From NCBI RefSeq assembly GCF_900188275.1, contig NZ_FZNY01000006.1:310001-374000 (forward strand): DNA of 64,000 nt, read 5' to 3'. How positions within the stretch are numbered: the first letter of the stretch is position 1; the number at the start of each line of letters is the position of its first letter. The position numbers and the translations under genes are program-made. The notes beneath the pieces were generated by a model, which saw only the letters and a program-made list of their open reading frames with translations, was not told the origin of the DNA and ran no database searches. Shown here piece after piece: positions 1 through 64,000 of this stretch. Origin of the DNA: Dokdonia pacifica. Lineage in GTDB: Bacteria > Bacteroidota > Bacteroidia > Flavobacteriales > Flavobacteriaceae.

Positions 1-1528
1 CTTTTTCATAACACCAGTTTTCTAATACTTGACTCGGAAGTTCTACAAAATCCCAGTACACAGAAGTGCCAGATAGGCTAGGGTAGGTAGTATTGGCAAG
101 CATTCCGTGTAATCCGTGTCCAAACTCATGGAATAAAGTGGTGACCTCTCCAAAAGTAAGTAAGGAAGGTTTGCTTGGCGTAGAAGGAGTAAAATTACAT
201 ACGTTAGATACATGAGGACGTTCATTAATCCCATCCTTCATCATTTGTGATTTAAAAGATGTCATCCAGGCGCCACCACGTTTTCCTTTACGCGGATGGA
301 AATCTGCATAAAATAAAGAGATAAAATTCCCATCTGCATCTAGTACATGGTATGTTTTTACTTCTTCGTGATATGTATCTACATTAAATACTTCTTCAAA
401 TTGAAGCCCAAATAGTTTTTGAGCTACGGTAAATACACCAGCAATGACATTTTCTAATTTGAAGTACGGTTTTAATTGCTCGTCATCCAGATTAAATAAT
501 TTTTGCTTTAGTTTTTCAGAATAATAAGAACCATCCCATTTTTCTAATTGTTCAATGTTGTCTTCCGCTTTCGCGAAATTTTCTAACTGAGCAAACTCTC
601 GCTGTGCTGCAGGTTTTGCTTTTTCCAATAATGTGTTTAGGAACGCAATGACTTTACTAGGCGTTTCTGCCATACGTTCTTCTAATACAAAATGTGCATG
701 GGTTTCATACCCAAGAAGATTCGCACGTTCATGTCTTAATTGAACAATTTCTAGTACATTTTTTTGATTGTCATGCTCATTTCCTTTAAAAGCTTTGCTT
801 CCAAAAGCAATAGAGAGTTCTTTACGTAATGCTCTATTGGTAGCATATTTCATAAATGGAATATAACTTGGGTAATCTAATGTAATCACCCATCCTTCTT
901 TATCTCTGCTCTTAGCTGCACTTGCAGCGGCTTCTTTAGCGCTTTCTGGTAACCCCTCTAGATCGCTTTCATCTGTAAGATGTAATTCATACGCATTTGT
1001 TTCTGCCAATACATTTTCACCAAACGTAAGTTTTAATTTTGCTAAAGATGCATCTATTTCTCTCAGTCTAGATTTCTTGTCTTCAGCTAAGTTTGCGCCA
1101 TTGCGCGCAAAACTTTTATATCTTTTCTCAAGAAGAGTTTGCGCTTCTACAGATAGCGTAAGAGTATCTTTTTGATCATATACATGCTTTATACGAGCAA
1201 ACAATTGTTCGTTAAGCGTGATGTCATTTCCAAATTCAGAAAGTAATGGAGATACTTCTTGTGCTATTTTTTGAATGTGATCATTCGTTTCGGCACTATT
1301 CAAATTAAAAAATACACTAGAAATACGATCTAATTGTGCCCCTGCATAATCAAGTGCTACAACGGTATTTTCAAATGTAGGTGTATCTGTATTATTTGTA
1401 ATCGTATCTATTTCTTCTCTAGCCATGGTAATGGCTGTTTCAAATGCAGGCTTAAAATGTTCATTTTTAATACTTGAAAAAGGAGCTTCGTTAAAAGGAA
1501 GTAAGAGTGGATTATCAGCTATGTTCAT
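1..1528 (-). CDS. dcp: M3 family metallopeptidase (peptidyl-dipeptidase Dcp / oligopeptidase A type), 3' part cut by window edge
   Basis: Zinc metallopeptidase of the thimet oligopeptidase family (M3), which in bacteria degrades short peptides in the cytoplasm or periplasm. The reading frame begins with ATG at 1526-1528 on the minus strand (MNIADNPLLLPFNEAPF) and stays open for 509 codons to the window edge, so the C-terminus is missing. The zinc motif HEFGH lies near residues 467-471, the place expected for the roughly 680-residue Dcp/OpdA proteins. No signal peptide is visible. An iterated palindrome at 569-578 lies in frame and encodes FAKA. The gene has its own 260-base upstream region and is co-directional with purKE. 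Family assignment is firm; Dcp rather than OpdA is inferred from alignment by eye. Confidence 0.9.
   Translation of the reverse strand, partial: MNIADNPLLLPFNEAPFSSIKNEHFKPAFETAITMAREEIDTITNNTDTPTFENTVVALDYAGAQLDRISSVFFNLNSAETNDHIQKIAQEVSPLLSEFGNDITLNEQLFARIKHVYDQKDTLTLSVEAQTLLEKRYKSFARNGANLAEDKKSRLREIDASLAKLKLTFGENVLAETNAYELHLTDESDLEGLPESAKEAAASAAKSRDKEGWVITLDYPSYIPFMKYATNRALRKELSIAFGSKAFKGNEHDNQKNVLEIVQLRHERANLLGYETHAHFVLEERMAETPSKVIAFLNTLLEKAKPAAQREFAQLENFAKAEDNIEQLEKWDGSYYSEKLKQKLFNLDDEQLKPYFKLENVIAGVFTVAQKLFGLQFEEVFNVDTYHEEVKTYHVLDADGNFISLFYADFHPRKGKRGGAWMTSFKSQMMKDGINERPHVSNVCNFTPSTPSKPSLLTFGEVTTLFHEFGHGLHGMLANTTYPSLSGTSVYWDFVELPSQVLENWCYEK
569..578. repeat. Iterated palindrome, half-extended copy inside dcp
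   Basis: Core TTTCGCGAAA extended on one side only (CCGCTTTCGCGAAATT in plus orientation). Read in the gene's frame it encodes N-F-A-K-A-E. Confidence 0.75.
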
Positions 1529-1764
1529 AATAAGCGGATTTAAAATATAATTTAATTGTGTGTTTCGTCGATGTTTTTGCGTATTTCATCTGTTTTTAGA
1601 TAATGGTAGTCAGACTTTTTCATGAGTTCTGTAGCTACATAATATCTTTGACGTGAGTTTTAGTGAGAATTCCCCAATTCAATGTAAAAACATAAGGTTT
1701 GATACTATTTAGGATGGTTAATAAATACAAATTCAATACCCCAACGTTACATTGATTGATAAAA

Positions 1765-1784
1765 GGCCACTCGGAGGAGTGGTC
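1765..1784 (-). terminator. Intrinsic terminator downstream of purE
   Basis: An 8-bp stem (GGCCACTC/GAGTGGTC, one G-U pair) with a 4-base loop sits 4 bases after the purE stop codon. It is flanked by A and T runs on both sides, so it can act in either direction; on the minus strand it ends the purK-purE transcript. Confidence 0.75.
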
Positions 1785-1788
1785 TTTT

Positions 1789-2268
1789 TTATTTTAGACT
1801 TTTAGCCCCGTCAATCACTTTTTGTTTTAGTTCTTCTTTATAGGTCATAATTCTATCTTGTATTTCAGTATTTGTTGCTCCCAAAATTTGAGCAGCTAGA
1901 ATACCTGCGTTTTGAGCTCCATCTAAAGCTACAGTTGCTACAGGAACACCACCAGGCATTTGTAAGATAGACAATACAGAATCCCATCCATCTATAGAAT
2001 TACGAGATTTTACAGGAACGCCTATAACGGGAAGAGGAGATAATGAAGCAACCATCCCTGGTAAATGAGCAGCACCTCCAGCGCCAGCTATAATAACATT
2101 AATCCCTCTTGTATGTGCATTTTGACCATAATCAAAAAGTTTTTCAGGCGTGCGATGTGCACTTACAATATCTACCTCAGTAGCAATTCCTAAATGTTCA
2201 AGGATATCGATGGCTTTTTGCATAACTGGAAGGTCGCTTGTACTTCCCATAATGATTCCTACTTTCAT
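1789..2268 (-). CDS. purE: N5-carboxyaminoimidazole ribonucleotide mutase PurE
   Basis: Class I PurE converts N5-CAIR to CAIR in cytoplasmic purine synthesis. The 159-residue length is typical. The N-terminal MGSTSDLPVM substrate loop and the GAGGAAHLPGM segment with the later PVIGVP stretch are clear family signatures. The start ATG lies 18 bases after the purK stop, so the two are one purKE operon, and PurE here would take the N5-CAIR made by PurK. A terminator follows directly. Assignment is very secure. Confidence 0.97.
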   Translation of the reverse strand: MKVGIIMGSTSDLPVMQKAIDILEHLGIATEVDIVSAHRTPEKLFDYGQNAHTRGINVIIAGAGGAAHLPGMVASLSPLPVIGVPVKSRNSIDGWDSVLSILQMPGGVPVATVALDGAQNAGILAAQILGATNTEIQDRIMTYKEELKQKVIDGAKSLK

Positions 2269-2286
2269 ATGCTTTTGTATTTTTTA

Positions 2287-3432
2287 TTATTCAGAAATTA
2301 CTTTAATCATCTTTTTGACATCTTCAGCAGTAGCTCTAGCAACACTAATATCTTGGTCTACAATAGTAACATGTCCCATTTTTCTATAAGGGCGTGTTTC
2401 TTTTTTTCCATAAATATGAGCCGTGACACCATCCATTTGCATGATGTTTTCAATGTTTTTATATAAAACTTGCCCTTGGTGATTTTCTTCGCCTACTAAG
2501 TTTACCATCACAGAAGCTACTTTACTAGCGGTTTTCCCTAAGGGCAAATCTAAAATAGCACGGATGTGTTGCTCAAATTGATTTGTATAACTTCCTTCTA
2601 TGCTATAATGTCCACTATTATGTGGTCTAGGTGCAACTTCATTGACTAAAATATCATCATCTTCTGTTTGAAACATTTCAACAGCTAGTAATCCTACATG
2701 TTCAAATGCTTTAGATACTTTTTCGGCAACAGCTCTTGCTTTTTGGGCGACATGGTCATCAATACGAGCAGGACAAATTACATATTCTACTTGATTTGCT
2801 TCCGGATGAAATTCCATCTCAACAACAGGGTAGGTGGTAACAGCACCCGAAGGATTACGAGCTACAATCACAGCAAGTTCATTTTTAAAAGGAATCATCG
2901 CTTCTGCAATGCAGGGTACTTCTGGTAATTTTTCCAAATCTTGAGCCGTACGAACTACGGAAACCCCTTTTCCATCATATCCGCCAGTACAGGATTTCCA
3001 TACAAATGGAAAAGTAGGTGCATCTTCTAGGAGAGCACTCGCAGATGGATATCTTTTAAAAGAAGCTGTTGGAATGTCCTGATCTATATAAAATTGCTTC
3101 TGTATCCCTTTATCTTGAATATTACGCAATGTTTTTGAAGATGGATATACAGTAATCCCTTCTTTTTCTAATGCCTCAAGTGCATCTACATTTACAGACT
3201 CTATCTCAAAAGTAAGTACATCTACTTTACGGCCAAAAGCAACCACAGTATCATAGTCCATAAGACTTCCTTGTTCAAAATAATTACAAGCAATTCTTGA
3301 AGGCGCTTCAGCACTAGGATCTAGTACATAGGTTTGGATATCATATTTTCGAGTGTCATAAAGCATCATTTTGCCTAATTGACCACCACCTAAAATACCT
3401 AATTTAAATTGTGAAGAAAAATAGTTTTTCAT
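2287..3432 (-). CDS. purK: N5-carboxyaminoimidazole ribonucleotide synthase PurK
   Basis: ATP-grasp enzyme that makes N5-CAIR from AIR, bicarbonate and ATP. Its 381 residues show the N-terminal nucleotide-like fold (KLGILGGGQLGKMM, about residues 10-23), the ATP-grasp glycine-rich loop (SCTGGYDGKGV, about 147-157), and the metal and ATP end motif NEVAPRPHNSGHY (about 264-276). It is the first gene of a purK-purE operon. About 75 bases upstream is a TAnnTTTG box, and the leader between box and start carries two inverted repeats (3444-3495). Nothing unusual in the protein. Confidence 0.97.
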   Translation of the reverse strand: MKNYFSSQFKLGILGGGQLGKMMLYDTRKYDIQTYVLDPSAEAPSRIACNYFEQGSLMDYDTVVAFGRKVDVLTFEIESVNVDALEALEKEGITVYPSSKTLRNIQDKGIQKQFYIDQDIPTASFKRYPSASALLEDAPTFPFVWKSCTGGYDGKGVSVVRTAQDLEKLPEVPCIAEAMIPFKNELAVIVARNPSGAVTTYPVVEMEFHPEANQVEYVICPARIDDHVAQKARAVAEKVSKAFEHVGLLAVEMFQTEDDDILVNEVAPRPHNSGHYSIEGSYTNQFEQHIRAILDLPLGKTASKVASVMVNLVGEENHQGQVLYKNIENIMQMDGVTAHIYGKKETRPYRKMGHVTIVDQDISVARATAEDVKKMIKVISE

Positions 3433-3443
3433 AGGAGTACGCT

Positions 3444-3495
3444 CTCAACAATGTTGAGGTTTATGCTGAGCCTGTCGATGCACGACAAGCATAAA
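3444..3495. repeat. Two adjacent inverted repeats in the purK leader
   Basis: CTCAACA (3444-3450) and TGTTGAG (3452-3458) are perfect inverted copies around one base. Next to it TTTATGCT (3460-3467), bulge GAGCC, TGTCG (3473-3477) pair with CGACA (3483-3487) and AGCATAAA (3488-3495). The second element contains GAGCCTGTCGA, a string I recall from dispersed hairpin repeats in many bacteria; that recollection is not checked. It would form a leader hairpin in purKE mRNA. Confidence 0.6.
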
Positions 3496-3506
3496 AAATT
3501 AAAACC

Positions 3507-3514
3507 CAAAAATA
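3507..3514 (-). promoter_or_regulatory. Putative -7 box for purKE
   Basis: TATTTTTG on the minus strand matches the Bacteroidota -7 consensus TAnnTTTG, about 75 bases before the purK start. No clear TTG is seen at the -33 position, so this is tentative. Confidence 0.35.
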
Positions 3515-3596
3515 CAAAAAACCTTGTTTCTAATCTCTTATCTATCTGCCAGAATTTAGAAGCTTTTTAAGAGTTTCTATTTTAAAGAATCCTAAT

Positions 3597-3628
3597 TTGT
3601 GATTTGTAGTTTTCTGGTGGTATCTTTG
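3597..3628 (+). promoter_or_regulatory. Bacteroidota-type promoter for hpt-adk
   Basis: TTG (3597-3599), a 21-base spacer and TATCTTTG (3621-3628) match TTG-N17-23-TAnnTTTG. The start ATG at 3646 follows 17 bases after the box, giving a very short leader. Confidence 0.55.
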
Positions 3629-3645
3629 CGCCTTTGTAAAAGGGT

Positions 3646-4758
3646 ATGAAAACAATACAATTACACGATTTGACTTTTGAGCAGTGTATCTCAAACACAG
3701 AAGTACAGCAAGCTGTAAATGGTGTTGCGGTGCTTATTAATGATGAGTATAAAGATAAACGTCCCGTGTTTTTGACCGTCCTCAATGGTGCTTTTCTTTT
3801 TGCTTCAGAACTTATTAAGAAGTTTGATTGTGAGTGTGAGATGAGTTTTATCAAAGTGGCAAGCTATGATGGACTAGAACAAAGTGACGAGATCTTTACG
3901 GTTATGGGCGCAGAACCTTCTTTAAAAGGTCGTGATGTTGTTGTAATAGAAGATATTGTAGATTCAGGTAATACCATAGAGACGATTATACAAATTCTTG
4001 AACAGGAAGAAGTAGCTTCTTTTAAAATTGCCACCTTATTTTACAAGCCAGAAGCCTATACAAAACCATATACGATAGATTATATAGGCCTAGAAATTGC
4101 AAATGACTTTGTTGTTGGATTTGGACTAGATTATAAAGGACTAGGACGTAATCTTACAGCTATTTATAAACTTAAACAACCACACATGAAGAACCTTGTT
4201 TTATTCGGCCCTCCAGGTGCAGGAAAAGGAACACAAGCAGATGTATTAAAAGAAAAATACGATCTCGTACATATTTCTACTGGAGATGTATTTAGATATA
4301 ATATAAAAAATGCAACCGAATTAGGAACATTGGCAAAATCATATATGGATAAAGGACAATTAGTGCCTGATACCGTGACGATTGATATGTTAAATGCAGA
4401 AGTAGAAAAGAATCCAAATGCAAACGGATTTATTTTTGATGGCTTCCCTAGAACCGAAGCACAAGCAGAAGCATTAGCAACATTACTTGCTTCAAAAAGT
4501 ACCGAAGTTGCTGCTATGGTGGCACTAGAAGTAGATGATGAAGTACTTGTGCAGCGTTTGTTAGAAAGAGGAAAAACATCGGGTAGAGCTGATGATGCTG
4601 ATGAAGCAGTAATCCGTAATCGTATCAAAGTGTATTATGCAGAAACAGCGATCCTTAAAGGATACTATGAGAAGCAAAATAAATACTTTGGAGTAAACGG
4701 TGTAGGAAGTGTTGAGGAGATTACAGCACGTTTAAGTACTGTGATTGATGCGTTATAA
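3646..4758 (+). CDS. adk: Bifunctional hypoxanthine phosphoribosyltransferase - adenylate kinase fusion
   Basis: One 370-residue frame joins two purine enzymes. Residues 1-180 are an HPRT: the PRPP-binding motif VVIEDIVDSGNT lies near 99-110 and LNGAF near 46-50. Residues 181-370 are an adenylate kinase of the short type: P-loop GPPGAGKGT (about 187-195), STGDVFRYNI, DGFPRTEAQAEAL and a short LID (RGKTSGRADDADE). Residue 181 is Met (ATG at 4186), so a separate 190-residue kinase could also start there. HPRT salvages hypoxanthine or guanine and Adk interconverts AMP, ATP and ADP. The fusion is known in Flavobacteriia, where it is usually annotated simply as adenylate kinase. The Bacteroidota promoter sits just upstream; obg follows after 107 bases. 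Confidence 0.95.
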   Translation: MKTIQLHDLTFEQCISNTEVQQAVNGVAVLINDEYKDKRPVFLTVLNGAFLFASELIKKFDCECEMSFIKVASYDGLEQSDEIFTVMGAEPSLKGRDVVVIEDIVDSGNTIETIIQILEQEEVASFKIATLFYKPEAYTKPYTIDYIGLEIANDFVVGFGLDYKGLGRNLTAIYKLKQPHMKNLVLFGPPGAGKGTQADVLKEKYDLVHISTGDVFRYNIKNATELGTLAKSYMDKGQLVPDTVTIDMLNAEVEKNPNANGFIFDGFPRTEAQAEALATLLASKSTEVAAMVALEVDDEVLVQRLLERGKTSGRADDADEAVIRNRIKVYYAETAILKGYYEKQNKYFGVNGVGSVEEITARLSTVIDAL

Positions 4759-4789
4759 GATACATTATTAAGTAATGATATAGGTTTGG

Positions 4790-4809
4790 TACGCTTTCGC
4801 GAAAGCGTA
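4790..4809. repeat. Iterated palindrome, full intergenic copy between hpt-adk and obg
   Basis: Perfect 20-bp palindrome TACGCTTTCGCGAAAGCGTA. The intergenic copies carry the outer TACGC/GCGTA arms that most coding copies lack. Confidence 0.9.
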
Positions 4810-4865
4810 TAATTATAAATTGTAACTCGGGATACAACTTCCCGCCTACGTGAGTATTAGAAAAA

Positions 4866-5867
4866 ATGACTGAAGGAAATTTTGTTGATTATGTGAAAAT
4901 TCATGTTACTTCCGGAAACGGAGGTGCAGGTTCTGCGCATTTACATAGGGAGAAGTTTATTGAAAAAGGTGGCCCAGATGGTGGTGATGGTGGTCGTGGA
5001 GGTCATATTATCATCAAAGGAAATAAAAACCTTTGGACATTATTACATCTTAAATTTAAACGTCATTTACGTGCTGGACATGGGGGTAATGGGGCAAAAT
5101 CTAGATCAACAGGTCATGATGGTCAGGATGAATACATTGAAGTACCACTAGGAACCACACTTAAAGATTCTGAAACTGATAAAGTGATTTTTGAAATCAC
5201 CGAAGATGGACAAGAATTTATCGCCGCCGAAGGAGGAATGGGAGGTCGAGGAAATTGGCACTTTAAAAGTAGTACCAACCAAACACCACGATATGCACAA
5301 TCTGGTATAGATGGTTATGAAGTAAGTCTTACTTTAGAACTTAAAGTGCTGGCAGATGTAGGATTGGTTGGATATCCAAACGTAGGAAAATCTACATTAC
5401 TCGCTGCAATTACAGCCGCAAAGCCTAAAATTGCTAATTATGAGTTTACGACACTTAAACCTAATCTAGGGATTGTACAATACAGAGATTTTAGATCGTT
5501 TGTGATGGCAGATATTCCCGGAATTATAGAAGGCGCAGCCGAAGGAAAAGGAATAGGACACCGATTTTTACGTCATATAGAACGTAATTCTACGTTACTT
5601 TTTATGATTCCCGCCGATGCCGATAGCATTGCTGGACAATATGATGTATTACTTCACGAGTTGCAGAAATATAATCCAGAAATGCTGGATAAATCACGCA
5701 TTATTGCTATTACCAAAAGTGATATGCTAGATGATGAGCTTAAAGCAGAACTTACCGAAGAATTAGATAGAGAATTACCTATTCCTTATTTATTCATCTC
5801 TTCTGTTACACAACAAGGCCTAACAGAACTCAAAGATGCACTTTGGAAGATGCTTAATGAAGAATAG
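4866..5867 (+). CDS. obg: GTPase Obg/CgtA
   Basis: Ribosome-associated GTPase involved in 50S assembly and stress signalling. The 333 residues show the glycine-rich Obg domain (about 1-160, including [12 protein letters not shown]) followed by the G domain with G1 GYPNVGKS (about 168-175), G3 DIPGIIEGA and G4 TKSD. The protein ends shortly after the G domain, so the variable C-terminal extension seen in Firmicutes and proteobacterial Obg is absent, as is common in Bacteroidota. It follows hpt-adk in the same direction with an iterated palindrome in the 107-base gap. Confidence 0.96.
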
Positions 5868-5934
5868 TTAAGAAATCCTAAAATACAATATAACTCAATT
5901 CGTTTTGTTTACATTTAGAGAAAATACGAATGTA

Positions 5935-6459
5935 ATGCGAGTATTATTTTTAATAGGTATAGCCGTTTTTATAACGAGTTGTGGATCTACGTTTGTAGAC
6001 TATGATTATGATGAAAAGGCTTCTTTTGAATCATATAAAACATATCAATATGATTTGCGCGAACCAACGGGACTTTCAGAGTTTGATGAGCGACGTTTTA
6101 TAAAATTCACAGATAGTATTTTGGAAGCAAAAGGATATACCCGTACAGATTATAATAGTCTCTCTATTCTTATTCAAGCTTCAGAGTATGAAACAACCTC
6201 TCGAAATACAATTGGAGTAGGTCTTGGCGGAGGTGGAAGAAATGGAGGCGTTGGTGTGAGTGGAGGAATTCCTATAGGAGGACGTGAGCAACATCAACAA
6301 ATTACATTAGAGTTTTATGATATGGATCATGGCGGAAAACTTGTTTGGCAAGCTATAAGCGAAAGTAATGTAAAGGTGAAATCAACACCAGATCAAAGAG
6401 ATACTTACTTTAAAAAATTGGTCGAAAAAATATTCAAAAAATACCCTCCTAAATCTTAA
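5935..6459 (+). CDS. DUF4136-type lipoprotein
   Basis: Predicted outer-envelope lipoprotein of about 174 residues. The chosen ATG (5935) gives the signal peptide MRVLFLIGIAVFITSC with a lipobox cysteine; an upstream TTG at 5905 only adds ten residues before the signal and is rejected. The mature part starts with a short aspartate/tyrosine-rich segment and a YKTYQYD stretch typical of DUF4136. A glycine-rich loop (GVGLGGGGRNGGVGVSGG) precedes a region of the type FYD...GKLVWQA. Molecular function of the family is unknown. It follows obg after 67 bases and may share its transcript. Confidence 0.75.
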   Translation: MRVLFLIGIAVFITSCGSTFVDYDYDEKASFESYKTYQYDLREPTGLSEFDERRFIKFTDSILEAKGYTRTDYNSLSILIQASEYETTSRNTIGVGLGGGGRNGGVGVSGGIPIGGREQHQQITLEFYDMDHGGKLVWQAISESNVKVKSTPDQRDTYFKKLVEKIFKKYPPKS

Positions 6460-6494
6460 TTTTAATCTAAACCAAGCTTGGCATTATTTTCGTA

Positions 6495-6502
6495 TATATT
6501 TG
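6495..6502 (+). promoter_or_regulatory. Putative -7 box for the TPR protein gene
   Basis: TATATTTG matches TAnnTTTG and lies 17 bases before the ATG at 6520. A TTG at 6478-6480 is only 14 bases upstream of the box, slightly too close for a good -33 element. Confidence 0.45.
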
Positions 6503-6519
6503 CAAAAATTACACATTCT

Positions 6520-7491
6520 ATGAAGTGGATTCTCTTCTTATTGTTATTCCCTATCTGTAGTTTTGCTCAGGTAGATACTTCTAATACCGCTTTCGCGAAA
6601 GCGGAAACCTTTTTTAATAATAAGAAATACACACAAGCAAAACCTATTTTTCAATCCTATCTAAAACAGCATCCTAATGATCTCAAAACACTAGAGTATT
6701 TAGGAGATATTTATGGATATGCCGAAGACTGGGATGAAGCTATAAATTATTACGAGAAGCTAGTAGAACTAGCTCCAAAAGTAGCCAATTACCATTATAA
6801 GTATGGTGGTGTGTTAGGGATGAAAGCACTAGCAATAAGCAAAATAAGAGCTTTGGCTCTTGTAGGTGATATTAAAGAAGCCTTTGTGACCGCAACCGAA
6901 TTAGATCCTACACATATAGAAGCACGCTGGGCATTAGTAGAATTTTATATTCAATTACCTGGAATTATAGGGGGGAGTGAAAGTAAAGCAAAACGCTATG
7001 CTAATGAGCTTTCTAAATTATCTCCAGTAGATGGGTATCTAGCACATGGATATATCGCAGAATATAACGATAAGCCTAAAGACGCAGAGTATAATTATAA
7101 GAAAGCGGTAGCTGTAGGAGGCTCTGTGGTTTGTTATACCAAATTATACGAACATTATGAAAAAAATGATGCCCCAGATAAAGCACTACAAGTACTAGAT
7201 GAGGCACGGAAAAAATACAATTCTGAAAATCGATTACACTACCAATTAGGGAAAATAGCAGGGCAATATGGTATCGGACTTGATCAAGGAATAGAATGTC
7301 TTGATAAATATATCATGAATTATACGCCAGCCGATGGCGTTCCTAAAGATTGGGCGTACTATAGACTTGCGCAGATATATAGGCATAAAATGGAAAAACA
7401 AAAGGCATCTGTTTGGATTTCAAAAGCACTGGAAGATCGTCCTGACTTTAAAGAAGCATTGGCAGAAAAGAAAATTATAGAGTTGCTTTAA
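6520..7491 (+). CDS. Exported tetratricopeptide repeat protein
   Basis: About 323 residues. The ATG at 6520 begins a clean Sec signal peptide (MKWILFLLLFPICSFAQ); an upstream TTG at 6478 would read through the promoter box and is rejected. The mature part contains TPR-like helices (for example YLGDIYGYAEDWDEAINYYEK and a later YHYKYGGVLG segment), so it is probably a periplasmic scaffold. The sequence resembles flavobacterial tetratricopeptide proteins without a known partner. The in-frame palindrome at 6587-6604 encodes AFAKA at the junction between signal peptide and first TPR. It is convergent with the M15 peptidase gene, and the two stop codons overlap. Confidence 0.8.
   Translation: MKWILFLLLFPICSFAQVDTSNTAFAKAETFFNNKKYTQAKPIFQSYLKQHPNDLKTLEYLGDIYGYAEDWDEAINYYEKLVELAPKVANYHYKYGGVLGMKALAISKIRALALVGDIKEAFVTATELDPTHIEARWALVEFYIQLPGIIGGSESKAKRYANELSKLSPVDGYLAHGYIAEYNDKPKDAEYNYKKAVAVGGSVVCYTKLYEHYEKNDAPDKALQVLDEARKKYNSENRLHYQLGKIAGQYGIGLDQGIECLDKYIMNYTPADGVPKDWAYYRLAQIYRHKMEKQKASVWISKALEDRPDFKEALAEKKIIELL
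6587..6604. repeat. Iterated palindrome inside the TPR gene
   Basis: Perfect 18-bp palindrome CCGCTTTCGCGAAAGCGG, read in frame as T-A-F-A-K-A-E. Confidence 0.9.
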
Positions 7492-8228
7492 CCTATTAAA
7501 TATGGATTGATATCCAATATATTTTCTTGAATGTATCGATCAATAAATGCTGAGGTAAGATGCTCACTTCCTAGTAATTTGTTTTCTTGTAATATTACTT
7601 TTATGTCTAATTCTTTATAACTTTTTAAATACGGTATAGATAATGGTGCATAGCTATAATGCCATGGTTCATACTTAAATCCTTTTCTATCTTTTCTATC
7701 TGTATATACTAAGTAAAACCCAAAAGAATTTGCATGTACATCCATCCATTCTTTAAACTTGCAGAAAGGTCCAGTACCGTGAAACTTTGAAGGCACAAGA
7801 ACATCTCCAGTTACTTTTGGTCTACCGTCTATAAGATCGATGTCTGTTCCCCAATGATGTCTAGATGTTCCAGGAATGGTAGAATACGCTATAATCTTTT
7901 GAATCGCTTGAGTAGGAGAGAGCCCGCTTTTGCGAAAACGATTATACTTGCGTTCCCAAATACTATTCTGATGCGCATAATTTCGGTAACTAGACACTAC
8001 TTTAACCTGAATTTTATCTTTTAAAGCAGCAGCTTTTAATCGCTCAAAAGCACTAGCAGCATCAGGGCGTAATTTATATCCTGTTCCAGAAGTTAATACT
8101 GGATTTCCTTTCCCTAATAATTCATTTCCAGAAATTTGATTCTCTGTAATAGATGCATAAAGTTGTACAGGAATTGTAGCGGCGATGCTTCCTAAAATGG
8201 CAGTTTTGGTAAATGTTCTACGATTCAT
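7488..8228 (-). CDS. M15 family D-alanyl-D-alanine carboxypeptidase (VanY-like), Tat signal
   Basis: Peptidoglycan carboxypeptidase of the VanY/M15B family, 246 residues. Zinc-binding signatures are present: SRHHWGTDIDLID supplies the His and Asp ligands and EPWHYSYAP supplies catalytic Glu and the last His. The N-terminus NRRTFTKTAILGSIAATIP is a twin-arginine signal, so the enzyme is probably folded before export to the periplasm, which fits tatA elsewhere in the window. Its start overlaps the stop of the upstream GNAT gene by 4 bases, so the two are translationally coupled. Confidence 0.88.
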   Translation of the reverse strand: MNRRTFTKTAILGSIAATIPVQLYASITENQISGNELLGKGNPVLTSGTGYKLRPDAASAFERLKAAALKDKIQVKVVSSYRNYAHQNSIWERKYNRFRKSGLSPTQAIQKIIAYSTIPGTSRHHWGTDIDLIDGRPKVTGDVLVPSKFHGTGPFCKFKEWMDVHANSFGFYLVYTDRKDRKGFKYEPWHYSYAPLSIPYLKSYKELDIKVILQENKLLGSEHLTSAFIDRYIQENILDINPYLIG

Positions 8229-9166
8229 TCAAGTTCTTTTTTCATTAAATAATGAGGACCTATTAACGGAATATCAAATTCAGGGCCAATAGTCTCATAC
8301 CCCATATTTTTATAAAAAGAAACAGCTATAATTCTAGCATTAAACCACAATAAGGTACAATTTCTTTCTTTAAGTATCTTTTCTCCTTTTTTCAATAAAA
8401 GCTCAGCAATGCCTCGCCTACGATATTCAGGGAGTACAGCCATCCCTCTAAGTCTGTATTGAATGCCCTTAAAAATAGGTTTGGAATCATCCATAAAGGA
8501 AGCAACACCTACAATAGCTTCTTTGTGAAAAATACCTACGTGAAATGTAGATTCTTTTTCATCGGCTTCCATATATACATCTTTAAGAGGTCTCCCTTTA
8601 CGTAATACAGGATGCCGAACCGGCCAGGTTTCTTCAGCAGTAATTTGCTTTAAGATATAATCAGGGTTGTCCTTACGATAGAGCTTTGCAGGCAGTCCAT
8701 CATAATCAAAATCTTTTACAAAATGCATATCGCATTTTTTGATCACAGTATGTGAAGCCAAATTATGTATATGCGCATGTGCCACTAAGAATGGATATTT
8801 TAAAGAGTCAAAGGCAAATTGTATTACGGCTTTCGCACTTTCTGTTGCATACCCTTGGCCCCAATAGCATTTATAAAAACGATAGCCTATATCAACTACG
8901 CGATCTTGAGAATGATATTTTAAACCGCACCATCCTAGAAATTCTTGATCAGATTTGCGTATAACCGCCCAGCGACCAATACCTGTTTTTTTATAGGCAT
9001 CATACGTTTTTATAAATGTATGTGCTTCATCAACATCTTTAAATGGAGTATCTCCAGTATATTTTATTACTTCTGGGTCGGCATTCATTTGAAAGAAATG
9101 GATACCATCTCCTTTTTGAAATTCGCGTAAGAATAATCTATCAGTTTCTATAATAATAGCGCTCAC
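8225..9166 (-). CDS. Double GNAT acetyltransferase (RimJ/RimL-like domain fused to second GNAT)
   Basis: A 313-residue protein with two acetyltransferase domains. Residues 1 to about 165 match RimJ/RimL enzymes (ETDRLFLREF start; GYRFYKCYWGQGYATESAKAV acetyl-CoA loop). Residues from about 170 hold a second GNAT with the acetyl-CoA binding segment VLPEYRRRGIAELLLKKG and the terminal NARIIAVSFYKNMGYE motif. Substrates are unknown; the N-terminal domain type usually acetylates protein N-termini or small amines. It overlaps the M15 peptidase gene by 4 bases, suggesting cell-wall or stress context, but this is inference. Confidence 0.8.
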   Translation of the reverse strand: MSAIIIETDRLFLREFQKGDGIHFFQMNADPEVIKYTGDTPFKDVDEAHTFIKTYDAYKKTGIGRWAVIRKSDQEFLGWCGLKYHSQDRVVDIGYRFYKCYWGQGYATESAKAVIQFAFDSLKYPFLVAHAHIHNLASHTVIKKCDMHFVKDFDYDGLPAKLYRKDNPDYILKQITAEETWPVRHPVLRKGRPLKDVYMEADEKESTFHVGIFHKEAIVGVASFMDDSKPIFKGIQYRLRGMAVLPEYRRRGIAELLLKKGEKILKERNCTLLWFNARIIAVSFYKNMGYETIGPEFDIPLIGPHYLMKKELE

Positions 9167-9241
9167 AAATGGTGTCTCTTAGTTTTGCTTTAAAAATAGA
9201 AAGAAACGAGTAGGCTACCTAAAAAAATAATTACGCATTAT

Positions 9242-10387
9242 TTATCTATTGATGTAAAAAGCGCCAGCAAGATCTTTTTGATCTTGTAATTTTAAAACAT
9301 AAAAATAAGTCCCTACAGGAAGTTCTGAACTGCCATCTATAGTTGCTCTTCCATCAGAAATACCGCCAAAAGAATTATCATAGTTCTTTTTTCTAAATAC
9401 TTCTACACCCCATCTATTAAAAAGAATCAATTCATTATCTGGACTTGTTTCAAGCCCTTCAATAATTAATGTGTCATTTTTTCCGTCTCCATTTGGTGAT
9501 ATCAAAGTGTATACAGTAATAGCTCCGTTACCTCTTAAAACAGAGCCAAAAGTAAGCGCACTGTATAAGTTCGGTTCAATAATATCAGAAGTGATTTCTC
9601 CCGATTCCATAGTTCCAGAAAAAGAGCTATTCCCTAAATTCACCCATTGGTTAAGTGCTGTAGAAAAACCAACAACTCTAAGAGATGATAGCTCATCAGC
9701 CAATATAGGAATTTCACTTTGCTCGTCCCAAGTTAATGTCACTCGAGCGGGCAATGTGCCATCTAGATCCCAGTATTCTTTTTCACTAATAATAGACAGT
9801 GTATTTTGAAATAAATCTGTATTGAAGAAACCAGTAAGGGTAGAAGGGGAGTTCGGATCTTCAAAGAAGTATGCCGCTTTATATAACGTAAACGTATTAT
9901 CTAATGGTAATACAGTCATTGTCCGAAGCCTAAAATCATCCCCAATAGGAAACCTGAAATCTAAATCTCCTGCATTGTTTATATATCCATCTACATGGGT
10001 ATTGTCTCCTTCTCCAGTATAAATACCATTATTCCTAAAATCTAACGTAACTCCTATAGTATTTCTAGGGGTAATGATTCGTCCATTTATAAAATCAAAG
10101 AAGTTGGTGACACCTGTAGAAACTTCAAAAAATAGGTCGTCAGGAACATCTACTTCCATATCAAAAAAGATAGGCTCATTGGTTCCAGATATAGTAAGAC
10201 TGTTGTTCTGATTGTAAAACCCAGCTAAGCCAAGATTATTATCAAAATCTCCATCATTAATTAAATCAATATGAAATCCAATTTGTCCTTGATCGTGTAT
10301 CTGTACATTTCCAAAATTGTGAAATGCTGTTTGCGCTTTCGCGAAAGCAAAAACAGAAATTAGCACTATAGTGATATAATATTTCAT
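9242..10387 (-). CDS. Secreted protein with T9SS type B (gliding-motility-associated) C-terminal sorting domain
   Basis: 381 residues with signal peptide ending at AFAKA-Q. The C-terminal 90 residues match the gliding-motility-associated CTD: SPNGDGKNDTLIIEGL, then ELILFNRWGVEVFRKKNY and a final GTYFYVLKL...GAFYINR. That domain sends proteins through the type IX secretion system to the cell surface. The preceding 280 residues form a beta-rich region with no family I recognise. The gene starts 6 bases after the stop of the giant collagen-like gene, so they are one operon and the proteins may act together on the surface. The signal-peptide end is encoded by an iterated palindrome (10335-10348). 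Confidence 0.88.
   Translation of the reverse strand: MKYYITIVLISVFAFAKAQTAFHNFGNVQIHDQGQIGFHIDLINDGDFDNNLGLAGFYNQNNSLTISGTNEPIFFDMEVDVPDDLFFEVSTGVTNFFDFINGRIITPRNTIGVTLDFRNNGIYTGEGDNTHVDGYINNAGDLDFRFPIGDDFRLRTMTVLPLDNTFTLYKAAYFFEDPNSPSTLTGFFNTDLFQNTLSIISEKEYWDLDGTLPARVTLTWDEQSEIPILADELSSLRVVGFSTALNQWVNLGNSSFSGTMESGEITSDIIEPNLYSALTFGSVLRGNGAITVYTLISPNGDGKNDTLIIEGLETSPDNELILFNRWGVEVFRKKNYDNSFGGISDGRATIDGSSELPVGTYFYVLKLQDQKDLAGAFYINR
10335..10348. repeat. Iterated palindrome inside a signal-peptide coding region
   Basis: Perfect 14-bp GCTTTCGCGAAAGC. On the minus strand it encodes A-F-A-K-A, the end of the signal peptide of the type B secreted protein. Confidence 0.9.
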
Positions 10388-10393
10388 AGCCTT

Positions 10394-13300
10394 TTACTTG
10401 TATGCAGTGAATAATACAATTACAGATTCGTCTAAAATATCATCTTGCCTATTAGCATTACCAGAAGTTCCTTCAGTATACGTAATGTCTAATGTAAACC
10501 CATCAGATTCAAAGGAAGTTATTCTTGCTGATATAACCCCCATATTATCTCCATCATTATCAGTATAACGTAACCCTATGCATTGATCGTCATTAGAATA
10601 TCTTGAGATATTATTTATGGAAGACCCACTCCCTCCGACAAAAATAACAGCTTGACTGATAGGGCTTCCGGCACGTGCAAATCCATTCATGGTTCCGAAG
10701 GTATTCTCTAAAAGTGCTGTGTTATTATCTGTATTAGCAGTTGGAGTATCTGCTAGGGCATTGTCTTCATTTAGATCAAAAGATCCAATATTAGGATGAG
10801 CGACAAAAGTAACTTGAGAAGGTTCAAAAGGAATCATATCAATTATTTGCTCATAAGTACCCGTATCTGTTAGTGTAGTATTATCTATTATAAAGAATCC
10901 AGTATATGCATTAGACGGTCCAATTTCACCTTGAGGTCCTTGCGGTCCTGTAGCACCATCTGCTCCGTCTGCACCAGCTGGTCCTGTTGCTCCAGTTTGT
11001 CCTTGTGGTCCTTGAGCTCCAGGGACTCCTTGTGGCCCTATAGGTCCTTGAGTTCCTTGCGGTCCAGTAGCACCAGTTGGCCCTGCAGGTCCTTGTGGTC
11101 CTGTTGCTCCATCCACTCCGTTTGTTCCATTAGTTCCAGCAGGTCCTTGTGGTCCAATCTCTCCTTGCGGTCCCTGTGGTCCTGTTGCTCCGTCTGCGCC
11201 ATTTATTCCATCGACACCTGCTGGTCCCTGTGGTCCTTGATCTCCGGTATCGCCCTTTGGTCCTTGAATTCCTTGGTTACCTTGCGGTCCCTGCGGTCCT
11301 GTTGCTCCATCAGCACCCGCTGGTCCTACCGGTCCTTGTGGTCCGACATCCCCTTGTGGTCCTTGCGGCCCTGTTGCTCCGTCTGCGCCATCCGTTCCGT
11401 TTGTTCCATCAGCACCTGCTGGTCCAATAGGCCCTTGTGGTCCGACATCACCTTGAGGTCCCTGAGGTCCTGTTGCTCCGTCTGCACCATCCGTTCCATT
11501 TATTCCATCAGCACCTGCTGGTCCAATGGGTCCTTGCGGCCCGACATTCCCTTGTGGTCCCTGCGGTCCTGTTGCTCCGTCTGCACCATCTATTCCGTTT
11601 GTTCCATCAGCACCTGCTGGTCCCTGCGGACCTGTTGCTCCGTCTGCGCCATCCACTCCGTTTATTCCATCAGTACCTGCGGGTCCTATCGGTCCTTGTG
11701 GTCCAACATCCCCTTGTGGTCCTTGCGGTCCTGTTGCTCCGTCTGCGCCATTTGTTCCATTTATTCCATCAGCGCCTGCTGGTCCAATGGGTCCTTGCGG
11801 TCCGACATCACCTTGTGGTCCCTGCGGTCCTGTTGATCCGTCTGCACCATCCGTTCCGTTAGTTCCATCAGCACCCACTGGTCCTACCGGTCCTTGTGGT
11901 CCGACATCACCTTGTGGTCCCTGCGGACCTGTTGCTCCGTCTGCACCATCTGTTCCGTTTGTTCCATCAGCACCTGCGGGTCCTATCGGTCCTTGCGGTC
12001 CGACATCACCTTGTGGTCCTTGCGGCCCTGTTGCTCCGTCCGCGCCATCTGTTCCGTTTGTTCCATCAGCACCTGCTGGTCCAATGGGTCCTTGTGGTCC
12101 GACATCACCTTGTGGTCCTTGAGGTCCTGTTGCTCCGTCTGCCCCATCTGTTCCGTTTGTTCCATCAGCACCTGCTGGTCCAATAGGCCCTTGCAGCCCG
12201 ACATCACCTTGTGGTCCTTGCGGCCCTGTTGCTCCGTCTGCACCATCCGCTCCATTTGTTCCATCAGCACCTGCGGGTCCTACCGGTCCTTGCGGTCCGA
12301 CATCTCCTTGAGGTCCTTGCGGTCCTGTTGCTCCGTCTGCACCATCTGTTCCGTTTATTCCATCAGCACCTGCTGGTCCTATCGGTCCTTGCGGTCCGAC
12401 ATCACCTTGTGGTCCCTGAGGTCCTGTTGCTCCGTCTGCCCCATCTGTTCCGTTTGTTCCATCAGCACCTGCGGGTCCTATCGGTCCTTGTGGTCCGACA
12501 TCACCTTGTGGTCCTTGCGGTCCTGTTGCTCCGTCTGCACCATCTGTTCCGTTTATTCCGTCAGCACCTGCTGGTCCAATAGGCCCTTGCGGCCCGACAT
12601 CACCTTGTGGTCCTTGCGGCCCTGTTGCTCCGTCCGCGCCATCCGTTCCGTTAGTTCCATCGGCACCTGCTGGTCCAATAGGCCCTTGCGGCCCGACATC
12701 ACCTTGTGGTCCCTGCGGTCCTGTTGCTCCGTCTGCACCATCTATTCCGTTTATTCCGTCAGCACCTGCGGGTCCAATAGGCCCTTGTGGTCCGACTTCA
12801 CCTTGTATTCCTTGGTCACCTTGTGGTCCCTGCGGTCCTGTTGCTCCATCTGCGCCATCTATTCCGTTAGTTCCGTCAGCACCAGCAGGTCCTACCGGTC
12901 CTTGCGGTCCCTGCGGTCCTGTTGCTCCGTCTGCACCATCCGCTCCGTTAGTTCCATCAGCACCTGCGGGTCCTATTGGTCCTTGTGGTCCAACATCGCC
13001 TTGAGGTCCCTGCGGACCTGTTGCTCCATCTGCGCCATCTATTCCGTTTATTCCATCAGCACCTGCTGGTCCAATGGGTCCTTGCGGTCCGACATCACCT
13101 TGTGGTCCCTGAGGTCCTGTTGCTCCGTCTGCACCATCCGCTCCATTTGTTCCATCAGCACCTGCGGGTCCTATCGGTCCTTGCGGTCCAACTTCACCTT
13201 GTATTCCTTGGTCACCTTGTGGTCCCTGCGGTCCTGTTGCTCCGTCTGCACCGTCCGTTCCGTTTATTCCATCAGCACCCGCTGGTCCAATAGGTCCTTG

Positions 13301-16300
13301 CGGTCCGACATCCCCTTGTGGTCCTTGCGGACCTGTTGCTCCGTCAGCACCATCTGTTCCATTTGTTCCATCAGCACCTGCGGGTCCTATCGGTCCTTGC
13401 GGTCCGACATCACCTTGTGGTCCTTGCGGTCCTGTTGCTCCGTCTGCACCATCTGTTCCGTTTGTTCCATCGGCACCTGCTGGTCCAATAGGCCCTTGCG
13501 GCCCGACATCACCTTGTGGTCCTTGCGGCCCTGTTGCTCCGTCAGCACCTGCTGGTCCAATAGGTCCTTGTGGTCCGACATCTCCTTGTATTCCTTGGTC
13601 ACCTTGAGGTCCCTGCGGTCCTATTGCTCCGTCTGCGCCATCCGCTCCGTTTATTCCGTCAGTACCTGCGGGTCCTATCGGTCCTTGCGGTCCGACATCA
13701 CCTTGTGGTCCTGTTGCTCCGTCTGCGCCATCTGTTCCGTTAGTTCCGTCAGCACCTGCGGGTCCAATGGGTCCTTGTGGTCCGACATCCCCTTGTGGTC
13801 CTTGCGGCCCTGTTGCTCCGTCTGCACCATCTGTTCCGTTTATTCCATCAGCACCTGCTGGTCCTATCGGTCCTTGCGGTCCAACTTCACCTTGCGGTCC
13901 TGTTGCTCCATCTGCACCATTCACTCCATTTATTCCGTCAGCACCTGCGGGTCCAATGGGTCCTTGTGGTCCAACTTCACCTTGTATTCCTTGATCCCCT
14001 TGTGGTCCTTGCGGTCCTGTTGCTCCGTCCGTGCCATCTGTTCCGTTAGTTCCATCTGCCCCCGCTGGTCCAATAGGCCCTTGTGGTCCGACATCCCCTT
14101 GTGGTCCTTGCGGTCCTGTTGCTCCGTCTGCACCATCTATTCCGTTTGTTCCATCAGCACCTGCTGGCCCAATGGGTCCTTGCGGTCCGACATCACCTTG
14201 TGGCCCCTGCGGTCCTGTTGCTCCGTCTGCGCCATCAGTTCCGTTTATTCCGTCAGCCCCTGCAGGTCCAATCGGTCCTTGAGGTCCGATATCCCCTTGA
14301 GGTCCCTGCGGTCCTGTTGCTCCGTCTGCGCCATTTATTCCATCAGCACCCGCTGGTCCAATAGGTCCTTGCGGTCCAACTTCACCTTGTATTCCTTGAT
14401 CTCCTTGTGGTCCCTGTGGTCCTGTTGCTCCGTCTGCACCATCTGTTCCGTTTATTCCATCAGCACCTGCGGGTCCTATCGGTCCTTGCGGTCCGACATC
14501 GCCTTGTGGTCCCTGTGGTCCTGTTGCTCCGTCTGCACCATCTGTTCCATTTATTCCGTCAGCACCTGCGGGTCCAATAGGTCCTTGAGGTCCGACATCA
14601 CCTTGTGGTCCCTGAGGTCCTGTTGCTCCGTCTGCGCCATCTGTTCCGTTAGTTCCGTCAGCACCTGCTGGTCCTATCGGTCCTTGTGGTCCGACATCCC
14701 CTTGAGGTCCCTGAGGTCCTGTTGCTCCGTCTGCACCATCCGCTCCGTTAGTTCCATCAGCACCTGCGGGTCCTATCGGTCCTTGCGGTCCAACATCCCC
14801 TTGTAGTCCCTGCGGACCTGTTGCTCCGTCTGCACCATCCGCTCCGTTAGTTCCATCAACACCTGCGGGTCCTATCGGTCCTTGTGGTCCCTGCGGTCCT
14901 GTTGCTCCGTCTGCACCATCTGTTCCATTTATTCCGTCAGCACCTGCGGGTCCTATCGGTCCTTGTGGTCCGACATCCCCTTGAGGTCCCTGCGGTCCAG
15001 TTGCTCCGTCTGCACCATCTGTTCCGTTAGTTCCATCAGCACCAGCAGGTCCTACCGGTCCTTGTGGTCCGACATCCCCTTGTGGTCCTTGCGGCCCTGT
15101 TGCTCCGTCTGCACCATCTGTTCCATTTATTCCGTCAGCACCAGCTGGTCCAATCGGTCCTTGTGGTCCATCAGCACCTGCGGGTCCTATCGGTCCTTGC
15201 GGTCCAACATCCCCTTGTGGTCCTTGAGGTCCTGTTGCTCCGTCTGCTCCATTTATTCCATCAGCACCTGCTGGCCCTATCGGTCCTTGTGGTCCGACAT
15301 CCCCTTGTGGTCCCTGCGGTCCTGTTGCTCCGTCTGCACCAGCTGGTCCAATCGGTCCTTGCGGTCCAACATCCCCTTGTGGTCCTTGAGCTCCTGTTGC
15401 TCCGTCTACACCATCTGTTCCGTTTATTCCGTTAGCCCCTGCAGGTCCAATCGGTCCTTGCGGTCCAACTTCACCTTGTATTCCTTGATCTCCTTGTGGT
15501 CCCTGAGGTCCTGTGGCTCCGTCTGCGCCATCTGTTCCGTTAGTTCCATCAGCACCTGCGGGTCCAATAGGTCCTTGTGGTCCGACATCTCCTTGTATTC
15601 CTTGGTCACCTTGTGGTCCCTGCGGTCCTGTTGCTCCGTCTGTTCCGTTAGTTCCATCAGCACCTGCGGGTCCTATCGGCCCTTGTGGTCCGACATCACC
15701 TTGTGGTCCCTGCGGTCCTGTTGCTCCGTCTGCGCCATCTGTTCCGTTAGTTCCATCAGCTCCTGCGGGTCCTATCGGTCCTTGTGGTCCAACATCCCCT
15801 TGAGGTCCCTGCGGTCCTGTTGCTCCGTCTGCGCCATCTGTTCCGTTTATTCCGTCAGCACCCGCTGGTCCAATAGGTCCTTGAGGTCCGACATCACCTT
15901 GTGGTCCCTGCGGTCCTGTTGCTCCGTCTGCACCATCTGTTCCGTTTATTCCATCAGCACCTGCGGGTCCTATCGGTCCTTGTGGTCCGACATCACCTTG
16001 AGGTCCCTGCGGTCCTGTTGCTCCGTCTGCACCATCCGCTCCATTTGTTCCGTCAGCACCTGTGGGCCCTATCGGTCCTTGAGGTCCGACATCCCCTTGT
16101 GGCCCCTGCGGTCCTGTTGCTCCGTCTGCGCCATCAGTTCCGTTTATTCCGTCAGCCCCTGCAGGTCCAATCGGTCCTTGAGGTCCGATATCCCCTTGAG
16201 GTCCCTGCGGACCTGTTGCTCCGTCTGCACCATCTGTTCCATTTATTCCATCAACCCCCGCTGGTCCAATAGGTCCTTGCGGTCCGACATCACCTTGTGG

Positions 16301-17437
16301 TCCCTGAGGTCCTGTTGCTCCGTCTGCTCCATCCGTTCCATTTATTCCATCAGCACCTGCTGGTCCAATAGGCCCTTGTGGTCCGACATCCCCTTGTGGT
16401 CCCTGCGGTCCTGTTGCTCCGTCTGCACCATCTGTTCCATTTATTCCATCAGCACCAGCGGGTCCTATCGGCCCTTGCGGTCCGACATCACCTTGTGGTC
16501 CCTGCGGTCCTGTTGCTCCGTCTGCACCATCTGTTCCGTTAGTTCCATCAGCACCTGCGGGTCCTATCGGCCCTTGTGGTCCGACATCACCTTGTGGTCC
16601 CTGCGGTCCTGTTGCTCCGTCTGCACCATCTGTTCCATTTATTCCGTCAGCACCTGCGGGTCCAATTGGTCCTTGTGGTCCAACTTCACCTTGTATTCCT
16701 TGGTCACCTTGTGGTCCCTGTGGTCCTGTTGCTCCGTCTACACCATCTGTTCCGTTTGTTCCGTCAGCACCAGCAGGTCCTACCGGCCCTTGTGGTCCCT
16801 GCGGTCCTGTTGCTCCGTCTGCACCATCCGCTCCGTTAGTTCCATCAACACCAGCAGGTCCTACTGGTCCTTGTGGTCCGACATCCCCTTGTGGTCCTTG
16901 TGAAGTTGGTAAGGTGATTGTACCACCTCCATTACTTAATGTAAGATCTGTACCCTCTAAAGAGAATGTTTGTAACTCGTTTGTTGGGTCAGTGTCTAAA
17001 TCATTGGCAATAATTTCATCGATTGCATCTTGAACATTGGTAGCTCCTAATCCTGAATTGGTATTATTATATGGACTTGATGTTGCATTAGTATCTATAA
17101 TGACTGTATCTCCTAATACATTTGTAAATGTAAAAGTGCCATCTTGATTGTCTACTAATGTTGGGGCGTTGTCAATATCACAGAGACTTGTCCAATTAAT
17201 GCCATTGTATTGAAACACACAATTTTCATCGGTATTATATACCATACCACCAGCTAATGGTGTAATTGTATTCATTTGAGTATTTGTAACTCGAGTAATG
17301 ACAAGTACTTTAGAAGTGTTTTCTAATTCTAATAGAGAATTGTTATCTATTGTATCTGGATTATCTCCTACTTTTATTTGAGCAATACTACTTAATGTGC
17401 TAAATAGTATTAGAAATAGCGTAATTTTTTTTAACAT
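10394..17437 (-). CDS. Giant collagen-like surface protein (about 665 Gly-X-Y triplets)
   Basis: 2347 residues. Residues 1-19 are a signal peptide ([19 protein letters not shown]). Residues 20-180 form an N-terminal region with an S-L-L-E-L-E-N motif and [20 protein letters not shown], resembling N-terminal domains of flavobacterial fibre-like surface proteins. Residues 181-2175 are a continuous Gly-X-Y tract; its length divides exactly by three and no break in register is seen. The repeat unit is 33 residues (11 triplets; [19 protein letters not shown] then [15 protein letters not shown]). It is rich in Asp and almost free of Lys and Arg. Residues 2176-2347 form a globular C-terminal region that could trimerise the chains; it is not a recognisable T9SS sorting domain. 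It is operonic with the type B protein downstream. Function is probably a surface fibre or matrix element, by inference. Confidence 0.95.
10913..16897. repeat. 99-bp minisatellite array encoding the collagen domain
   Basis: About 6 kb of tandem degenerate 99-bp units (roughly sixty), with shorter deletion variants and inserts of the type GDQGIQG. The array is visibly more GC-rich than the flanks. The plus strand is also nearly stop-free because of the periodicity, which creates long spurious antisense frames. Confidence 0.95.
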
Positions 17438-17489
17438 GTGGAGGGCTTTATGTTGTTTATTTGGGGTTTTACCGTAATTTTTTAATAAT

Positions 17490-17497
17490 CAAAAATA
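17490..17497 (-). promoter_or_regulatory. Putative -7 box of the collagen-like operon
   Basis: TATTTTTG on the minus strand, about 53 bases before the start ATG, matches TAnnTTTG. No good -33 TTG is at the proper distance, which may suit an activator-dependent promoter. Confidence 0.4.
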
Positions 17498-17545
17498 GTT
17501 AATGAGTTGAAAAATAAGATTTTATGCCTTTCAAGGTGTTAAAAC

Positions 17546-17580
17546 ATCGATAAAATGCACATTTGTATCGATAAAATGCA
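17546..17580. promoter_or_regulatory. Twin 14-bp direct repeats upstream of the collagen-like operon
   Basis: ATCGATAAAATGCA occurs at 17546-17559 and again at 17567-17580, exactly 21 bp apart, which is two helical turns. They lie about 50-80 bp upstream of the putative -7 box, a usual place for an activator site. Confidence 0.5.
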
Positions 17581-17650
17581 AATTCATGTAGATTTGTAAA
17601 ATTTGATATTTTTTGTAAAAAATAAATTTTTTCTATTTAAAAAACATATA

Positions 17651-17658
17651 TATATTTG
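17651..17658 (+). promoter_or_regulatory. -7 box for tRNA-Gly
   Basis: TATATTTG lies 14 bases before the mature tRNA 5' end and fits TAnnTTTG. Confidence 0.5.
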
Positions 17659-17672
17659 CCACCGCTTAACCA

Positions 17673-17748
17673 GCGGGAGTAGCTCAGTTGGTAGAGCGTC
17701 AGCCTTCCAAGCTGAATGTCGCCGGTTCGAACCCGGTCTCCCGCTCCA
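17673..17748 (+). tRNA. tRNA-Gly (TCC anticodon)
   Basis: Full cloverleaf of 76 bases: acceptor GCGGGAG pairs with CTCCCGC, D arm GCTC/GAGC, anticodon arm TCAGC-CTTCCAA-GCTGA with anticodon TCC, T arm GCCGG-TTCGAAC-CCGGT, and an encoded CCA tail. A terminator follows six bases later. It is a single tRNA gene, with no integrase or attachment-site repeat nearby. Confidence 0.97.
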
Positions 17749-17754
17749 AAAAAA

Positions 17755-17779
17755 GCCTCATCATTTGATGAGGCTTTTT
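17755..17779 (+). terminator. Terminator of tRNA-Gly
   Basis: GCCTCATCA (17755-17763) pairs with TGATGAGGC (17766-17774), preceded by an A run and followed by five T. Confidence 0.88.
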
Positions 17780-17857
17780 CTTTTATGTAGTTGAGACTAA
17801 AATTACGAACGTTAGAAGTCTTTCTTTACAGCATTATTAATTAAACGCTGTATGAAA

Positions 17858-17873
17858 TTTCGCGAAAGCGTAC
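17858..17873. repeat. Iterated palindrome, half-extended intergenic copy
   Basis: TTTCGCGAAAGCGTAC has the right arm intact while the left arm is replaced by GTATGAAA; an ACGCT remnant sits just upstream, as if a few bases had been inserted. It lies 3 bases beyond the stop of the peptidase E gene. Confidence 0.7.
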
Positions 17874-17875
17874 TT

Positions 17876-18580
17876 TTAAAAATCTAATATACTGCCAGTA
17901 TCTATTTCGTATGGAGCTTTACCTTTTTCGAAGATACGTGCGGTTGGTGTTCCTTTAAGTTGTATGGTCTGGTTTTTTACTTCCAGCCAACTGCCTTCTC
18001 TTATTCCTACAACAGGAATTGTATTATGAGCGTGAAATTCTTTAATTCTTGTTTCGCGAGTTTCTCCCATATGGGTGCTTCCTTTAATGGGGTCTAGATA
18101 ATGAGGATTAATATTAAAGGGTAGTGCGCCTATGGTTTTAAAGCTTGGAGGATATGTGATAGGCATATCATTTGTGGTTTGCATGGTGAGTCCGCAAATA
18201 TTACTGCCTGCACTTGTTCCTAAATAAGGAGTGCCTTCAAAGATTTTTTTTCGTAAAGCAGGAAGGATATTTGTTTTGTATAGTTGATTTACAAGAACAA
18301 AAGTATTGCCTCCTCCTGTAAAAATACCTTCTGCATTTTCAATAGCTTCTATCGTATCTGTAAAGATGTGAAGCCCGATTATTTTTTTGCCAATCTTTTT
18401 GAATGCTTTAGATGCTATATCTGTGTATTGATCATGTGATATTCCTCCAGGTCTTGCATAGGGTATAAAAATGATTGTATCTGTATTTTTATAAAAGGTT
18501 TCTAATTCTGGTAAAAGATATTCTAAATAGCCACTTCCATGTATAGTTGAAGTACTTGCTATGATCAAATTTTTAGGCAT
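17876..18580 (-). CDS. pepE: Dipeptidase E (peptidase S51)
   Basis: Serine peptidase of family S51, which in enteric bacteria cleaves Asp-X dipeptides in the cytoplasm. The 234 residues show the nucleophile elbow GTSAGSNICG and the preceding GGGNTFVLV segment of the class I amidotransferase-like fold. No signal peptide is seen. It stands alone between tRNA-Gly and the paralogue cluster, in the opposite direction to both. Length agrees with E. coli PepE (229 residues). Confidence 0.9.
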   Translation of the reverse strand: MPKNLIIASTSTIHGSGYLEYLLPELETFYKNTDTIIFIPYARPGGISHDQYTDIASKAFKKIGKKIIGLHIFTDTIEAIENAEGIFTGGGNTFVLVNQLYKTNILPALRKKIFEGTPYLGTSAGSNICGLTMQTTNDMPITYPPSFKTIGALPFNINPHYLDPIKGSTHMGETRETRIKEFHAHNTIPVVGIREGSWLEVKNQTIQLKGTPTARIFEKGKAPYEIDTGSILDF

Positions 18581-18693
18581 GAGTGTTAGATTTTTTTAAA
18601 AGTAGCTATTAGGCTTCAATTAACAAAAGTTTATATACGTATTAAGTTTTTCATGACATACGAAAATGTTTCTTTGAGGGAACTAAATAATCT

Positions 18694-19527
18694 ATGTATA
18701 AAGTACTATTCCTTTTTTTATTATTTATAGGGACTACCGTTTTTTCTCAGGAAACTATTCTTCTGAAAGGGAATGTGCTGAATGATACTATTGAGAAAGC
18801 TTCATTGAATGTTGTGAATTTGAATTTACGTAAAGGGGCTATCACGAATGAGGCTGGTGTTTTTGAAATTCCTGTACGTCTACATGATACTATACATATA
18901 AGTGCGGTTCAATATGAGTCTAGGGAGTTTATAGTTACTCAGAAAATTTATAATGAGAAAGAAGTTTCTTTGTATCTAGTTCCAAAAATTAATGAGCTGG
19001 ATGAAATACAGTTGAGTAATAGGCTTTTGTCAGGTAATTTGGAAGAAGATGCTAGTAGTTCTTCTTTAAAAAAACAGTTAGCTCTCGTGAAAGATATGAG
19101 TGACAAAGGGCTACTTCAAGATATAAAGGTGCCTACTAAAGAAGCACGGAGGTTACATACTGCTACAACAGGAATAAATGGGAAAGGAGGGATAGGTATT
19201 ACGGGGTTTATTGTGCCCCTTCCGTTAATAATTAACGGAATAAGTGGTAAAACAAAACGCTTAAAAAAACACATTGCTGTAGTAGCATATCAAGAGCAAA
19301 TAGAAGGAGCTTTAAATCGTTTTCCAGATTCTATACTAATAGCTTATTTAAAAATCCCAGAAGAACAATTGGAAGATTTTGTTTTTTATGCATTAAAAGA
19401 TGAAAAGAAATTAAAGACAATAAATGTAGATAACCCTATCCTTTTTTTAGATTATTTATATGAAAAATCTATAAAGTATCATGCATTAAGAGAGAAAGAA
19501 GTGTTTGTAAAAAACAAAAATAAGTAA
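18694..19527 (+). CDS. Carboxypeptidase-regulatory-like domain protein, paralogue 1 of 3
   Basis: 277 residues with signal peptide (MYKVLFLFLLFIGTTVFSQ). Residues 20-110 form a CarboxypepD_reg-like beta-sandwich: LKGNVLNDTIEKASLNVVN, then KGAITNEAGVFEIPV and SAVQYESREF. The C-terminal half is a helical region of unknown role ending with LxIPEEQLEDFVFY, shared with the next two genes. Proteins with this domain in flavobacteria usually sit in the periplasm or outer membrane. Its TAA stop overlaps the ATG of paralogue 2 (TAATG). It is the most diverged copy in the middle part. Confidence 0.75.
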   Translation: MYKVLFLFLLFIGTTVFSQETILLKGNVLNDTIEKASLNVVNLNLRKGAITNEAGVFEIPVRLHDTIHISAVQYESREFIVTQKIYNEKEVSLYLVPKINELDEIQLSNRLLSGNLEEDASSSSLKKQLALVKDMSDKGLLQDIKVPTKEARRLHTATTGINGKGGIGITGFIVPLPLIINGISGKTKRLKKHIAVVAYQEQIEGALNRFPDSILIAYLKIPEEQLEDFVFYALKDEKKLKTINVDNPILFLDYLYEKSIKYHALREKEVFVKNKNK

Positions 19528-20330
19528 TGGGTAGTCAGCGTTGTTTTTTACTACTATTTCTCTTGATGTCATGTGTTTTAATGGGGCAAGAAGCGGTCAT
19601 ACTTAAAGGGCAAGTTCTTAATGATTCTATTGAGAAAGCTTCTCTTACAGTTGTCAATATCTCTTTAAAAAAGGGAGCTATCACGAATGAAGCAGGTGTT
19701 TTTGAAATTCCTGCGCGTGTACATGATACCATTAATATCAGTGCAGTTCAATATGAGTCTAGACAGTTTGTAGTTACTCAAAAAATGTATGATCGTAAAA
19801 GGATGTCTTTATATTTAGTTCCAAAAATTAACCAATTAGACGAAGTTGAGATTAGTAACATTAATCTTACGGGAGATTTACGTAGAGATATTTTAAATAC
19901 GCCTCTTAAAAAAACACTTACAGCGGCAGATCTTGGACTTCCTGCAAATAAGCATGCTCCTTTTACACCCGAGGAACGAAGAATGTATAGTGCAAGTCCG
20001 GCAGGGGCAGGGGCTTTTGGAGCACTCATGATGGCTATAAATGGACAAGCAAAGCAATATAAAAAACAATTAGAAATCATGCGTTTTCAAATTAAAGTAG
20101 AGAAAGCCCGTTCAACGTTTTCCGACACACTTTATATGAAATCTTTAAACATACCTGAGACTCTTATTGAAGATTTTGTTTATTTTGTTTTTGAAGAAAA
20201 AAAGGCAGAGGGAAAGGATGATAAAGAAAATGCCATAGAATTGTTAGATTATATGCTTACAAAATCTAAAAAATACTTAGTTTTAAAAGAAAAAGAAGGA
20301 GTGCTCACTAAGAATAAAAAACATGAATAA
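19527..20330 (+). CDS. Carboxypeptidase-regulatory-like domain protein, paralogue 2 of 3
   Basis: 267 residues with signal peptide (MGSQRCFLLLFLLMSCVLMGQ). It repeats the domain order of its neighbours: beta-sandwich with LKGQVLNDSIEKASLTVVN and SAVQYESRQF, a variable linker (residues about 120-160) and a C-terminal helical region with LNIPETLIEDFVYFVFEE. The signal peptide contains a cysteine (LMSC) but not in a good lipobox. It overlaps paralogue 1 by one base and paralogue 3 by eight bases (ATGAATAA), so the three are co-translated. Confidence 0.75.
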   Translation: MGSQRCFLLLFLLMSCVLMGQEAVILKGQVLNDSIEKASLTVVNISLKKGAITNEAGVFEIPARVHDTINISAVQYESRQFVVTQKMYDRKRMSLYLVPKINQLDEVEISNINLTGDLRRDILNTPLKKTLTAADLGLPANKHAPFTPEERRMYSASPAGAGAFGALMMAINGQAKQYKKQLEIMRFQIKVEKARSTFSDTLYMKSLNIPETLIEDFVYFVFEEKKAEGKDDKENAIELLDYMLTKSKKYLVLKEKEGVLTKNKKHE

Positions 20331-21108
20331 AATTATAAAATTTAGTGTATTATGTTTCCTTCTGATGGGGTATAATGCATATTCACAAAGAGCTATAGAG
20401 TTAAGAGGTCAGGTTCTTAATGATACTATTGATAAAGCACAACTTACAGTAGTTAATATCTCTTTAAAGAAAGGGACTACTACAGATGCAAATGGAATCT
20501 TTACTATAGAGGCACGCGTAAATGATACGATCAATATAAGCGCTGTTCAATATGAATCTAGACAGTTTGTAGTTAACGAAACCATGTATAATCGCAAAAA
20601 GATATCGCTATATCTTATTCCAAAAGTAACAGAGTTAGAAACAGTAGAGATTAGTAACATTGATCTTACAGGAGATTTGAATAAAGATATTCGTTCTACA
20701 AAGTTTAAAAAAGAAGTAACAGCCAAAGAGTTAGGTATTCCTGAAAATACAGCGCCAAAACGTACTATAGAGGAACGTAGATATTATACCGCTGTTACTA
20801 GTGGCTCGGGTATTCCATTAGATGGGCTTATTAATTCTATTACGGGAAGACTTAAAATGCTTAAAAAACATATTGAGGTGTCTCGATTTGAAAAGTTAGT
20901 ACAAGAGAGTCGTTATCGTATTTCAGATACGGTGTATATGAAGAATTTAAACATTCCAGAAGAGTTGATAGAAGATTTTGTGTATTATGTTTTTGAAGAT
21001 ACTCATGCAAAAGAGCTAGTAGATGCAAATAATGCGCTAGGTCTTTTAGAATTTATGATGCAAAAATCAAAACCCTACATTAGGTTAAAAGAAAGCGAAA
21101 AAGAATAA
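20323..21108 (+). CDS. Carboxypeptidase-regulatory-like domain protein, paralogue 3 of 3
   Basis: 261 residues with signal peptide (MNKIIKFSVLCFLLMGYNAYSQ). Same architecture as the two upstream copies: LRGQVLNDTIDKAQLTVVN, KGTTTDANGIFTIEA, SAVQYESRQF, then C-terminal LNIPEELIEDFVYYVFED. The shared C-terminal signature lies outside the CarboxypepD_reg domain and marks this as a specific subfamily. No enzymatic motif is visible; the function is unknown. It ends the three-gene set, 87 bases before the DUF6702 gene. Confidence 0.75.
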   Translation: MNKIIKFSVLCFLLMGYNAYSQRAIELRGQVLNDTIDKAQLTVVNISLKKGTTTDANGIFTIEARVNDTINISAVQYESRQFVVNETMYNRKKISLYLIPKVTELETVEISNIDLTGDLNKDIRSTKFKKEVTAKELGIPENTAPKRTIEERRYYTAVTSGSGIPLDGLINSITGRLKMLKKHIEVSRFEKLVQESRYRISDTVYMKNLNIPEELIEDFVYYVFEDTHAKELVDANNALGLLEFMMQKSKPYIRLKESEKE

Positions 21109-21137
21109 CGGCATATTTTTTGGAAACAAGAATCTTA

Positions 21138-21145
21138 TACCTTTG
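21138..21145 (+). promoter_or_regulatory. Putative -7 box for DUF6702-M1 pair
   Basis: TACCTTTG fits TAnnTTTG, with a TTG 15 bases upstream (slightly short). If used, the iterated palindrome at 21161-21182 would lie in the 5' leader. Confidence 0.35.
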
Positions 21146-21160
21146 TTTAAAATTTTAATA

Positions 21161-21182
21161 GTACGCTTTCGCGAAAGCATAC
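21161..21182. repeat. Iterated palindrome, intergenic copy before DUF6702 gene
   Basis: 22-bp near-perfect palindrome around GCTTTCGCGAAAGC with outer arms GTAC and ATAC, 13 bases before the ATG. Confidence 0.88.
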
Positions 21183-21195
21183 TCAACCACATATC

Positions 21196-21702
21196 ATGAA
21201 GAGATTAATTGTTATTACCTCATTTGCTTGTTTGTTTATATGTACATCTTTTACGGTGCATAAATATTATTTAAGTGTTACAGATATTGAGTACAATAAA
21301 GAGGAAAAGTCTCTGCAAATGATTACACGTCTTTTTTATGATGATTTGGAAGATGTGCTGCGTGAGCGTTATGACGAAACAATTATTGTAGATGCTACTT
21401 CAGATCAAGAAGTACTAGATAATTTTATTAAAAAATATTTAAAGCGAAAACTTAAAATTACTATTAACGGAGAGGAGAGAACTCTGTCTTATATAGGAAA
21501 GGAATATGAAGATGATTATGTGGTATGTTATATAGAAATTGCAGATGTGTCATCTATTCAACGAGTTGAGATAGAGAACACTTTACTTATGGATGCATTT
21601 ACAGAACAAAAAAACATGGTGCATACCAATATTCTTGGAAAAAAGAAAAGCTTATTGCTTGTAGATGGTAATGCCAAAGCTGTGTTAAACTTTTCTGAAT
21701 AA
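21196..21702 (+). CDS. DUF6702 family exported protein
   Basis: 168 residues with a signal peptide or N-terminal anchor (KRLIVITSFACLFICTSF). It then shows HKYYLSVTDIEYN and a charged segment RLFYDDLEDVLRERYDE, the signature I associate with the DUF6702 family in flavobacteria. Its end holds the hydrophobic LLLVDGNAKAVLNFSE. The gene is regularly found just before an M1 aminopeptidase in this family of bacteria, as here (56-base gap), so a role with that peptidase is likely. Biochemical function is unknown. Confidence 0.65.
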   Translation: MKRLIVITSFACLFICTSFTVHKYYLSVTDIEYNKEEKSLQMITRLFYDDLEDVLRERYDETIIVDATSDQEVLDNFIKKYLKRKLKITINGEERTLSYIGKEYEDDYVVCYIEIADVSSIQRVEIENTLLMDAFTEQKNMVHTNILGKKKSLLLVDGNAKAVLNFSE

Positions 21703-21758
21703 ATTCCCAAAAACTTGGGGTTTGGCTATTTTAGAGCTCTAATTTAATTACAAAAACT

Positions 21759-24050
21759 ATGATTCGTTTTAAATACGCATTATGCGCAATGCTATTCTTA
21801 TGTGTTTCAGTGGGATATGCTCAAGAAGAAGAGCGACAAGGAGGCCATGAAAATGAAAATAAATTTAGACAGCTTTATAATGAGATGTCTACCCCAAATT
21901 CCTATCGTACCGCTTCTGGGGCACCTGGACATGAATATTATCAGAACGAAGCAGATTACAAAATGAGCATCCAATTAGATGATGCTAGTCAACGTATTAC
22001 GGGATATGAGACAATTACTTATAGAAATAACTCCCCAGATGATTTAGAATATTTATGGGTACAATTAGATCAAAATATTAGAGCACAAGATTCACCTGCT
22101 AAAGATAAAAATGGTGGAGGTGTTGGAGCTGTTAGTCAGCCAGGTAGTTTTGTATCTTCATATATGACCGAAGGTTTTGATGGAGGATTTAATGTGAATA
22201 GTGTTACTTACAACGGAAAACCTTTAAAGCACACCATTAACTTTACTATGATGCGTGTAGATATGCCAGAAGTTTTAAAGTCTGGTGACTCTTTTGAATT
22301 TTCTATTCAATGGGATTATAATATTCCAGATCATACAGTAAACAGAGCTCGTTCTGGATATGAAACTTATAAGGATGGTAATAAAGGATATATTATTGCA
22401 CAGTTTTTTCCAAGAATGGCTGTATACAATGATGTAGAAGGATGGCAAAATTACCAGTTTTGGGGTAATGGAGAGTTTGCATTACCATTTGGAGATTACG
22501 AAGTAGATATTACCGTTCCTGCAGACCATTTATTGGATGGAACAGGAGAGATTACAAACTTAAAAGAGGTTTACAGTAAAGAAGAATATAAACGTTGGGA
22601 AAATGCTACAAAATCGTTTAATGCACCTGTTATTATTCGTACACAAGCTGAGGCAGAACAAATAGCAGCTGGTAACTCTACAAAAACAAAAACATGGAAG
22701 CTTAAAGCTAAAAATGTACGTGATTTTGCATTTACATCTTCTCGTAGATATATTATGGATGCACAAGCAGTACGTTTTCCAGAACGTAATGTGATGGCTA
22801 TTTCCATTTACCCACCAGAAGGAAACCCATTATGGGAAGAATATTCTACAAAAGCAGTTGTACAAACATTAGAGACCTATTCTAAATTTACATTTGATTA
22901 TCCTTATCCTAAAGCTATCTCTGTACATGCACAGGGGCAAGGAATGGAATATCCAATGATTTGTTGGAATTATGGACGCCCTAATGAAGATGGAACGTAC
23001 AGTGATCGTACTAAATATGGAATGATTTCGGTAATTATACATGAAGTAGGTCATAACTATTTCCCAATGATTGTAAACAGTGATGAGCGCCAGTGGGGAT
23101 GGATGGATGAAGGATTAGACACCTTTATGCAATATCTGACTGAGCAAGAGTTTGGGGAAAATTTCCCAGAAGCTATAGGGGATAATAAAGCATATCCATC
23201 ACGTAGAGGAGCACCTTCAAGAATTGTAAATTACATGAAAGGGAATCAAGATTTTATTTCTCCTATCATGTCAAATCCAGAAAATGTATATCAGCTAGGG
23301 AATAATGCCTATGGAAAACCAGCAACAGCTTTAAATATCTTAAGAGAGACTGTTATGGGGCGTGAATTATTTGATCACGCTTTTAAAACATATGCGCAAC
23401 GTTGGATGTTTAAACACCCAACACCAGAAGATTTCTTTAGAACAATGGAGGATGCATCTGCAGTAGATTTAGATTGGTATTGGAGAGGATGGTTTTATAG
23501 TACTGAAAGTGTAGATATAGGTGTTAAAGAAGTAAAATCATACTATGTTACTGATAAAGTAACTAAAGCTGGAAAGGAACGATTAGCTCGTTTTGGAATT
23601 ACAGACCCTAGCACTATAGACGCCGTATATGTTGTAGATGAAGATAGTGAAGATTTTGATCCTGCACTTAAAGGAAAATCGATGTTAGAAAATTCAGAAA
23701 CGCTTAAAGAATATCTTATGGATAACTTCACTCCAGAAGAGCGTGCTGCAATAAAAGAGCCTAAACATCTTTATAAGATTGTTTTTGAAAAACCTGGAGG
23801 AATTCCAATGCCAATTATTGTAGAATATGAGTATGCCGATGGAACAAAAGAAAAAGTGACATATCCAGCTCAAATCTGGCGTAAAAATGATAGCGAAGTA
23901 AGTAAAGCAATCGCATCAGATAAAGAGATTGTAAAAGTAACAATAGATCCAGATCTAGAAACTGCAGATATTGATACTGCTAATAATAGCTGGCCTAAAG
24001 CTAAGAAATTAGGTAAGTTTGAAAAATTCAAAGAGAATGTAAAAGGCTAG
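21759..24050 (+). CDS. M1 family metallopeptidase (aminopeptidase)
   Basis: 763 residues, exported (signal MIRFKYALCAMLFLCVSVGYAQ). The zinc site is HEVGH (residues 428-432) followed by 18 residues and Glu-451 (WMDEGLD), the classic HEXXH-X18-E gluzincin arrangement. Upstream the exopeptidase motif region reads GMEYPMIC, a variant of the GAMEN loop. Residues 60-300 are the M1 N-terminal beta domain. The protein ends without a T9SS sorting domain, so it is probably periplasmic or outer-membrane associated. It likely degrades imported peptides. DUF6702 precedes it and a strong terminator follows. Confidence 0.93.
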   Translation: MIRFKYALCAMLFLCVSVGYAQEEERQGGHENENKFRQLYNEMSTPNSYRTASGAPGHEYYQNEADYKMSIQLDDASQRITGYETITYRNNSPDDLEYLWVQLDQNIRAQDSPAKDKNGGGVGAVSQPGSFVSSYMTEGFDGGFNVNSVTYNGKPLKHTINFTMMRVDMPEVLKSGDSFEFSIQWDYNIPDHTVNRARSGYETYKDGNKGYIIAQFFPRMAVYNDVEGWQNYQFWGNGEFALPFGDYEVDITVPADHLLDGTGEITNLKEVYSKEEYKRWENATKSFNAPVIIRTQAEAEQIAAGNSTKTKTWKLKAKNVRDFAFTSSRRYIMDAQAVRFPERNVMAISIYPPEGNPLWEEYSTKAVVQTLETYSKFTFDYPYPKAISVHAQGQGMEYPMICWNYGRPNEDGTYSDRTKYGMISVIIHEVGHNYFPMIVNSDERQWGWMDEGLDTFMQYLTEQEFGENFPEAIGDNKAYPSRRGAPSRIVNYMKGNQDFISPIMSNPENVYQLGNNAYGKPATALNILRETVMGRELFDHAFKTYAQRWMFKHPTPEDFFRTMEDASAVDLDWYWRGWFYSTESVDIGVKEVKSYYVTDKVTKAGKERLARFGITDPSTIDAVYVVDEDSEDFDPALKGKSMLENSETLKEYLMDNFTPEERAAIKEPKHLYKIVFEKPGGIPMPIIVEYEYADGTKEKVTYPAQIWRKNDSEVSKAIASDKEIVKVTIDPDLETADIDTANNSWPKAKKLGKFEKFKENVKG

Positions 24051-24080
24051 TCCTTTTCTATATTTTAAAGTTTTATATCT

Positions 24081-24113
24081 AATAAGCGTCAACTATTATA
24101 GTTGACGCTTATT
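24081..24113 (+). terminator. Strong terminator after the M1 peptidase gene
   Basis: Perfect 16-bp stem (24081-24096 with 24098-24113, core AAGCGTCAACTAT) around a single base, followed by TTTT. The near-perfect symmetry makes it usable on both strands. Confidence 0.85.
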
Positions 24114-24164
24114 TTTATCCTAAAAACACCTACTAATATATAAGGTTCAAGACATAACAATTAT

Positions 24165-24172
24165 TATCTTTG
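24165..24172 (+). promoter_or_regulatory. -7 box overlapping the tatA start (leaderless candidate)
   Basis: TATCTTTG ends four bases before the tatA ATG (24177). With the usual few-base spacing to the start site, transcription would begin at or next to the A of ATG. Confidence 0.5.
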
Positions 24173-24176
24173 CACT

Positions 24177-24458
24177 ATGGTTACACTTCCTTTATTTATA
24201 AGCGGAACTGAAATTGCTTTCATTATTTTTATAGTGATTATGGTTTTTGGTGCAGATAAAGTTCCTGAGATTGCTAGAGGTCTAGGAAAAGGAATGCGCA
24301 CTCTTAAAGACGCAACAAACGATATCAAAACTGAAATTACTAAAAGCGCAGAAAAACAAGGTATTGATATTGATGTAACTAAAGATATTAAGAAGGAAAT
24401 AGATAAGGCAAAAGAGGATATTAATGATATCACAGGTCCTATTAAACGTCAGCTTTAA
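24177..24458 (+). CDS. tatA: Sec-independent translocase subunit TatA/TatE
   Basis: 93 residues. A single N-terminal membrane helix (about residues 7-22, ISGTEIAFIIFIVIMVF) is followed by the hinge FGADKVPEIARGLGKGMR and an amphipathic, charged C-terminal helix, the TatA layout. TatA forms the pore of the twin-arginine pathway that exports folded proteins; the Tat-type M15 peptidase at 7488-8228 is a plausible client. The stop overlaps the PAP2 start by one base. The promoter box sits almost on the start codon. Confidence 0.93.
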   Translation: MVTLPLFISGTEIAFIIFIVIMVFGADKVPEIARGLGKGMRTLKDATNDIKTEITKSAEKQGIDIDVTKDIKKEIDKAKEDINDITGPIKRQL

Positions 24459-25000
24459 TGGATCATATTCTTGATTGGGATAAAGAGCTTTTTCTATACC
24501 TTAACGGACTTAGCACTGGGAATTGGGATCAATTTTGGTTGTTTGTTACCAAAATAGAAAATTGGATTCCGCTTTATATTCTTTTCTTTCTTCTTTTTTG
24601 GAAAAAGCTTTCGCGAAAAAAAGCATTGATTTCTACCATTTCTACAGTTACCTTAATGGGGGTTACTTTAGGAATAACAAGTCTCGTAAAAAATTATGTT
24701 ACCCGAATAAGACCAAGTAATGAACCAAACCTTAAAGGATTGGTTAGAGTACTTCAAGATACCATTGATTTTAGTTTCTTTTCTGGCCACTCTGCCGTTT
24801 CGTTTGCAGTGTCAGTATTTGTTATTCTAGTTTTAAAGAAACATACCAAATGGATATGGCTTGTTCTTATATGGCCTTTCCTTTTTGCTTTAAGTCGAAT
24901 TTTTGTAGGAGTACATTACCCTAGTGATTTGTTAGTAGGTGCAATAGTAGGTATTTCATTAGCAATTATTAGCAAAAGAATCCTCCGTACTATAGTCTAG
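24458..25000 (+). CDS. PAP2 superfamily membrane phosphatase
   Basis: 180 residues, about five membrane helices. The three acid-phosphatase motifs are present: KNYVTRIRPSNEP (KX6RP), FSGHSAVSFA (SGH with catalytic His) and SRIFVGVHYPSD (SRX5HX3D). Such proteins dephosphorylate undecaprenyl pyrophosphate or phosphatidyl lipids at the inner membrane. It is translationally coupled to tatA (TAATG). An iterated palindrome core at 24609-24618 encodes LSRK. Confidence 0.9.
   Translation: MDHILDWDKELFLYLNGLSTGNWDQFWLFVTKIENWIPLYILFFLLFWKKLSRKKALISTISTVTLMGVTLGITSLVKNYVTRIRPSNEPNLKGLVRVLQDTIDFSFFSGHSAVSFAVSVFVILVLKKHTKWIWLVLIWPFLFALSRIFVGVHYPSDLLVGAIVGISLAIISKRILRTIV
24609..24618. repeat. Iterated palindrome core inside the PAP2 gene
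   Basis: AGCTTTCGCGAAAAA; the core is intact and one arm has decayed. It is read in the second frame, giving K-L-S-R-K-K instead of AFAKA. Confidence 0.7.
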
Positions 25001-25210
25001 TGTTATTCAGTTTTAGTTGTGATATTCTTTTTGTAAGAATATTCCATGTGTAAACTATATCTACTAAATACCTAACTATTCATAATTAAAAATGGGTATT
25101 TATATATAATTGATAATTAATTAGTATTTATTTTGCGAAATTATTACTATGCATGCATAATGATTGTGGATTTTTAGTATATTAGAACCATAACTAATTA
25201 ACCAAAAACC

Positions 25211-26755
25211 ATGAAAAAAACACTAGCCATTGCCGCAGGCATATCTTTGCTTGTTCTAGCTTCTTGTTCGCGTGATGAAGATGTCATTGCTCCAATTACA
25301 GAAGAAAATGTAATACTTATAGAACAGGAATCTGACGAGTTCTTAACTATAGAAGAAGTAAATACCATTATTAATAATCAATTATTAGAGAGAGGAGTTT
25401 TCTCATGGGATGAAGTGCCTGCAAATGTATTATGGAGCGCTGCTGTACATGGAAACGAATTAATAACGGTAGGATATGGAAACAAAGGAGAGAGTTTTAG
25501 AGAAGGAAAGAGTAGTCGTTTAGAAGGTATACAAAATGATATACTTTTAACGGTTGCTGCTTCAGAAGAGCAAACACGAAGTGACCTTAAATATATAAGT
25601 GATGATGTTCTAAATGTTATAGATATTCATGTAACATCATTAGAAACAATAAGAAATTTAAAGGCAATGTCCAATATTAGATATCTAGAGCCTAATGGAT
25701 ATTCTTATTTTACTGCAAAACCTGATGTGACTGTTTCTCAGCAAGAGCGTTCTTCGAGTGGTTGCGGTATGTCAGGATCTACTTTAAATACGAATGATTA
25801 TCGTACCATCGCACCAGGATCGTTAGTTTCTTGGACTTTAGATAACCATAATGTAACTCAAGCATGGAGTCAAAGTACAGGGGCAGGAGTTACTATAGCT
25901 GTAATTGATACAGGAATTTCTCCTAATCAGCCTTTATTAAGTCCAGGAAGTTCTGGTTTTGGAGATGGTTACTCTATAAATAATCGTACTGTAGAAAAAT
26001 ATGGAACATATATAGATTCTCCTTGGTGGTGGTCTAATAATTTAGATGGACCAGATGATAAATGTGGTCATGGTACAAGTATGATATCGGCAGCTACAGC
26101 ACCTCGTAATAACGATAATAAACCTGTAGGAGTTGCCTATAATGCTAATTTAGTTTCTTATAGAGGAACTGCCGATGTTTTATTAAATGATTACCATGAA
26201 CGTAAAGGTGTTTCAAACGCACTACGTGCTTTAGGAGATAGAAATGATGTGAAAATTATTTCCATGTCTATAGGATACTTATGGACTATAGGAAATGTGA
26301 GAGATGCCGTTCGTTATGCTCATAATAAAGGGAAATTAATTTTTGCAGCAGGGGGTACATCTACTGTTGTGACAAATTCATACCCAGTTATTTTTCCTGC
26401 AAGTATGCCGGAAGCTATTGCTGTAACAGGTGTGACTGATGCTGCTAATTATAAGAGATGTGATACTTGTCATGATGGCCCTCAAATTGAGTTTACAATT
26501 ATTATGGAGCGCGATAATGATAGAAATAGAACAGCAGCTGTTTTAGGATTTTATGGTGGAGATAATGATTATGTTGGGGGATCTTCTGTAGCAACAGCTA
26601 CAACAGCAGGAATTGCAGCATTAGTTTGGGGAAAATATCCTAACTGGAGTAGAGCGCAGGTATTAAATAGAATGCGACAATCATCTGAATTATACGGGAA
26701 CCCTAGTAATAATTTTGGATATGGTAATATAGATGCTAATCAAGCAGTTCAATAA
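25211..26755 (+). CDS. Subtilisin-like serine protease (S8), lipoprotein
   Basis: 514 residues. N-terminal signal with lipobox (LLVLASC, Cys about 19), then an acidic propeptide-like region to about residue 190. The catalytic triad is D233 (AVIDTG), H287 (CGHGT) and S459 (GGSSVATATTAG). A Cys-x-x-Cys-His stretch (417-421) sits in a surface loop and, with other cysteines (SSGCGMSG, DDKCGHG), probably forms disulfides or binds metal. The protease would be tethered to the outer membrane and act on extracellular proteins. It is monocistronic, with a 210-base AT-rich upstream region in which I see no clear promoter, and a terminator follows. Confidence 0.92.
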   Translation: MKKTLAIAAGISLLVLASCSRDEDVIAPITEENVILIEQESDEFLTIEEVNTIINNQLLERGVFSWDEVPANVLWSAAVHGNELITVGYGNKGESFREGKSSRLEGIQNDILLTVAASEEQTRSDLKYISDDVLNVIDIHVTSLETIRNLKAMSNIRYLEPNGYSYFTAKPDVTVSQQERSSSGCGMSGSTLNTNDYRTIAPGSLVSWTLDNHNVTQAWSQSTGAGVTIAVIDTGISPNQPLLSPGSSGFGDGYSINNRTVEKYGTYIDSPWWWSNNLDGPDDKCGHGTSMISAATAPRNNDNKPVGVAYNANLVSYRGTADVLLNDYHERKGVSNALRALGDRNDVKIISMSIGYLWTIGNVRDAVRYAHNKGKLIFAAGGTSTVVTNSYPVIFPASMPEAIAVTGVTDAANYKRCDTCHDGPQIEFTIIMERDNDRNRTAAVLGFYGGDNDYVGGSSVATATTAGIAALVWGKYPNWSRAQVLNRMRQSSELYGNPSNNFGYGNIDANQAVQ

Positions 26756-26780
26756 TATATCCTTTCTGTAAAATTAAAAA

Positions 26781-26802
26781 GAGCCTCGTATAAGCGAGGC
26801 TC
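26781..26802. terminator. Bidirectional terminator between S8 protease and O-methyltransferase genes
   Basis: GAGCCTCG pairs with CGAGGCTC around a 6-base loop, with A and T runs on either side; it serves two convergent genes. Confidence 0.9.
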
Positions 26803-26831
26803 TTTTTTATACTTTACTAAAATTGTTTAAA

Positions 26832-27473
26832 CTAGCGAACTCTACTTATGGTCAAACCATCTCTAATAGGAAGTAATACTGTCTCTAGTCTTTTGTCTTG
26901 ATTGAGAAGTTTATTGTATTCAAGAAGTGTTTTTGTATCTATGTCTTTCTCTTTTAATGGAGCTACTACTTTTCCACTCCATAGAACATTGTCTGATAGT
27001 ATCACTCCTCCAGGGTTCATTTTATCTATAATGACATTAAAATAATTAATATAGTTATGCTTATCTGCATCTATAAAAACAAGGTCAAATGTTGTATCTA
27101 ATATTGGAATGATATCTAAGGCTTGTCCTAGGTGTTGCTGTATTTGGTGTCCATATGGCGAAGCATCAAAGTGCTTCTTTTGAAAATCAACAAGTTCTTC
27201 TTTAATATCTATTGTATGTAGTATGCCTTCTATTGGTAATCCTTCAGCCAAACATAGTGCACTATATCCAGTAAAGGTTCCAATTTCAAGAATAGTTTTA
27301 GGATTGATCAATTTTGAAATCATACTTAATACACGTCCTTGGTATGGACCAGAAAGCATGCGCGGTTGTAATACCTTTTGATAGGTTTCCCTTGTGAGGT
27401 TATTAAGATACTCAGGTTCTTGCGCAGAATGTGCTACAACATATTCGTCTATATTTTCAGGTAGGAAGTGCAT
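26832..27473 (-). CDS. Class I SAM-dependent O-methyltransferase (Methyltransf_3)
   Basis: 213 residues of the catechol/caffeoyl-CoA O-methyltransferase family. SAM motif I is ILEIGTFTGYSALCLAEGL (about residues 56-74) and the metal and SAM motif LVFIDADKHNY lies near 128-138, followed by a GGVILSDNVLW stretch. It is soluble and has no signal peptide. It is the last gene of a minus-strand run that begins with the aldehyde dehydrogenase gene, so it might act on catechol-like intermediates, but that is inference. Confidence 0.88.
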   Translation of the reverse strand: MHFLPENIDEYVVAHSAQEPEYLNNLTRETYQKVLQPRMLSGPYQGRVLSMISKLINPKTILEIGTFTGYSALCLAEGLPIEGILHTIDIKEELVDFQKKHFDASPYGHQIQQHLGQALDIIPILDTTFDLVFIDADKHNYINYFNVIIDKMNPGGVILSDNVLWSGKVVAPLKEKDIDTKTLLEYNKLLNQDKRLETVLLPIRDGLTISRVR

Positions 27474-27517
27474 ATGATTGTTAATTGGACGATGTGATTT
27501 TTAGTAACTCTTTTTGT

Positions 27518-28174
27518 TTAATAAGAGACCATCATAAAACTCGCCCCTTTTTCAAAATTATTAATAAAAGATTTGTTGAATTCTTTTTTCCTTTCTTCTA
27601 CCATAATACGTGTGTCGGATTCCCAGTAATAATCAACACATAATAATGAATAGTCAAAATCTTCTTTAAGAGCAAAATTATAAATATTACTTGAGCAAAA
27701 TCGCTTATAAAATTTGTTATTCATTCCTTTACGTTGATATCCGGATTTTTTATAATAAAACCCCTCTTTTTTTATCGTCTTATAATATTTAAGAATAGTC
27801 CAACCCATATATTCAAAGTCATCCAAACACTTTGCTGTATTTGAATAGCCAGATGACTTTTCAAATTCGGTTAAGTCATGATGTAATTGATTTTCGTTTT
27901 CTTTTACAAAAATTTTACGTCCAGATGACTTAAAATGTTTTTCTATTCTTTTTGAATCTTTTTTATCATTTACTATTATCACAGAGTCTAATTCAACTGG
28001 GCAATCAATTTCTTGAATATAATTTTTAAAATAATCAAACCTTACATTAAATCCAGAAAAATTTTCACGAACTATACCGCCAGTATCTGCATAGATACCT
28101 TGGTCAATATAAAATAGAGAGTTAATTTCTGCTTTTTCAAAAGTAGCTTTGTAATGAGTGATATCTAACCCCAT
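27518..28174 (-). CDS. Conserved-looking hypothetical protein, unknown
   Basis: 218 residues without signal peptide or membrane helix. It begins MGLDITHYKA and contains a Lys-rich central section and several aromatic runs (YYKKSGYQRKG; YDYSLLCVDYYW-like C-terminal part). I recognise no domain. It lies between the ACMSD-like and O-methyltransferase genes with gaps of 42 and 44 bases, in the same direction. Its base composition is visibly more AT-rich than its neighbours, which may mean late acquisition. Confidence 0.7.
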   Translation of the reverse strand: MGLDITHYKATFEKAEINSLFYIDQGIYADTGGIVRENFSGFNVRFDYFKNYIQEIDCPVELDSVIIVNDKKDSKRIEKHFKSSGRKIFVKENENQLHHDLTEFEKSSGYSNTAKCLDDFEYMGWTILKYYKTIKKEGFYYKKSGYQRKGMNNKFYKRFCSSNIYNFALKEDFDYSLLCVDYYWESDTRIMVEERKKEFNKSFINNFEKGASFMMVSY

Positions 28175-28216
28175 AATATTTTATTGTAGAATTACTAGGA
28201 AATTAATTGCTTCTGC

Positions 28217-29299
28217 TTATTTTCCCAGTATCCTATTTTTAAAAGCTTCTTTTTTCTTTTCATTATCTCCGTATAACCATCGTACTACATTATCATCCCA
28301 TATTTGATCGTATTCTGTAGCATTGATTATTTTTCGTTCTAAAGCGAGATCTAATATCTTACCAGGGTAACTACTTTGAGAGTCACTTTCCATTTCTCCA
28401 AGAGGATATGGATCATCTAGTCCCATTAAAACTTGTTTACTGCCTTGATTTTCTATGACTAGTTTTAAAGAATTTGTATCATGTACTAAGGTGTCAAAAA
28501 AGATATTTGGGTGTCCTACAGATTTTCTAGGATGAGATTTTCCTTCAAAGAGGTCTGGACGGCCATCAAATCCTTGGATACGTCTTCCTAGATTTATTTG
28601 TGCAAGTTGTCCTCCATGCGCAAAACAAACTCGCATACCTGGATATTTATCTGCATATCCATTTAATGTTAGAAAATGATATGCATCTGCACATTGTGCT
28701 AACATCCATATAAGATGAAAACGCCAGTTTGTGTTTTCTAATTTTATAAACTTCTCTCCGTCGTATGGATGAATCTCTACAGCAAGATTATATTTACTTG
28801 CGAGTTCAAAAATAGGTTCGTTTTCTTCATCAAAAATGCAGCGCCAAGTTCCAATGGTATCCATGTAATGCGTAGGGAGACATAATAAATCCATGCCTAA
28901 TACTTCTACACATCGCTCTATTTCCCATAAAGCGCCACGTACAAACCCTGGATGAACTACAAATCCTGTTGTAAATTTAGAAGGATGGTCTTTTTGTACT
29001 CTAGCATTAAAATCATTTTGAAAACGTAACGCTTGTTTCATTTCTTCTAGACGTAACCCATTTCCATACAGTTGTGATAGATTTAAGACCACTGCATGAT
29101 CTACATTATTACGTTCCATCCATTCTAATTTTTCGTGCAAGAAAAAGCTAGAATCTGTTACGGGTCTGCTCCAATTTTTTTGAAGCATAAATTTACGGTC
29201 TTTATCCACCCAAAAAATTCCTTTGTCTTTCATAAACTGAGGAATCTCTTCTGGATAGGGGAGTAAATGCGAATGTCCGTTAATACGTAGTTTTTTCAT
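28217..29299 (-). CDS. Amidohydrolase, 2-amino-3-carboxymuconate-6-semialdehyde decarboxylase (ACMSD) homologue
   Basis: About 360 residues from the ATG at 29299 (MKKLRINGHSHLLPYPEEIP); a TTG at 29314 would add five residues and is less likely. TIM-barrel amidohydrolase with metal ligands H-x-H in INGHSHLL, a later His in FAHGGQLAQI and an Asp in GLDDPYPLGEM. ACMSD decarboxylates the ring-cleavage product of 3-hydroxyanthranilate in tryptophan breakdown. The adjacent SDR and aldehyde dehydrogenase fit the next steps. Confidence 0.85.
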   Translation of the reverse strand: MKKLRINGHSHLLPYPEEIPQFMKDKGIFWVDKDRKFMLQKNWSRPVTDSSFFLHEKLEWMERNNVDHAVVLNLSQLYGNGLRLEEMKQALRFQNDFNARVQKDHPSKFTTGFVVHPGFVRGALWEIERCVEVLGMDLLCLPTHYMDTIGTWRCIFDEENEPIFELASKYNLAVEIHPYDGEKFIKLENTNWRFHLIWMLAQCADAYHFLTLNGYADKYPGMRVCFAHGGQLAQINLGRRIQGFDGRPDLFEGKSHPRKSVGHPNIFFDTLVHDTNSLKLVIENQGSKQVLMGLDDPYPLGEMESDSQSSYPGKILDLALERKIINATEYDQIWDDNVVRWLYGDNEKKKEAFKNRILGK

Positions 29300-29372
29300 A
29301 GGTATTTTCTGCAAATGCAGAAATGGTGTTAGTTAGTTAGTAAAAATACAAAATGTAAATACAGGCCTCTAT

Positions 29373-30152
29373 TTATAGAGATTTTGTACGTCCTCCATCT
29401 ACAGGAACATTAATTCCATTAATATAACTCGCTCTTTCACTAGCTAAAAAAGTAATGGCATTTGCCACTTCTTCAGGTTGCGCAAAACGTTTTGCGGGAG
29501 ATGCATTTTGCATAGCAGTCTCAATCTCTTCTATGGTTTTTCCTGTTTTCTTTGCCTTGTTCTGTATGATTTCAGAAAGACGACCCGTAGCTGTAGCGCC
29601 TGGAAGTACATTGTTTACCGTAATTCCAAAAGACCCTAACTCATTGGCAAGAGTTTTGCTCCAGTTGGCAACCGCTCCTCGTATCGTATTACTTACACCC
29701 AGTCCATCAAGGGGTTGTTTTACAGAAGTCGAAATCACATTAATAATTCTACCATAGCCTAGTTCTTTCATGCCGGGAATCACTGTTTGAACTAGAAGAT
29801 GATTGGTTTGTAAATGTTGTGTAAAAGCTTTCGCGAAAGCGGAAACATCTGCATCTACAATAGCACCACCTGGAGGGCCTCCTGTATTGTTTATAAGGAT
29901 ATGATAATGATTTTTAGTTGCGGCAACTGCTTGTGCTACCTGTAGCGGGTTTGTGAAATCTGCAAGGACATACGAATGTTTTTGAGATCCGTTATTTGAA
30001 AGCTCCGAAAGAACAGCTTTTAGTTTGTCTTCATTACGAGCAGCTAGCGTTACATTAGCACCTTCTTGCGCAAGCACTAATGCTGTAGCTTTTCCTATAC
30101 CGGCAGTACTACCACAAACTAGTGCGTTTTTATTAGTAAGATTTAGATTCAT
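29373..30152 (-). CDS. SDR family oxidoreductase-like protein lacking the YxxxK motif
   Basis: 259 residues of Rossmann type: ALVCGSTAGIGKATAL (cofactor loop about 10-25), LAARNEDKL, INNTGGPPGG and C-terminal YINGINVPVDGG. The place of the catalytic Tyr-x-x-x-Lys carries S-N-T-I-R (LGVSNTIRGAVANWSK), so both catalytic residues are replaced; an upstream Ser remains (NVISTSVK). It may be an altered reductase or a non-redox binding protein. It is located between the aldehyde dehydrogenase and ACMSD genes in the same transcript. It carries an in-frame palindrome (AFAKA). Confidence 0.85.
   Translation of the reverse strand: MNLNLTNKNALVCGSTAGIGKATALVLAQEGANVTLAARNEDKLKAVLSELSNNGSQKHSYVLADFTNPLQVAQAVAATKNHYHILINNTGGPPGGAIVDADVSAFAKAFTQHLQTNHLLVQTVIPGMKELGYGRIINVISTSVKQPLDGLGVSNTIRGAVANWSKTLANELGSFGITVNNVLPGATATGRLSEIIQNKAKKTGKTIEEIETAMQNASPAKRFAQPEEVANAITFLASERASYINGINVPVDGGRTKSL
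29827..29840. repeat. Iterated palindrome inside the SDR gene
   Basis: Perfect GCTTTCGCGAAAGC, read on the minus strand as S-A-F-A-K-A-F. Confidence 0.9.
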
Positions 30153-30213
30153 ATATTATAATAGCGTTTTATAAACTAAATATTTTATTCTCTGTATCAA
30201 GTATGTAACTATG

Positions 30214-31674
30214 TTAGTTATACTTTATACACACATTTTTAGGTTCCGTAAAAAAGCGCAATGCTTCAAAACCGCCTTCCCTACCTACACCACTAGCTTT
30301 TACACCTCCAAAAGGCGTGCGTAAATCTCGCATCATCCAAGTATTTACCCAAACAATACCAGCTTGTAATGCGTTACTCATTCTCATAGTTCTATCTATA
30401 TCTTTAGTCCATAGTGTAGAAGAGAGACCATAAGTAACATCATTTGCATATTCAAGTACTTCTTCTTCAGTGTCAAATGGCATGATCGTAACAACTGGTC
30501 CAAAAATTTCTTCTTGATTGAGTTTGCAACGATTGCTTTGTACTTCTATGACTGTAGGCTCTAGGTAATACCCTTCTTCATATTCTGGTATGATGACTTG
30601 ATTTCCTCCGCATAGAATAGTACCTCCTTCGTCTGGAGCTAATGCAATATAAGATTGAACTTTTTCTAGATGTGATTTAGAAACTAATGCTCCTAAGTTT
30701 GCTTTCGCGGAAGCGGGATGCGCAACAACCAATTCTTTTACACGCGCCACAAAATCTTTTTTAAACCTATCATATAATGGACGTTCTACAAAAATGCGAC
30801 TGCCACATAAGCATATTTGACCCTGATTTGCAAAAGAAGAATGAAGTGTTGTTTTGAGCATACGGTCATAGTCACAATCGGCAAAGATGATGTTTGGATT
30901 TTTACCTCCTAACTCTAATGATAGTTTTTTAAATTTAGGAGCACAAGTACGTGCAATATGCTCTCCTGTTTTGGTACCTCCCGTAAAACTAATTGCTTTG
31001 ATATCTGGATGATCTAAGATTGCTTGTCCCGTTGAAGTTCCTAAGCCATGCATAATGTTCAAAACACCCGGTGGTAATCCAGCTTCTGTACAGATCTCTC
31101 CTAAAAGGAAGGCTGTCATGGGTGTTACTTCTGATGGTTTTGCAATGACACAATTACCCGCAGCAATGGCAGGTGCAATTTTCCAAGTAAATAAGTACAA
31201 TGGAAGGTTCCATGGGCTTATACAACCTACTACACCAATAGGTTTACGTAGTGTAAAATTCATGGCTTGTAACCCTACGCTTTCATGACTTTCTGATGCA
31301 AATTGTGTAATGGCATGTCCAAAAAATCGAAAATTGGAAGCGGCTCTTGGAATATCTACTGCTTTGGCTAGTTTTACAGGTTTTCCATTATCTCTACTTT
31401 CGGCTTCTACTAATTCTTGTAGTCTGTTTTCTATTCCTTCTGCGATCTTTAAAAGAATATGACTACGTTCATCAATAGTCGTGGTAGACCATGTGGTAAA
31501 TGCCGCTTTCGCGAAAGCTACCGCTTCCTCAATATCTTGTGCATTACTGTTAGGAATCTTACTATAGATTTTACCAGAAGCAGGTTCGTAATTATCGATC
31601 CAATTATTTGATTTAGGGTTTGTATACTTACCGTTGCTGTAATTCTGTATGATAATGTTGTCGTGCGTATTCAT
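30214..31674 (-). CDS. Aldehyde dehydrogenase, probable 2-aminomuconate/2-hydroxymuconate semialdehyde dehydrogenase
   Basis: 486 residues of the ALDH family. The catalytic Cys lies in NQGQICLCGSRIF and the Glu in LELGGKNPNIIF; PWNLPLYLFTWKIAPA marks the cofactor region. The closest functional group by motif and context is 2-(hydroxy/amino)muconic semialdehyde dehydrogenase, which oxidises the product of ACMSD to 2-aminomuconate. It is the first gene of the set. Two iterated palindromes lie in it (one perfect, one with a single mismatch), both in the A-F/S-A-K-A frame. Confidence 0.88.
   Translation of the reverse strand: MNTHDNIIIQNYSNGKYTNPKSNNWIDNYEPASGKIYSKIPNSNAQDIEEAVAFAKAAFTTWSTTTIDERSHILLKIAEGIENRLQELVEAESRDNGKPVKLAKAVDIPRAASNFRFFGHAITQFASESHESVGLQAMNFTLRKPIGVVGCISPWNLPLYLFTWKIAPAIAAGNCVIAKPSEVTPMTAFLLGEICTEAGLPPGVLNIMHGLGTSTGQAILDHPDIKAISFTGGTKTGEHIARTCAPKFKKLSLELGGKNPNIIFADCDYDRMLKTTLHSSFANQGQICLCGSRIFVERPLYDRFKKDFVARVKELVVAHPASAKANLGALVSKSHLEKVQSYIALAPDEGGTILCGGNQVIIPEYEEGYYLEPTVIEVQSNRCKLNQEEIFGPVVTIMPFDTEEEVLEYANDVTYGLSSTLWTKDIDRTMRMSNALQAGIVWVNTWMMRDLRTPFGGVKASGVGREGGFEALRFFTEPKNVCIKYN
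30701..30714. repeat. Iterated palindrome, one-mismatch copy in the aldehyde dehydrogenase gene
   Basis: GCTTTCGCGGAAGC differs from the consensus at one base and encodes A-S-A-K-A. Confidence 0.6.
31505..31518. repeat. Iterated palindrome inside the aldehyde dehydrogenase gene
   Basis: Perfect GCTTTCGCGAAAGC, read on the minus strand as V-A-F-A-K-A-A. Confidence 0.9.
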
Positions 31675-31730
31675 AGACCGTTAAATTACAAATTTTAGAT
31701 TTCGATATGCAATTATTGTTATAATAAAAA

Positions 31731-31754
31731 AACGGTGAGCATGTGCTCACCGTT
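31731..31754 (-). terminator. Terminator of secA
   Basis: AACGGTGAGCA (31731-31741) pairs with TGCTCACCGTT (31744-31754), with A and T runs outside. It lies 27 bases after the secA stop codon. Confidence 0.88.
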
Positions 31755-31780
31755 TTTTTATTAGTGTAGACTAAAAGAAA

Positions 31781-34700
31781 TTAATCTTCTACAAGTACCC
31801 ACTGTCCTTTAGCAAGTAAAGGCTCAGCTTGTTTGTATTTTACTTCTTTATTTTCGCCAGTCATTACATTCTTTATAGTAACGCGTTCATTACGTCCTAT
31901 TTTTGGACGATCACGGACAATAGTCTCAGTTACTTGCTGTTGCTGAGGTTGTGTATTTCCAGCAGCTCTTGCTTGTGCCGAGCGTTCATCCATATTAGGA
32001 ATCTCTTCTTTTGAAGTTTCTAATTTTTCTTTTGGACGTCTTACTTTTTCGGCATCTGAAACTTGTTGCTGATTTCCTTGAGGGATTTCTCCTTTAAATA
32101 AGAAAGAGATCACTTCCTTATTTACTTTGTCAATCATTACTTTGAAAAGTTCAAAGGCTTCAAACTTATAAATTAATAAAGGGTCTTTTTGCTCATGAAC
32201 GGCAAGTTGTACACTTTGTTTTAACTCATCCATTTTGCGTAAATGCGTTTTCCATGCATCATCAATAATGGCAAGCGTAATATTTTTTTCAAAATCTGTT
32301 ACCAATTGTTTTCCTTCAGATTCATAAGCCTCCTTCAGATTTGTTACAACACGTAATTCTTTTGTTCCATCAGTAAAAGGAACGACGATACGTTCAAAAT
32401 TACTTGAAGGGTCTTCATACACTCTTTTTATAATTGGAAGTGCAAGATCTGCATTACGTGTCATTTTATCTTTATAATGATCAAATGCTGTGTGATATAC
32501 CTTGTCTGTAATTTCTTTTGCCGAAAGGCTACCAAACTCTGACTGTGATATTGGACTACTCATAGAGAAGTAGCGTATCAATTCAAATTCGAAGTTTTTG
32601 TAATCTTGAGCTTGCTTATTTGCTTCTACAATTACTTCTGAGGTATCATAGATCATGTTTGCAAGATCTACACGTAAACGTTCTCCATGCAATGCGTGAC
32701 GACGACGTTTGTATACAACTTCACGTTGCGCATTCATTACATCATCATATTCTAGTAATCGTTTACGAACCCCAAAGTTATTTTCTTCTACTTTTTTCTG
32801 AGCGCGTTCTATAGATTTAGAAATCATACCATGTTGTATCACTTCTCCTTCTTTAAGACCCATACGGTCCATCATTTTAGCGATACGTTCACTTCCGAAA
32901 AGGCGCATTAAATTATCTTCTAGAGACACATAAAACTGTGAGCTTCCTGGATCTCCTTGACGTCCTGAACGACCACGTAGCTGCCTGTCTACACGTCGTG
33001 AGTCATGACGTTCTGTACCTATAATGGCAAGTCCACCAGCATCCTTTACTTGATCTGAAAGTTTAATGTCTGTACCACGTCCTGCCATATTGGTTGCAAT
33101 AGTTACAATTCCTGCATTACCAGCTTCTGCAACAATATCTGCTTCTTTTTTGTGAAGCTTTGCATTCAGTACGTTATGAGGAACTTTACGTATAGTAAGC
33201 ATACGACTTAATAACTCAGAAATTTCTACAGAGGTTGTACCAATAAGCACAGGTCTTCCTGCATTAGAAAGTTGTGTTACCTCTTCAATAACGGCATTAT
33301 ATTTTTCACGTTTTGTTTTATATACAAGATCGTCTCTGTCTTTACGAGCTATAGGTCTATTTGTTGGGATTTCAATAACATCAAGTTTATAGATCTCCCA
33401 TAATTCTCCTGCTTCTGTAATAGCTGTACCCGTCATTCCTGATAATTTACGGTACATACGGAAGTAATTCTGTAAAGTTACAGTAGCAAATGTTTGTGTA
33501 GCATCTTCAATTTTTACATTTTCTTTTGCTTCAATTGCTTGGTGAAGTCCGTCACTGTAACGTCGTCCGTCCATGATACGCCCCGTTTGTTCATCGACGA
33601 TCATTACTTTGTTATCCATCACCACATACTCTGTATCTTTTTCAAAAAGCGTATATGCTTTTAGTAACTGATTCATAGTATGAATACGTTCAGATTTTAC
33701 GCTAAACTCACGGAAAAGCTCTTCTTTTTCTTCGGCTTCTTGTTCTGGCGTAAGTCCTTTGTCTTCTATTTTGGCAATTTCCATTCCCATTTCTGGCATT
33801 ACAAAGAAGTTTGGATCTTCTGTTCCAGAAAGGTATTCTATCCCGCGATCTGCAAGCTCGATTTGATTATTCTTCTCATCAATAGTGAAGTATAATTCTG
33901 CATCAATTTTTGGCATCTCACGATTATTATCTTGCATGTAGAAGTTTTCTGTCTTTTGTAATAATTGACGAATTCCTTCTTCACTTAGATATTTAATAAG
34001 TGCTTTGTTTTTTGGGAGACCACGATATACACGTAGTAATTGTACACCTCCTTCTTTTGTATCTCCAGATGCAATTAATTTTTTTGCTTCGGCAAGTGTA
34101 CTTACTAATTGCTGGCGTTGTATAGAAACTAATTTTTCTATTTGAGGTTTTAGTGCATCAAATTCGTGAACATCTCCTTTAGGTACAGGTCCAGATATAA
34201 TAAGTGGTGTACGTGCATCATCTACAAGTACCGAGTCAACTTCATCTACGATGGCATAATTATGAGGGCGTTGTACTAAATCATCTGGTGAATGTGACAT
34301 ATTATCACGTAAGTAATCAAAACCAAATTCATTGTTTGTACCATACGTAATATCTGCAGCATAGGCTGCGCGACGTTCCGGGCTATTTGGTCTGTGATAA
34401 TCTATACAGTCTATTGTTAATCCATGGAATTGGAATATGGGTGCCATCCATGCGCTATCACGTTTTGCTAAGTAATCATTTACGGTTACTAGGTGTACTC
34501 CGTTACCAGTAAGTGCATTCAAATATACAGGCAATGTCGCTACAAGTGTTTTTCCTTCTCCTGTTTGCATCTCAGCAATTTTTCCTTGATGCATAGCAAC
34601 ACCCCCAATAAGCTGTACGTCATAATGGATCATATCCCAAGTAACCTCTTTACCTGCTGCATCCCAACTATTTGCCCATATGGCTTTATCACCATCTAGT

Positions 34701-35143
34701 GTAACATAATCTTTAGAACCACTTAAAAGTCTATCATATTCTGAGGCAGTAACTTCTAATGATGTATTATGTGTAAAACGCTTTGCTGTTTCTTTTACAA
34801 CAGCAAAAGCTTCAGGAAGGATTTCATTTAATGTTTTTTCAGAAACCGTATATGCCTCGTCTTTTAAACCATCTATTTGCGAGTAGATTTCTTCTCTATG
34901 ATCTATATCTTCTGTAGTTTCTGCTTCAGACTGTAATGTCGCGATACGATCATTTATATCTTGTAATGCATCAGCAAGACGTTGTTTGAAATCTATGGTC
35001 TTTCCTCTTAACTCATCTAAGGAAATAGCTTCAAACTCACTTTCGTATGACTTGATTTTATCTACAATAGGTGTAATAACTCCAACGTCTTGTTTAGACT
35101 TATCACCTACAAATACTTTTAATACTTTGTCTAATAATCCCAT
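31781..35143 (-). CDS. secA: Preprotein translocase ATPase SecA
   Basis: 1120 residues, typical of Bacteroidota SecA. The motor is complete: Walker A MQTGEGKTLVATLP, DEAD-type box VDEVDSVLVDDARTP, and helicase motif VI region RQLRGRSGRQGDPGSS. It drives Sec export at the inner membrane. The C-terminus (NVMTGENKEVKYKQAEPLL) carries no Cys-rich zinc motif, the usual SecB/lipid contact of proteobacterial SecA, which matches the phylum. Compared with E. coli (901 residues) there are extra stretches in the first nucleotide domain (around 340-460). It is monocistronic with its own terminator. Confidence 0.98.
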   Translation of the reverse strand: MGLLDKVLKVFVGDKSKQDVGVITPIVDKIKSYESEFEAISLDELRGKTIDFKQRLADALQDINDRIATLQSEAETTEDIDHREEIYSQIDGLKDEAYTVSEKTLNEILPEAFAVVKETAKRFTHNTSLEVTASEYDRLLSGSKDYVTLDGDKAIWANSWDAAGKEVTWDMIHYDVQLIGGVAMHQGKIAEMQTGEGKTLVATLPVYLNALTGNGVHLVTVNDYLAKRDSAWMAPIFQFHGLTIDCIDYHRPNSPERRAAYAADITYGTNNEFGFDYLRDNMSHSPDDLVQRPHNYAIVDEVDSVLVDDARTPLIISGPVPKGDVHEFDALKPQIEKLVSIQRQQLVSTLAEAKKLIASGDTKEGGVQLLRVYRGLPKNKALIKYLSEEGIRQLLQKTENFYMQDNNREMPKIDAELYFTIDEKNNQIELADRGIEYLSGTEDPNFFVMPEMGMEIAKIEDKGLTPEQEAEEKEELFREFSVKSERIHTMNQLLKAYTLFEKDTEYVVMDNKVMIVDEQTGRIMDGRRYSDGLHQAIEAKENVKIEDATQTFATVTLQNYFRMYRKLSGMTGTAITEAGELWEIYKLDVIEIPTNRPIARKDRDDLVYKTKREKYNAVIEEVTQLSNAGRPVLIGTTSVEISELLSRMLTIRKVPHNVLNAKLHKKEADIVAEAGNAGIVTIATNMAGRGTDIKLSDQVKDAGGLAIIGTERHDSRRVDRQLRGRSGRQGDPGSSQFYVSLEDNLMRLFGSERIAKMMDRMGLKEGEVIQHGMISKSIERAQKKVEENNFGVRKRLLEYDDVMNAQREVVYKRRRHALHGERLRVDLANMIYDTSEVIVEANKQAQDYKNFEFELIRYFSMSSPISQSEFGSLSAKEITDKVYHTAFDHYKDKMTRNADLALPIIKRVYEDPSSNFERIVVPFTDGTKELRVVTNLKEAYESEGKQLVTDFEKNITLAIIDDAWKTHLRKMDELKQSVQLAVHEQKDPLLIYKFEAFELFKVMIDKVNKEVISFLFKGEIPQGNQQQVSDAEKVRRPKEKLETSKEEIPNMDERSAQARAAGNTQPQQQQVTETIVRDRPKIGRNERVTIKNVMTGENKEVKYKQAEPLLAKGQWVLVED

Positions 35144-35179
35144 AATGTATGGTGTCTGTTATGTGTAATTTATAAACAT

Positions 35180-35187
35180 CAAATTTA
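35180..35187 (-). promoter_or_regulatory. Putative -7 box of secA
   Basis: TAAATTTG on the minus strand, 36 bases before the secA start, fits TAnnTTTG. It adjoins the tail of the upstream terminator; no -33 TTG was found. Confidence 0.4.
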
Positions 35188-35190
35188 CTC

Positions 35191-35217
35191 AAAAAAAAAG
35201 CCTCTATGCGAGACTTT
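35191..35217 (-). terminator. Terminator after the DUF2795 gene
   Basis: In minus-strand RNA, AAGUCUC pairs with GAGGCUU (with one U-G wobble) around GCAUA, then nine U. On the plus strand the wobble becomes a mismatch, so it should work mainly in the minus direction. Confidence 0.65.
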
Positions 35218-35243
35218 TTATAGTGTTTTAACGTAATGTTTTA

Positions 35244-35465
35244 TTAATATTCATCTTCGTTCCAGAGATAATCTTCATCAGAAGGATAATCTGGCCAAAT
35301 CTCTTCGATTGAATCATAAGAGTCACCCTCATCTTCAATTGCTTGTAGATTCTCAACTACTTCTAGAGGTGCTCCAGTTCTTATCGCATAATCGATCAAC
35401 TCATCTTTTGTTGCCGGCCAAGGTGCATCACTTAAATACGAAGCTAGTTCTAATGTCCAGTACAT
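35244..35465 (-). CDS. DUF2795-type small acidic protein
   Basis: 73 residues, MYWTLELASYLSDAPWPATK then DELIDYAIRTGAPLEVVENL; this helical pattern matches DUF2795. The C-terminal third is very acidic (ending in YLWNEDEY). Function is unknown; members are common upstream of secA in flavobacteria by my recollection. It has its own TTG-N19-TATTTTTG promoter and terminator, so it is a separate unit. Confidence 0.8.
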   Translation of the reverse strand: MYWTLELASYLSDAPWPATKDELIDYAIRTGAPLEVVENLQAIEDEGDSYDSIEEIWPDYPSDEDYLWNEDEY

Positions 35466-35490
35466 AGCATATATGTTTTTAAATTTTGTG

Positions 35491-35520
35491 CAAAAATAAT
35501 TTTTCTAAGCAGAAAACCAA
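35491..35520 (-). promoter_or_regulatory. Bacteroidota-type promoter for the DUF2795 gene
   Basis: On the minus strand TTG (35520-35518), a 19-base spacer and TATTTTTG (35498-35491) match the consensus well; the start codon follows 25 bases later. Confidence 0.6.
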
Positions 35521-35635
35521 GTGAAATGCCGATTATTTCAAAATAAATTTAAGAACGTATGTATCAGAGGCATGTCAGTACGGGTGTTATTCTTACTTGG
35601 GAGTACTGTTTTTGCTTGATATAGCAGGGTATTCT

Positions 35636-36211
35636 TTATTCTAATTTTTTTGGGATCCATTTGATCTCATCTGCCTGTAAATCGTTGGACAACTTCCGTG
35701 CCAGTACAAAAAGGTAGTCAGAAAGTCGGTTAAGGTACTTTAACGTGTGTTCGTCAAATGGCTCTAATTCATAAAGCGCTGTGGCTAAACGCTCTGCTCT
35801 ACGGCAAACACAGCGAGCAATGTGACAATATGACACTGTAGTGTGTCCTCCAGGTAATACAAAATGTGTCATTGGTGGTAAATGATCATTCATTTTGTCC
35901 ATCTCTGTTTCTAAAAGTGTAATGTCTTCTTCATCTACACGCGGAATATTAAGTCTGTCTTTCCCATTTTTTAAGGTCATTTTTTCTGGATCTGTAGCAA
36001 GTACAGCACCTACAGTAAAAAGCCTATCTTGAATATGTACTAAAATTTCTTTACTTCTCGGATCAATTTCTTGGTCGCGTATAAGCCCTATGTGCGAATT
36101 TAATTCATCTACAGTACCATAACTGTCTATACGGATATGATGTTTAGGAACGCGTGTACCTCCAAAAAGTGCAGTGGTTCCTTTATCTCCTGTTTTTGTG
36201 TATATTTTCAT
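35636..36211 (-). CDS. Cob(I)alamin adenosyltransferase, PduO type
   Basis: 191 residues. Transfers adenosyl from ATP to cob(I)alamin to make coenzyme B12. The family marks are TKTGDKGTTALFGGTRVPK (ATP-binding N-terminus), RIDSYGTVDELNSHIGL and the basic RCVCRRAERLATAL helix. It is soluble and has typical length. It could support a methylmalonyl-CoA mutase or other B12 enzyme outside the window. A 7-bp inverted repeat (36221-36227 with 36234-36240) lies just upstream, in the gap to the lipoprotein gene. Confidence 0.93.
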   Translation of the reverse strand: MKIYTKTGDKGTTALFGGTRVPKHHIRIDSYGTVDELNSHIGLIRDQEIDPRSKEILVHIQDRLFTVGAVLATDPEKMTLKNGKDRLNIPRVDEEDITLLETEMDKMNDHLPPMTHFVLPGGHTTVSYCHIARCVCRRAERLATALYELEPFDEHTLKYLNRLSDYLFVLARKLSNDLQADEIKWIPKKLE

Positions 36212-36253
36212 TTCTTTTTCATTTCCGCTATAACGGAAATCTTATTTTGATTA

Positions 36254-36703
36254 TTAATCAATAATTACCCAATTTGCATCTTTCAATAAAAATCGGTGAC
36301 TTGCTTTTTTAAGATTTATACCATATGGAATTGGAATTCCAGTTCTCGTAATACCAGATTTAGGGTCTTTACTTCTTCTAAATACAGGAAGATCATATTT
36401 TTCAATTAATACACCAGAAACTTCCAATGTTTTTGATTTTCCTTCACCTAGATAATAATTTTCTGGCCAGCTTCTTAAACCGTTAATCCAGATGTTAATA
36501 CTATCTTTTTTTATCAACAATCCTGCACCTATTTTATAATTAACAGCTTCGCCAGTTAAAGTTATTTTTTCCCCTAATAGAGGTGTCCATTTCTGAATTT
36601 GTTTTTTTTTATGCAACATATATTCTGAAGCAAACTGCGAACGACAAGAGCACAACATAAGAAATATGATACTCAAAAATCCATATTTAAAAGCTGAACT
36701 CAA
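36254..36703 (-). CDS. Hypothetical lipoprotein
   Basis: 149 residues. The signal peptide ends in the lipobox FLMLCSC (Cys about 20), so it is probably a lipoprotein. The mature part has beta-strand-like segments (KITLTGEAVNYKIGAGLLIK, SINIWINGLRSW). No family recognised. Its start overlaps the small membrane protein gene upstream by 4 bases, so they are translated together. Confidence 0.7.
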   Translation of the reverse strand: MSSAFKYGFLSIIFLMLCSCRSQFASEYMLHKKKQIQKWTPLLGEKITLTGEAVNYKIGAGLLIKKDSINIWINGLRSWPENYYLGEGKSKTLEVSGVLIEKYDLPVFRRSKDPKSGITRTGIPIPYGINLKKASHRFLLKDANWVIID

Positions 36704-36912
36704 TTTGATTTCTCTTTCTTTTTAGCCTCGTAGTTATCTTTAAAATTACGCTTTTTACGACGGTATAGTTTGTTTTTATTACGGTTGTTATTAGCAAAAA
36801 CAACCATAAATAAAACGGCTAAGCCTATAAAAATGACTAATACTTTTGTGGGATTTGATAATGAGTCAAAGAATTCCATGGCACTATTTCTTTGTGATGA
36901 AGATACGTTCAT
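36700..36912 (-). CDS. Small single-pass membrane protein
   Basis: 70 residues with one hydrophobic helix (about 23-40, KVLVIFIGLAVLFMVVFA) and a long Lys/Arg-rich cytoplasmic tail (NNNRNKNKLYRRKKRNFK). A second ATG at 36879 (MEFFDSLSNP) is an equally good start. Function unknown; it is coupled to the lipoprotein gene. Confidence 0.6.
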   Translation of the reverse strand: MNVSSSQRNSAMEFFDSLSNPTKVLVIFIGLAVLFMVVFANNNRNKNKLYRRKKRNFKDNYEAKKKEKSN

Positions 36913-37002
36913 CTAGATCAAATTACAAATGCTAGATAGGTAATTTGATAGCTCATTTTTCTTTATGATAAGAAGTGCTATTGTATGGTGAAAAATTAAG
37001 GG

Positions 37003-37022
37003 TACGCTTTCGCGAAAGCGTA
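37003..37022. repeat. Iterated palindrome, full intergenic copy
   Basis: Perfect TACGCTTTCGCGAAAGCGTA, identical to the 4790-4809 copy. It sits in the 144-base gap between the small membrane protein and ABC ATPase genes. Confidence 0.9.
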
Positions 37023-37056
37023 TAAAGAAACATACTTATAAGAGATGAAAAGTGTG

Positions 37057-37746
37057 TTATTTCTTATTTCTTACGTCACTTTCTATAATACCATCTCGTA
37101 ATCGTATAACACGATGTGCGTGTTCTGCGATCTCTTCTTCGTGAGTTACTAAAATAACGGTATTTCCAGCGGCATGAATTTCATCAAATAATGCCATGAT
37201 CTCTACAGATGTTTTAGAATCTAGATTTCCAGTAGGCTCATCTGCTAGGATAATAGATGGTTTGTTTACTAAAGCACGACCTACAGCTACACGCTGTCGT
37301 TGTCCTCCAGAAAGCTGATTAGGTTTGTGATCCATACGATCTGCAAGACCTACATCCGTAAGTACCTCTTCAGCACGTTTACGACGATCTGTTTTTGAAG
37401 ATCCAGCATATACCATTGGTAAGGCTACATTATCTAAAGCAGTAGTACGTGGTAATAAGTTAAATGTTTGAAAAACAAACCCTATTTCTGTATTACGAAC
37501 ATCTGCAAGTTCATCGTCAGACATACTACTTACATCACGATTGTTAAGGATATATGTTCCAGAAGTTGGGGTGTCTAAACATCCTAAAAGATTCATTAAA
37601 GTGGATTTTCCAGAACCAGAAGGTCCCATAAATGCTACATATTCACCTTTATCAATATCTAAATCGATACCTTTAAGTACATATACAATTTCACTTCCTA
37701 AACGAAAATCTCTTCGAATATCTCGAATCTTAATCAAATTACTCAT
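37057..37746 (-). CDS. ABC transporter ATP-binding protein, LolD/MacB type
   Basis: 229 residues. Walker A is [11 protein letters not shown] (about residues 41-51), Q-loop region [14 protein letters not shown], signature [15 protein letters not shown] and Walker [12 protein letters not shown]. The [13 protein letters not shown] stretch is characteristic of the LolD/MacB/FtsE-like family that works with FtsX-type permeases on lipoproteins or macrolides. No permease gene is next to it in this window, so its partner lies elsewhere. Confidence 0.92.
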
Positions 37747-37963
37747 ACTGTAAATTACTGTATTGTTAGTTGAGAAATAACAAATGGTTTTGCTATTAGA
37801 AGACTAAAGTAAAAGATTGTTACAAGTTTCTTCATAATATTTTCCCATTAAGCAAAAATATTTTAAAAATAAATGGGTAAGAAAGTGTGTGTGTCCTAAC
37901 TACTATGTGTAAGATATGATCCGGAAAACTTGCATAGTACTACTAACTTATATTTTTAAAATT

Positions 37964-39652
37964 ATGAAAAACAATACATTACAAAAGTATGTCATACTCG
38001 CTTTTATGCTGAGTTTACCTATAACAATGGCATTTGCTCAATCAAATACGTATCCTTTAAAAAATTCCAATTGGTATATAGGTGACACTTGGGAATCTAA
38101 TGGTGGTTCTAGAGGGGTTGAATTTGCAGGAGGAACGTCTTTTCCTACAGTATCATTAGATTATCAAGCCAGTAAAGATCCTAATTATAGACATTTTATG
38201 GAAGAAAATTATACAGCTTCTGTGAGTGATGGATTAGGAAACCCATTATTTTATACAAATGGGTTTAGAGTGTGGAATGGAAATCATGATCAAGTAGCTC
38301 GCGTTTTTGATTATGATAAAACAGAAATTTTACCTATTCCTGGGCAGGAAGGGAAATATTATATCATGGGAAGTCGTCAACTTAAAATGGGGCAAGAAGG
38401 TGCTTTGGTGTATAGTATTTATGATGTAGATGCAAATGGAGGACAAGGAGCAACAGTGTCTGGAAAAGAAAACATAGAAGTTACACCATATATGAGTATG
38501 CGTATGACCAGTTTTGTAAACCCTCATGATGGATTGCCTTACCTCATTGCTGTAGGACCTAATCCAGAAATAGCATACCACGAACAACGATTGGTTTTTG
38601 ATACGTTTTATGTGTATAAAATAGAAGATGATAATGGTCCTGTATTGGTTAGTCCATCATCATCAGAACCAGGCGTTTTTGAATATGATCGTTTTAGAGC
38701 AAATCCAGCGAGTTTGGAATTTGGACCTAATTTAATAGAAGAAGATAGGCAGTCACAGATCAAGCTATCACCAAGTCTTACAAAATTAGGAATGTCTCAC
38801 CCTGATTTTGATGACGGGACATTTATGTTGTTTGATGTGCAAGTCACATCAGGAGGTGTTCGAATTTCAGGACAGAGAGATTTACAGTTGACAGATTTTG
38901 ATGCTAATTTAATTTATGTAAGACCTGTAGCAATCGAGTTTTCTTCTTCTGAAGAGCTTGCATATATTTCCTATCAATGGAGATCACAATTTCCAAATAT
39001 TACAACAACTGGATATGCAATGTCGCAGTTTAACATAACGGCTGCATTAGACCCTTCTAATACAACGAATCCATTTACTCCATTGTATTTAGATGTTAGA
39101 GAGGTAGGGGCGTCAGATGAAGATGCAGTCTCTAATCCTCATCAAATACAACGAGGAATGGATGGGAGGATATATGTTGCGTATGGTTTTCCAAATGCAA
39201 TAAGGTCACGTATGGGGGTTGTTTTTAATCCAGACACGGCAGGATCTGGTGCTAATTTTGATCCCAATGCATTATTTTTAAATAATACTACTTCTTCTGG
39301 ATATTTTATTAATGATCAACGTATTCCACCTATGGTAGGCGATATAGATGGTCAAATACGATCAGGGAATACTGTACATAGTACAAATGTCGATTCAGAA
39401 AAAATAAGTGCGCTATCTCAAGATGTGGTTGTTTATCCAAATCCTAGTAGTGGGATATTTGAAGTAGTGATGCCTTCCTATTTTGATGGTAGTATAGAAG
39501 TGTTGGATGTAACAGGAAGGTCTGTATTTACTTCAACTATTAAAGATCAATTACGCACTCGCATCGATTTGGAAAAAGAAGCAGCAGGGATGTACTTCGT
39601 GCATATTATTTCTGATAAAGAAACTATTGTGAAGAAGTTTCTGAAGCTATAA
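37964..39652 (+). CDS. Secreted protein with T9SS type A sorting domain
   Basis: About 562 residues from ATG 37964, which starts a good signal peptide (NTLQKYVILAFMLSLP ... AFAQ); an upstream ATG at 37916 would add 16 residues and is less likely. The final 75 residues are a type A CTD: VVVYPNPSSGIFEV, IEVLDVTGRSVF, and end GMYFVHIISDKETIVKKFLK. The large central part looks beta-propeller-like with many aromatic and Gly residues, but I recognise no catalytic motif. It is monocistronic and ends at a bidirectional terminator. Confidence 0.85.
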   Translation: MKNNTLQKYVILAFMLSLPITMAFAQSNTYPLKNSNWYIGDTWESNGGSRGVEFAGGTSFPTVSLDYQASKDPNYRHFMEENYTASVSDGLGNPLFYTNGFRVWNGNHDQVARVFDYDKTEILPIPGQEGKYYIMGSRQLKMGQEGALVYSIYDVDANGGQGATVSGKENIEVTPYMSMRMTSFVNPHDGLPYLIAVGPNPEIAYHEQRLVFDTFYVYKIEDDNGPVLVSPSSSEPGVFEYDRFRANPASLEFGPNLIEEDRQSQIKLSPSLTKLGMSHPDFDDGTFMLFDVQVTSGGVRISGQRDLQLTDFDANLIYVRPVAIEFSSSEELAYISYQWRSQFPNITTTGYAMSQFNITAALDPSNTTNPFTPLYLDVREVGASDEDAVSNPHQIQRGMDGRIYVAYGFPNAIRSRMGVVFNPDTAGSGANFDPNALFLNNTTSSGYFINDQRIPPMVGDIDGQIRSGNTVHSTNVDSEKISALSQDVVVYPNPSSGIFEVVMPSYFDGSIEVLDVTGRSVFTSTIKDQLRTRIDLEKEAAGMYFVHIISDKETIVKKFLKL

Positions 39653-39670
39653 AGAATTAGTTTAATAAAA

Positions 39671-39693
39671 AAGAGGCGCATAATGCGCCTCTT
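39671..39693. terminator. Bidirectional terminator between T9SS protein and methyltransferase genes
   Basis: AAGAGGCGCA pairs with TGCGCCTCTT around a 3-base loop, flanked by A and T runs; the two flanking genes converge on it. Confidence 0.9.
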
Positions 39694-39695
39694 TT

Positions 39696-40466
39696 TTAGA
39701 TCTTAATTGCAAAATGCTCTTTACGCTGTTCTTTTCTGAAAAATACAAATCCCAACCAAAAAGAATCTATAGTTACTGTTACCTCAGGGAATTCTTTTAT
39801 AAGATTCCATGCTTGAGTCATTTCTGAAGACCAATGAATATCATCAAAAATCCAAACAGTTTCATTCGTTACCGTTGCTAATAAGCTATAGGCATATTGT
39901 AAAGTAGCTTCCTTAGAATGATTCCCATCAAAATAAATGAGGTCGTAGCTGTTATTCTGTAGTTTTTTTATGCTTTTGCTAAATTCTCCAACGATAATCT
40001 CAGTGTTTGTAATCCTAAAATTTTGAAGTTGTGTTTTTGCTACCTGTGCCGTTTCGGGGCATCCTTCTAAGCTGGTGACTCTTGCCTTAGGTTGTGAGGC
40101 AAGTGCTATGGTGCCCATGCCTATAGAAGTGCCTATTTCTAAGATATATTCAGGAGTAAAATAGTTTACAACGTGTTGTATCAAACGCATCCTTTTATGA
40201 GTAGCTCCTGCGTATTGTGCTATTTTTTTTACTTTTCTTTCGTTTGATGTAAAAACTCTTGAGCCTGCTCCAAAATCTGTTACTGAGATTGTTTGATTGT
40301 TTTTTAAAAGCGCCTTTCTGTAGTTTGTGATAATGTGATCTGAGTCTTTTTGAGTTGTATTCTTAAGGCAATCTTTTTTAAATGAAAATACAAAAGGAGA
40401 GTGTATCCCATGAAGATGAAACGTAGTAGGTAGCCATTTTATATATGTGATTAGTTGGTGTAGCAA
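39696..40466 (-). CDS. Class I SAM-dependent methyltransferase
   Basis: 256 residues. SAM motif I is ILEIGTSIGMGTIALAS (about residues 103-119) with the acidic residue in VTSLEGCPE, and a DLIYFDGNHSKE motif later, as in Methyltransf_24 and related enzymes. The end WIFDDIHWSSEMTQAW supports this. Substrate unknown. It is downstream of the ABC-F gene, separated by 91 bases that contain the heptamer array (40493-40548). Confidence 0.85.
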   Translation of the reverse strand: MLHQLITYIKWLPTTFHLHGIHSPFVFSFKKDCLKNTTQKDSDHIITNYRKALLKNNQTISVTDFGAGSRVFTSNERKVKKIAQYAGATHKRMRLIQHVVNYFTPEYILEIGTSIGMGTIALASQPKARVTSLEGCPETAQVAKTQLQNFRITNTEIIVGEFSKSIKKLQNNSYDLIYFDGNHSKEATLQYAYSLLATVTNETVWIFDDIHWSSEMTQAWNLIKEFPEVTVTIDSFWLGFVFFRKEQRKEHFAIKI

Positions 40467-40492
40467 TACCGTAGTTTATTTTTTAAATATTC

Positions 40493-40548
40493 CTCAAATC
40501 TCAAATCTCAAATCTCAAATCTCAAATCTCAAATCTCAAATCTCAAAT
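40493..40548. repeat. Heptamer array (CTCAAAT)x8
   Basis: Eight perfect tandem CTCAAAT copies, 56 bp, ending 9 bases beyond the ABC-F stop codon and 26 bases from the methyltransferase start. On the minus strand it reads (ATTTGAG)8. No gene is disrupted. Confidence 0.95.
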
Positions 40549-40557
40549 CTCCAAGGG

Positions 40558-42453
40558 TTATTCTTCCATTTTTGCAGAGAGTTCAAACCAGCGTTCTTCT
40601 TTGGTATCTATATCCGTTATAATTTTTTCTAGTTCTTTTGAGGCCTCTGTAATTTGATCTTGTGTTAAATCAGGATTTAAGAATTCTTTTTCTTTTTCAA
40701 TTTTATCTCTCTCCAGTTGTGCGATTTCTCGTTCTAATTTGGTGTGTTCTTTTTGTTCTTGGTAGGAAAGTTTTCCTGTGTGTTGTTTTTCTTTCCAGCT
40801 TTTTTTAGGTTCGGATACTTCTATTGCAGCGGTTGTGTTTTTTGCTGCATCCGCTTTCGCGAAAGCGGAATTAATATCTCCTTCATAGGTTCTGAAGTCG
40901 CTATAATTTCCTGGAAAATCTTCTACAATAGCATCGCCTTTGAATACAAAAAGGTGATCTACGATTTTATCCATGAAATAACGATCGTGTGATACAACTA
41001 CGAGGCAACCAGGGAAATCAAGAAGGAAATTTTCAAGTACGTTAAGTGTTACAACATCTAGATCATTAGTAGGTTCATCGAGAATAAGAAAATTAGGATT
41101 TTGAATGAAAACGGTACATAAATACAGACGTTTGCGCTCACCTCCACTTAATTTTTCTACATAATCGTATTGTTTTTTTCTGTCAAAAAGAAAGCGTTCT
41201 AAAAGCTGTCCGGCTGAAATAGTGCGCCCCTTTTTAAGGGGAATGAAATCACCAAACTCTTTGATAACTTCAATAACTTTTTGTCCTTCTTTTATATGGA
41301 TTCCTTTCTGGGTATAGTAACCAAATTTTACGGTGTCACCAACAATTACTTTTCCTGTGTCTGGCGGTAATGCACCTGTCATAATATTAAGGAACGTTGT
41401 TTTTCCTGTTCCATTTTTTCCTATAATTCCAATACGTTCTCCAGTTTTAAAAACATATTCAAATTTATTGAGTAAGGTAAGGTCACCATAGGATTTGCCT
41501 ACATTATGAAATTCTAGGATTTTACTTCCTAGACGTTCCATATTGATTTCTAATTGTACTTGGTGGTCATTACGACGTTTGTGTGCTCTCTCTTTAATTT
41601 CAAAAAAGTCATCAATACGAGATTTTGATTTTGTAGTACGTGCCTTGGGTTGTCTACGCATCCACTCCAATTCTTTTTTGTAGAGCTGTTTTGCTTTTGC
41701 TGTTTCGGATGCTTGAGCAGCCATACGAGCATCTTTATTCTCTAAATAATAAGCATAATTCCCTTTGTAACTGTAGAGTTGCCCGTCTTCAAGCTCTACA
41801 ATTTCATTACACACATTTTCTAGAAAATAACGATCATGTGTAACCATAAAAAGGGTGAGGTTTTCCTTTTTGAAATATTCTTCCAACCATTCAATCATTT
41901 CAAGATCCAAATGGTTTGTGGGTTCATCTAGAATGACTAAGTCTGGATTGTTTAATAATAAAACAGCAAGGGCAAGACGTTTTTTTTGGCCTCCACTCAG
42001 TAAATTTACTTTACGACTTAGGTCATCTAATTTTAGTTTGAAAAGAATTTGTTTGTATTGCGTTTCAAAGTCCCATGCTTGCGCAGCTTCCATAGCATCA
42101 AAAGCTTTTTGGTAAGCTTCTTGATCTTCCATATGGAGTAGGGCTTTTTCATAGGCGGCAATAATTTGTAATATTTTATTGCCACTAGAAAATATGGTTT
42201 CTTCTATACTTAATGTAGGGTCTAGATCTGGCTCTTGAGGCAAAAAAGAAATTGTGATTCCTTTTCTAGAAATCACTTGTCCGTTATCAGGAGTGTCTAA
42301 TCCAGCAACAATATGTAATAGTGATGTTTTTCCCGTTCCATTTTTTGCGACAAATCCTATTTTTTGATCTTTATTAATTCCAAAGGAAATGTCTTTAAAT
42401 AAGGTGCGTTCTCCAAATGATTTTGATATTTGCTCAACCGAAAGGTAATTCAA
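40558..42453 (-). CDS. ABC-F family ATPase (Uup-like)
   Basis: 631 residues with two ATP-binding domains and no membrane segment. First domain: Walker A AKNGTGKTSLLH, signature LSGGQKKRLALA, Walker B LVILDEPTNHLD; second domain: GKNGTGKTTFLN, LSGGERKRLYL, FLILDEPTNDLD. The C-terminus has a coiled coil rich in Glu and Lys (EREIAQLERDKIEKEKEF). Length and coiled coil fit Uup, a ribosome- and DNA-linked ABC-F. An in-frame palindrome encodes AFAKA in the linker before the coiled coil. Confidence 0.9.
   Translation of the reverse strand: MNYLSVEQISKSFGERTLFKDISFGINKDQKIGFVAKNGTGKTSLLHIVAGLDTPDNGQVISRKGITISFLPQEPDLDPTLSIEETIFSSGNKILQIIAAYEKALLHMEDQEAYQKAFDAMEAAQAWDFETQYKQILFKLKLDDLSRKVNLLSGGQKKRLALAVLLLNNPDLVILDEPTNHLDLEMIEWLEEYFKKENLTLFMVTHDRYFLENVCNEIVELEDGQLYSYKGNYAYYLENKDARMAAQASETAKAKQLYKKELEWMRRQPKARTTKSKSRIDDFFEIKERAHKRRNDHQVQLEINMERLGSKILEFHNVGKSYGDLTLLNKFEYVFKTGERIGIIGKNGTGKTTFLNIMTGALPPDTGKVIVGDTVKFGYYTQKGIHIKEGQKVIEVIKEFGDFIPLKKGRTISAGQLLERFLFDRKKQYDYVEKLSGGERKRLYLCTVFIQNPNFLILDEPTNDLDVVTLNVLENFLLDFPGCLVVVSHDRYFMDKIVDHLFVFKGDAIVEDFPGNYSDFRTYEGDINSAFAKADAAKNTTAAIEVSEPKKSWKEKQHTGKLSYQEQKEHTKLEREIAQLERDKIEKEKEFLNPDLTQDQITEASKELEKIITDIDTKEERWFELSAKMEE
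40851..40868. repeat. Iterated palindrome inside the ABC-F gene
   Basis: Perfect CCGCTTTCGCGAAAGCGG, read on the minus strand as S-A-F-A-K-A-D in the linker between second ATPase domain and coiled coil. Confidence 0.9.
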
Positions 42454-42661
42454 TGTATGTTGTATTTTGAAGTTTGAATAAACCTGAATAGGGCTGATTC
42501 AAATTAGTTGTTTCTAGATGTTTAAAAAAATGAATTTTTAACGTTGCTAAAATACCTAATCTATAGATAGCATTACAACTTATCATAATTCCTTTTTAGA
42601 AAATATTAAGTGTAATAAGCGTTAAAGCTCTATGAAAGTTTCATTATTAACGATGAACGCC

Positions 42662-42669
42662 TATATTTG
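42662..42669 (+). promoter_or_regulatory. -7 box for the polysaccharide cluster
   Basis: TATATTTG lies 20 bases before the wza-like ATG and fits TAnnTTTG. It may be the main promoter of the downstream transcript. Confidence 0.55.
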
Positions 42670-42689
42670 TTATTCATAACCTTAACCTG

Positions 42690-43481
42690 ATGAAATACCC
42701 AGCTGTGCTTATATTGCTCGTTATCCTTGCGAGCATTTCTTCCTGTATCCCTACTAAAAAGCTCACGTATCTTCAAGAAAATACTGAGAAAGTTAATGAT
42801 AGTCTTATAAGTTTACATTTACAACAACAACCCTATAGAGTTCAGGTGGGTGATGTATTAAGTGTGCGTTTAAAAGCTTTAGATCAGGAACTTGTGGAGT
42901 TTTTTAATCCTGTCGGATCTGGGTCTACCAGTCTTAATGAAGGGTATTATTATGATGGTTTTGCAGTAGATAGACACGGGAATATACGTATGCCTACTCT
43001 TGGAGAAATGAATGTACTAGGACGTACTACAGAAGAGATACGAGGCATTGTAGAACAAAAATTGTTGGAAGATTATTTTGAAGAAGAAGCCAATATTTTT
43101 GTAACAGTGAAGTTGGCAGGAATACGATATACCATGGTTGGAGAGATAGGAAGTCCAGGTATAAAAACGGAGCTCACAGAAAAACTATCTGTCATGCAGG
43201 CGATTGCAAACTCGGGAGATATTCCTTTAACAGGAGATCGTACAGATGTTATTATTATCAGACAATATCCTGGAGGGCAAAAAATACATCATATCGATTT
43301 GACAACTATTGACGCTATGAGTTCTCCTTATTATTATATACAGCCCAATGATATGATTGTGGTAAATCCATTACCTCAAAAGAGTTTAGGAGCAGGAACA
43401 ACTGGTTTAGATAGTTTTAGAACAATCCTTACGGTAATAACAGCGCTTACCACAACGATATTATTATTTACACGTCTATAA
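42690..43481 (+). CDS. Polysaccharide export lipoprotein (Wza-like, outer membrane)
   Basis: 263 residues. Signal with lipobox ASISSC, then YRVQVGDVLSVRLKALD (Poly_export domain) and SLBB-like repeats around YTMVGEIGSPG and ADVIIRQYPGG-like segments, ending with a membrane-type helix (TILTVITALTTTILLF). Wza-family proteins form the outer-membrane channel for capsular or exopolysaccharide. The C-terminal helix could insert in the outer membrane. It is the first gene of the cluster and sits 3 bases before the Wzc-like kinase gene. Confidence 0.9.
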   Translation: MKYPAVLILLVILASISSCIPTKKLTYLQENTEKVNDSLISLHLQQQPYRVQVGDVLSVRLKALDQELVEFFNPVGSGSTSLNEGYYYDGFAVDRHGNIRMPTLGEMNVLGRTTEEIRGIVEQKLLEDYFEEEANIFVTVKLAGIRYTMVGEIGSPGIKTELTEKLSVMQAIANSGDIPLTGDRTDVIIIRQYPGGQKIHHIDLTTIDAMSSPYYYIQPNDMIVVNPLPQKSLGAGTTGLDSFRTILTVITALTTTILLFTRL

Positions 43482-43484
43482 ATT

Positions 43485-45950
43485 ATGGATGAAGATTTTG
43501 ACATACAAGATTCTGGTAGCTTCTTTGATTTTAAAGGCTTTTTGCTAAAAGTCTTAAGTTTTTGGCCGCTATTTATTATTTGCCTTGCTATTGCATTTGG
43601 GGTAGCTTATGATAAAAATAAGCGTAAACTACCTGTATATAGACTTACTAATATGATCTCTATCAAAGATGATCAAAATCCTTTATTTACAGGAAATACA
43701 AGTCTTGTTTTTAATTGGGGAGGTACTACAGATAAAGTGCAAACCAATATTATTCTTTTTAAATCTCGTACACACAACGAAAAGGTAGTCTCTTATTTGC
43801 AATATTATATAAGTTATTTACGGCAAGGAGAATATAATTTGATTGATGTGTATGGTAAAACACCTTTCAAAATTAAGCTAGACGATACGAAAGCTCAGTT
43901 ATATAATCAGCGCATTACAATAAAAGATAAAGGGGATGGGCTTTTTGAATTATCAGTTCCTTTTTCAAATAATAAAGCAAGGGTGTATAACTACAGTACT
44001 CATAAATATGATTATGTGTCGGTACCAACACCAGAGTTTAAGGAAACTGTACAATTAGGAGATACTTTAAACTTTCCTTTTCTGAAAGGTGTATTTCAAG
44101 AGACAGAAGTACTTCCTAGATCTGGAAGGGAATATTTTGTCAATTTTGGTGGTTTTAATAGTACTGTAAAACGTTATCAAGGTATTTCTGTTACGCAAAC
44201 TCCAAGAGGGTCATCAATTTTAGAATTAAGCCTTACTGGGGGCAATAAAGAGCGTATTGTAGATTTTTTGAATGCTTCCGTGATTGTGAGGGAGAGAGAT
44301 CAATTAGAGCGTAAAAATCTATTTGCAACTAATACCATAAAGTTTATAGATAGTAGCTTGGTAGATCGTAATGAAGATTTACAGAAAGTAATTGATGAAC
44401 TAAATGAATTTAAAAATAATAATGTAGATGTTGCACTCAAAGGGGGATCGGCTACATTAACGGGTAAATTAAAAGAGTATGATCTTGAAAAAGATGAATT
44501 AGAACAGCGTTTATCTTACTATAAGATTCTAGAAGACTACCTCACGTCAAGAACAGACTATACAAGTGTGCCAGCTCCTTCGGTATCAGGGATAGAAGAA
44601 GCAGCCATTTCTGCTAGTGTCACAAAAATTATAGCGTTGTCTGTAGAGCGTAGTGATTTACGATATTCAGCCAAGGAAAGTAATCCGAAGTTTAGAGAGA
44701 TAGATCGAAGTATTAATGCAGAAAAAGAGGTGCTTCTTGAGAATATAACATCTTCTACAGACATTATTAATAGAGAGATTCGAGAAGTTAATAGAGATAT
44801 AAGTATTGCCGAGTCAGAGTTGCGAAAATTTCCTGAAGCAGAGCAACAGTTGGCTAATATTCAACGAAAATTTGCACTAAGTGAAGGTGCACGTAATTTG
44901 TATTTAGCAAAGCGAAGTGAAGCAACAATTATAAAAGCTTCTAATGTTTCTGATATTTTATTTATTGATGAAGCAAAAGATGTAGGAGGAGGGCAAATTG
45001 GTCCGAATACACGTCTTAACTATATTATTGCTTCTTTAGTAGGTGGTGTGATTCCACTTGTGCTCGTATTTTTATTGGTGTTTTTTAATACAAAAATTGG
45101 TAATCCAGAAGAAATTAAAAAATTATCTAAAATTCCAGTATTAGGTATTATAGGAAAAAGTAAACACCGTAATAATTTAGTAGTAAGAGATCGTTCTCGA
45201 TCTGCTATAGCAGAAGCCTTTCGTGGGATACGATCAAGCTTACAGTTTATGTACCGTAAGCAGGACATAGAAGGAGCAAAAACGGTATTGGTTACTTCTT
45301 CTGTAAGTGGAGAGGGAAAAACATTTACTTCTATTAATATAGCATCTGTTTTCGCTTTAAGCGAAAAGAAAACCGTACTTGTAGGTCTAGATTTACGTAA
45401 ACCTAAAATCTTTGATGATTTTGAATTGTCTAATGAAATGGGGGTTGTGAATTACTTAATAGGTCAAAATTCAATTGATGATATTAAACAAGAAAGTGGG
45501 ATTCCATTTTTAGATATTATTTTATCAGGTCCTGTGCCACCTAATCCTTCTGAGTTATTACTAAGTGATGCCATGAAAGATTTTATGGAAGAATTAAAGA
45601 ATACTTATGATTACATTATTCTGGATACACCTCCTGTAGGTTTAGTAGCTGATGCCTTAGAGATTATGAATTATGCAGATGCTTCTCTGTATATGATCCG
45701 ACAAGGGTATACGAAGAAAGGGATGTTAAATCTGATTAATGAAAAACATACTAAAGGAGAGGTGCGTAATGTAAGTTTTGTATTAAATTATTTTCAAAAC
45801 AAAGGAAAGTATGGCTATGGGTATGGTTATGGCTACGGTTATGGCTATGGGTATGGAGCTTATGGTAATGGATATCATGAAGATATTAAGAGGGCTCCGT
45901 TCTTTAAGCGTTGGCGTAAGAAAATAAGTAAAGCTTTTAGAAGAAAGTAA
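43485..45950 (+). CDS. Polysaccharide co-polymerase / tyrosine autokinase (Wzc-like) with Tyr-Gly tail
   Basis: 821 residues. Wzz-type periplasmic domain between two membrane helices (about 25-45 and 510-535), including a coiled-coil segment with a LRKFPEAEQQLANIQ motif; a cytoplasmic BY-kinase domain has Walker A SSVSGEGKTF (about 604-613), Walker A' VGLDLRKPK and Walker B YIILDTPPVG. Residues 776-791 are eight Tyr-Gly pairs followed by AYGNGY, a dense set of autophosphorylation targets, encoded by eight tandem TAYGGN hexamers. It controls chain length and export with the Wza-like channel. Confidence 0.93.
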   Translation: MDEDFDIQDSGSFFDFKGFLLKVLSFWPLFIICLAIAFGVAYDKNKRKLPVYRLTNMISIKDDQNPLFTGNTSLVFNWGGTTDKVQTNIILFKSRTHNEKVVSYLQYYISYLRQGEYNLIDVYGKTPFKIKLDDTKAQLYNQRITIKDKGDGLFELSVPFSNNKARVYNYSTHKYDYVSVPTPEFKETVQLGDTLNFPFLKGVFQETEVLPRSGREYFVNFGGFNSTVKRYQGISVTQTPRGSSILELSLTGGNKERIVDFLNASVIVRERDQLERKNLFATNTIKFIDSSLVDRNEDLQKVIDELNEFKNNNVDVALKGGSATLTGKLKEYDLEKDELEQRLSYYKILEDYLTSRTDYTSVPAPSVSGIEEAAISASVTKIIALSVERSDLRYSAKESNPKFREIDRSINAEKEVLLENITSSTDIINREIREVNRDISIAESELRKFPEAEQQLANIQRKFALSEGARNLYLAKRSEATIIKASNVSDILFIDEAKDVGGGQIGPNTRLNYIIASLVGGVIPLVLVFLLVFFNTKIGNPEEIKKLSKIPVLGIIGKSKHRNNLVVRDRSRSAIAEAFRGIRSSLQFMYRKQDIEGAKTVLVTSSVSGEGKTFTSINIASVFALSEKKTVLVGLDLRKPKIFDDFELSNEMGVVNYLIGQNSIDDIKQESGIPFLDIILSGPVPPNPSELLLSDAMKDFMEELKNTYDYIILDTPPVGLVADALEIMNYADASLYMIRQGYTKKGMLNLINEKHTKGEVRNVSFVLNYFQNKGKYGYGYGYGYGYGYGYGAYGNGYHEDIKRAPFFKRWRKKISKAFRRK
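45810..45857. repeat. Hexamer microsatellite (TAYGGN)x8 in the Wzc-like gene
   Basis: Eight in-frame copies of a 6-bp unit encode Tyr-Gly pairs. Gain or loss of units keeps the frame and changes the number of tyrosines. Confidence 0.85.
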
Positions 45951-45974
45951 TTTAAATCTCTTAAATAGAATATT

Positions 45975-46841
45975 TTGAGTAAAGTAGAAGAGACAGAATG
46001 GTTATACGAGATAAAACCCAAAGGAAAGTTTATAGATCTTAATTTTGGAGAAATTTGGAGATATCGTGACCTGCTGGTTTTGTTTATAAAACGAGATATT
46101 GTTACAGTATATAAGCAAACTATTTTAGGTCCTTTATGGTACTTAATTCAGCCCTTATTTACCTCTGTAATTTTCACATTGGTTTTTAATAATGTAGCTG
46201 GTATAGATACAGGAACGGTCCCTGCATTTCTTTTTAATCTTTCAGGGTTAACCATTTGGGCTTATTTTTCACAGTGTCTTACGAATACATCATCTACTTT
46301 TAAACTTAATGCAGGTTTGTTTGGTAAGGTGTACTTTCCTCGATTTATCTCGCCCTTATCTAGGGTGCTTTCAGGATTGTTTAAGTATACGATTCAGCTT
46401 TTTATTTTCTTTGTGTTCTTTCTTTATTTTCTTTTATATGAAGGAAAGTCAGTGAGTGTAGGTAGTAACATTTATTTATTGCCATTAGCTGTTCTTACAA
46501 TGGCTATGTTAGGATTAGGAATGGGAATGATTCTAAGTGCGCTCACTACAAAATATAGAGACTTTAATATTTTTATAACTTTTGGTATGCGATTGTTACT
46601 GTATCTATCTGCAGTAATGTATCCATTAGCATTAGTAAAAGAAAAACTATCAGAATATGCTGCGATAGTTGAGTATAATCCTGTAGCTCAAGTGGTAGAA
46701 GCGTATCGCTATATGTTGTTAGATACAGGAAACCCGAATATAAAAGGATTATTAGTAAGTTTTGCTCTTAGTATTCTTCTAGTTTTAATTGGGCTGGTTA
46801 TTTTTAATAAAACTGAAAAAACGTTTATTGATACGGTATAA
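45975..46841 (+). CDS. ABC transporter permease for polysaccharide export (Wzm-like)
   Basis: 288 residues starting at TTG 45975 (S-K-V-E-E-T-E-W-L-Y-E). It has six membrane helices and the early VTVYKQTILGPLWYLIQPL motif of the ABC-2 type O-antigen/teichoic acid permeases. It would move lipid-linked polysaccharide across the inner membrane with the Wzt-like ATPase. The PPT-family gene lies between it and the ATPase gene. Confidence 0.88.
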   Translation: MSKVEETEWLYEIKPKGKFIDLNFGEIWRYRDLLVLFIKRDIVTVYKQTILGPLWYLIQPLFTSVIFTLVFNNVAGIDTGTVPAFLFNLSGLTIWAYFSQCLTNTSSTFKLNAGLFGKVYFPRFISPLSRVLSGLFKYTIQLFIFFVFFLYFLLYEGKSVSVGSNIYLLPLAVLTMAMLGLGMGMILSALTTKYRDFNIFITFGMRLLLYLSAVMYPLALVKEKLSEYAAIVEYNPVAQVVEAYRYMLLDTGNPNIKGLLVSFALSILLVLIGLVIFNKTEKTFIDTV

Positions 46842-46842
46842 T

Positions 46843-47661
46843 ATGAGTAAACAGATTCCTCTTTTCTATTGGTCTTCAAAGGTTTTTGAAAAAAAAGACC
46901 AAGAAAATTATGGAGATATCTTATCTGCTCAAATTGTGTCTTGGGTATCAGGAAAAGAAGTATCTTTTTATAATGCCCCTCAAAAGAAGAAAAGCTGGTT
47001 TAAAAAATCATATTTGATGGCCATAGGGAGTATCATGAATTATACGCAACCTAAAGCTATGGTGTGGGGAAGTGGTATTATATCTAGGAAAGATCAATTC
47101 TCTAATGCTACATTTTGTGCGGTTCGGGGTCCGCTTTCGCGAAAGCGTATACTAGAACTTGGCTATTCATGTCCTGAAGTATATGGCGATCCGGCTATTT
47201 TATTGCCTGATTATTATGTGCCAGCTATTGAAAAGAAATATGCGTATGGGTTTATTCCACATTACGTAGATTATGATGTTGTGTCTGGTTGGTATGATAC
47301 TGAAGAAAATACAACAGTACTTAACTTGATTAACGATGATGTATACCACACTACAGATCGGATTTTAGAATGTAAAAAGATTATAAGTTCATCATTGCAT
47401 GGAGTTATTGTGGCTCAAACGTATGGAATACCGGCGGTTTGGGTGCAATTTTCAAATAAACTAAGTGGCGATAATGTAAAATATGATGACTACTTTTTAT
47501 CAGTAGGAATCACGCCATACAAACCCATATTTATAGAAGAGAAGATACCGTTACAAGAATATGAGGCGATCTTTTCTACTGTAGAAACGATTCCAGATAT
47601 AGAAAAATTAAAAGAAGTGCGAATAATGCTTAAAAATGCATTTCCAAAAGAATTTTTATGA
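46843..47661 (+). CDS. Polysaccharide pyruvyl transferase family protein (first copy)
   Basis: 272 residues from ATG 46843, one base after the permease stop; a longer frame from 46789 overlaps that gene and is rejected. It carries ENYGDILSAQIVSWVSG near the N-terminus, AVRGPLSRKRILELGY, VYGDPAILLP and a C-terminal CKKIISSSLHGVIVAQTYG, hallmarks of the pyruvyl transferase family. It would decorate sugar residues with pyruvate ketals. An iterated palindrome (47132-47147) encodes LSRKR. Confidence 0.85.
   Translation: MSKQIPLFYWSSKVFEKKDQENYGDILSAQIVSWVSGKEVSFYNAPQKKKSWFKKSYLMAIGSIMNYTQPKAMVWGSGIISRKDQFSNATFCAVRGPLSRKRILELGYSCPEVYGDPAILLPDYYVPAIEKKYAYGFIPHYVDYDVVSGWYDTEENTTVLNLINDDVYHTTDRILECKKIISSSLHGVIVAQTYGIPAVWVQFSNKLSGDNVKYDDYFLSVGITPYKPIFIEEKIPLQEYEAIFSTVETIPDIEKLKEVRIMLKNAFPKEFL
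47132..47147. repeat. Iterated palindrome inside the pyruvyl transferase gene
   Basis: Perfect 16-bp CGCTTTCGCGAAAGCG, read in the second frame as P-L-S-R-K-R within the conserved RGPLSRK motif. Confidence 0.9.
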
Positions 47662-48926
47662 GCGATATTATATTAAAAGTAGAAAATATATCTAAGCAAT
47701 ACCGACTAGGACTTGTAGGGCTAGGGACATTGGCTCATGACTTTAATAGATTTTGGCATAAAATACGAGGCAAAGAAGATCCGTATCTTCAAGTAGGTAG
47801 TGTCAATGATCGAAGTGCCAAAGCGAGTTCTGACTATGTTTGGGCATTGCAGGATATTAATTTTGAAATAAAACGAGGTGAAGTTCTAGGTATTATTGGA
47901 AAGAATGGTGCAGGAAAATCAACCTTGCTTAAAATCTTATCTCGTGTTACTGCTCCTACCACAGGAAGCATAAAAACACGTGGAACTATTGCAAGTCTAT
48001 TAGAAGTGGGGACAGGAATGCATCCTGAATTGACTGGTAGAGAAAATATATTTTTAAATGGTGCTATACTTGGTATGGCTAAAGCAGAAATTGCTAGTAA
48101 AATAGATGAGATTATTGCCTTTTCAGGTTGTGAAATGTATATAGATACTCCTGTAAAACGGTATTCTAGTGGAATGAGAGTGCGTTTAGGTTTTGCGGTA
48201 GCAGCATTTTTAGAACCAGACATCCTAGTAGTAGATGAGGTACTAGCCGTAGGTGATGCTGAATTTCAAAAGAAAGCGATTGGTAAGATGCAAGACATTT
48301 CAAATACAGGTGGACGTACTGTATTGTTTGTAAGTCATAATATGGCTGCTGTGAAGAGTCTATGTACTAGTGGTTTAATTATAGAAAACGGAAAAATAAT
48401 TTACTACGGATCTGCAAATGATGCGGTTAGTATTTATTTAGGGGGAGCACATTCTGAAGTTAATTATACAGAATATAGTGAAGATTTTAAAACAGAGGCT
48501 CTTGAGTTAAAAACAATTAAGGCTTATGATATTAAAAGCCCTAATGATTCTGTAGTGACAGAAAAGAGTACCGTAGTATTAGAATTTAATTTCAACTTGT
48601 TTGTTGATGATGTAAAAAAGTATACGCTTACCTTTCATTTTAAAAATGAGACAGGAGAAACGTTATTTACATTTTCGCCTTTTAATTTTGGCTTGGAATT
48701 AAAGAAAGGTCAAAACTCAATTCAGGCAGTATTTCCTAAGGATTTTATAAAGCAAGGTACCTATTACATTAATCTATTCTTAGTAGAAGATAGAAAAAGA
48801 TCTATTGTAAGATTTGATGATGTGTTTTCATTACAAGTTATTCATGCTAAACGTGATATAGGCGTATTTATGGGTAAAGAACCGGGGTATATTAAACCTC
48901 ATGTAAAATGGCTTTCTAATGATTAA
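47658..48926 (+). CDS. ABC transporter ATPase for polysaccharide export with C-terminal carbohydrate domain (Wzt-like)
   Basis: 422 residues. Residues 1 to about 250 are the ATPase: Walker A GIIGKNGAGKSTLLK, signature YSSGMRVRLGFAVA, Walker B ILVVDEVLAVGD. Residues about 270-422 form a beta-sandwich like the Wzt C-terminal domain that recognises the non-reducing end of the polymer in some O-antigen systems (E. coli O8/O9a). This suggests a capped polymer. The start overlaps the previous stop by 4 bases (ATGA) and the end overlaps the aminotransferase gene by 8. Confidence 0.9.
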   Translation: MSDIILKVENISKQYRLGLVGLGTLAHDFNRFWHKIRGKEDPYLQVGSVNDRSAKASSDYVWALQDINFEIKRGEVLGIIGKNGAGKSTLLKILSRVTAPTTGSIKTRGTIASLLEVGTGMHPELTGRENIFLNGAILGMAKAEIASKIDEIIAFSGCEMYIDTPVKRYSSGMRVRLGFAVAAFLEPDILVVDEVLAVGDAEFQKKAIGKMQDISNTGGRTVLFVSHNMAAVKSLCTSGLIIENGKIIYYGSANDAVSIYLGGAHSEVNYTEYSEDFKTEALELKTIKAYDIKSPNDSVVTEKSTVVLEFNFNLFVDDVKKYTLTFHFKNETGETLFTFSPFNFGLELKKGQNSIQAVFPKDFIKQGTYYINLFLVEDRKRSIVRFDDVFSLQVIHAKRDIGVFMGKEPGYIKPHVKWLSND

Positions 48927-49992
48927 TGTAACTAAATCTTTTTTGCCACCCTATGAGGAGTTTATTGATATTTTTAAAAAATCATGGGATAGCGGTTGGT
49001 TAACAAATAGAGGTGAGCTAGTCAAAGATCTTGAAAAACGATTATGTGATTATCTTGATGTAAACGGTTTATTAGCGATGTCTAATGGGACATTACCATT
49101 ACAAATAGCTATAAAGGCATTAGATTTAAAAGGGGAGATTATAACAACTCCTTTTAGTTATGTCGCTACAACATCTGCTATTAAATGGCAAGGTTGCATA
49201 CCCGTTTTTGTAGATATTTCACCAGATTGTTTAACAATTGATCCTACTAAAATAGAAGCGGCTATAAATAAAAATACGTGTGCAATCCTAGCTACTCATG
49301 TGTATGGGAATCCTTGTGATGTGATTGCAATTAAAGAAATAGCAGATAGATACTCCTTACCCGTTATATATGATGCAGCACATTGTTTTGGTGTAAAATA
49401 TAATGGAGAATCACTTTTTAATTATGGAACTATAAGTACGTGCAGTTTTCATGCAACTAAAGTTTTTCAGACAGGTGAAGGAGGATGTACAATTACTCAA
49501 GATGAAACATTGTACAAGAAAATATATTCGTTGCATAATTTTGGACACAAGAATAACACAGAGTTTCAAGGAGAAGGTATAAATGCAAAAATGAATGAAC
49601 TACAGGCAGCATTAGGCCTATCTGTACTTCCATATATGGATGATGTGATTTTAAAGCGAAAAGCGATTAGTGATCATTATGATCATTTATTGACTTCAGC
49701 GATTAAGAAATTAACATATCGAGAAAATACTATTAGAAATTATTCTTATTATCCTGTACTATTTGATAGCGAAGAAGTGTTATTAAAGGTTTCAGCTGGT
49801 TTAAGTGATCATAATATAAATGCTAGGCGATATTTTTTTCCTAGTTTAGATGAACTTCCATATGTAGAACTTGCAGATGTTCCAATCTCAAGAGATATTT
49901 CAAAACGTATATTATGTTTGCCATTGTATCCTGATTTAGATTTGATTGATGTGGAAAGAATTTGTGGTATTGTAAATTCTGCGTTGGTATGA
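48919..49992 (+). CDS. DegT/DnrJ/EryC1/StrS sugar aminotransferase
   Basis: 357 residues, PLP-dependent. The cofactor lysine is in SFHATKVFQTGEGG (about residue 181), with VYGNPCDV and VIYDAAHCFG supporting the fold. It installs an amino group on a nucleotide keto-sugar. The WbqC, GNAT and GT56 (WecF-like) genes downstream suggest a dTDP-4-keto-6-deoxyhexose substrate, giving Fuc4N as in the Wec pathway (WecE); that is inferred from context. It overlaps its neighbours by 8 and 4 bases. Confidence 0.93.
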   Translation: MINVTKSFLPPYEEFIDIFKKSWDSGWLTNRGELVKDLEKRLCDYLDVNGLLAMSNGTLPLQIAIKALDLKGEIITTPFSYVATTSAIKWQGCIPVFVDISPDCLTIDPTKIEAAINKNTCAILATHVYGNPCDVIAIKEIADRYSLPVIYDAAHCFGVKYNGESLFNYGTISTCSFHATKVFQTGEGGCTITQDETLYKKIYSLHNFGHKNNTEFQGEGINAKMNELQAALGLSVLPYMDDVILKRKAISDHYDHLLTSAIKKLTYRENTIRNYSYYPVLFDSEEVLLKVSAGLSDHNINARRYFFPSLDELPYVELADVPISRDISKRILCLPLYPDLDLIDVERICGIVNSALV

Positions 49993-50693
49993 AGTCAGCT
50001 ATAATGCAACCCTATTTTTTACCTTATATAGGCTATTGGCAACTTATTAATTGTGTTGATGAATTTATAGTGTATGATAATATAGAATATACTAAGAAGG
50101 GGTGGATCAATCGCAATCGGTATTTGTTCAATAATGAGGATAAATTATTTACGATTCCTTTAAAAAAGTCATCGGATTTTGAATTAATTGAGAATAAATT
50201 TCTAGCCGATGATCATTTAAAGTCAATAACCAAGCTATTAAGGCAAATAGAATCCTCATATAAGAAGGCACCCTATTTTGAGGAAAATTATGAACTCATA
50301 AAGTCTATCTTTCTATTTGAAAACAATAATTTATTTGAATATATATACAATTCAATAAAGTTGATTGTTGAATTTTTAGAAATTAAAACAAAGATTATCA
50401 GATCATCAACATTATCTAGTGATCTGCCTGATTATAAAGGGAGAGATAAGATTATTCATCTTTTAGAGAAAATAAATTCAAATAGTTATATTAATAGTAT
50501 TGGAGGACAAAAACTCTATAGTAAAGAAAGATTTGCTAAGGACGGCATTACATTAAATTTTTTAGAGTCTACTTTACAAGAGTATAAACAATATAATACT
50601 GAATTTGTTTCAGGTTTATCTATAATAGATCACTTAATGTTTAGAAGTAAAGAGGAAATCATTAATAGTTTAAATGAATATAAAATTATATGA
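49989..50693 (+). CDS. WbqC-like family protein
   Basis: 234 residues from ATG 49989, overlapping the aminotransferase stop by four bases. The MKSAIMQPYFLPYIGYWQLI start, DEFIVYDNIEYTKKGWINRNR and the IIDHLMFR-type end are WbqC family features. WbqC proteins occur in amino-sugar polysaccharide loci next to DegT aminotransferases; their activity is not established. No signal peptide. Confidence 0.88.
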   Translation: MKSAIMQPYFLPYIGYWQLINCVDEFIVYDNIEYTKKGWINRNRYLFNNEDKLFTIPLKKSSDFELIENKFLADDHLKSITKLLRQIESSYKKAPYFEENYELIKSIFLFENNNLFEYIYNSIKLIVEFLEIKTKIIRSSTLSSDLPDYKGRDKIIHLLEKINSNSYINSIGGQKLYSKERFAKDGITLNFLESTLQEYKQYNTEFVSGLSIIDHLMFRSKEEIINSLNEYKII

Positions 50694-52006
50694 GGATACT
50701 TATAATAGGACAATGTACTTTACATTGGGGTAGAATGGAGTTTGGTAATATAGGTAACTATTATATTATTGAACCACTAGTTAGATTATTACACAAGGAG
50801 TTTGGTAATGGTACTATTATTAATACTACGTTTCAACTTAGTGATCGTTTTCAAAATGATGAAAACATCAGTGTTTTACCAATGAGTCTCTATTATTCTT
50901 GGTCTAAAGACGATATTGTAATAGCTAATCGTGAACTAGAAATAGCAAAAAGATTTGCTAGTGATTCTTTTCTTGAGGAAGAAACTCCATTTATTAAGGA
51001 GGTACTAAGTTCTAATTTAATAATAGATTTTAGTGGCGATATATGGGGAGACAATGCAAATTTTTTAGGAGAAAATAGATTTTATGTTGGATTAGTCAAG
51101 AATAGAGTTGCACAACTTCTTGGCAAAAAAACGGCAATGATATGTGGTTCTCCCGGTCCTTTTTCTAATAATGATACGTTAGATTTTGCTAAAGAGGTTT
51201 ATCAAAATTTTGATGTAGTTACAAATAGAGAAGCAATCAGTAAGAACTTATTAAAGGATTATGGTTTTGATGTCTCAAATACGCATAGTTTAGTATGCCC
51301 TTCATTTTTGTTTCAACCATCTAGTTCGGAAAAGATAGATGCGGAAGTTGTAAAGACAAATGCTTTTGATAACAATAGAAAAACAATAGGCTTTGTGATA
51401 TGTGGCTGGAATTTTTTAGAAGGTCCCTTTGATAAAGAAGATAGAAATGAAAAGGATTTCTTACCTTTTTTAATTGCTGTTGAAGATTTTTTACAAAAGA
51501 ATAAAGATGTTAATTTTTGTGTCTTTTCGCATTCTAATGGTTTTCCAATACCTCCACTTGAATTTGAATTGCAAAGAGGAAGAGATTACCCTATTGTTAA
51601 ACAATTTGAAAAGTTTCTTAGAAGAAGAGGAAATGTTGATGAAACAAGGATTAAGTCAATAGATAATGTATTAAATACATGGGATACAAAAGGAGTTGTT
51701 GGTAGATTTGATATGTTGATCTCTGGTAGAGTGCATGCCGCAGTAGCTGGTTTATCTCAGGCTGTACCAACAGTTATTATTGATTATGGACATGAACCTA
51801 AAGCACATAAATTACTTGGATTTGCAGGAGTAGCTGGAGTAAAAGAATTCTTAGTAGATCCAAATGACATAGACCTAATGTCAAAAACATTTGAAAAATG
51901 TTGGGAGAATAGAGTAGAAGTAAGGAAAGGTTTGAATGAAAGACTTCCAAAAATAAAAGAAGAGTCTAAAAAAACGTTTAAATTATTAAAAGAATTATTT
52001 GTCTGA
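50690..52006 (+). CDS. Polysaccharide pyruvyl transferase family protein (second copy)
   Basis: 438 residues, with GNIGNYYIIEPLVRLL (N-terminal), an INTTFQLSDRF stretch, KKTAMICGSPGPFSN and VVGRFDMLISGRVHAAVAGLSQA (C-terminal conserved His). The family assignment is clear though it is longer than, and divergent from, the copy at 46843-47661. It overlaps WbqC by 4 bases and the GNAT gene by 8 bases. Confidence 0.8.
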   Translation: MRILIIGQCTLHWGRMEFGNIGNYYIIEPLVRLLHKEFGNGTIINTTFQLSDRFQNDENISVLPMSLYYSWSKDDIVIANRELEIAKRFASDSFLEEETPFIKEVLSSNLIIDFSGDIWGDNANFLGENRFYVGLVKNRVAQLLGKKTAMICGSPGPFSNNDTLDFAKEVYQNFDVVTNREAISKNLLKDYGFDVSNTHSLVCPSFLFQPSSSEKIDAEVVKTNAFDNNRKTIGFVICGWNFLEGPFDKEDRNEKDFLPFLIAVEDFLQKNKDVNFCVFSHSNGFPIPPLEFELQRGRDYPIVKQFEKFLRRRGNVDETRIKSIDNVLNTWDTKGVVGRFDMLISGRVHAAVAGLSQAVPTVIIDYGHEPKAHKLLGFAGVAGVKEFLVDPNDIDLMSKTFEKCWENRVEVRKGLNERLPKIKEESKKTFKLLKELFV

Positions 52007-52430
52007 AATAGTTAGCATAAAAGAAAATACGTCTTCGTATGATATGATCTATCAACATTTAAAGAATGTTGAAGGATTATATGTTCCACCATTAAGTACT
52101 TATGTTAACCTTGAAGATTACAGTCATAAATTATCAAATAAGGCAGATACCATAGAAATTTTATTCGATAATAATTTGGTTGGTCTAGCTGCATATTATA
52201 ATAATGACCAATATTTATATCTCTCTAATATTAGTATTGAAAAAGAATATCTTAAAAGAGGCTATGGTACTATTTTAATAAATAGATTAATAGAGAAATC
52301 TTTACTTTATAAAAAGAAAATACTTTTAGAAGTCAATAAAGGTAACACGAAAGCTATAAAATTTTATAAAAAGCATGGTTTTATGGTTCACAAAACTATA
52401 GATGATTCTTATGAAATGTGTTTGCAATAG
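51999..52430 (+). CDS. GNAT acetyltransferase
   Basis: 143 residues starting at TTG 51999. The acetyl-CoA loop reads ISIEKEYLKRGYGTILINR and the end NKGNTKAIKFYKKHGF is typical of GNAT. In the order aminotransferase-...-GNAT-GT56 it could be the WecD-like step that N-acetylates dTDP-Fuc4N; this is inferred only. It is shorter than E. coli WecD. Confidence 0.8.
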   Translation: MSEIVSIKENTSSYDMIYQHLKNVEGLYVPPLSTYVNLEDYSHKLSNKADTIEILFDNNLVGLAAYYNNDQYLYLSNISIEKEYLKRGYGTILINRLIEKSLLYKKKILLEVNKGNTKAIKFYKKHGFMVHKTIDDSYEMCLQ

Positions 52431-52452
52431 ATAAACCTAAACAAAGAGTAAA

Positions 52453-53661
52453 TTGGACTATTCAACTACGATATTACATGTATTTCACGATGATAAGTTC
52501 ATTGACGCTGCCATTGATGTTTTTTCAAGAGTTCCTTCTAAATTCAAAGAAGAATATCATTTAATAGTAAAATCACAAGATCATGTGGTTAAACATGTAA
52601 AATCTAATCTAGCTATTAAAAAAGTTATGTTTAGTGAAAAAGCATTCAAGGAATACGCACATAGTATTTCATTGAATAATTATAGCGCTATATGTTTTCA
52701 TTCTTTGTCAGGTACTAATGTCCATATTTTGAATTTCTATAATGGGAACTCAAAAATTATTTGGTTTTCATGGGGCTTCGGTATTTATAATAAATGGTTT
52801 CCTTTTCAATCTCGATTATTAGAACCTAAAACAAGAAAACAGTTAAACTTAAAACTTTCTGTATTTGAGAGGATAATATCAAATAATATCATTTACCGAA
52901 TATTTGGAAGTATTCCCTATAAATTTATCCCTGGAAATAAAATCTTTGAAAAAATAAAGAGTAAGCATCCTAATAGCTATCTGAGAGCAATAGCTAAGAT
53001 AGACTATGTTGCGCCAGTTATTAAAAATGAAATGTATTATATAAATAAGGTCTCAAAAAGACTTTCTTATATTCCTTTTAATTATGGCTCTTATGAATTA
53101 AAGTTTAATAAGTCTTTAGAAAAAGATGTTACTCAAGAAAAAGATGTTTTAATAGGTAATTCGGGCGATTATTCAAACAATCATTTGGATATTTTTGAAA
53201 TGCTAAAGAACATTGATATAACAGATAGAAAGATTATTGTACCATTAAATTATGGAGGAGATAAAGAGTATATAGAAACAGTAATCAAGGAAGGTGAAAA
53301 ATGTTTTGGGGAAAACTTCGAACCTCTTACAGAGTTTCTGCCATTAGTTGAGTATGATAAGATTTTATCTAAATGCGGTATTGTTATTTTTAATCATCGT
53401 AGGCAACAAGCAGGAGGGAATTTTGTTGTCATGTCTTATAAAGGCGCAAAGATTTTTTTAAATAAAAAAAGTCCTTTCTATAAGCTTTCAAAAGAAAATA
53501 ACTTAAAGGTTTATGCATTAGATGATATTACACAAAAGGATTTTGATACAGTGCTCACTATGTCAGAGGTCGAAAAACAACGCGTAAAGATTAAAGCACT
53601 TTTTGGTATAGAAGAAGTTAAAAGAAAAATCCAAGTTTTTTACGAAATTATAGATAAGTGA
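52453..53661 (+). CDS. GT56 family Fuc4NAc transferase-like protein (WecF-like)
   Basis: 402 residues starting at TTG 52453. The C-terminal half matches WecF/Rff: LIGNSGDYSNNHLDIFE, then KIIVPLNYGGDKEYIETVI, FEPLTEFLPLVEYDKILS and FNHRRQQAGGNF followed by FLNKKSPFY, which align with the enterobacterial TDP-Fuc4NAc:lipid II transferase. WecF makes the last lipid-linked step of enterobacterial common antigen. The N-terminal part is more diverged. No signal peptide. Confidence 0.75.
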   Translation: MDYSTTILHVFHDDKFIDAAIDVFSRVPSKFKEEYHLIVKSQDHVVKHVKSNLAIKKVMFSEKAFKEYAHSISLNNYSAICFHSLSGTNVHILNFYNGNSKIIWFSWGFGIYNKWFPFQSRLLEPKTRKQLNLKLSVFERIISNNIIYRIFGSIPYKFIPGNKIFEKIKSKHPNSYLRAIAKIDYVAPVIKNEMYYINKVSKRLSYIPFNYGSYELKFNKSLEKDVTQEKDVLIGNSGDYSNNHLDIFEMLKNIDITDRKIIVPLNYGGDKEYIETVIKEGEKCFGENFEPLTEFLPLVEYDKILSKCGIVIFNHRRQQAGGNFVVMSYKGAKIFLNKKSPFYKLSKENNLKVYALDDITQKDFDTVLTMSEVEKQRVKIKALFGIEEVKRKIQVFYEIIDK

Positions 53662-54611
53662 AAAATCTAGTATCCATAATAATACCAACGTATAATAGAG
53701 CCTCTTTTCTGGAAGAGACAATAGTGTCTATACAAAATCAAACGTATACAAATTGGGAGTGCATTATTGTGGATGATGGTTCTACAGATACTAGTATGGC
53801 ATTACTTACAAAAATAGCCGAAGAAGATACACGTATTAAAGTACTACAACGTCCTGCACATCTCAAAAAAGGAGGGAATACTTGTAGAAATATTGGTTTA
53901 GATCATGCTCAAGGAACCTATATTCAGTTTTTTGATAGTGATGATCTGATGAAAAAAGATATGCTACAGGAAAAAGTAAGTCTATTACAATCTGATGATT
54001 TTGATTATGTTATTTCAAAAACTGAAAGTTTCCAGCACCCAGACCCTTTGGATATTATTGATAAACAAGATCATTATTATACGTTTGATACTTGTGCAAT
54101 CAGTCATGAGAATTATGTGACACAAAAAATCAATTGGCTTACACCCGATTTTATGGGAGTTTCTACTCTTTTTGAAAGCCTGAGATTTAATAATAAATTG
54201 CCTTCAGGTCAAGAGTATAATTTGTTTTCAAAACTCACACTTCAAAGTAAAAGAGGAATTGTTCTAGACCGTTTTACAACACTCAGAAGAATGCATGATA
54301 CCTCTATTAGAGCGATGCTCAATAAAGATAAAGATCGATTAAAAAGAGATAGAGCATTACTCTATAAAGAAACGTATAACGAACTAAAAAAGAAAAATGC
54401 CCCTTCTGAAAGTTTGAAATTCCTTCTTAAAAGTTTATGTAAATTGTATTTAAATGATAAGCCTTCATTCAAAAATATGCTTTTTATACAAAAAGAATTG
54501 TCCTATCTATATTCTTTTAAAGTAGCATCTCATTATGTATTGTACCAAATAAGTGCTGTTTTTTTTAATAAAGGCTATCAATTTAAGAAACGTATTCTAT
54601 CGTCTTTATGA
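53658..54611 (+). CDS. Glycosyltransferase family 2 (a)
   Basis: 317 residues starting at GTG 53658, overlapping the previous stop (GTGA). N-terminal GT-A domain: SIIIPTYNRASFLEETI, WECIIVDDGSTDTS and the DXD-like FFDSDD. Its first 100 residues are nearly the same as those of the next gene, so the two are tandem paralogues. Confidence 0.88.
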   Translation: MKNLVSIIIPTYNRASFLEETIVSIQNQTYTNWECIIVDDGSTDTSMALLTKIAEEDTRIKVLQRPAHLKKGGNTCRNIGLDHAQGTYIQFFDSDDLMKKDMLQEKVSLLQSDDFDYVISKTESFQHPDPLDIIDKQDHYYTFDTCAISHENYVTQKINWLTPDFMGVSTLFESLRFNNKLPSGQEYNLFSKLTLQSKRGIVLDRFTTLRRMHDTSIRAMLNKDKDRLKRDRALLYKETYNELKKKNAPSESLKFLLKSLCKLYLNDKPSFKNMLFIQKELSYLYSFKVASHYVLYQISAVFFNKGYQFKKRILSSL

Positions 54612-55612
54612 TGCCTATAGTAACTATTGTCATTCCTACGTATAATCGAGCGCATGTGATCGAAGAGGCATTACTGTCTATACAAGGTCAGACATATACA
54701 AATTGGGAATGTATTATTGTAGATGATGGTTCTACTGACAATACATTAGAAGTCTTAAAAGGATTTGAAAAAAAGGACAATAGGTTTAAGATACATACAC
54801 GCCCTAAAAATAGAACTAAAGGGGCAAATGCTTGTCGTAATATAGGCATTGAAAAAAGTCAAGGTGCTTATCTTGTCTTTTTAGATTCTGATGATACATT
54901 AGCTAAAAAGTGTCTTGAAAACCGCATCCAATGTTTTGATAAAAACAAAAACATACAAGGGCTTATTTTCTCTACGGGAATATTGAGTGACGATGGTAAG
55001 ACAGTAACTCCTTTTTCAAAAAAGATAGAGAAAGATTTAGATAGTCAAGCGTATGCAAAAATGTTGTTGTCATATGATATCCCCTGGCAAATTACTAATC
55101 CTATATGGAAACGAGAAGTTTTTGATAACTATGGAGGTTTTGATGAGCACATGTTAAGATTTCAAGATGTAGATCTTCATACAAAACTGATGTTATGTGG
55201 TGTTAACGTAAAAAAACTAGATGATATAGATTTCTATTATAAGTTAGAAGACGGATTTGAAAAATATCAAGATGATGTATTTATTAGTAAAGCCTGTACT
55301 GCTATTCTATATTATATAAAAAAATATCTACAACCATCACATGATTATACCTTAGATACTCAAGAACGAAAAAAGTACTTAGCCATCATGTTTCTTAAAA
55401 CAATTCATAAGTTTATATACGCCAAAAAAAGACAAGCATTATTTAAAACCTTTTTGAAATTTGAAAAACAACATAAGCTTCTTTCTGGAAAAACTAGAAG
55501 ATTACTTAGATTGTTATATATAATAGATACCTATCAATTACTTGAAAAAAAAGGATTAGGTTTTTATAAACTTGAAAAATACGCTAGGAATCAAGTTTTT
55601 AATTTCAAATGA
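54608..55612 (+). CDS. Glycosyltransferase family 2 (b)
   Basis: 334 residues, with VTIVIPTYNRAHVIEEALL, NWECIIVDDGSTDN and FLDSDDT. It shares the string TYTNWECIIVDDGSTD with the gene before it. The C-terminal region (about 220-334) is Lys-rich and likely binds the membrane. It overlaps the previous gene by four bases. Confidence 0.88.
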   Translation: MMPIVTIVIPTYNRAHVIEEALLSIQGQTYTNWECIIVDDGSTDNTLEVLKGFEKKDNRFKIHTRPKNRTKGANACRNIGIEKSQGAYLVFLDSDDTLAKKCLENRIQCFDKNKNIQGLIFSTGILSDDGKTVTPFSKKIEKDLDSQAYAKMLLSYDIPWQITNPIWKREVFDNYGGFDEHMLRFQDVDLHTKLMLCGVNVKKLDDIDFYYKLEDGFEKYQDDVFISKACTAILYYIKKYLQPSHDYTLDTQERKKYLAIMFLKTIHKFIYAKKRQALFKTFLKFEKQHKLLSGKTRRLLRLLYIIDTYQLLEKKGLGFYKLEKYARNQVFNFK

Positions 55613-55634
55613 AACAAATCTATCCACACATACT

Positions 55635-56843
55635 ATGGTAAAAAAGAAACCATCTGTTTTATTCTGGGTACATACCTTTCCGAGGTTTTCAGAAACATTT
55701 ATACGTGACCAAGTATGTCAGGTAATAGATCAAGAATGTAATGTTTTTATATATGGAAAGTCATTTGTGACAAATCAAGAAGACGCACTCAAAGGCTTCG
55801 AAAAATATCAGCTAGATAAGCGGTTTGTTTCTAAGCATGATGTGAGAGCTTCTAAATCAGGGAGCAATAAGTATAAGAACTATTTAGAAAAACTCTTCTT
55901 TTTAAGGAAAAATAAACGATTCTCATTAGCAAAATATTTGAAGTTTATACTTAAAAAAAGATCATTAGAAGTACAATTTTTATGTATTGCATATTTTTGC
56001 GTAAAGAATGATATATCGGTTATTCACGCGCATTTTGGTCCTAATGGAGAATTAGCAGTACAGCTTAAAGAACTAGGATTGCAGATAAAAGTAGTCACTA
56101 CATTTCATGGATATGACGTGAGATTAGGACTAGAAACTCCTGAAATATATAAAGACTTAATACATTTAGGGGATGCTATTATTTCGATCTCAACTTATAA
56201 TAAAAAGATTTTATTGGACATAGGTTTTAAACCAGAGGTGATCGTTGATCTTCCCAACGGAATACATACAGATTTCTACACGCCTACTACCAATACGGTA
56301 GCAGATTCTGACACTATTCCTATCATTACTGTGGGGCGTTTAGTAGAAGAAAAATCAATTCATATCGCTATAAAAGCACTTAAAATAGTATCGGATAGCG
56401 CCCCTCAATACAATTTCAAATATAAAATTGTAGGAGAAGGGGAGTTACGCCCATCTATAGAAAGTCTTATCGCAGAGACGCATCTTGAAGATAAAATACA
56501 ATTGTTAGGAGCTAAAAATAGCTTAGAAGTTCGTAACCTATTACAAGAAGCGGCTATTTTTATCCTTTCAAGTTCTAGAGAAGCTTTTCCTACGGTACTC
56601 ATGGAAGCCCAAGCGTCAGGACTTGTAATTATTGCAACAGATGTAGGAAGTGTTTCTAGCATTGCAGTAAACGGAACGATAATTCCTCCTAATGATGAAG
56701 AGGCCATGGCAAATGCAATTATAACCACTCTTGAAAATAAAGAAAACTGGAATCAAATAGGTTTGAAAAATAGAAACTATATTGTGTCTAATTATGATAG
56801 TCATACGCTTACGCAACAATTAATTGCGATATATAATGAATAA
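55635..56843 (+). CDS. Glycosyltransferase family 4 (a)
   Basis: 402 residues from ATG 55635 (MVKKKPSVLFWVHTFPRFSE); a frame from TTG 55572 overlaps the previous gene and is rejected. GT-B features: IHAHFGPNGELAVQLKELG, IPIITVGRLVEEKSIHIAIKAL and SSSREAFPTVLMEAQASGL (E-x7-E nucleotide-sugar site). It overlaps the next gene by eight bases (ATGAATAA). Confidence 0.9.
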   Translation: MVKKKPSVLFWVHTFPRFSETFIRDQVCQVIDQECNVFIYGKSFVTNQEDALKGFEKYQLDKRFVSKHDVRASKSGSNKYKNYLEKLFFLRKNKRFSLAKYLKFILKKRSLEVQFLCIAYFCVKNDISVIHAHFGPNGELAVQLKELGLQIKVVTTFHGYDVRLGLETPEIYKDLIHLGDAIISISTYNKKILLDIGFKPEVIVDLPNGIHTDFYTPTTNTVADSDTIPIITVGRLVEEKSIHIAIKALKIVSDSAPQYNFKYKIVGEGELRPSIESLIAETHLEDKIQLLGAKNSLEVRNLLQEAAIFILSSSREAFPTVLMEAQASGLVIIATDVGSVSSIAVNGTIIPPNDEEAMANAIITTLENKENWNQIGLKNRNYIVSNYDSHTLTQQLIAIYNE

Positions 56844-57849
56844 CCCCTTAATTTCTATAATCATACCGGCATATAATAGGGCGACACTTATTAAAGATAC
56901 GCTTCAGTCTATTATTGCGCAGTCTAGTTCAGATTGGGAGTGTATTGTTATAGATGATGGGAGTACAGACACTACGGTTGAGGTTGTTTCCGCTTTCGCG
57001 AAAGCGAACTCAAGAATACAACTGCATAAAAGAAGTGAAAGCTATCAATCTGGCGGTAATGGTGCACGCCAAATGGGACTGGATATTGCATCATCTGACT
57101 GGGTGCTTTTTGTAGATTCGGACGATGTGCTTGCTGAAAATTGTATAGAGAATCGTATCAATACTATAGATGAAACATTGGATATGACGGTGTTTCATAC
57201 AGCGACATTTAAAAAAAATATAGGTGATCATCAGATTTATTGGAATCTACTACATGAAAAAGAGACCAATGAAGAATACCTCATACGATTTCTTATTCAA
57301 GATATGCCATGGCATACAATGGGTGTGTTATGGAGAAAAAAGTTTCTCCAACATATAGGAGGATGGAATCAAAACCTTACTGCTTGGCAAGATTGGGAAC
57401 TCCACGTAAGAGCACTTACCTATAAACCAAAGATAAAATCCAATAATACGATCGCTGATAATTATTATAGATTGGATGTCGTAAATTCTATAGCTTCTAA
57501 AAAAAGATCTCTTCAGTACAATCTAACCATAAAGAAAGCGATTGAATGTGTAGAGGCAAAAGTACTTCACAGTTTTACGGCATCAGAAATTAAAAAACGA
57601 ATTCAATATTTGATTTATCGTAACCTTATCGCAAACCCCATAAAGTGGAAGTTGTTTCAACTCCCTTTTGCATTAAAAACTTCAGATATGTCGTTTTCAA
57701 CGGTTTCTAAACAAAAATTTTTACGTGCCTATTGGAAAGAACGTTTTTTTTCTATAACCATTATAAAACGAATCTTGAAACATAAATGTAAGTTGTCTTA
57801 CTATGATTATTTATATCCAACAACTACTTTTTTAAAAAAGAGATTTTAG
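56836..57849 (+). CDS. Glycosyltransferase family 2 (c)
   Basis: 337 residues from ATG 56836. GT-A signatures: SIIIPAYNRATLIKDTL, WECIVIDDGSTDTT, LFVDSDDV. A third relative of the two GT2 genes before it. An iterated palindrome encodes AFAKA at 56991-57006 just after the VDDGST-like region. Confidence 0.9.
   Translation: MNNPLISIIIPAYNRATLIKDTLQSIIAQSSSDWECIVIDDGSTDTTVEVVSAFAKANSRIQLHKRSESYQSGGNGARQMGLDIASSDWVLFVDSDDVLAENCIENRINTIDETLDMTVFHTATFKKNIGDHQIYWNLLHEKETNEEYLIRFLIQDMPWHTMGVLWRKKFLQHIGGWNQNLTAWQDWELHVRALTYKPKIKSNNTIADNYYRLDVVNSIASKKRSLQYNLTIKKAIECVEAKVLHSFTASEIKKRIQYLIYRNLIANPIKWKLFQLPFALKTSDMSFSTVSKQKFLRAYWKERFFSITIIKRILKHKCKLSYYDYLYPTTTFLKKRF
56991..57006. repeat. Iterated palindrome inside the GT2 (c) gene
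   Basis: Perfect CGCTTTCGCGAAAGCG, in frame as S-A-F-A-K-A-N. Confidence 0.9.
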
Positions 57850-57850
57850 G

Positions 57851-58945
57851 ATGCAGTATATCAAACAACTAGATAGTATAAGAGCTGTAGCAGTATTGTT
57901 GGTTATTGTAAGTCATTGGCTTCCAAAACAAAATATCCTAAATAGCATTCCTAATGGACAAATTGGTGTTGATATATTTTTTGTGTTAAGTGGGTTTTTG
58001 ATTTCAAAAATATTATTTGATAATAGAGATAAAGCAATTGCATTAGGGCAACCCGTATCTAATGTTTTAAAGGGTTTCTATATAAGGCGTTCGCTACGTA
58101 TTTTTCCTATATACTATCTTACAATTATTGTAGTATACATAGCGGCAGATAGTACAAATACTTCTATTAAAGATGCTCTTGTATACTATCTTACATATAC
58201 ATCAAATTTTTATTTTTTTAATAGACAAGCTTGGGATGGGATATTGTCTCATATGTGGTCATTAGCAGTAGAAGAACAATATTACTTGATATGGCCTTGG
58301 TTAGTTTTATTAGTTAGAAAGAAATATATACTTCCTATAATTTTTATTTTTATAGCTATAGGAATAGGGAGTCAATTATGGCTTCATGGCGTTAAAATGA
58401 GTAGAATACTTACGTTTACTTGTTTTGATGCTTTTGGGATTGGTTCATTATTAGCATGGGGAATTACCTATAAGAAAGAAAAAATGATTTTCTATTATAA
58501 CCGATTAAGGATTATAGCAGTTATTGCTTTCTTGTATTTTATATGGGGAGTCACTACAAAACAATGGATGGTTGTATCTATAAGAACTACGGTGTCCATG
58601 ATTACGGTTTGGCTTATTTGTTATATATATTTATATCATCAAACTGAAAAATTAAGAGGCAAGCTGATATTAAATAATCCGATGCTTATTTTTCTTGGAA
58701 AAATAAGTTATGGCATTTATTTATATCATAATATTGTACCGAAATTGGTAGTTAAAAAGTATATAGATGTATATGTGAATCCATTACTGCCAGATTTTTT
58801 CAATGTAAAATATAAGACACTACTTTTGTTAGCAGAAAATGGGATGAGTGTTGTTTTAATTTCTTGGCTTTCATTTATGCTTATAGAAAAAAGGTTTTTA
58901 ATGCTTAAAAAAAGATTCAATTACATAACCAAAAAAGATCATTAA
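57851..58945 (+). CDS. Acyltransferase family 3 (OafA/YrhL type)
   Basis: 364 residues, about ten membrane helices. The N-terminal LDSIRAVAVLLVIVSHWLP carries the conserved His, and GVDIFFVLSGFLIS and RRSLRIFPIYYL are family hallmarks. Such enzymes O-acetylate or otherwise acylate surface polysaccharides in the inner membrane. No C-terminal SGNH domain here; the SGNH-like gene two positions later could complement it. Confidence 0.92.
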   Translation: MQYIKQLDSIRAVAVLLVIVSHWLPKQNILNSIPNGQIGVDIFFVLSGFLISKILFDNRDKAIALGQPVSNVLKGFYIRRSLRIFPIYYLTIIVVYIAADSTNTSIKDALVYYLTYTSNFYFFNRQAWDGILSHMWSLAVEEQYYLIWPWLVLLVRKKYILPIIFIFIAIGIGSQLWLHGVKMSRILTFTCFDAFGIGSLLAWGITYKKEKMIFYYNRLRIIAVIAFLYFIWGVTTKQWMVVSIRTTVSMITVWLICYIYLYHQTEKLRGKLILNNPMLIFLGKISYGIYLYHNIVPKLVVKKYIDVYVNPLLPDFFNVKYKTLLLLAENGMSVVLISWLSFMLIEKRFLMLKKRFNYITKKDH

Positions 58946-59844
58946 TGAAGGGGCAAAAAGAAGGTATATCCGTAATTATTTGTTGTTATAATAGCGCAGA
59001 ACGACTTCCAAAGACGTTGGAGCATATGTTTGCCCAAAAGCTCTCTGATGGTGTTTTAATGGAAGTTATTGTGGTAGATAATGCTTCAAAAGATAGTACA
59101 GCTAAGGTTGCTCAGGATCTTTGGGATATGCAAGAGGAGTTACCGCAAGTAACATTTCAAGTGGTTCCAGAAACAGAACCAGGTCTAAGTTATGCAAGAG
59201 AGAAAGGTATGGATACTGCTTCTTATGAGTACTTACTTTTTTGTGATGATGATAATTGGTTTAATGAAGAGTATGTGCAACGTACATATACTTTTTTAAA
59301 AGAGAATAAAGAGTATGGAGCTGTAGGTGGGAATGGGAAAGCAGCTTGTGAAGTGACGCCACCTTCTTGGTTTGAAAAATTCTCTAGTATTTATGCCTTA
59401 GGGTGCCGTAATGATGGTGATGTGACCAATGTTTATGGGGCAGGAATGGGTGTGCGAAAATCATTGATTAAAGGATATAAAACACAGCTTTCAGATCGTA
59501 AAGGAAATTCTTTAGCTTCAGGAGGAGATAGTGAATGGTGTATGCAAGTTCGTAAACAAGGATATAAAATAAGACAAGTATGTGATAATACTTTTTTTCA
59601 TTTTATTCCTAAAGAACGACTAACGAATTCGTACTTATATAGAATGGCAAAAGGAAGAGGAGAGACTAAAGCACAGCTTACCTTGTTGAAGTATAACAAT
59701 AGTGCATGGGCAACAGGACTGGGATATCGTTTTAGGACAGATGCTAAAATCCTATGGAAAGCTTTAGGTACTGGAAATCGAGTGTCTATTACGTATACTT
59801 GGTATACTATAACATCATATTGGAAAAGTTTATTAAAGAAATAA
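58945..59844 (+). CDS. Glycosyltransferase family 2 (d)
   Basis: 299 residues starting one base within the acyltransferase stop (TAATG). Motifs are SVIICCYNSAERLPKTL, VIVVDNASKDST, and DXD-like LLFCDDDNWF, with an ED-type SGGDSEWCMQVRKQG further on. Substrate unknown. Confidence 0.9.
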   Translation: MKGQKEGISVIICCYNSAERLPKTLEHMFAQKLSDGVLMEVIVVDNASKDSTAKVAQDLWDMQEELPQVTFQVVPETEPGLSYAREKGMDTASYEYLLFCDDDNWFNEEYVQRTYTFLKENKEYGAVGGNGKAACEVTPPSWFEKFSSIYALGCRNDGDVTNVYGAGMGVRKSLIKGYKTQLSDRKGNSLASGGDSEWCMQVRKQGYKIRQVCDNTFFHFIPKERLTNSYLYRMAKGRGETKAQLTLLKYNNSAWATGLGYRFRTDAKILWKALGTGNRVSITYTWYTITSYWKSLLKK

Positions 59845-59857
59845 ATTAAAAGATACA

Positions 59858-60787
59858 ATGCGTCGTTTATTAAAACATATAGGTTTATATATACTCCTAT
59901 TTCTAAGTTTTGCAACTATAGGCGATCTTTTGGTGTCTTATAGGTTAAAGTCTCGTATCCATATGTCTAGAGGGGAATTGCATACTTGGAGAGATATCTA
60001 TAAAGGTACTATTGATGCAGAGATGGCAATATATGGATCGTCTAGAGCATGGGTTCAAGTAGATCCTGCTATTCTAAAAGAAGGTGTGGGAAAAGAAACC
60101 TATAATTTTGGTGTTAATGGGTTTCCATTCCCTATGCAATTATATAGACATCAAGAATACTTTAAACATAATAAGCATCCAAAACAAATTGTGCTTTGTA
60201 TAGATTGGTTTAGTCTAACTAGACGAAGTGATTTGTATAATGAGACACAGTTTTTACCTTATATGCTGTTTAATTTTGAGTTTTATAATAAGTTTAAAAC
60301 TTATGAAGGAGTGAATCTTGCTAAAACAACAATTCCTTTTTATAGATATTTAGGAGATGTAGATTTATATAAAAAACTCTTTAATGAATCACATGTATAT
60401 AGAGTAAAGGGGTATAGGGCATTTGATAAAGAATTTGAAAATGGTAAGAATACTTCAATTGAGATTAAAGTGTATGCTGAAGTTGTAGCTAGTTTTAAAA
60501 AATTTATAGAAGAGCTAAAAGAAGAAGATATTGGTCTGACTCTAGTAATTGCTCCTTTTTATATAGAAGGACAAGATAGGGTGACAAATAGAAGAGAGCA
60601 TCTAGAAGTGATTTCTTCTATTAGTAAAGAATATGGAATACCATTATTAGATTATACACAAGATAGCTTAAGCTTTGATAAAAATTTATTCTATAATAAT
60701 ATGCATCTTAATAAAACAGGAGCAGAACTGTTTAGTACAAGATTGGCATTAGATTTAAAATCTATTATAGAAGACGATATTAAGTAA
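59858..60787 (+). CDS. SGNH/DltD-like membrane-anchored protein
   Basis: 309 residues with an N-terminal helix (HIGLYILLFLSFATIGDLLV). The Ser block is AIYGSSRAWVQVDP and the C-terminal catalytic-like block is FYNNMHLNKTGAELFSTRL. This matches SGNH-hydrolase or DltD-like proteins found in surface polymer loci; an acyl transfer or deacylation role is inferred. It ends 7 bases before the convergent GT4 gene. Confidence 0.65.
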   Translation: MRRLLKHIGLYILLFLSFATIGDLLVSYRLKSRIHMSRGELHTWRDIYKGTIDAEMAIYGSSRAWVQVDPAILKEGVGKETYNFGVNGFPFPMQLYRHQEYFKHNKHPKQIVLCIDWFSLTRRSDLYNETQFLPYMLFNFEFYNKFKTYEGVNLAKTTIPFYRYLGDVDLYKKLFNESHVYRVKGYRAFDKEFENGKNTSIEIKVYAEVVASFKKFIEELKEEDIGLTLVIAPFYIEGQDRVTNRREHLEVISSISKEYGIPLLDYTQDSLSFDKNLFYNNMHLNKTGAELFSTRLALDLKSIIEDDIK

Positions 60788-60794
60788 GTATTAT

Positions 60795-61967
60795 TTACTC
60801 TAAAATAGCTTGTGAATATGCCTTTTCAATCTCTGAAACACTATAATTAGTCGTATAGATAGTACGTAACTCTTGACTTAGTTGTTCTGTCTCTTGTGCA
60901 GTTAGATGCGTAATAGTTGTCATTAGTTTAGATAATATAGCTCCTTTTTCTTCCTTTACAAAATAAGGGTAATCTTTACCTAATCTTGTGGCCATTGCCC
61001 CGACATCTGTACTTATAATAAGACGACTACCAGCCATTGCTTCAATAGCTGTATAAGGACCTCCTTCTATGGATGAAGCAATAAGTAGGCAATCATGTGT
61101 TGTATGAACTTTAGCTATATCCTTTAGGGCAATAGCTCCATAAAATTGAATACGGTCATCATTAGAAGCTTGCTTTTCTAAATCATTTTTTAAAGTCCCA
61201 TCTCCATATATGTGAAGACTTAAATCAGAGTTTTTAATACTTTTAAAAGCATCAATAATTAGATCAATGCGTTTGGTTTGTTCTAAACGCGAAATACAAT
61301 AAAATTCAGTACTTGGTTTTTTGATAATAGGTGCATTTAGAAACTGATCTTCCCACATCGCACATTGATCAATAATACTATGTTTGTTTTCAGGTAGTGC
61401 TTTTGCTAGTATATCAAGATTACGCTTTGAATGGTGTATAAAATGTGATATACCTTTGAGCCAGGATAATTTTTCTGGCAAAATGTGATGAGGAGCTATT
61501 TGTTGTGTAACTCTTATGTAAATAGGCTTTTGTAACTGTTTGGCAAGTTTGATAACCTCTTCATTCCAAGTCCCAGTAAGTTGAGAACAAATAATGATAC
61601 GATCATAATTTGATATATAATTTTCAAGCACTGAAAGACGCTTATTGTAAATATCTATAAAAGTTTTTGTAAAAGCATTATTTAACCTTTGGTGTAAAGG
61701 AATAGACATTGGCTTTACAATTCCTAAAATTCGTAAGGAGGCTTTTACTAAAAAATTATTTTTAAAAAGTATACGATCTACAGAGTCATAGGCAGATGAA
61801 TCTATAAAATCAAATAAAGAGCAATCGTCATAATATGTACCTACACTAAGTACAAATACATCTTGATTACGATGCAATAGAGATTGTGCAATAAAGCCTA
61901 CATCTAAATTTACACCACCCCATTGATTAATAGGTGAAATAATAAGACATTTTTCTGATGTACTCAT
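60795..61967 (-). CDS. Glycosyltransferase family 4 (b), inverted
   Basis: About 390 residues from ATG 61967 (STSEKCLIISPINQWGGVNLD); a TTG at 62000 would add 11 residues. GT-B features: FYCISRLEQTKRIDLIIDAF, LHIYGDGTLKNDLEK and ASSIEGGPYTAIEAMAGSRL. It is the only gene in the cluster on the minus strand and is divergent from the next gene across about 130 bases with promoter boxes for both. Confidence 0.85.
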   Translation of the reverse strand: MSTSEKCLIISPINQWGGVNLDVGFIAQSLLHRNQDVFVLSVGTYYDDCSLFDFIDSSAYDSVDRILFKNNFLVKASLRILGIVKPMSIPLHQRLNNAFTKTFIDIYNKRLSVLENYISNYDRIIICSQLTGTWNEEVIKLAKQLQKPIYIRVTQQIAPHHILPEKLSWLKGISHFIHHSKRNLDILAKALPENKHSIIDQCAMWEDQFLNAPIIKKPSTEFYCISRLEQTKRIDLIIDAFKSIKNSDLSLHIYGDGTLKNDLEKQASNDDRIQFYGAIALKDIAKVHTTHDCLLIASSIEGGPYTAIEAMAGSRLIISTDVGAMATRLGKDYPYFVKEEKGAILSKLMTTITHLTAQETEQLSQELRTIYTTNYSVSEIEKAYSQAILE

Positions 61968-61997
61968 AGAGTGTTTAAGAGTGGTAGATTCTACAAT

Positions 61998-62005
61998 CAA
62001 AGGTA
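61998..62005 (-). promoter_or_regulatory. Putative -7 box of the inverted GT4 gene
   Basis: TACCTTTG on the minus strand, about 31 bases before ATG 61967, fits TAnnTTTG. Confidence 0.4.
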
Positions 62006-62041
62006 TTTGATATTTTAGAAAACTAATAATTTTACATAACT

Positions 62042-62049
62042 TATATTTG
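62042..62049 (+). promoter_or_regulatory. -7 box for the last glycosyltransferase genes
   Basis: TATATTTG lies 46 bases before the TTG start at 62095. With the minus-strand box at 61998-62005 it forms a compact divergent control region. Confidence 0.45.
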
Positions 62050-62094
62050 AATTCTGAAAAACAGAGCCTAACAGAATAACCCTATACCAATCAT

Positions 62095-63345
62095 TTGCAA
62101 ACAAAGACAAAAATATTAATAGCTGTAGAATCTATAGATGTAGATGATAGTAGTGGTACAAAAGGTAGGGTAGCGCTTATCAAAAATATGGCAGAGGTTG
62201 GCTATGATGTAACCGTATTGCATTATACCCAAAAAGAGATGTCGATAGAAGGTGTACACTGTATTTCTGTAAAAGAAAATAGATATTCGAGACATTTCCT
62301 ATTAAGTAGAATACAACGTTATATATATCGTTGGTTTAAACATAATATAGGTGTGCGACAAGAACGAAAACATGGATTTTCATATACATGGGTTAATGAT
62401 GCTAGGACGATAGCTAAAGCTATAAATTCATACCATCCTGACGATTTTGATATGCTATGGACTTTTGGGAAAGGAACAAGTTTCAGAATGCATGCTGGTG
62501 TTTTGCGTTTGCCTAAGTGGTATCATAAATGGTATGCTTATATACATGATCCATACCCACAACAATTGTATCCTAGACCTTATAACTATGTTCCTGAAGG
62601 CTATAAAAAGAAACGATACTTCTTTAGAGAAATGACTCAGGTTGCAAAAAAAATAGTGTTTCCAAGTTTATTACTTAAAGACTGGATGCAAAGTTATTTT
62701 GTAGACATAAATGGAAAAGAATTAATCATTCCACATCAAATCGCAGAAGTCTCTATAGCAGAAACTACGTTGCCAACGTATTTTTCATTCTCTAAATTTA
62801 CCATCTTACATGCCGGTAATTTGCTAGATTTACGTGACCCAAAACCTTTGGTGATAGCATTTGCCAATTTTTGTAAACTCCACCCAGAAGCCAAAGAAAA
62901 TAGTACACTTATTTTTTTAGGAAAGCCTTCTATTTTTGATAATTACTTACAATCAGAAATCAAAAAAAACACGGCTATATATGCTAGTAAAGATTATGTC
63001 CCTTTTGAGCAAGTGTATAAAATGCAACAAGAAGCAAGTGTTAATGTAATTCTGGAAGCATCTTCAGAAATAAGCCCTTTTCTTCCAGGTAAATTTGCAC
63101 ATTGTGTTGCGGCAAATAAGCCTATTTTATTGATAGGACCTTATTATAGTGAAAGTAAACGTCTATTGGGAGAAGACTACCTGTATAAATTTGAGTTTGA
63201 TCAGATAGATGCATTAACTCAAGCAATAAGTACACTTTACGCAAAATGGAAAACAGATAAGTCAATACCATTAAATAGACCAGATCTTGAAGCATATCTT
63301 TCTGAATCTTATTTAAAGAAAATAGTAGATCAAAGTATAAAATAA
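62095..63345 (+). CDS. Glycosyltransferase family 4-like (c)
   Basis: 416 residues starting at TTG 62095 (QTKTKILIAVESIDVDD). GT-B like features: TILHAGNLLDLRDPKPLVIAF and NVILEASSEISPFLPGKFAHC. More diverged than the other GT4 proteins here. Start choice is limited by the lack of an earlier ATG in frame. Confidence 0.75.
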   Translation: MQTKTKILIAVESIDVDDSSGTKGRVALIKNMAEVGYDVTVLHYTQKEMSIEGVHCISVKENRYSRHFLLSRIQRYIYRWFKHNIGVRQERKHGFSYTWVNDARTIAKAINSYHPDDFDMLWTFGKGTSFRMHAGVLRLPKWYHKWYAYIHDPYPQQLYPRPYNYVPEGYKKKRYFFREMTQVAKKIVFPSLLLKDWMQSYFVDINGKELIIPHQIAEVSIAETTLPTYFSFSKFTILHAGNLLDLRDPKPLVIAFANFCKLHPEAKENSTLIFLGKPSIFDNYLQSEIKKNTAIYASKDYVPFEQVYKMQQEASVNVILEASSEISPFLPGKFAHCVAANKPILLIGPYYSESKRLLGEDYLYKFEFDQIDALTQAISTLYAKWKTDKSIPLNRPDLEAYLSESYLKKIVDQSIK

Positions 63346-63370
63346 ATAAACCTTACGTAATTTAGCATAT

Positions 63371-64000
63371 ATGCTACTCACTATTGTTATTCCTAATAGA
63401 AATAGAAATCTTGATACAGTAAAACGTACCCTTGACTCTATTACAATTCAATTAAATAATGAGATGAAAGTTGTAGTGATAGACTACGGTAGCGAATCTA
63501 CATATCAGAAAGAGCTTCAAAATATTATACAACCTTTAGATGGCGTGACACTAGTTACGTGTCCCACCCAAGGGCAATTGTGGCAAAAAACAAGAGCAAT
63601 TAATATTGCATTGAAACAATGTGATACACCTTACTTTATGGTGGCAGATATGGATATGTTATTCCATCCTGATTTTGTGATAAAAATCCAACAATATGTA
63701 CGTCCTGATGAGGTTCACTACTTTAAAGTTGGAATTCTTACCGAAGAAGAAAGTAAATTAGAAAAACCTTTTGAAGCTTATCAGGTGAAGTTTTACACCA
63801 ATGAAGAGGCGACGGGAATGACATTATTTCCAACAGAAATTTTAAAAAAAGTAAATGGTTTTGATGAGTTTTATCATGGATGGGGCTCTGAAGATACTGA
63901 TGTTCATGTGAGATTGCGTAACCAAGGCATTGCAGTATACTTCAATGAAGAAGAAACATTGCTTTTACATCAATGGCATCCTAAGTTTTATAGATCTAAA
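63371..64000 (+). CDS. Glycosyltransferase family 2 (e), 3' end cut by window edge
   Basis: ATG 63371 opens a frame (MLLTIVIPNRNRNLDTVKR) that runs to the edge, 210 codons. VVVIDYGSES and MVADMDMLFHPDF are GT-A type strings, and GFDEFYHGWGSEDTDVHVRL is the galactosyltransferase-like C-terminal motif. It starts 25 bases after the previous stop. Confidence 0.85.
   Translation, partial: MLLTIVIPNRNRNLDTVKRTLDSITIQLNNEMKVVVIDYGSESTYQKELQNIIQPLDGVTLVTCPTQGQLWQKTRAINIALKQCDTPYFMVADMDMLFHPDFVIKIQQYVRPDEVHYFKVGILTEEESKLEKPFEAYQVKFYTNEEATGMTLFPTEILKKVNGFDEFYHGWGSEDTDVHVRLRNQGIAVYFNEEETLLLHQWHPKFYRSK

Follow-up and report, generated by a model that had tools for sequence, protein, structure and literature searches.

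A 64,000-nucleotide stretch of the genome of the flavobacterium Dokdonia pacifica (hereafter the window) encodes an uninterrupted, acidic and practically Lys-free collagen rod, which probably belongs to a family of long fibres on bacterial surfaces, considering that similar rods occur in relatives and mostly lie beside the gene of a secreted partner. The fibre gene (10394..17437, minus strand) starts with ATG and encodes 2347 amino acids followed by a stop codon, in agreement with the coordinates and strand originally predicted. Its product comprises a signal-peptide-like N-terminus recognized by sequence reading (residues 1-20, 17378..17437), an N-domain (residues 21-180, 16898..17377), a Gly-X-Y rod (residues 181-2175, 10913..16897) and a C-terminal head of 172 residues that is conserved in relatives (residues 2176-2347, 10397..10912), all on the minus strand. 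Judged from sequence, the gene product may well assemble as a homotrimer into a surface fibre with a collagen stalk, probably an adhesin, that is displayed together with a partner carrying a type B sorting domain of the type IX secretion system (T9SS), a reading to which we give about an even chance.

The original prediction described approximately 665 Gly-X-Y triplets without a register break between residues 181 and 2175, a rod of about 570 nm, and about four Asp but practically no Lys or Arg in each 33-residue unit, all of which was borne out. The longest perfect Gly-X-Y run contains exactly 665 triplets (the runner-up in the protein has 2), corresponding to 1995 x 0.286 nm = 571 nm, which is longer than human type I collagen. 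The rod contains 220 Asp, 9 Glu (229 acidic residues, or 3.79 per 33 residues), a single Lys and no Arg, giving a net charge of -228. This charge is evenly distributed (-8 to -13 per 99 residues) with no dense cluster, and the charge density of the trimer was computed as approximately 1.2 e/nm. The lone Lys is in a GPK triplet close to the C-terminal end of the rod; exactly one Lys, likewise in GPK, is present in four Dokdonia relatives. The most frequent units are 33 residues long (two variants, present in 11 and 10 identical copies), the rest ranging from 12 to 66 residues, and Pfam family PF01391 scored above its cut-off at 44 places in the fibre frame. Two plus-strand open reading frames (ORFs) overlapping the array (970 and 673 residues) are complements of the repeat.

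What did not stand was the notion that the length and charge of this rod are exceptional. G467, another member of Flavobacteriaceae, has 1713 unbroken triplets, more than twice the number in Dokdonia, and a run of at least 1018 triplets was found in G306; the rod is thus not the longest bacterial collagen. The net charge was -0.30 ± 0.08 (sd) per triplet across 25 Flavobacteriaceae collagen regions of at least 100 triplets, compared with -0.34 in the Dokdonia rod; these regions are run totals, four of them with more than one run (the 419 triplets of G435 represent 29 short runs), with Lacinutrix contributing two runs, G049 counted twice, five regions cut by contig ends and three by the chosen region ends. 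Eleven of the 25 regions are practically Lys-free, and the mean net charge is alike with or without Lys, the Lys-bearing regions being correspondingly richer in Asp and Glu (r = 0.80, 25 regions), which suggests that the common trait is net charge rather than the absence of Lys. Eight regions from other Bacteroidota families averaged -0.03 per triplet; this control, drawn from 21 of 29 new loci after omission of the 8 belonging to Flavobacteriaceae, includes regions of at least 30 triplets, of which three have 99 or more, and leaves aside 9 shorter ones ranging from 0 to -1.00 per triplet. Two regions of the same family met later, outside the 25, have -0.22 (G542) and -0.06 (G791) per triplet, and adding them changed the mean to -0.29 (sd 0.09); since G791 falls within the range of the other families, the two groups overlap.

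Searching flavobacterial genomes with the two terminal domains, as the original prediction had proposed, retrieved relatives of both. The N-domain is characterized by a KVGDNP..SLLELE..VYNTD..C.FQYNG..W..LC core followed by a VQDAIDEI linker, and its relatives share between 22 and 82% identity: 82% in G007, 68% in G013, 53-54% in the giant proteins from a pair of sister species, 38-50% in a further seven collagen proteins and 22-36% in G043, G435 and Ulvibacter. No Pfam or NCBIfam match above cut-off was obtained for this domain, and the best PHROG match had an E-value of 0.0018. Related rods were surveyed in 47 collagen ORFs from 45 genomes (the best 45 of 99 in E-value order, mostly with one place per genome), 16 of the ORFs being cut by contig ends. 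Of the surveyed rods with 200 or more triplets in a run, 14 have an uncut N-terminus, and an N-domain HMM matched 13 of these, including all eight outside its seed set, the sole miss being G043. The domain is common to fibres with differing heads.

The head is 75% identical to those of four Dokdonia collagen proteins, and head relatives are encoded in 154 stretches of GTDB contigs, 80 of which were kept for analysis. Related heads are carried by collagen stalks of 665, 52-77 or 13-249 triplets and also by long non-collagen stalks (Dokdonia ORFs of 733-756 residues, Gilvibacter ORFs of up to 2144 residues), and some lack any long stalk. On a head tree of 86 rows, the collagen label changed at least four times; this is a quick tree in which 32 of 82 inner branches are open. 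A solved-structure profile search with the head gave a best match of E 0.83, and nothing usable came from Pfam on 18 heads, PHROGs on 66 heads or PADLOC on three sequences. No NCBIfam family matched the head, including the T9SS type A (TIGR04183) and type B (TIGR04131) sorting domains, neither of which was detected in four related fibres scanned over their whole length. An LPXTG sorting signal is also absent from the fibre translation, which ends in ...VLFTAYK.

A sorting domain is instead encoded next door. The partner gene (9242..10387, minus strand, 381 residues) starts 6 bp downstream of the fibre gene and has a type B domain at residues 293-381 (9245..9511, minus strand; TIGR04131 40 bits against a cut-off of 35, CHU_C 4.1e-25), a domain that scored above cut-off in all eight partner relatives scanned. 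A partner lies downstream of 15 of the 16 surveyed rods whose longest run reaches 200 triplets or more, and within 3.5 kb downstream in 53 of the 80 head loci (one of these matches, L112, being a fragment of 40 residues where a contig ends), including all six collagen-bearing ones. The 27 head loci without a downstream partner comprise 26 short head genes and L074, with a 701-residue ORF. G238 has a 290-triplet rod and the N-domain yet no partner, and in the type represented by G043, G435, G330 and G259 the partner is more distantly related (E about 1e-30), with diverged N-termini in the two that were aligned (G043 and G435). The present genome has one partner. Among 18 Dokdonia genomes, 12 have it, including all 10 with a strong head match (hypergeometric 0.0015). 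The genome also encodes SprA and has eight matches to PorP/SprF (PF11751), five of them near full length; all eight are on other contigs, and no porP/sprF gene is located beside the partner. In the available portions of the literature, the type B proteins PG1035 and SprB were reported to bind PorP-like proteins (PMC9143113), and three 'orphan' type B proteins without an adjacent sprF gene were described as sharing one shuttle (PMC12618676).

The order S51 / fibre / partner / VanY is seen again in relatives. Upstream of the fibre gene is a peptidase S51 gene (17876..18580, minus strand), also present in G008 and G013 (both by reading) and in Lacinutrix L084; downstream of the partner are genes for a GNAT acetyltransferase (8225..9166, minus strand) and a VanY D-Ala-D-Ala carboxypeptidase (7488..8228, minus strand). 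A tRNA-Gly (TCC) gene (17673..17748, plus strand), another conserved neighbour, lies between the S51 and fibre genes. Its coupling to the glycine-rich rod was considered and rejected, because the same tRNA is found beside a non-collagen giant gene in G008 and the adjacent Lacinutrix rod prefers GGT. Further along the window (approximately 42-64 kb) is a polysaccharide/glycosyltransferase-type gene set, as judged from translation starts.

Several other explanations should be weighed, two of which concern the rod itself. That the 665 triplets are an assembly artefact, or a functionless repeat expanding neutrally, might be suspected from the mere 52-77 triplets in four close relatives, from the contigs of G013 and G007 that terminate within the array, and from the head loci, 28 of 80 of which have a contig end no more than 3 kb away in the direction of the stalk, against 4 of 80 on the opposite side (stalk-side distances being approximate, taken as ORF end minus 500). 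However, exact repeats in the array reach at most 116 bp and every 127-mer is unique, the gene is internal to a contig of 411,660 bases, and an even longer array is present in G467, whose assembly is a single contig, so that misassembly, the original prediction's own ground for refutation, is disfavoured. At a 33-residue offset, 60% of third codon positions are identical, compared with 81% of first and 86% of second positions (the pairwise counts used 35 units picked by a protein motif, a choice that depresses the non-synonymous figure), suggesting purifying selection on the protein, and all 665 glycines are retained despite the third-position divergence. The array therefore appears authentic, with unique 127-mers and variation concentrated at third codon positions, and we consider an artefact or neutral expansion very improbable. 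The frequent location of arrays at contig ends implies that databases probably understate both the length and the frequency of such modules. It has also been proposed that stability of the rod might depend on divalent cations; a Ca2+/Mg2+-binding polymer, divalent-stabilized or mineral-nucleating, would fit the strong net charge of a chain with a single Lys, as well as counterion theory, by which the computed Manning parameter of 0.85 would condense divalent (threshold 0.5) but not monovalent ions. Yet Lys-rich rods of this type differ little in net charge and the acidic residues show no dense cluster, which makes this an improbable main role; most repulsion between rods would anyway be screened by sea salt. 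As to the scarcity of Lys-Asp/Glu salt bridges noted in the original prediction, helix stability without hydroxyproline is credited in the consulted part of PMC8968730 to hydration networks of polar and charged residues; its example, Scl2.28, contains Lys and hence provides no test of a Lys-free rod.

The remaining alternatives concern the role of the fibre. It might be released as a component of a biofilm, slime or capsule matrix, with the rod as a soluble spacer and the partner an independent protein that merely shares the operon. The lack of a T9SS match in the head, the polysaccharide-type genes in the window and the head loci without a downstream partner are compatible with this, but in many genera the partner gene comes after fibres whose heads differ, often only a few bases away, and it also comes after non-collagen stalk genes, a recurrence that points to a functional pair; we therefore regard a released matrix component as rather unlikely. 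As phage tail fibres can have collagen stalks with exchangeable C-terminal tips, chromosomal capture of a tail fibre from a phage or contractile injection system could likewise account for such an architecture, and weak PHROG matches found with the N-domain and with individual heads (best E 0.0012 for the latter), some labelled tail fibre or tail spike, go in the same direction. On the other hand, not one of the 60 pattern candidates obtained from 2.9 million viral contigs could be confirmed as related to the head, the gene order recurs in relatives, the partner has a T9SS signal, and Pfam showed no phage gene among the four neighbours scanned, leaving a captured tail fibre with hardly any probability.

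For the preferred reading of a surface-displayed fibre, the following mechanism can be envisaged. The chains would be exported by Sec and trimerize via the head, and the rod would fold into a predicted triple helix of approximately 570 nm. The N-domain would remain at the cell and dock on the T9SS-exported partner, an orientation suggested solely by which end is conserved, while a PorP/SprF-like shuttle, whose gene lies elsewhere, may retain the partner at the surface. This would place the head about half a micrometre away from the cell, and the negative net charge, approximately one per nm of trimer, might keep the rods soluble and apart, with Lys being optional. More tentatively, it is possible that Flavobacteriaceae possess a general display system, in which a dedicated type B T9SS partner brings a Sec-exported trimeric fibre to the surface or keeps it there, the fibre having a collagen or beta-repeat-like stalk (the latter a label from reading parts of the sequences) but no T9SS signal. 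The resulting legs would be modular, 0.05 to 1.5 micrometres long and fitted with exchangeable heads, their charge density would hardly vary, and the gliding machinery might move them; very long prokaryotic collagens might often be of this kind and be under-counted, given that their arrays disrupt assemblies. If so, flavobacterial collagen rods reach more than a micrometre, are often Lys-free and offer natural sequences for probing the minimum chemistry that stabilizes a very long triple helix, and the question arises in type IX secretion of whether a type B protein encoded nearby can display a cargo that lacks a signal. The module should be easily found with the N-domain and partner HMMs.

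Neither flavobacterial or T9SS-linked collagen fibres nor the module as a whole (the conserved N-domain, a stalk of collagen or beta-repeat-like type, one of several heads and then the type B partner) were found described in the open-licence PMC literature, which is no proof of absence. In the same genus, Dokdonia donghaensis DSW-1 has a 'Collagen triple helix repeat protein', known from one mention without description, whose gene was reported in the available part of PMC4974333 to be missing from the draft and recovered by PacBio, fitting the idea that such arrays break short-read assemblies. Unlike in collagen-stalked phage tail fibres, no viral relative of the Dokdonia head was confirmed. 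Among Gram-negative bacteria, the Legionella collagen-like adhesin Lcl binds glycosaminoglycans (PMC11162425, in part); the NCBIfam Lcl model, which also covers Gly-X-Y sequence, gives matches in four related fibres that are strongest over the Gly-X-Y parts, whereas the Dokdonia head matches no NCBIfam family. The PF01391 bacterial collagen-like proteins Scl1/Scl2 and BclA share the arrangement of globular domain, Gly-X-Y rod and globular domain, with Pro mostly in the X position. The Dokdonia rod differs in being unbroken, practically free of Lys and Arg and without an LPXTG motif, its terminal domains belong to no known family and its gene is paired with a T9SS type B gene; it is also about eight to thirteen times longer than Scl1 and Scl2, for which the consulted part of PMC8968730 gives 50 and 79 repeats, respectively. 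The 'orphan' proteins of PMC12618676 resemble the partner in having a type B C-terminal domain without an adjacent sprF, and the available portion of that paper mentions no collagen neighbour. The SprB-type gliding adhesins of Flavobacterium johnsoniae are likewise very long (6497 residues in SprB, according to the accessible part of PMC9950754), repetitive, type B-linked and from the same bacterial family; however, in Dokdonia porP/sprF is not adjacent, the repeat is collagen and the type B domain resides on a separate neighbouring protein.

The minus-strand open reading frame at 10394..17437 encodes a collagen-stalk fibre protein of 2347 aa, in which a signal-peptide-like start and an N-domain (to residue 180) are followed by a rod of 665 perfect Gly-X-Y triplets (residues 181-2175) and a C-terminal head of 172 aa. 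Pro occupies the X position in 296/665 triplets, Gln (197) and Asp (165) are the commonest residues at the Y position (Pro once), and the rod contains 229 acidic residues and one Lys. The original prediction was exact in its account of length, unbroken triplets and near-absence of Lys, and right about the kind of domain; the rod is very probably a real collagen domain. The partner gene (9242..10387, minus strand), whose product carries a T9SS type B sorting domain, starts 6 bp after the fibre stop codon, and no minus-strand terminator-like sites were found in 8900-18700. GNAT and VanY genes lie downstream of the partner; a peptidase S51 gene is upstream of the fibre gene, and a tRNA-Gly(TCC) lies between the two (17673-17748, plus strand). 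This tRNA reads GGA/GGG (514/665 glycine codons of the rod) and is present at the corresponding site in Lacinutrix and three other genomes (G008, G013, G007); its place beside the fibre gene is probably synteny only. Elsewhere in the window, three tandem plus-strand genes (18694-21108; 277, 267 and 261 aa) have similar N-terminal parts and look paralogous by translation, and a perfect heptamer repeat (CTCAAAT, 8.4 copies, 40493-40551) sits just past the stop codon of a minus-strand ORF (40561-42132). Two lipoprotein-like proteins of this genome contain short collagen stretches near their N-termini, of 12 triplets (G000:C21:586069-586170) and 10 triplets (G000:C12:144666-144752).

The misassembly raised by the original prediction, whether collapse or expansion of the array, is disfavoured by a longest exact repeat of 116 bp and the lack of duplicated 127-mers in the array. 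A fresh product of slippage is likewise disfavoured: the copies differ chiefly by synonymous changes (identity one 33-residue unit apart is 0.81/0.86/0.60 at codon positions 1/2/3), and adjacent units are no closer than distant ones (0.894 vs 0.892). Considering repeat lengths, third-position divergence and the lack of an adjacent-unit excess together, the array reads as old and maintained by selection. The pN/pS ratio among 35 canonical units was 0.065, a value biased low by the choice of units by motif. The rod (10913-16897) uses CCG for 104/297 Pro codons vs 32/562 in the rest of the window, and GC of 2-kb windows reaches up to 58% inside the array vs about 28-37% outside.

Collagen matches (E <= 1e-6) were detected in 99/397 genomes of Flavobacteriaceae and, at the same threshold, in 42/345 genomes of a phylum-wide sample that includes members of this family. 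The rarity of such a rod was overstated by the original prediction, as one protein of 5371 aa (G467) has 1713 unbroken triplets (1470 nm at 0.286 nm per residue) and a run of 1018 triplets in G306 is cut by the contig end; other long runs include 578 (G255) and 391 triplets (G197). The G467 genome, from Flavobacteriaceae, is a single 4.69-Mb contig (G467:C1, loci L153 and L201), and its rod has a partner homologue downstream. A partner homologue was located within 1.3 kb downstream in 15/16 surveyed rods with runs of at least 200 triplets (exception G238), and in 10/11 when only rods not seeding the partner HMM were counted. Among such rods with an uncut N-terminus, the N-domain HMM matched 13/14 (G043 misses) and all 8 non-seed rods, and at least six kinds of head could be distinguished by C-terminal sequence. 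These matches and differing heads imply that N-domain and partner are the constant parts, and that stalk type, stalk length and head are variable. Three loci (L155 in G435, L156 in G043, L157 in G330) carry a second type of fibre, whose head is of another kind (...LINVVFVVK); its partners are longer (546-657 aa) and more distant, and by reading, PorP/SprF-like genes are adjacent in L156 and L157.

Charge was also overstated by the original prediction: the net charge of this rod (-0.343 per triplet; about 1.2 e/nm in a trimer) is typical of a set of 25 collagen regions from Flavobacteriaceae, each with 100 or more triplets (mean -0.302, sd 0.078). Across this set the Lys+Arg content spans 0 to 0.355 per triplet (<=0.006 in 11/25), and Lys and acid content rise in step (r = 0.80). 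Eight regions of at least 30 triplets from other Bacteroidota families averaged -0.034 (sd 0.066, range -0.13 to +0.06), with nine shorter ones, ranging from 0 to -1.00, left out. Four further Flavobacteriaceae regions from that sample gave -0.22, -0.23, -0.22 and -0.06; adding the two of at least 100 triplets, one of which (G791) falls inside the range of other families, gives a mean of -0.29 (sd 0.09, n=27). Since net charge is steady and Lys+Arg variable, these fibres tend to keep charge density, not Lys content, constant, in a small sample with habitat as a confounder.

In four Dokdonia genomes (G006, G003, G008, G016), the corresponding locus encodes a head with 75% identity to the one studied here, on 63, 77, 52 and 60 triplets, respectively, and a second head gene and one further gene precede the partner. 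A separate giant non-collagen gene is next upstream in the three whose fetched region shows it (G003, G008, G016). The N-domain of our fibre shares 53-54% identity with its counterpart in the giant neighbouring proteins of G016 and G008 and only 29% with the N-terminus of the G006 collagen protein, which, with the head identity, argues that our gene joins an N-terminus like that of one sister gene to the head of another. Four other genomes (G017, G009, G012, G002) have a related head on a long non-collagen stalk, labelled beta-repeat-like from sequence reading. The arrangement S51, tRNA-Gly, N-domain-collagen-head, partner, GNAT, VanY recurs in Lacinutrix venerupis (L084), where the collagen part has 41 + 208 triplets.

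Head relatives are encoded by 154 stretches in GTDB contigs, of which 80 were kept. Collagen was present on six kept ORFs (13 to 249 triplets, two cut by contig ends), the remainder being mostly short head genes, together with some ORFs that have long non-collagen stalks, up to 2144 aa; the collagen label changes at least four times on the head tree (86 rows). On the stalk side, 28/80 head loci have a contig end no more than 3 kb away, vs 4/80 on the other side, an excess indicating that repetitive stalk genes tend to break assemblies. Most of these stalk-side ends lie in beta-repeat-like sequence, some in collagen and a few in neither. One G013 contig stops within the array after 194 triplets and another opens inside it (36 triplets, head, partner), and a G007 contig stops 13 triplets in. 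PMC4974333 mentions a Dokdonia donghaensis collagen triple helix repeat gene that was absent from a draft genome and regained with PacBio. Two contig-end stalks (L116, L135), in which short Gly-X-Y runs alternate with another repeat (NGIASTVDNGNGTFTLNFTDG...), are mixed collagen/beta-repeat-like.

The partner occurs once in this genome and once each in 12/18 Dokdonia genomes, and those 12 include every one of the 10 genomes whose head match is strong (E below 1e-30; hypergeometric 0.0015). The two others carry it behind genes of the same cluster, directly after the cut end of one cluster gene in G001 and separated by three small genes from a beta-repeat-like gene in G011. Against pairing, no partner was found within 3.5 kb at 27/80 head loci. 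All eight partner relatives scanned exceeded the type B cut-off, and the genome encodes SprA and eight PorP/SprF matches, of which five are close to full length and all lie in other contigs; the partner is therefore an orphan type B protein.

A conserved N-domain, a selected uninterrupted rod, differing heads, a linked type B partner and a T9SS gene are thus established. The chain would be exported by Sec, trimerised by its head and folded into a triple helix along the rod, with the N-domain docking on the partner, a shuttle mediating anchoring, and the head, held away from the cell, acting as an adhesin. That the protein is a surface fibre seems reasonably likely; display through the partner is a more tentative proposal, and any role in gliding is no more than possible. 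Neither the T9SS-partnered module of swappable stalks nor the similar net charge across rods, which constitute the new content here, was found described among the matches listed from the open-licence PMC literature. PorP-like proteins are bound by type B proteins, according to PMC9143113. In Flavobacterium johnsoniae, according to PMC12618676, three orphan type B proteins are served by one SprF-like shuttle and in the authors' model go to the gliding machinery, although the CTD of the one tested gave predominantly static foci, with mobile foci in 3% of cells.
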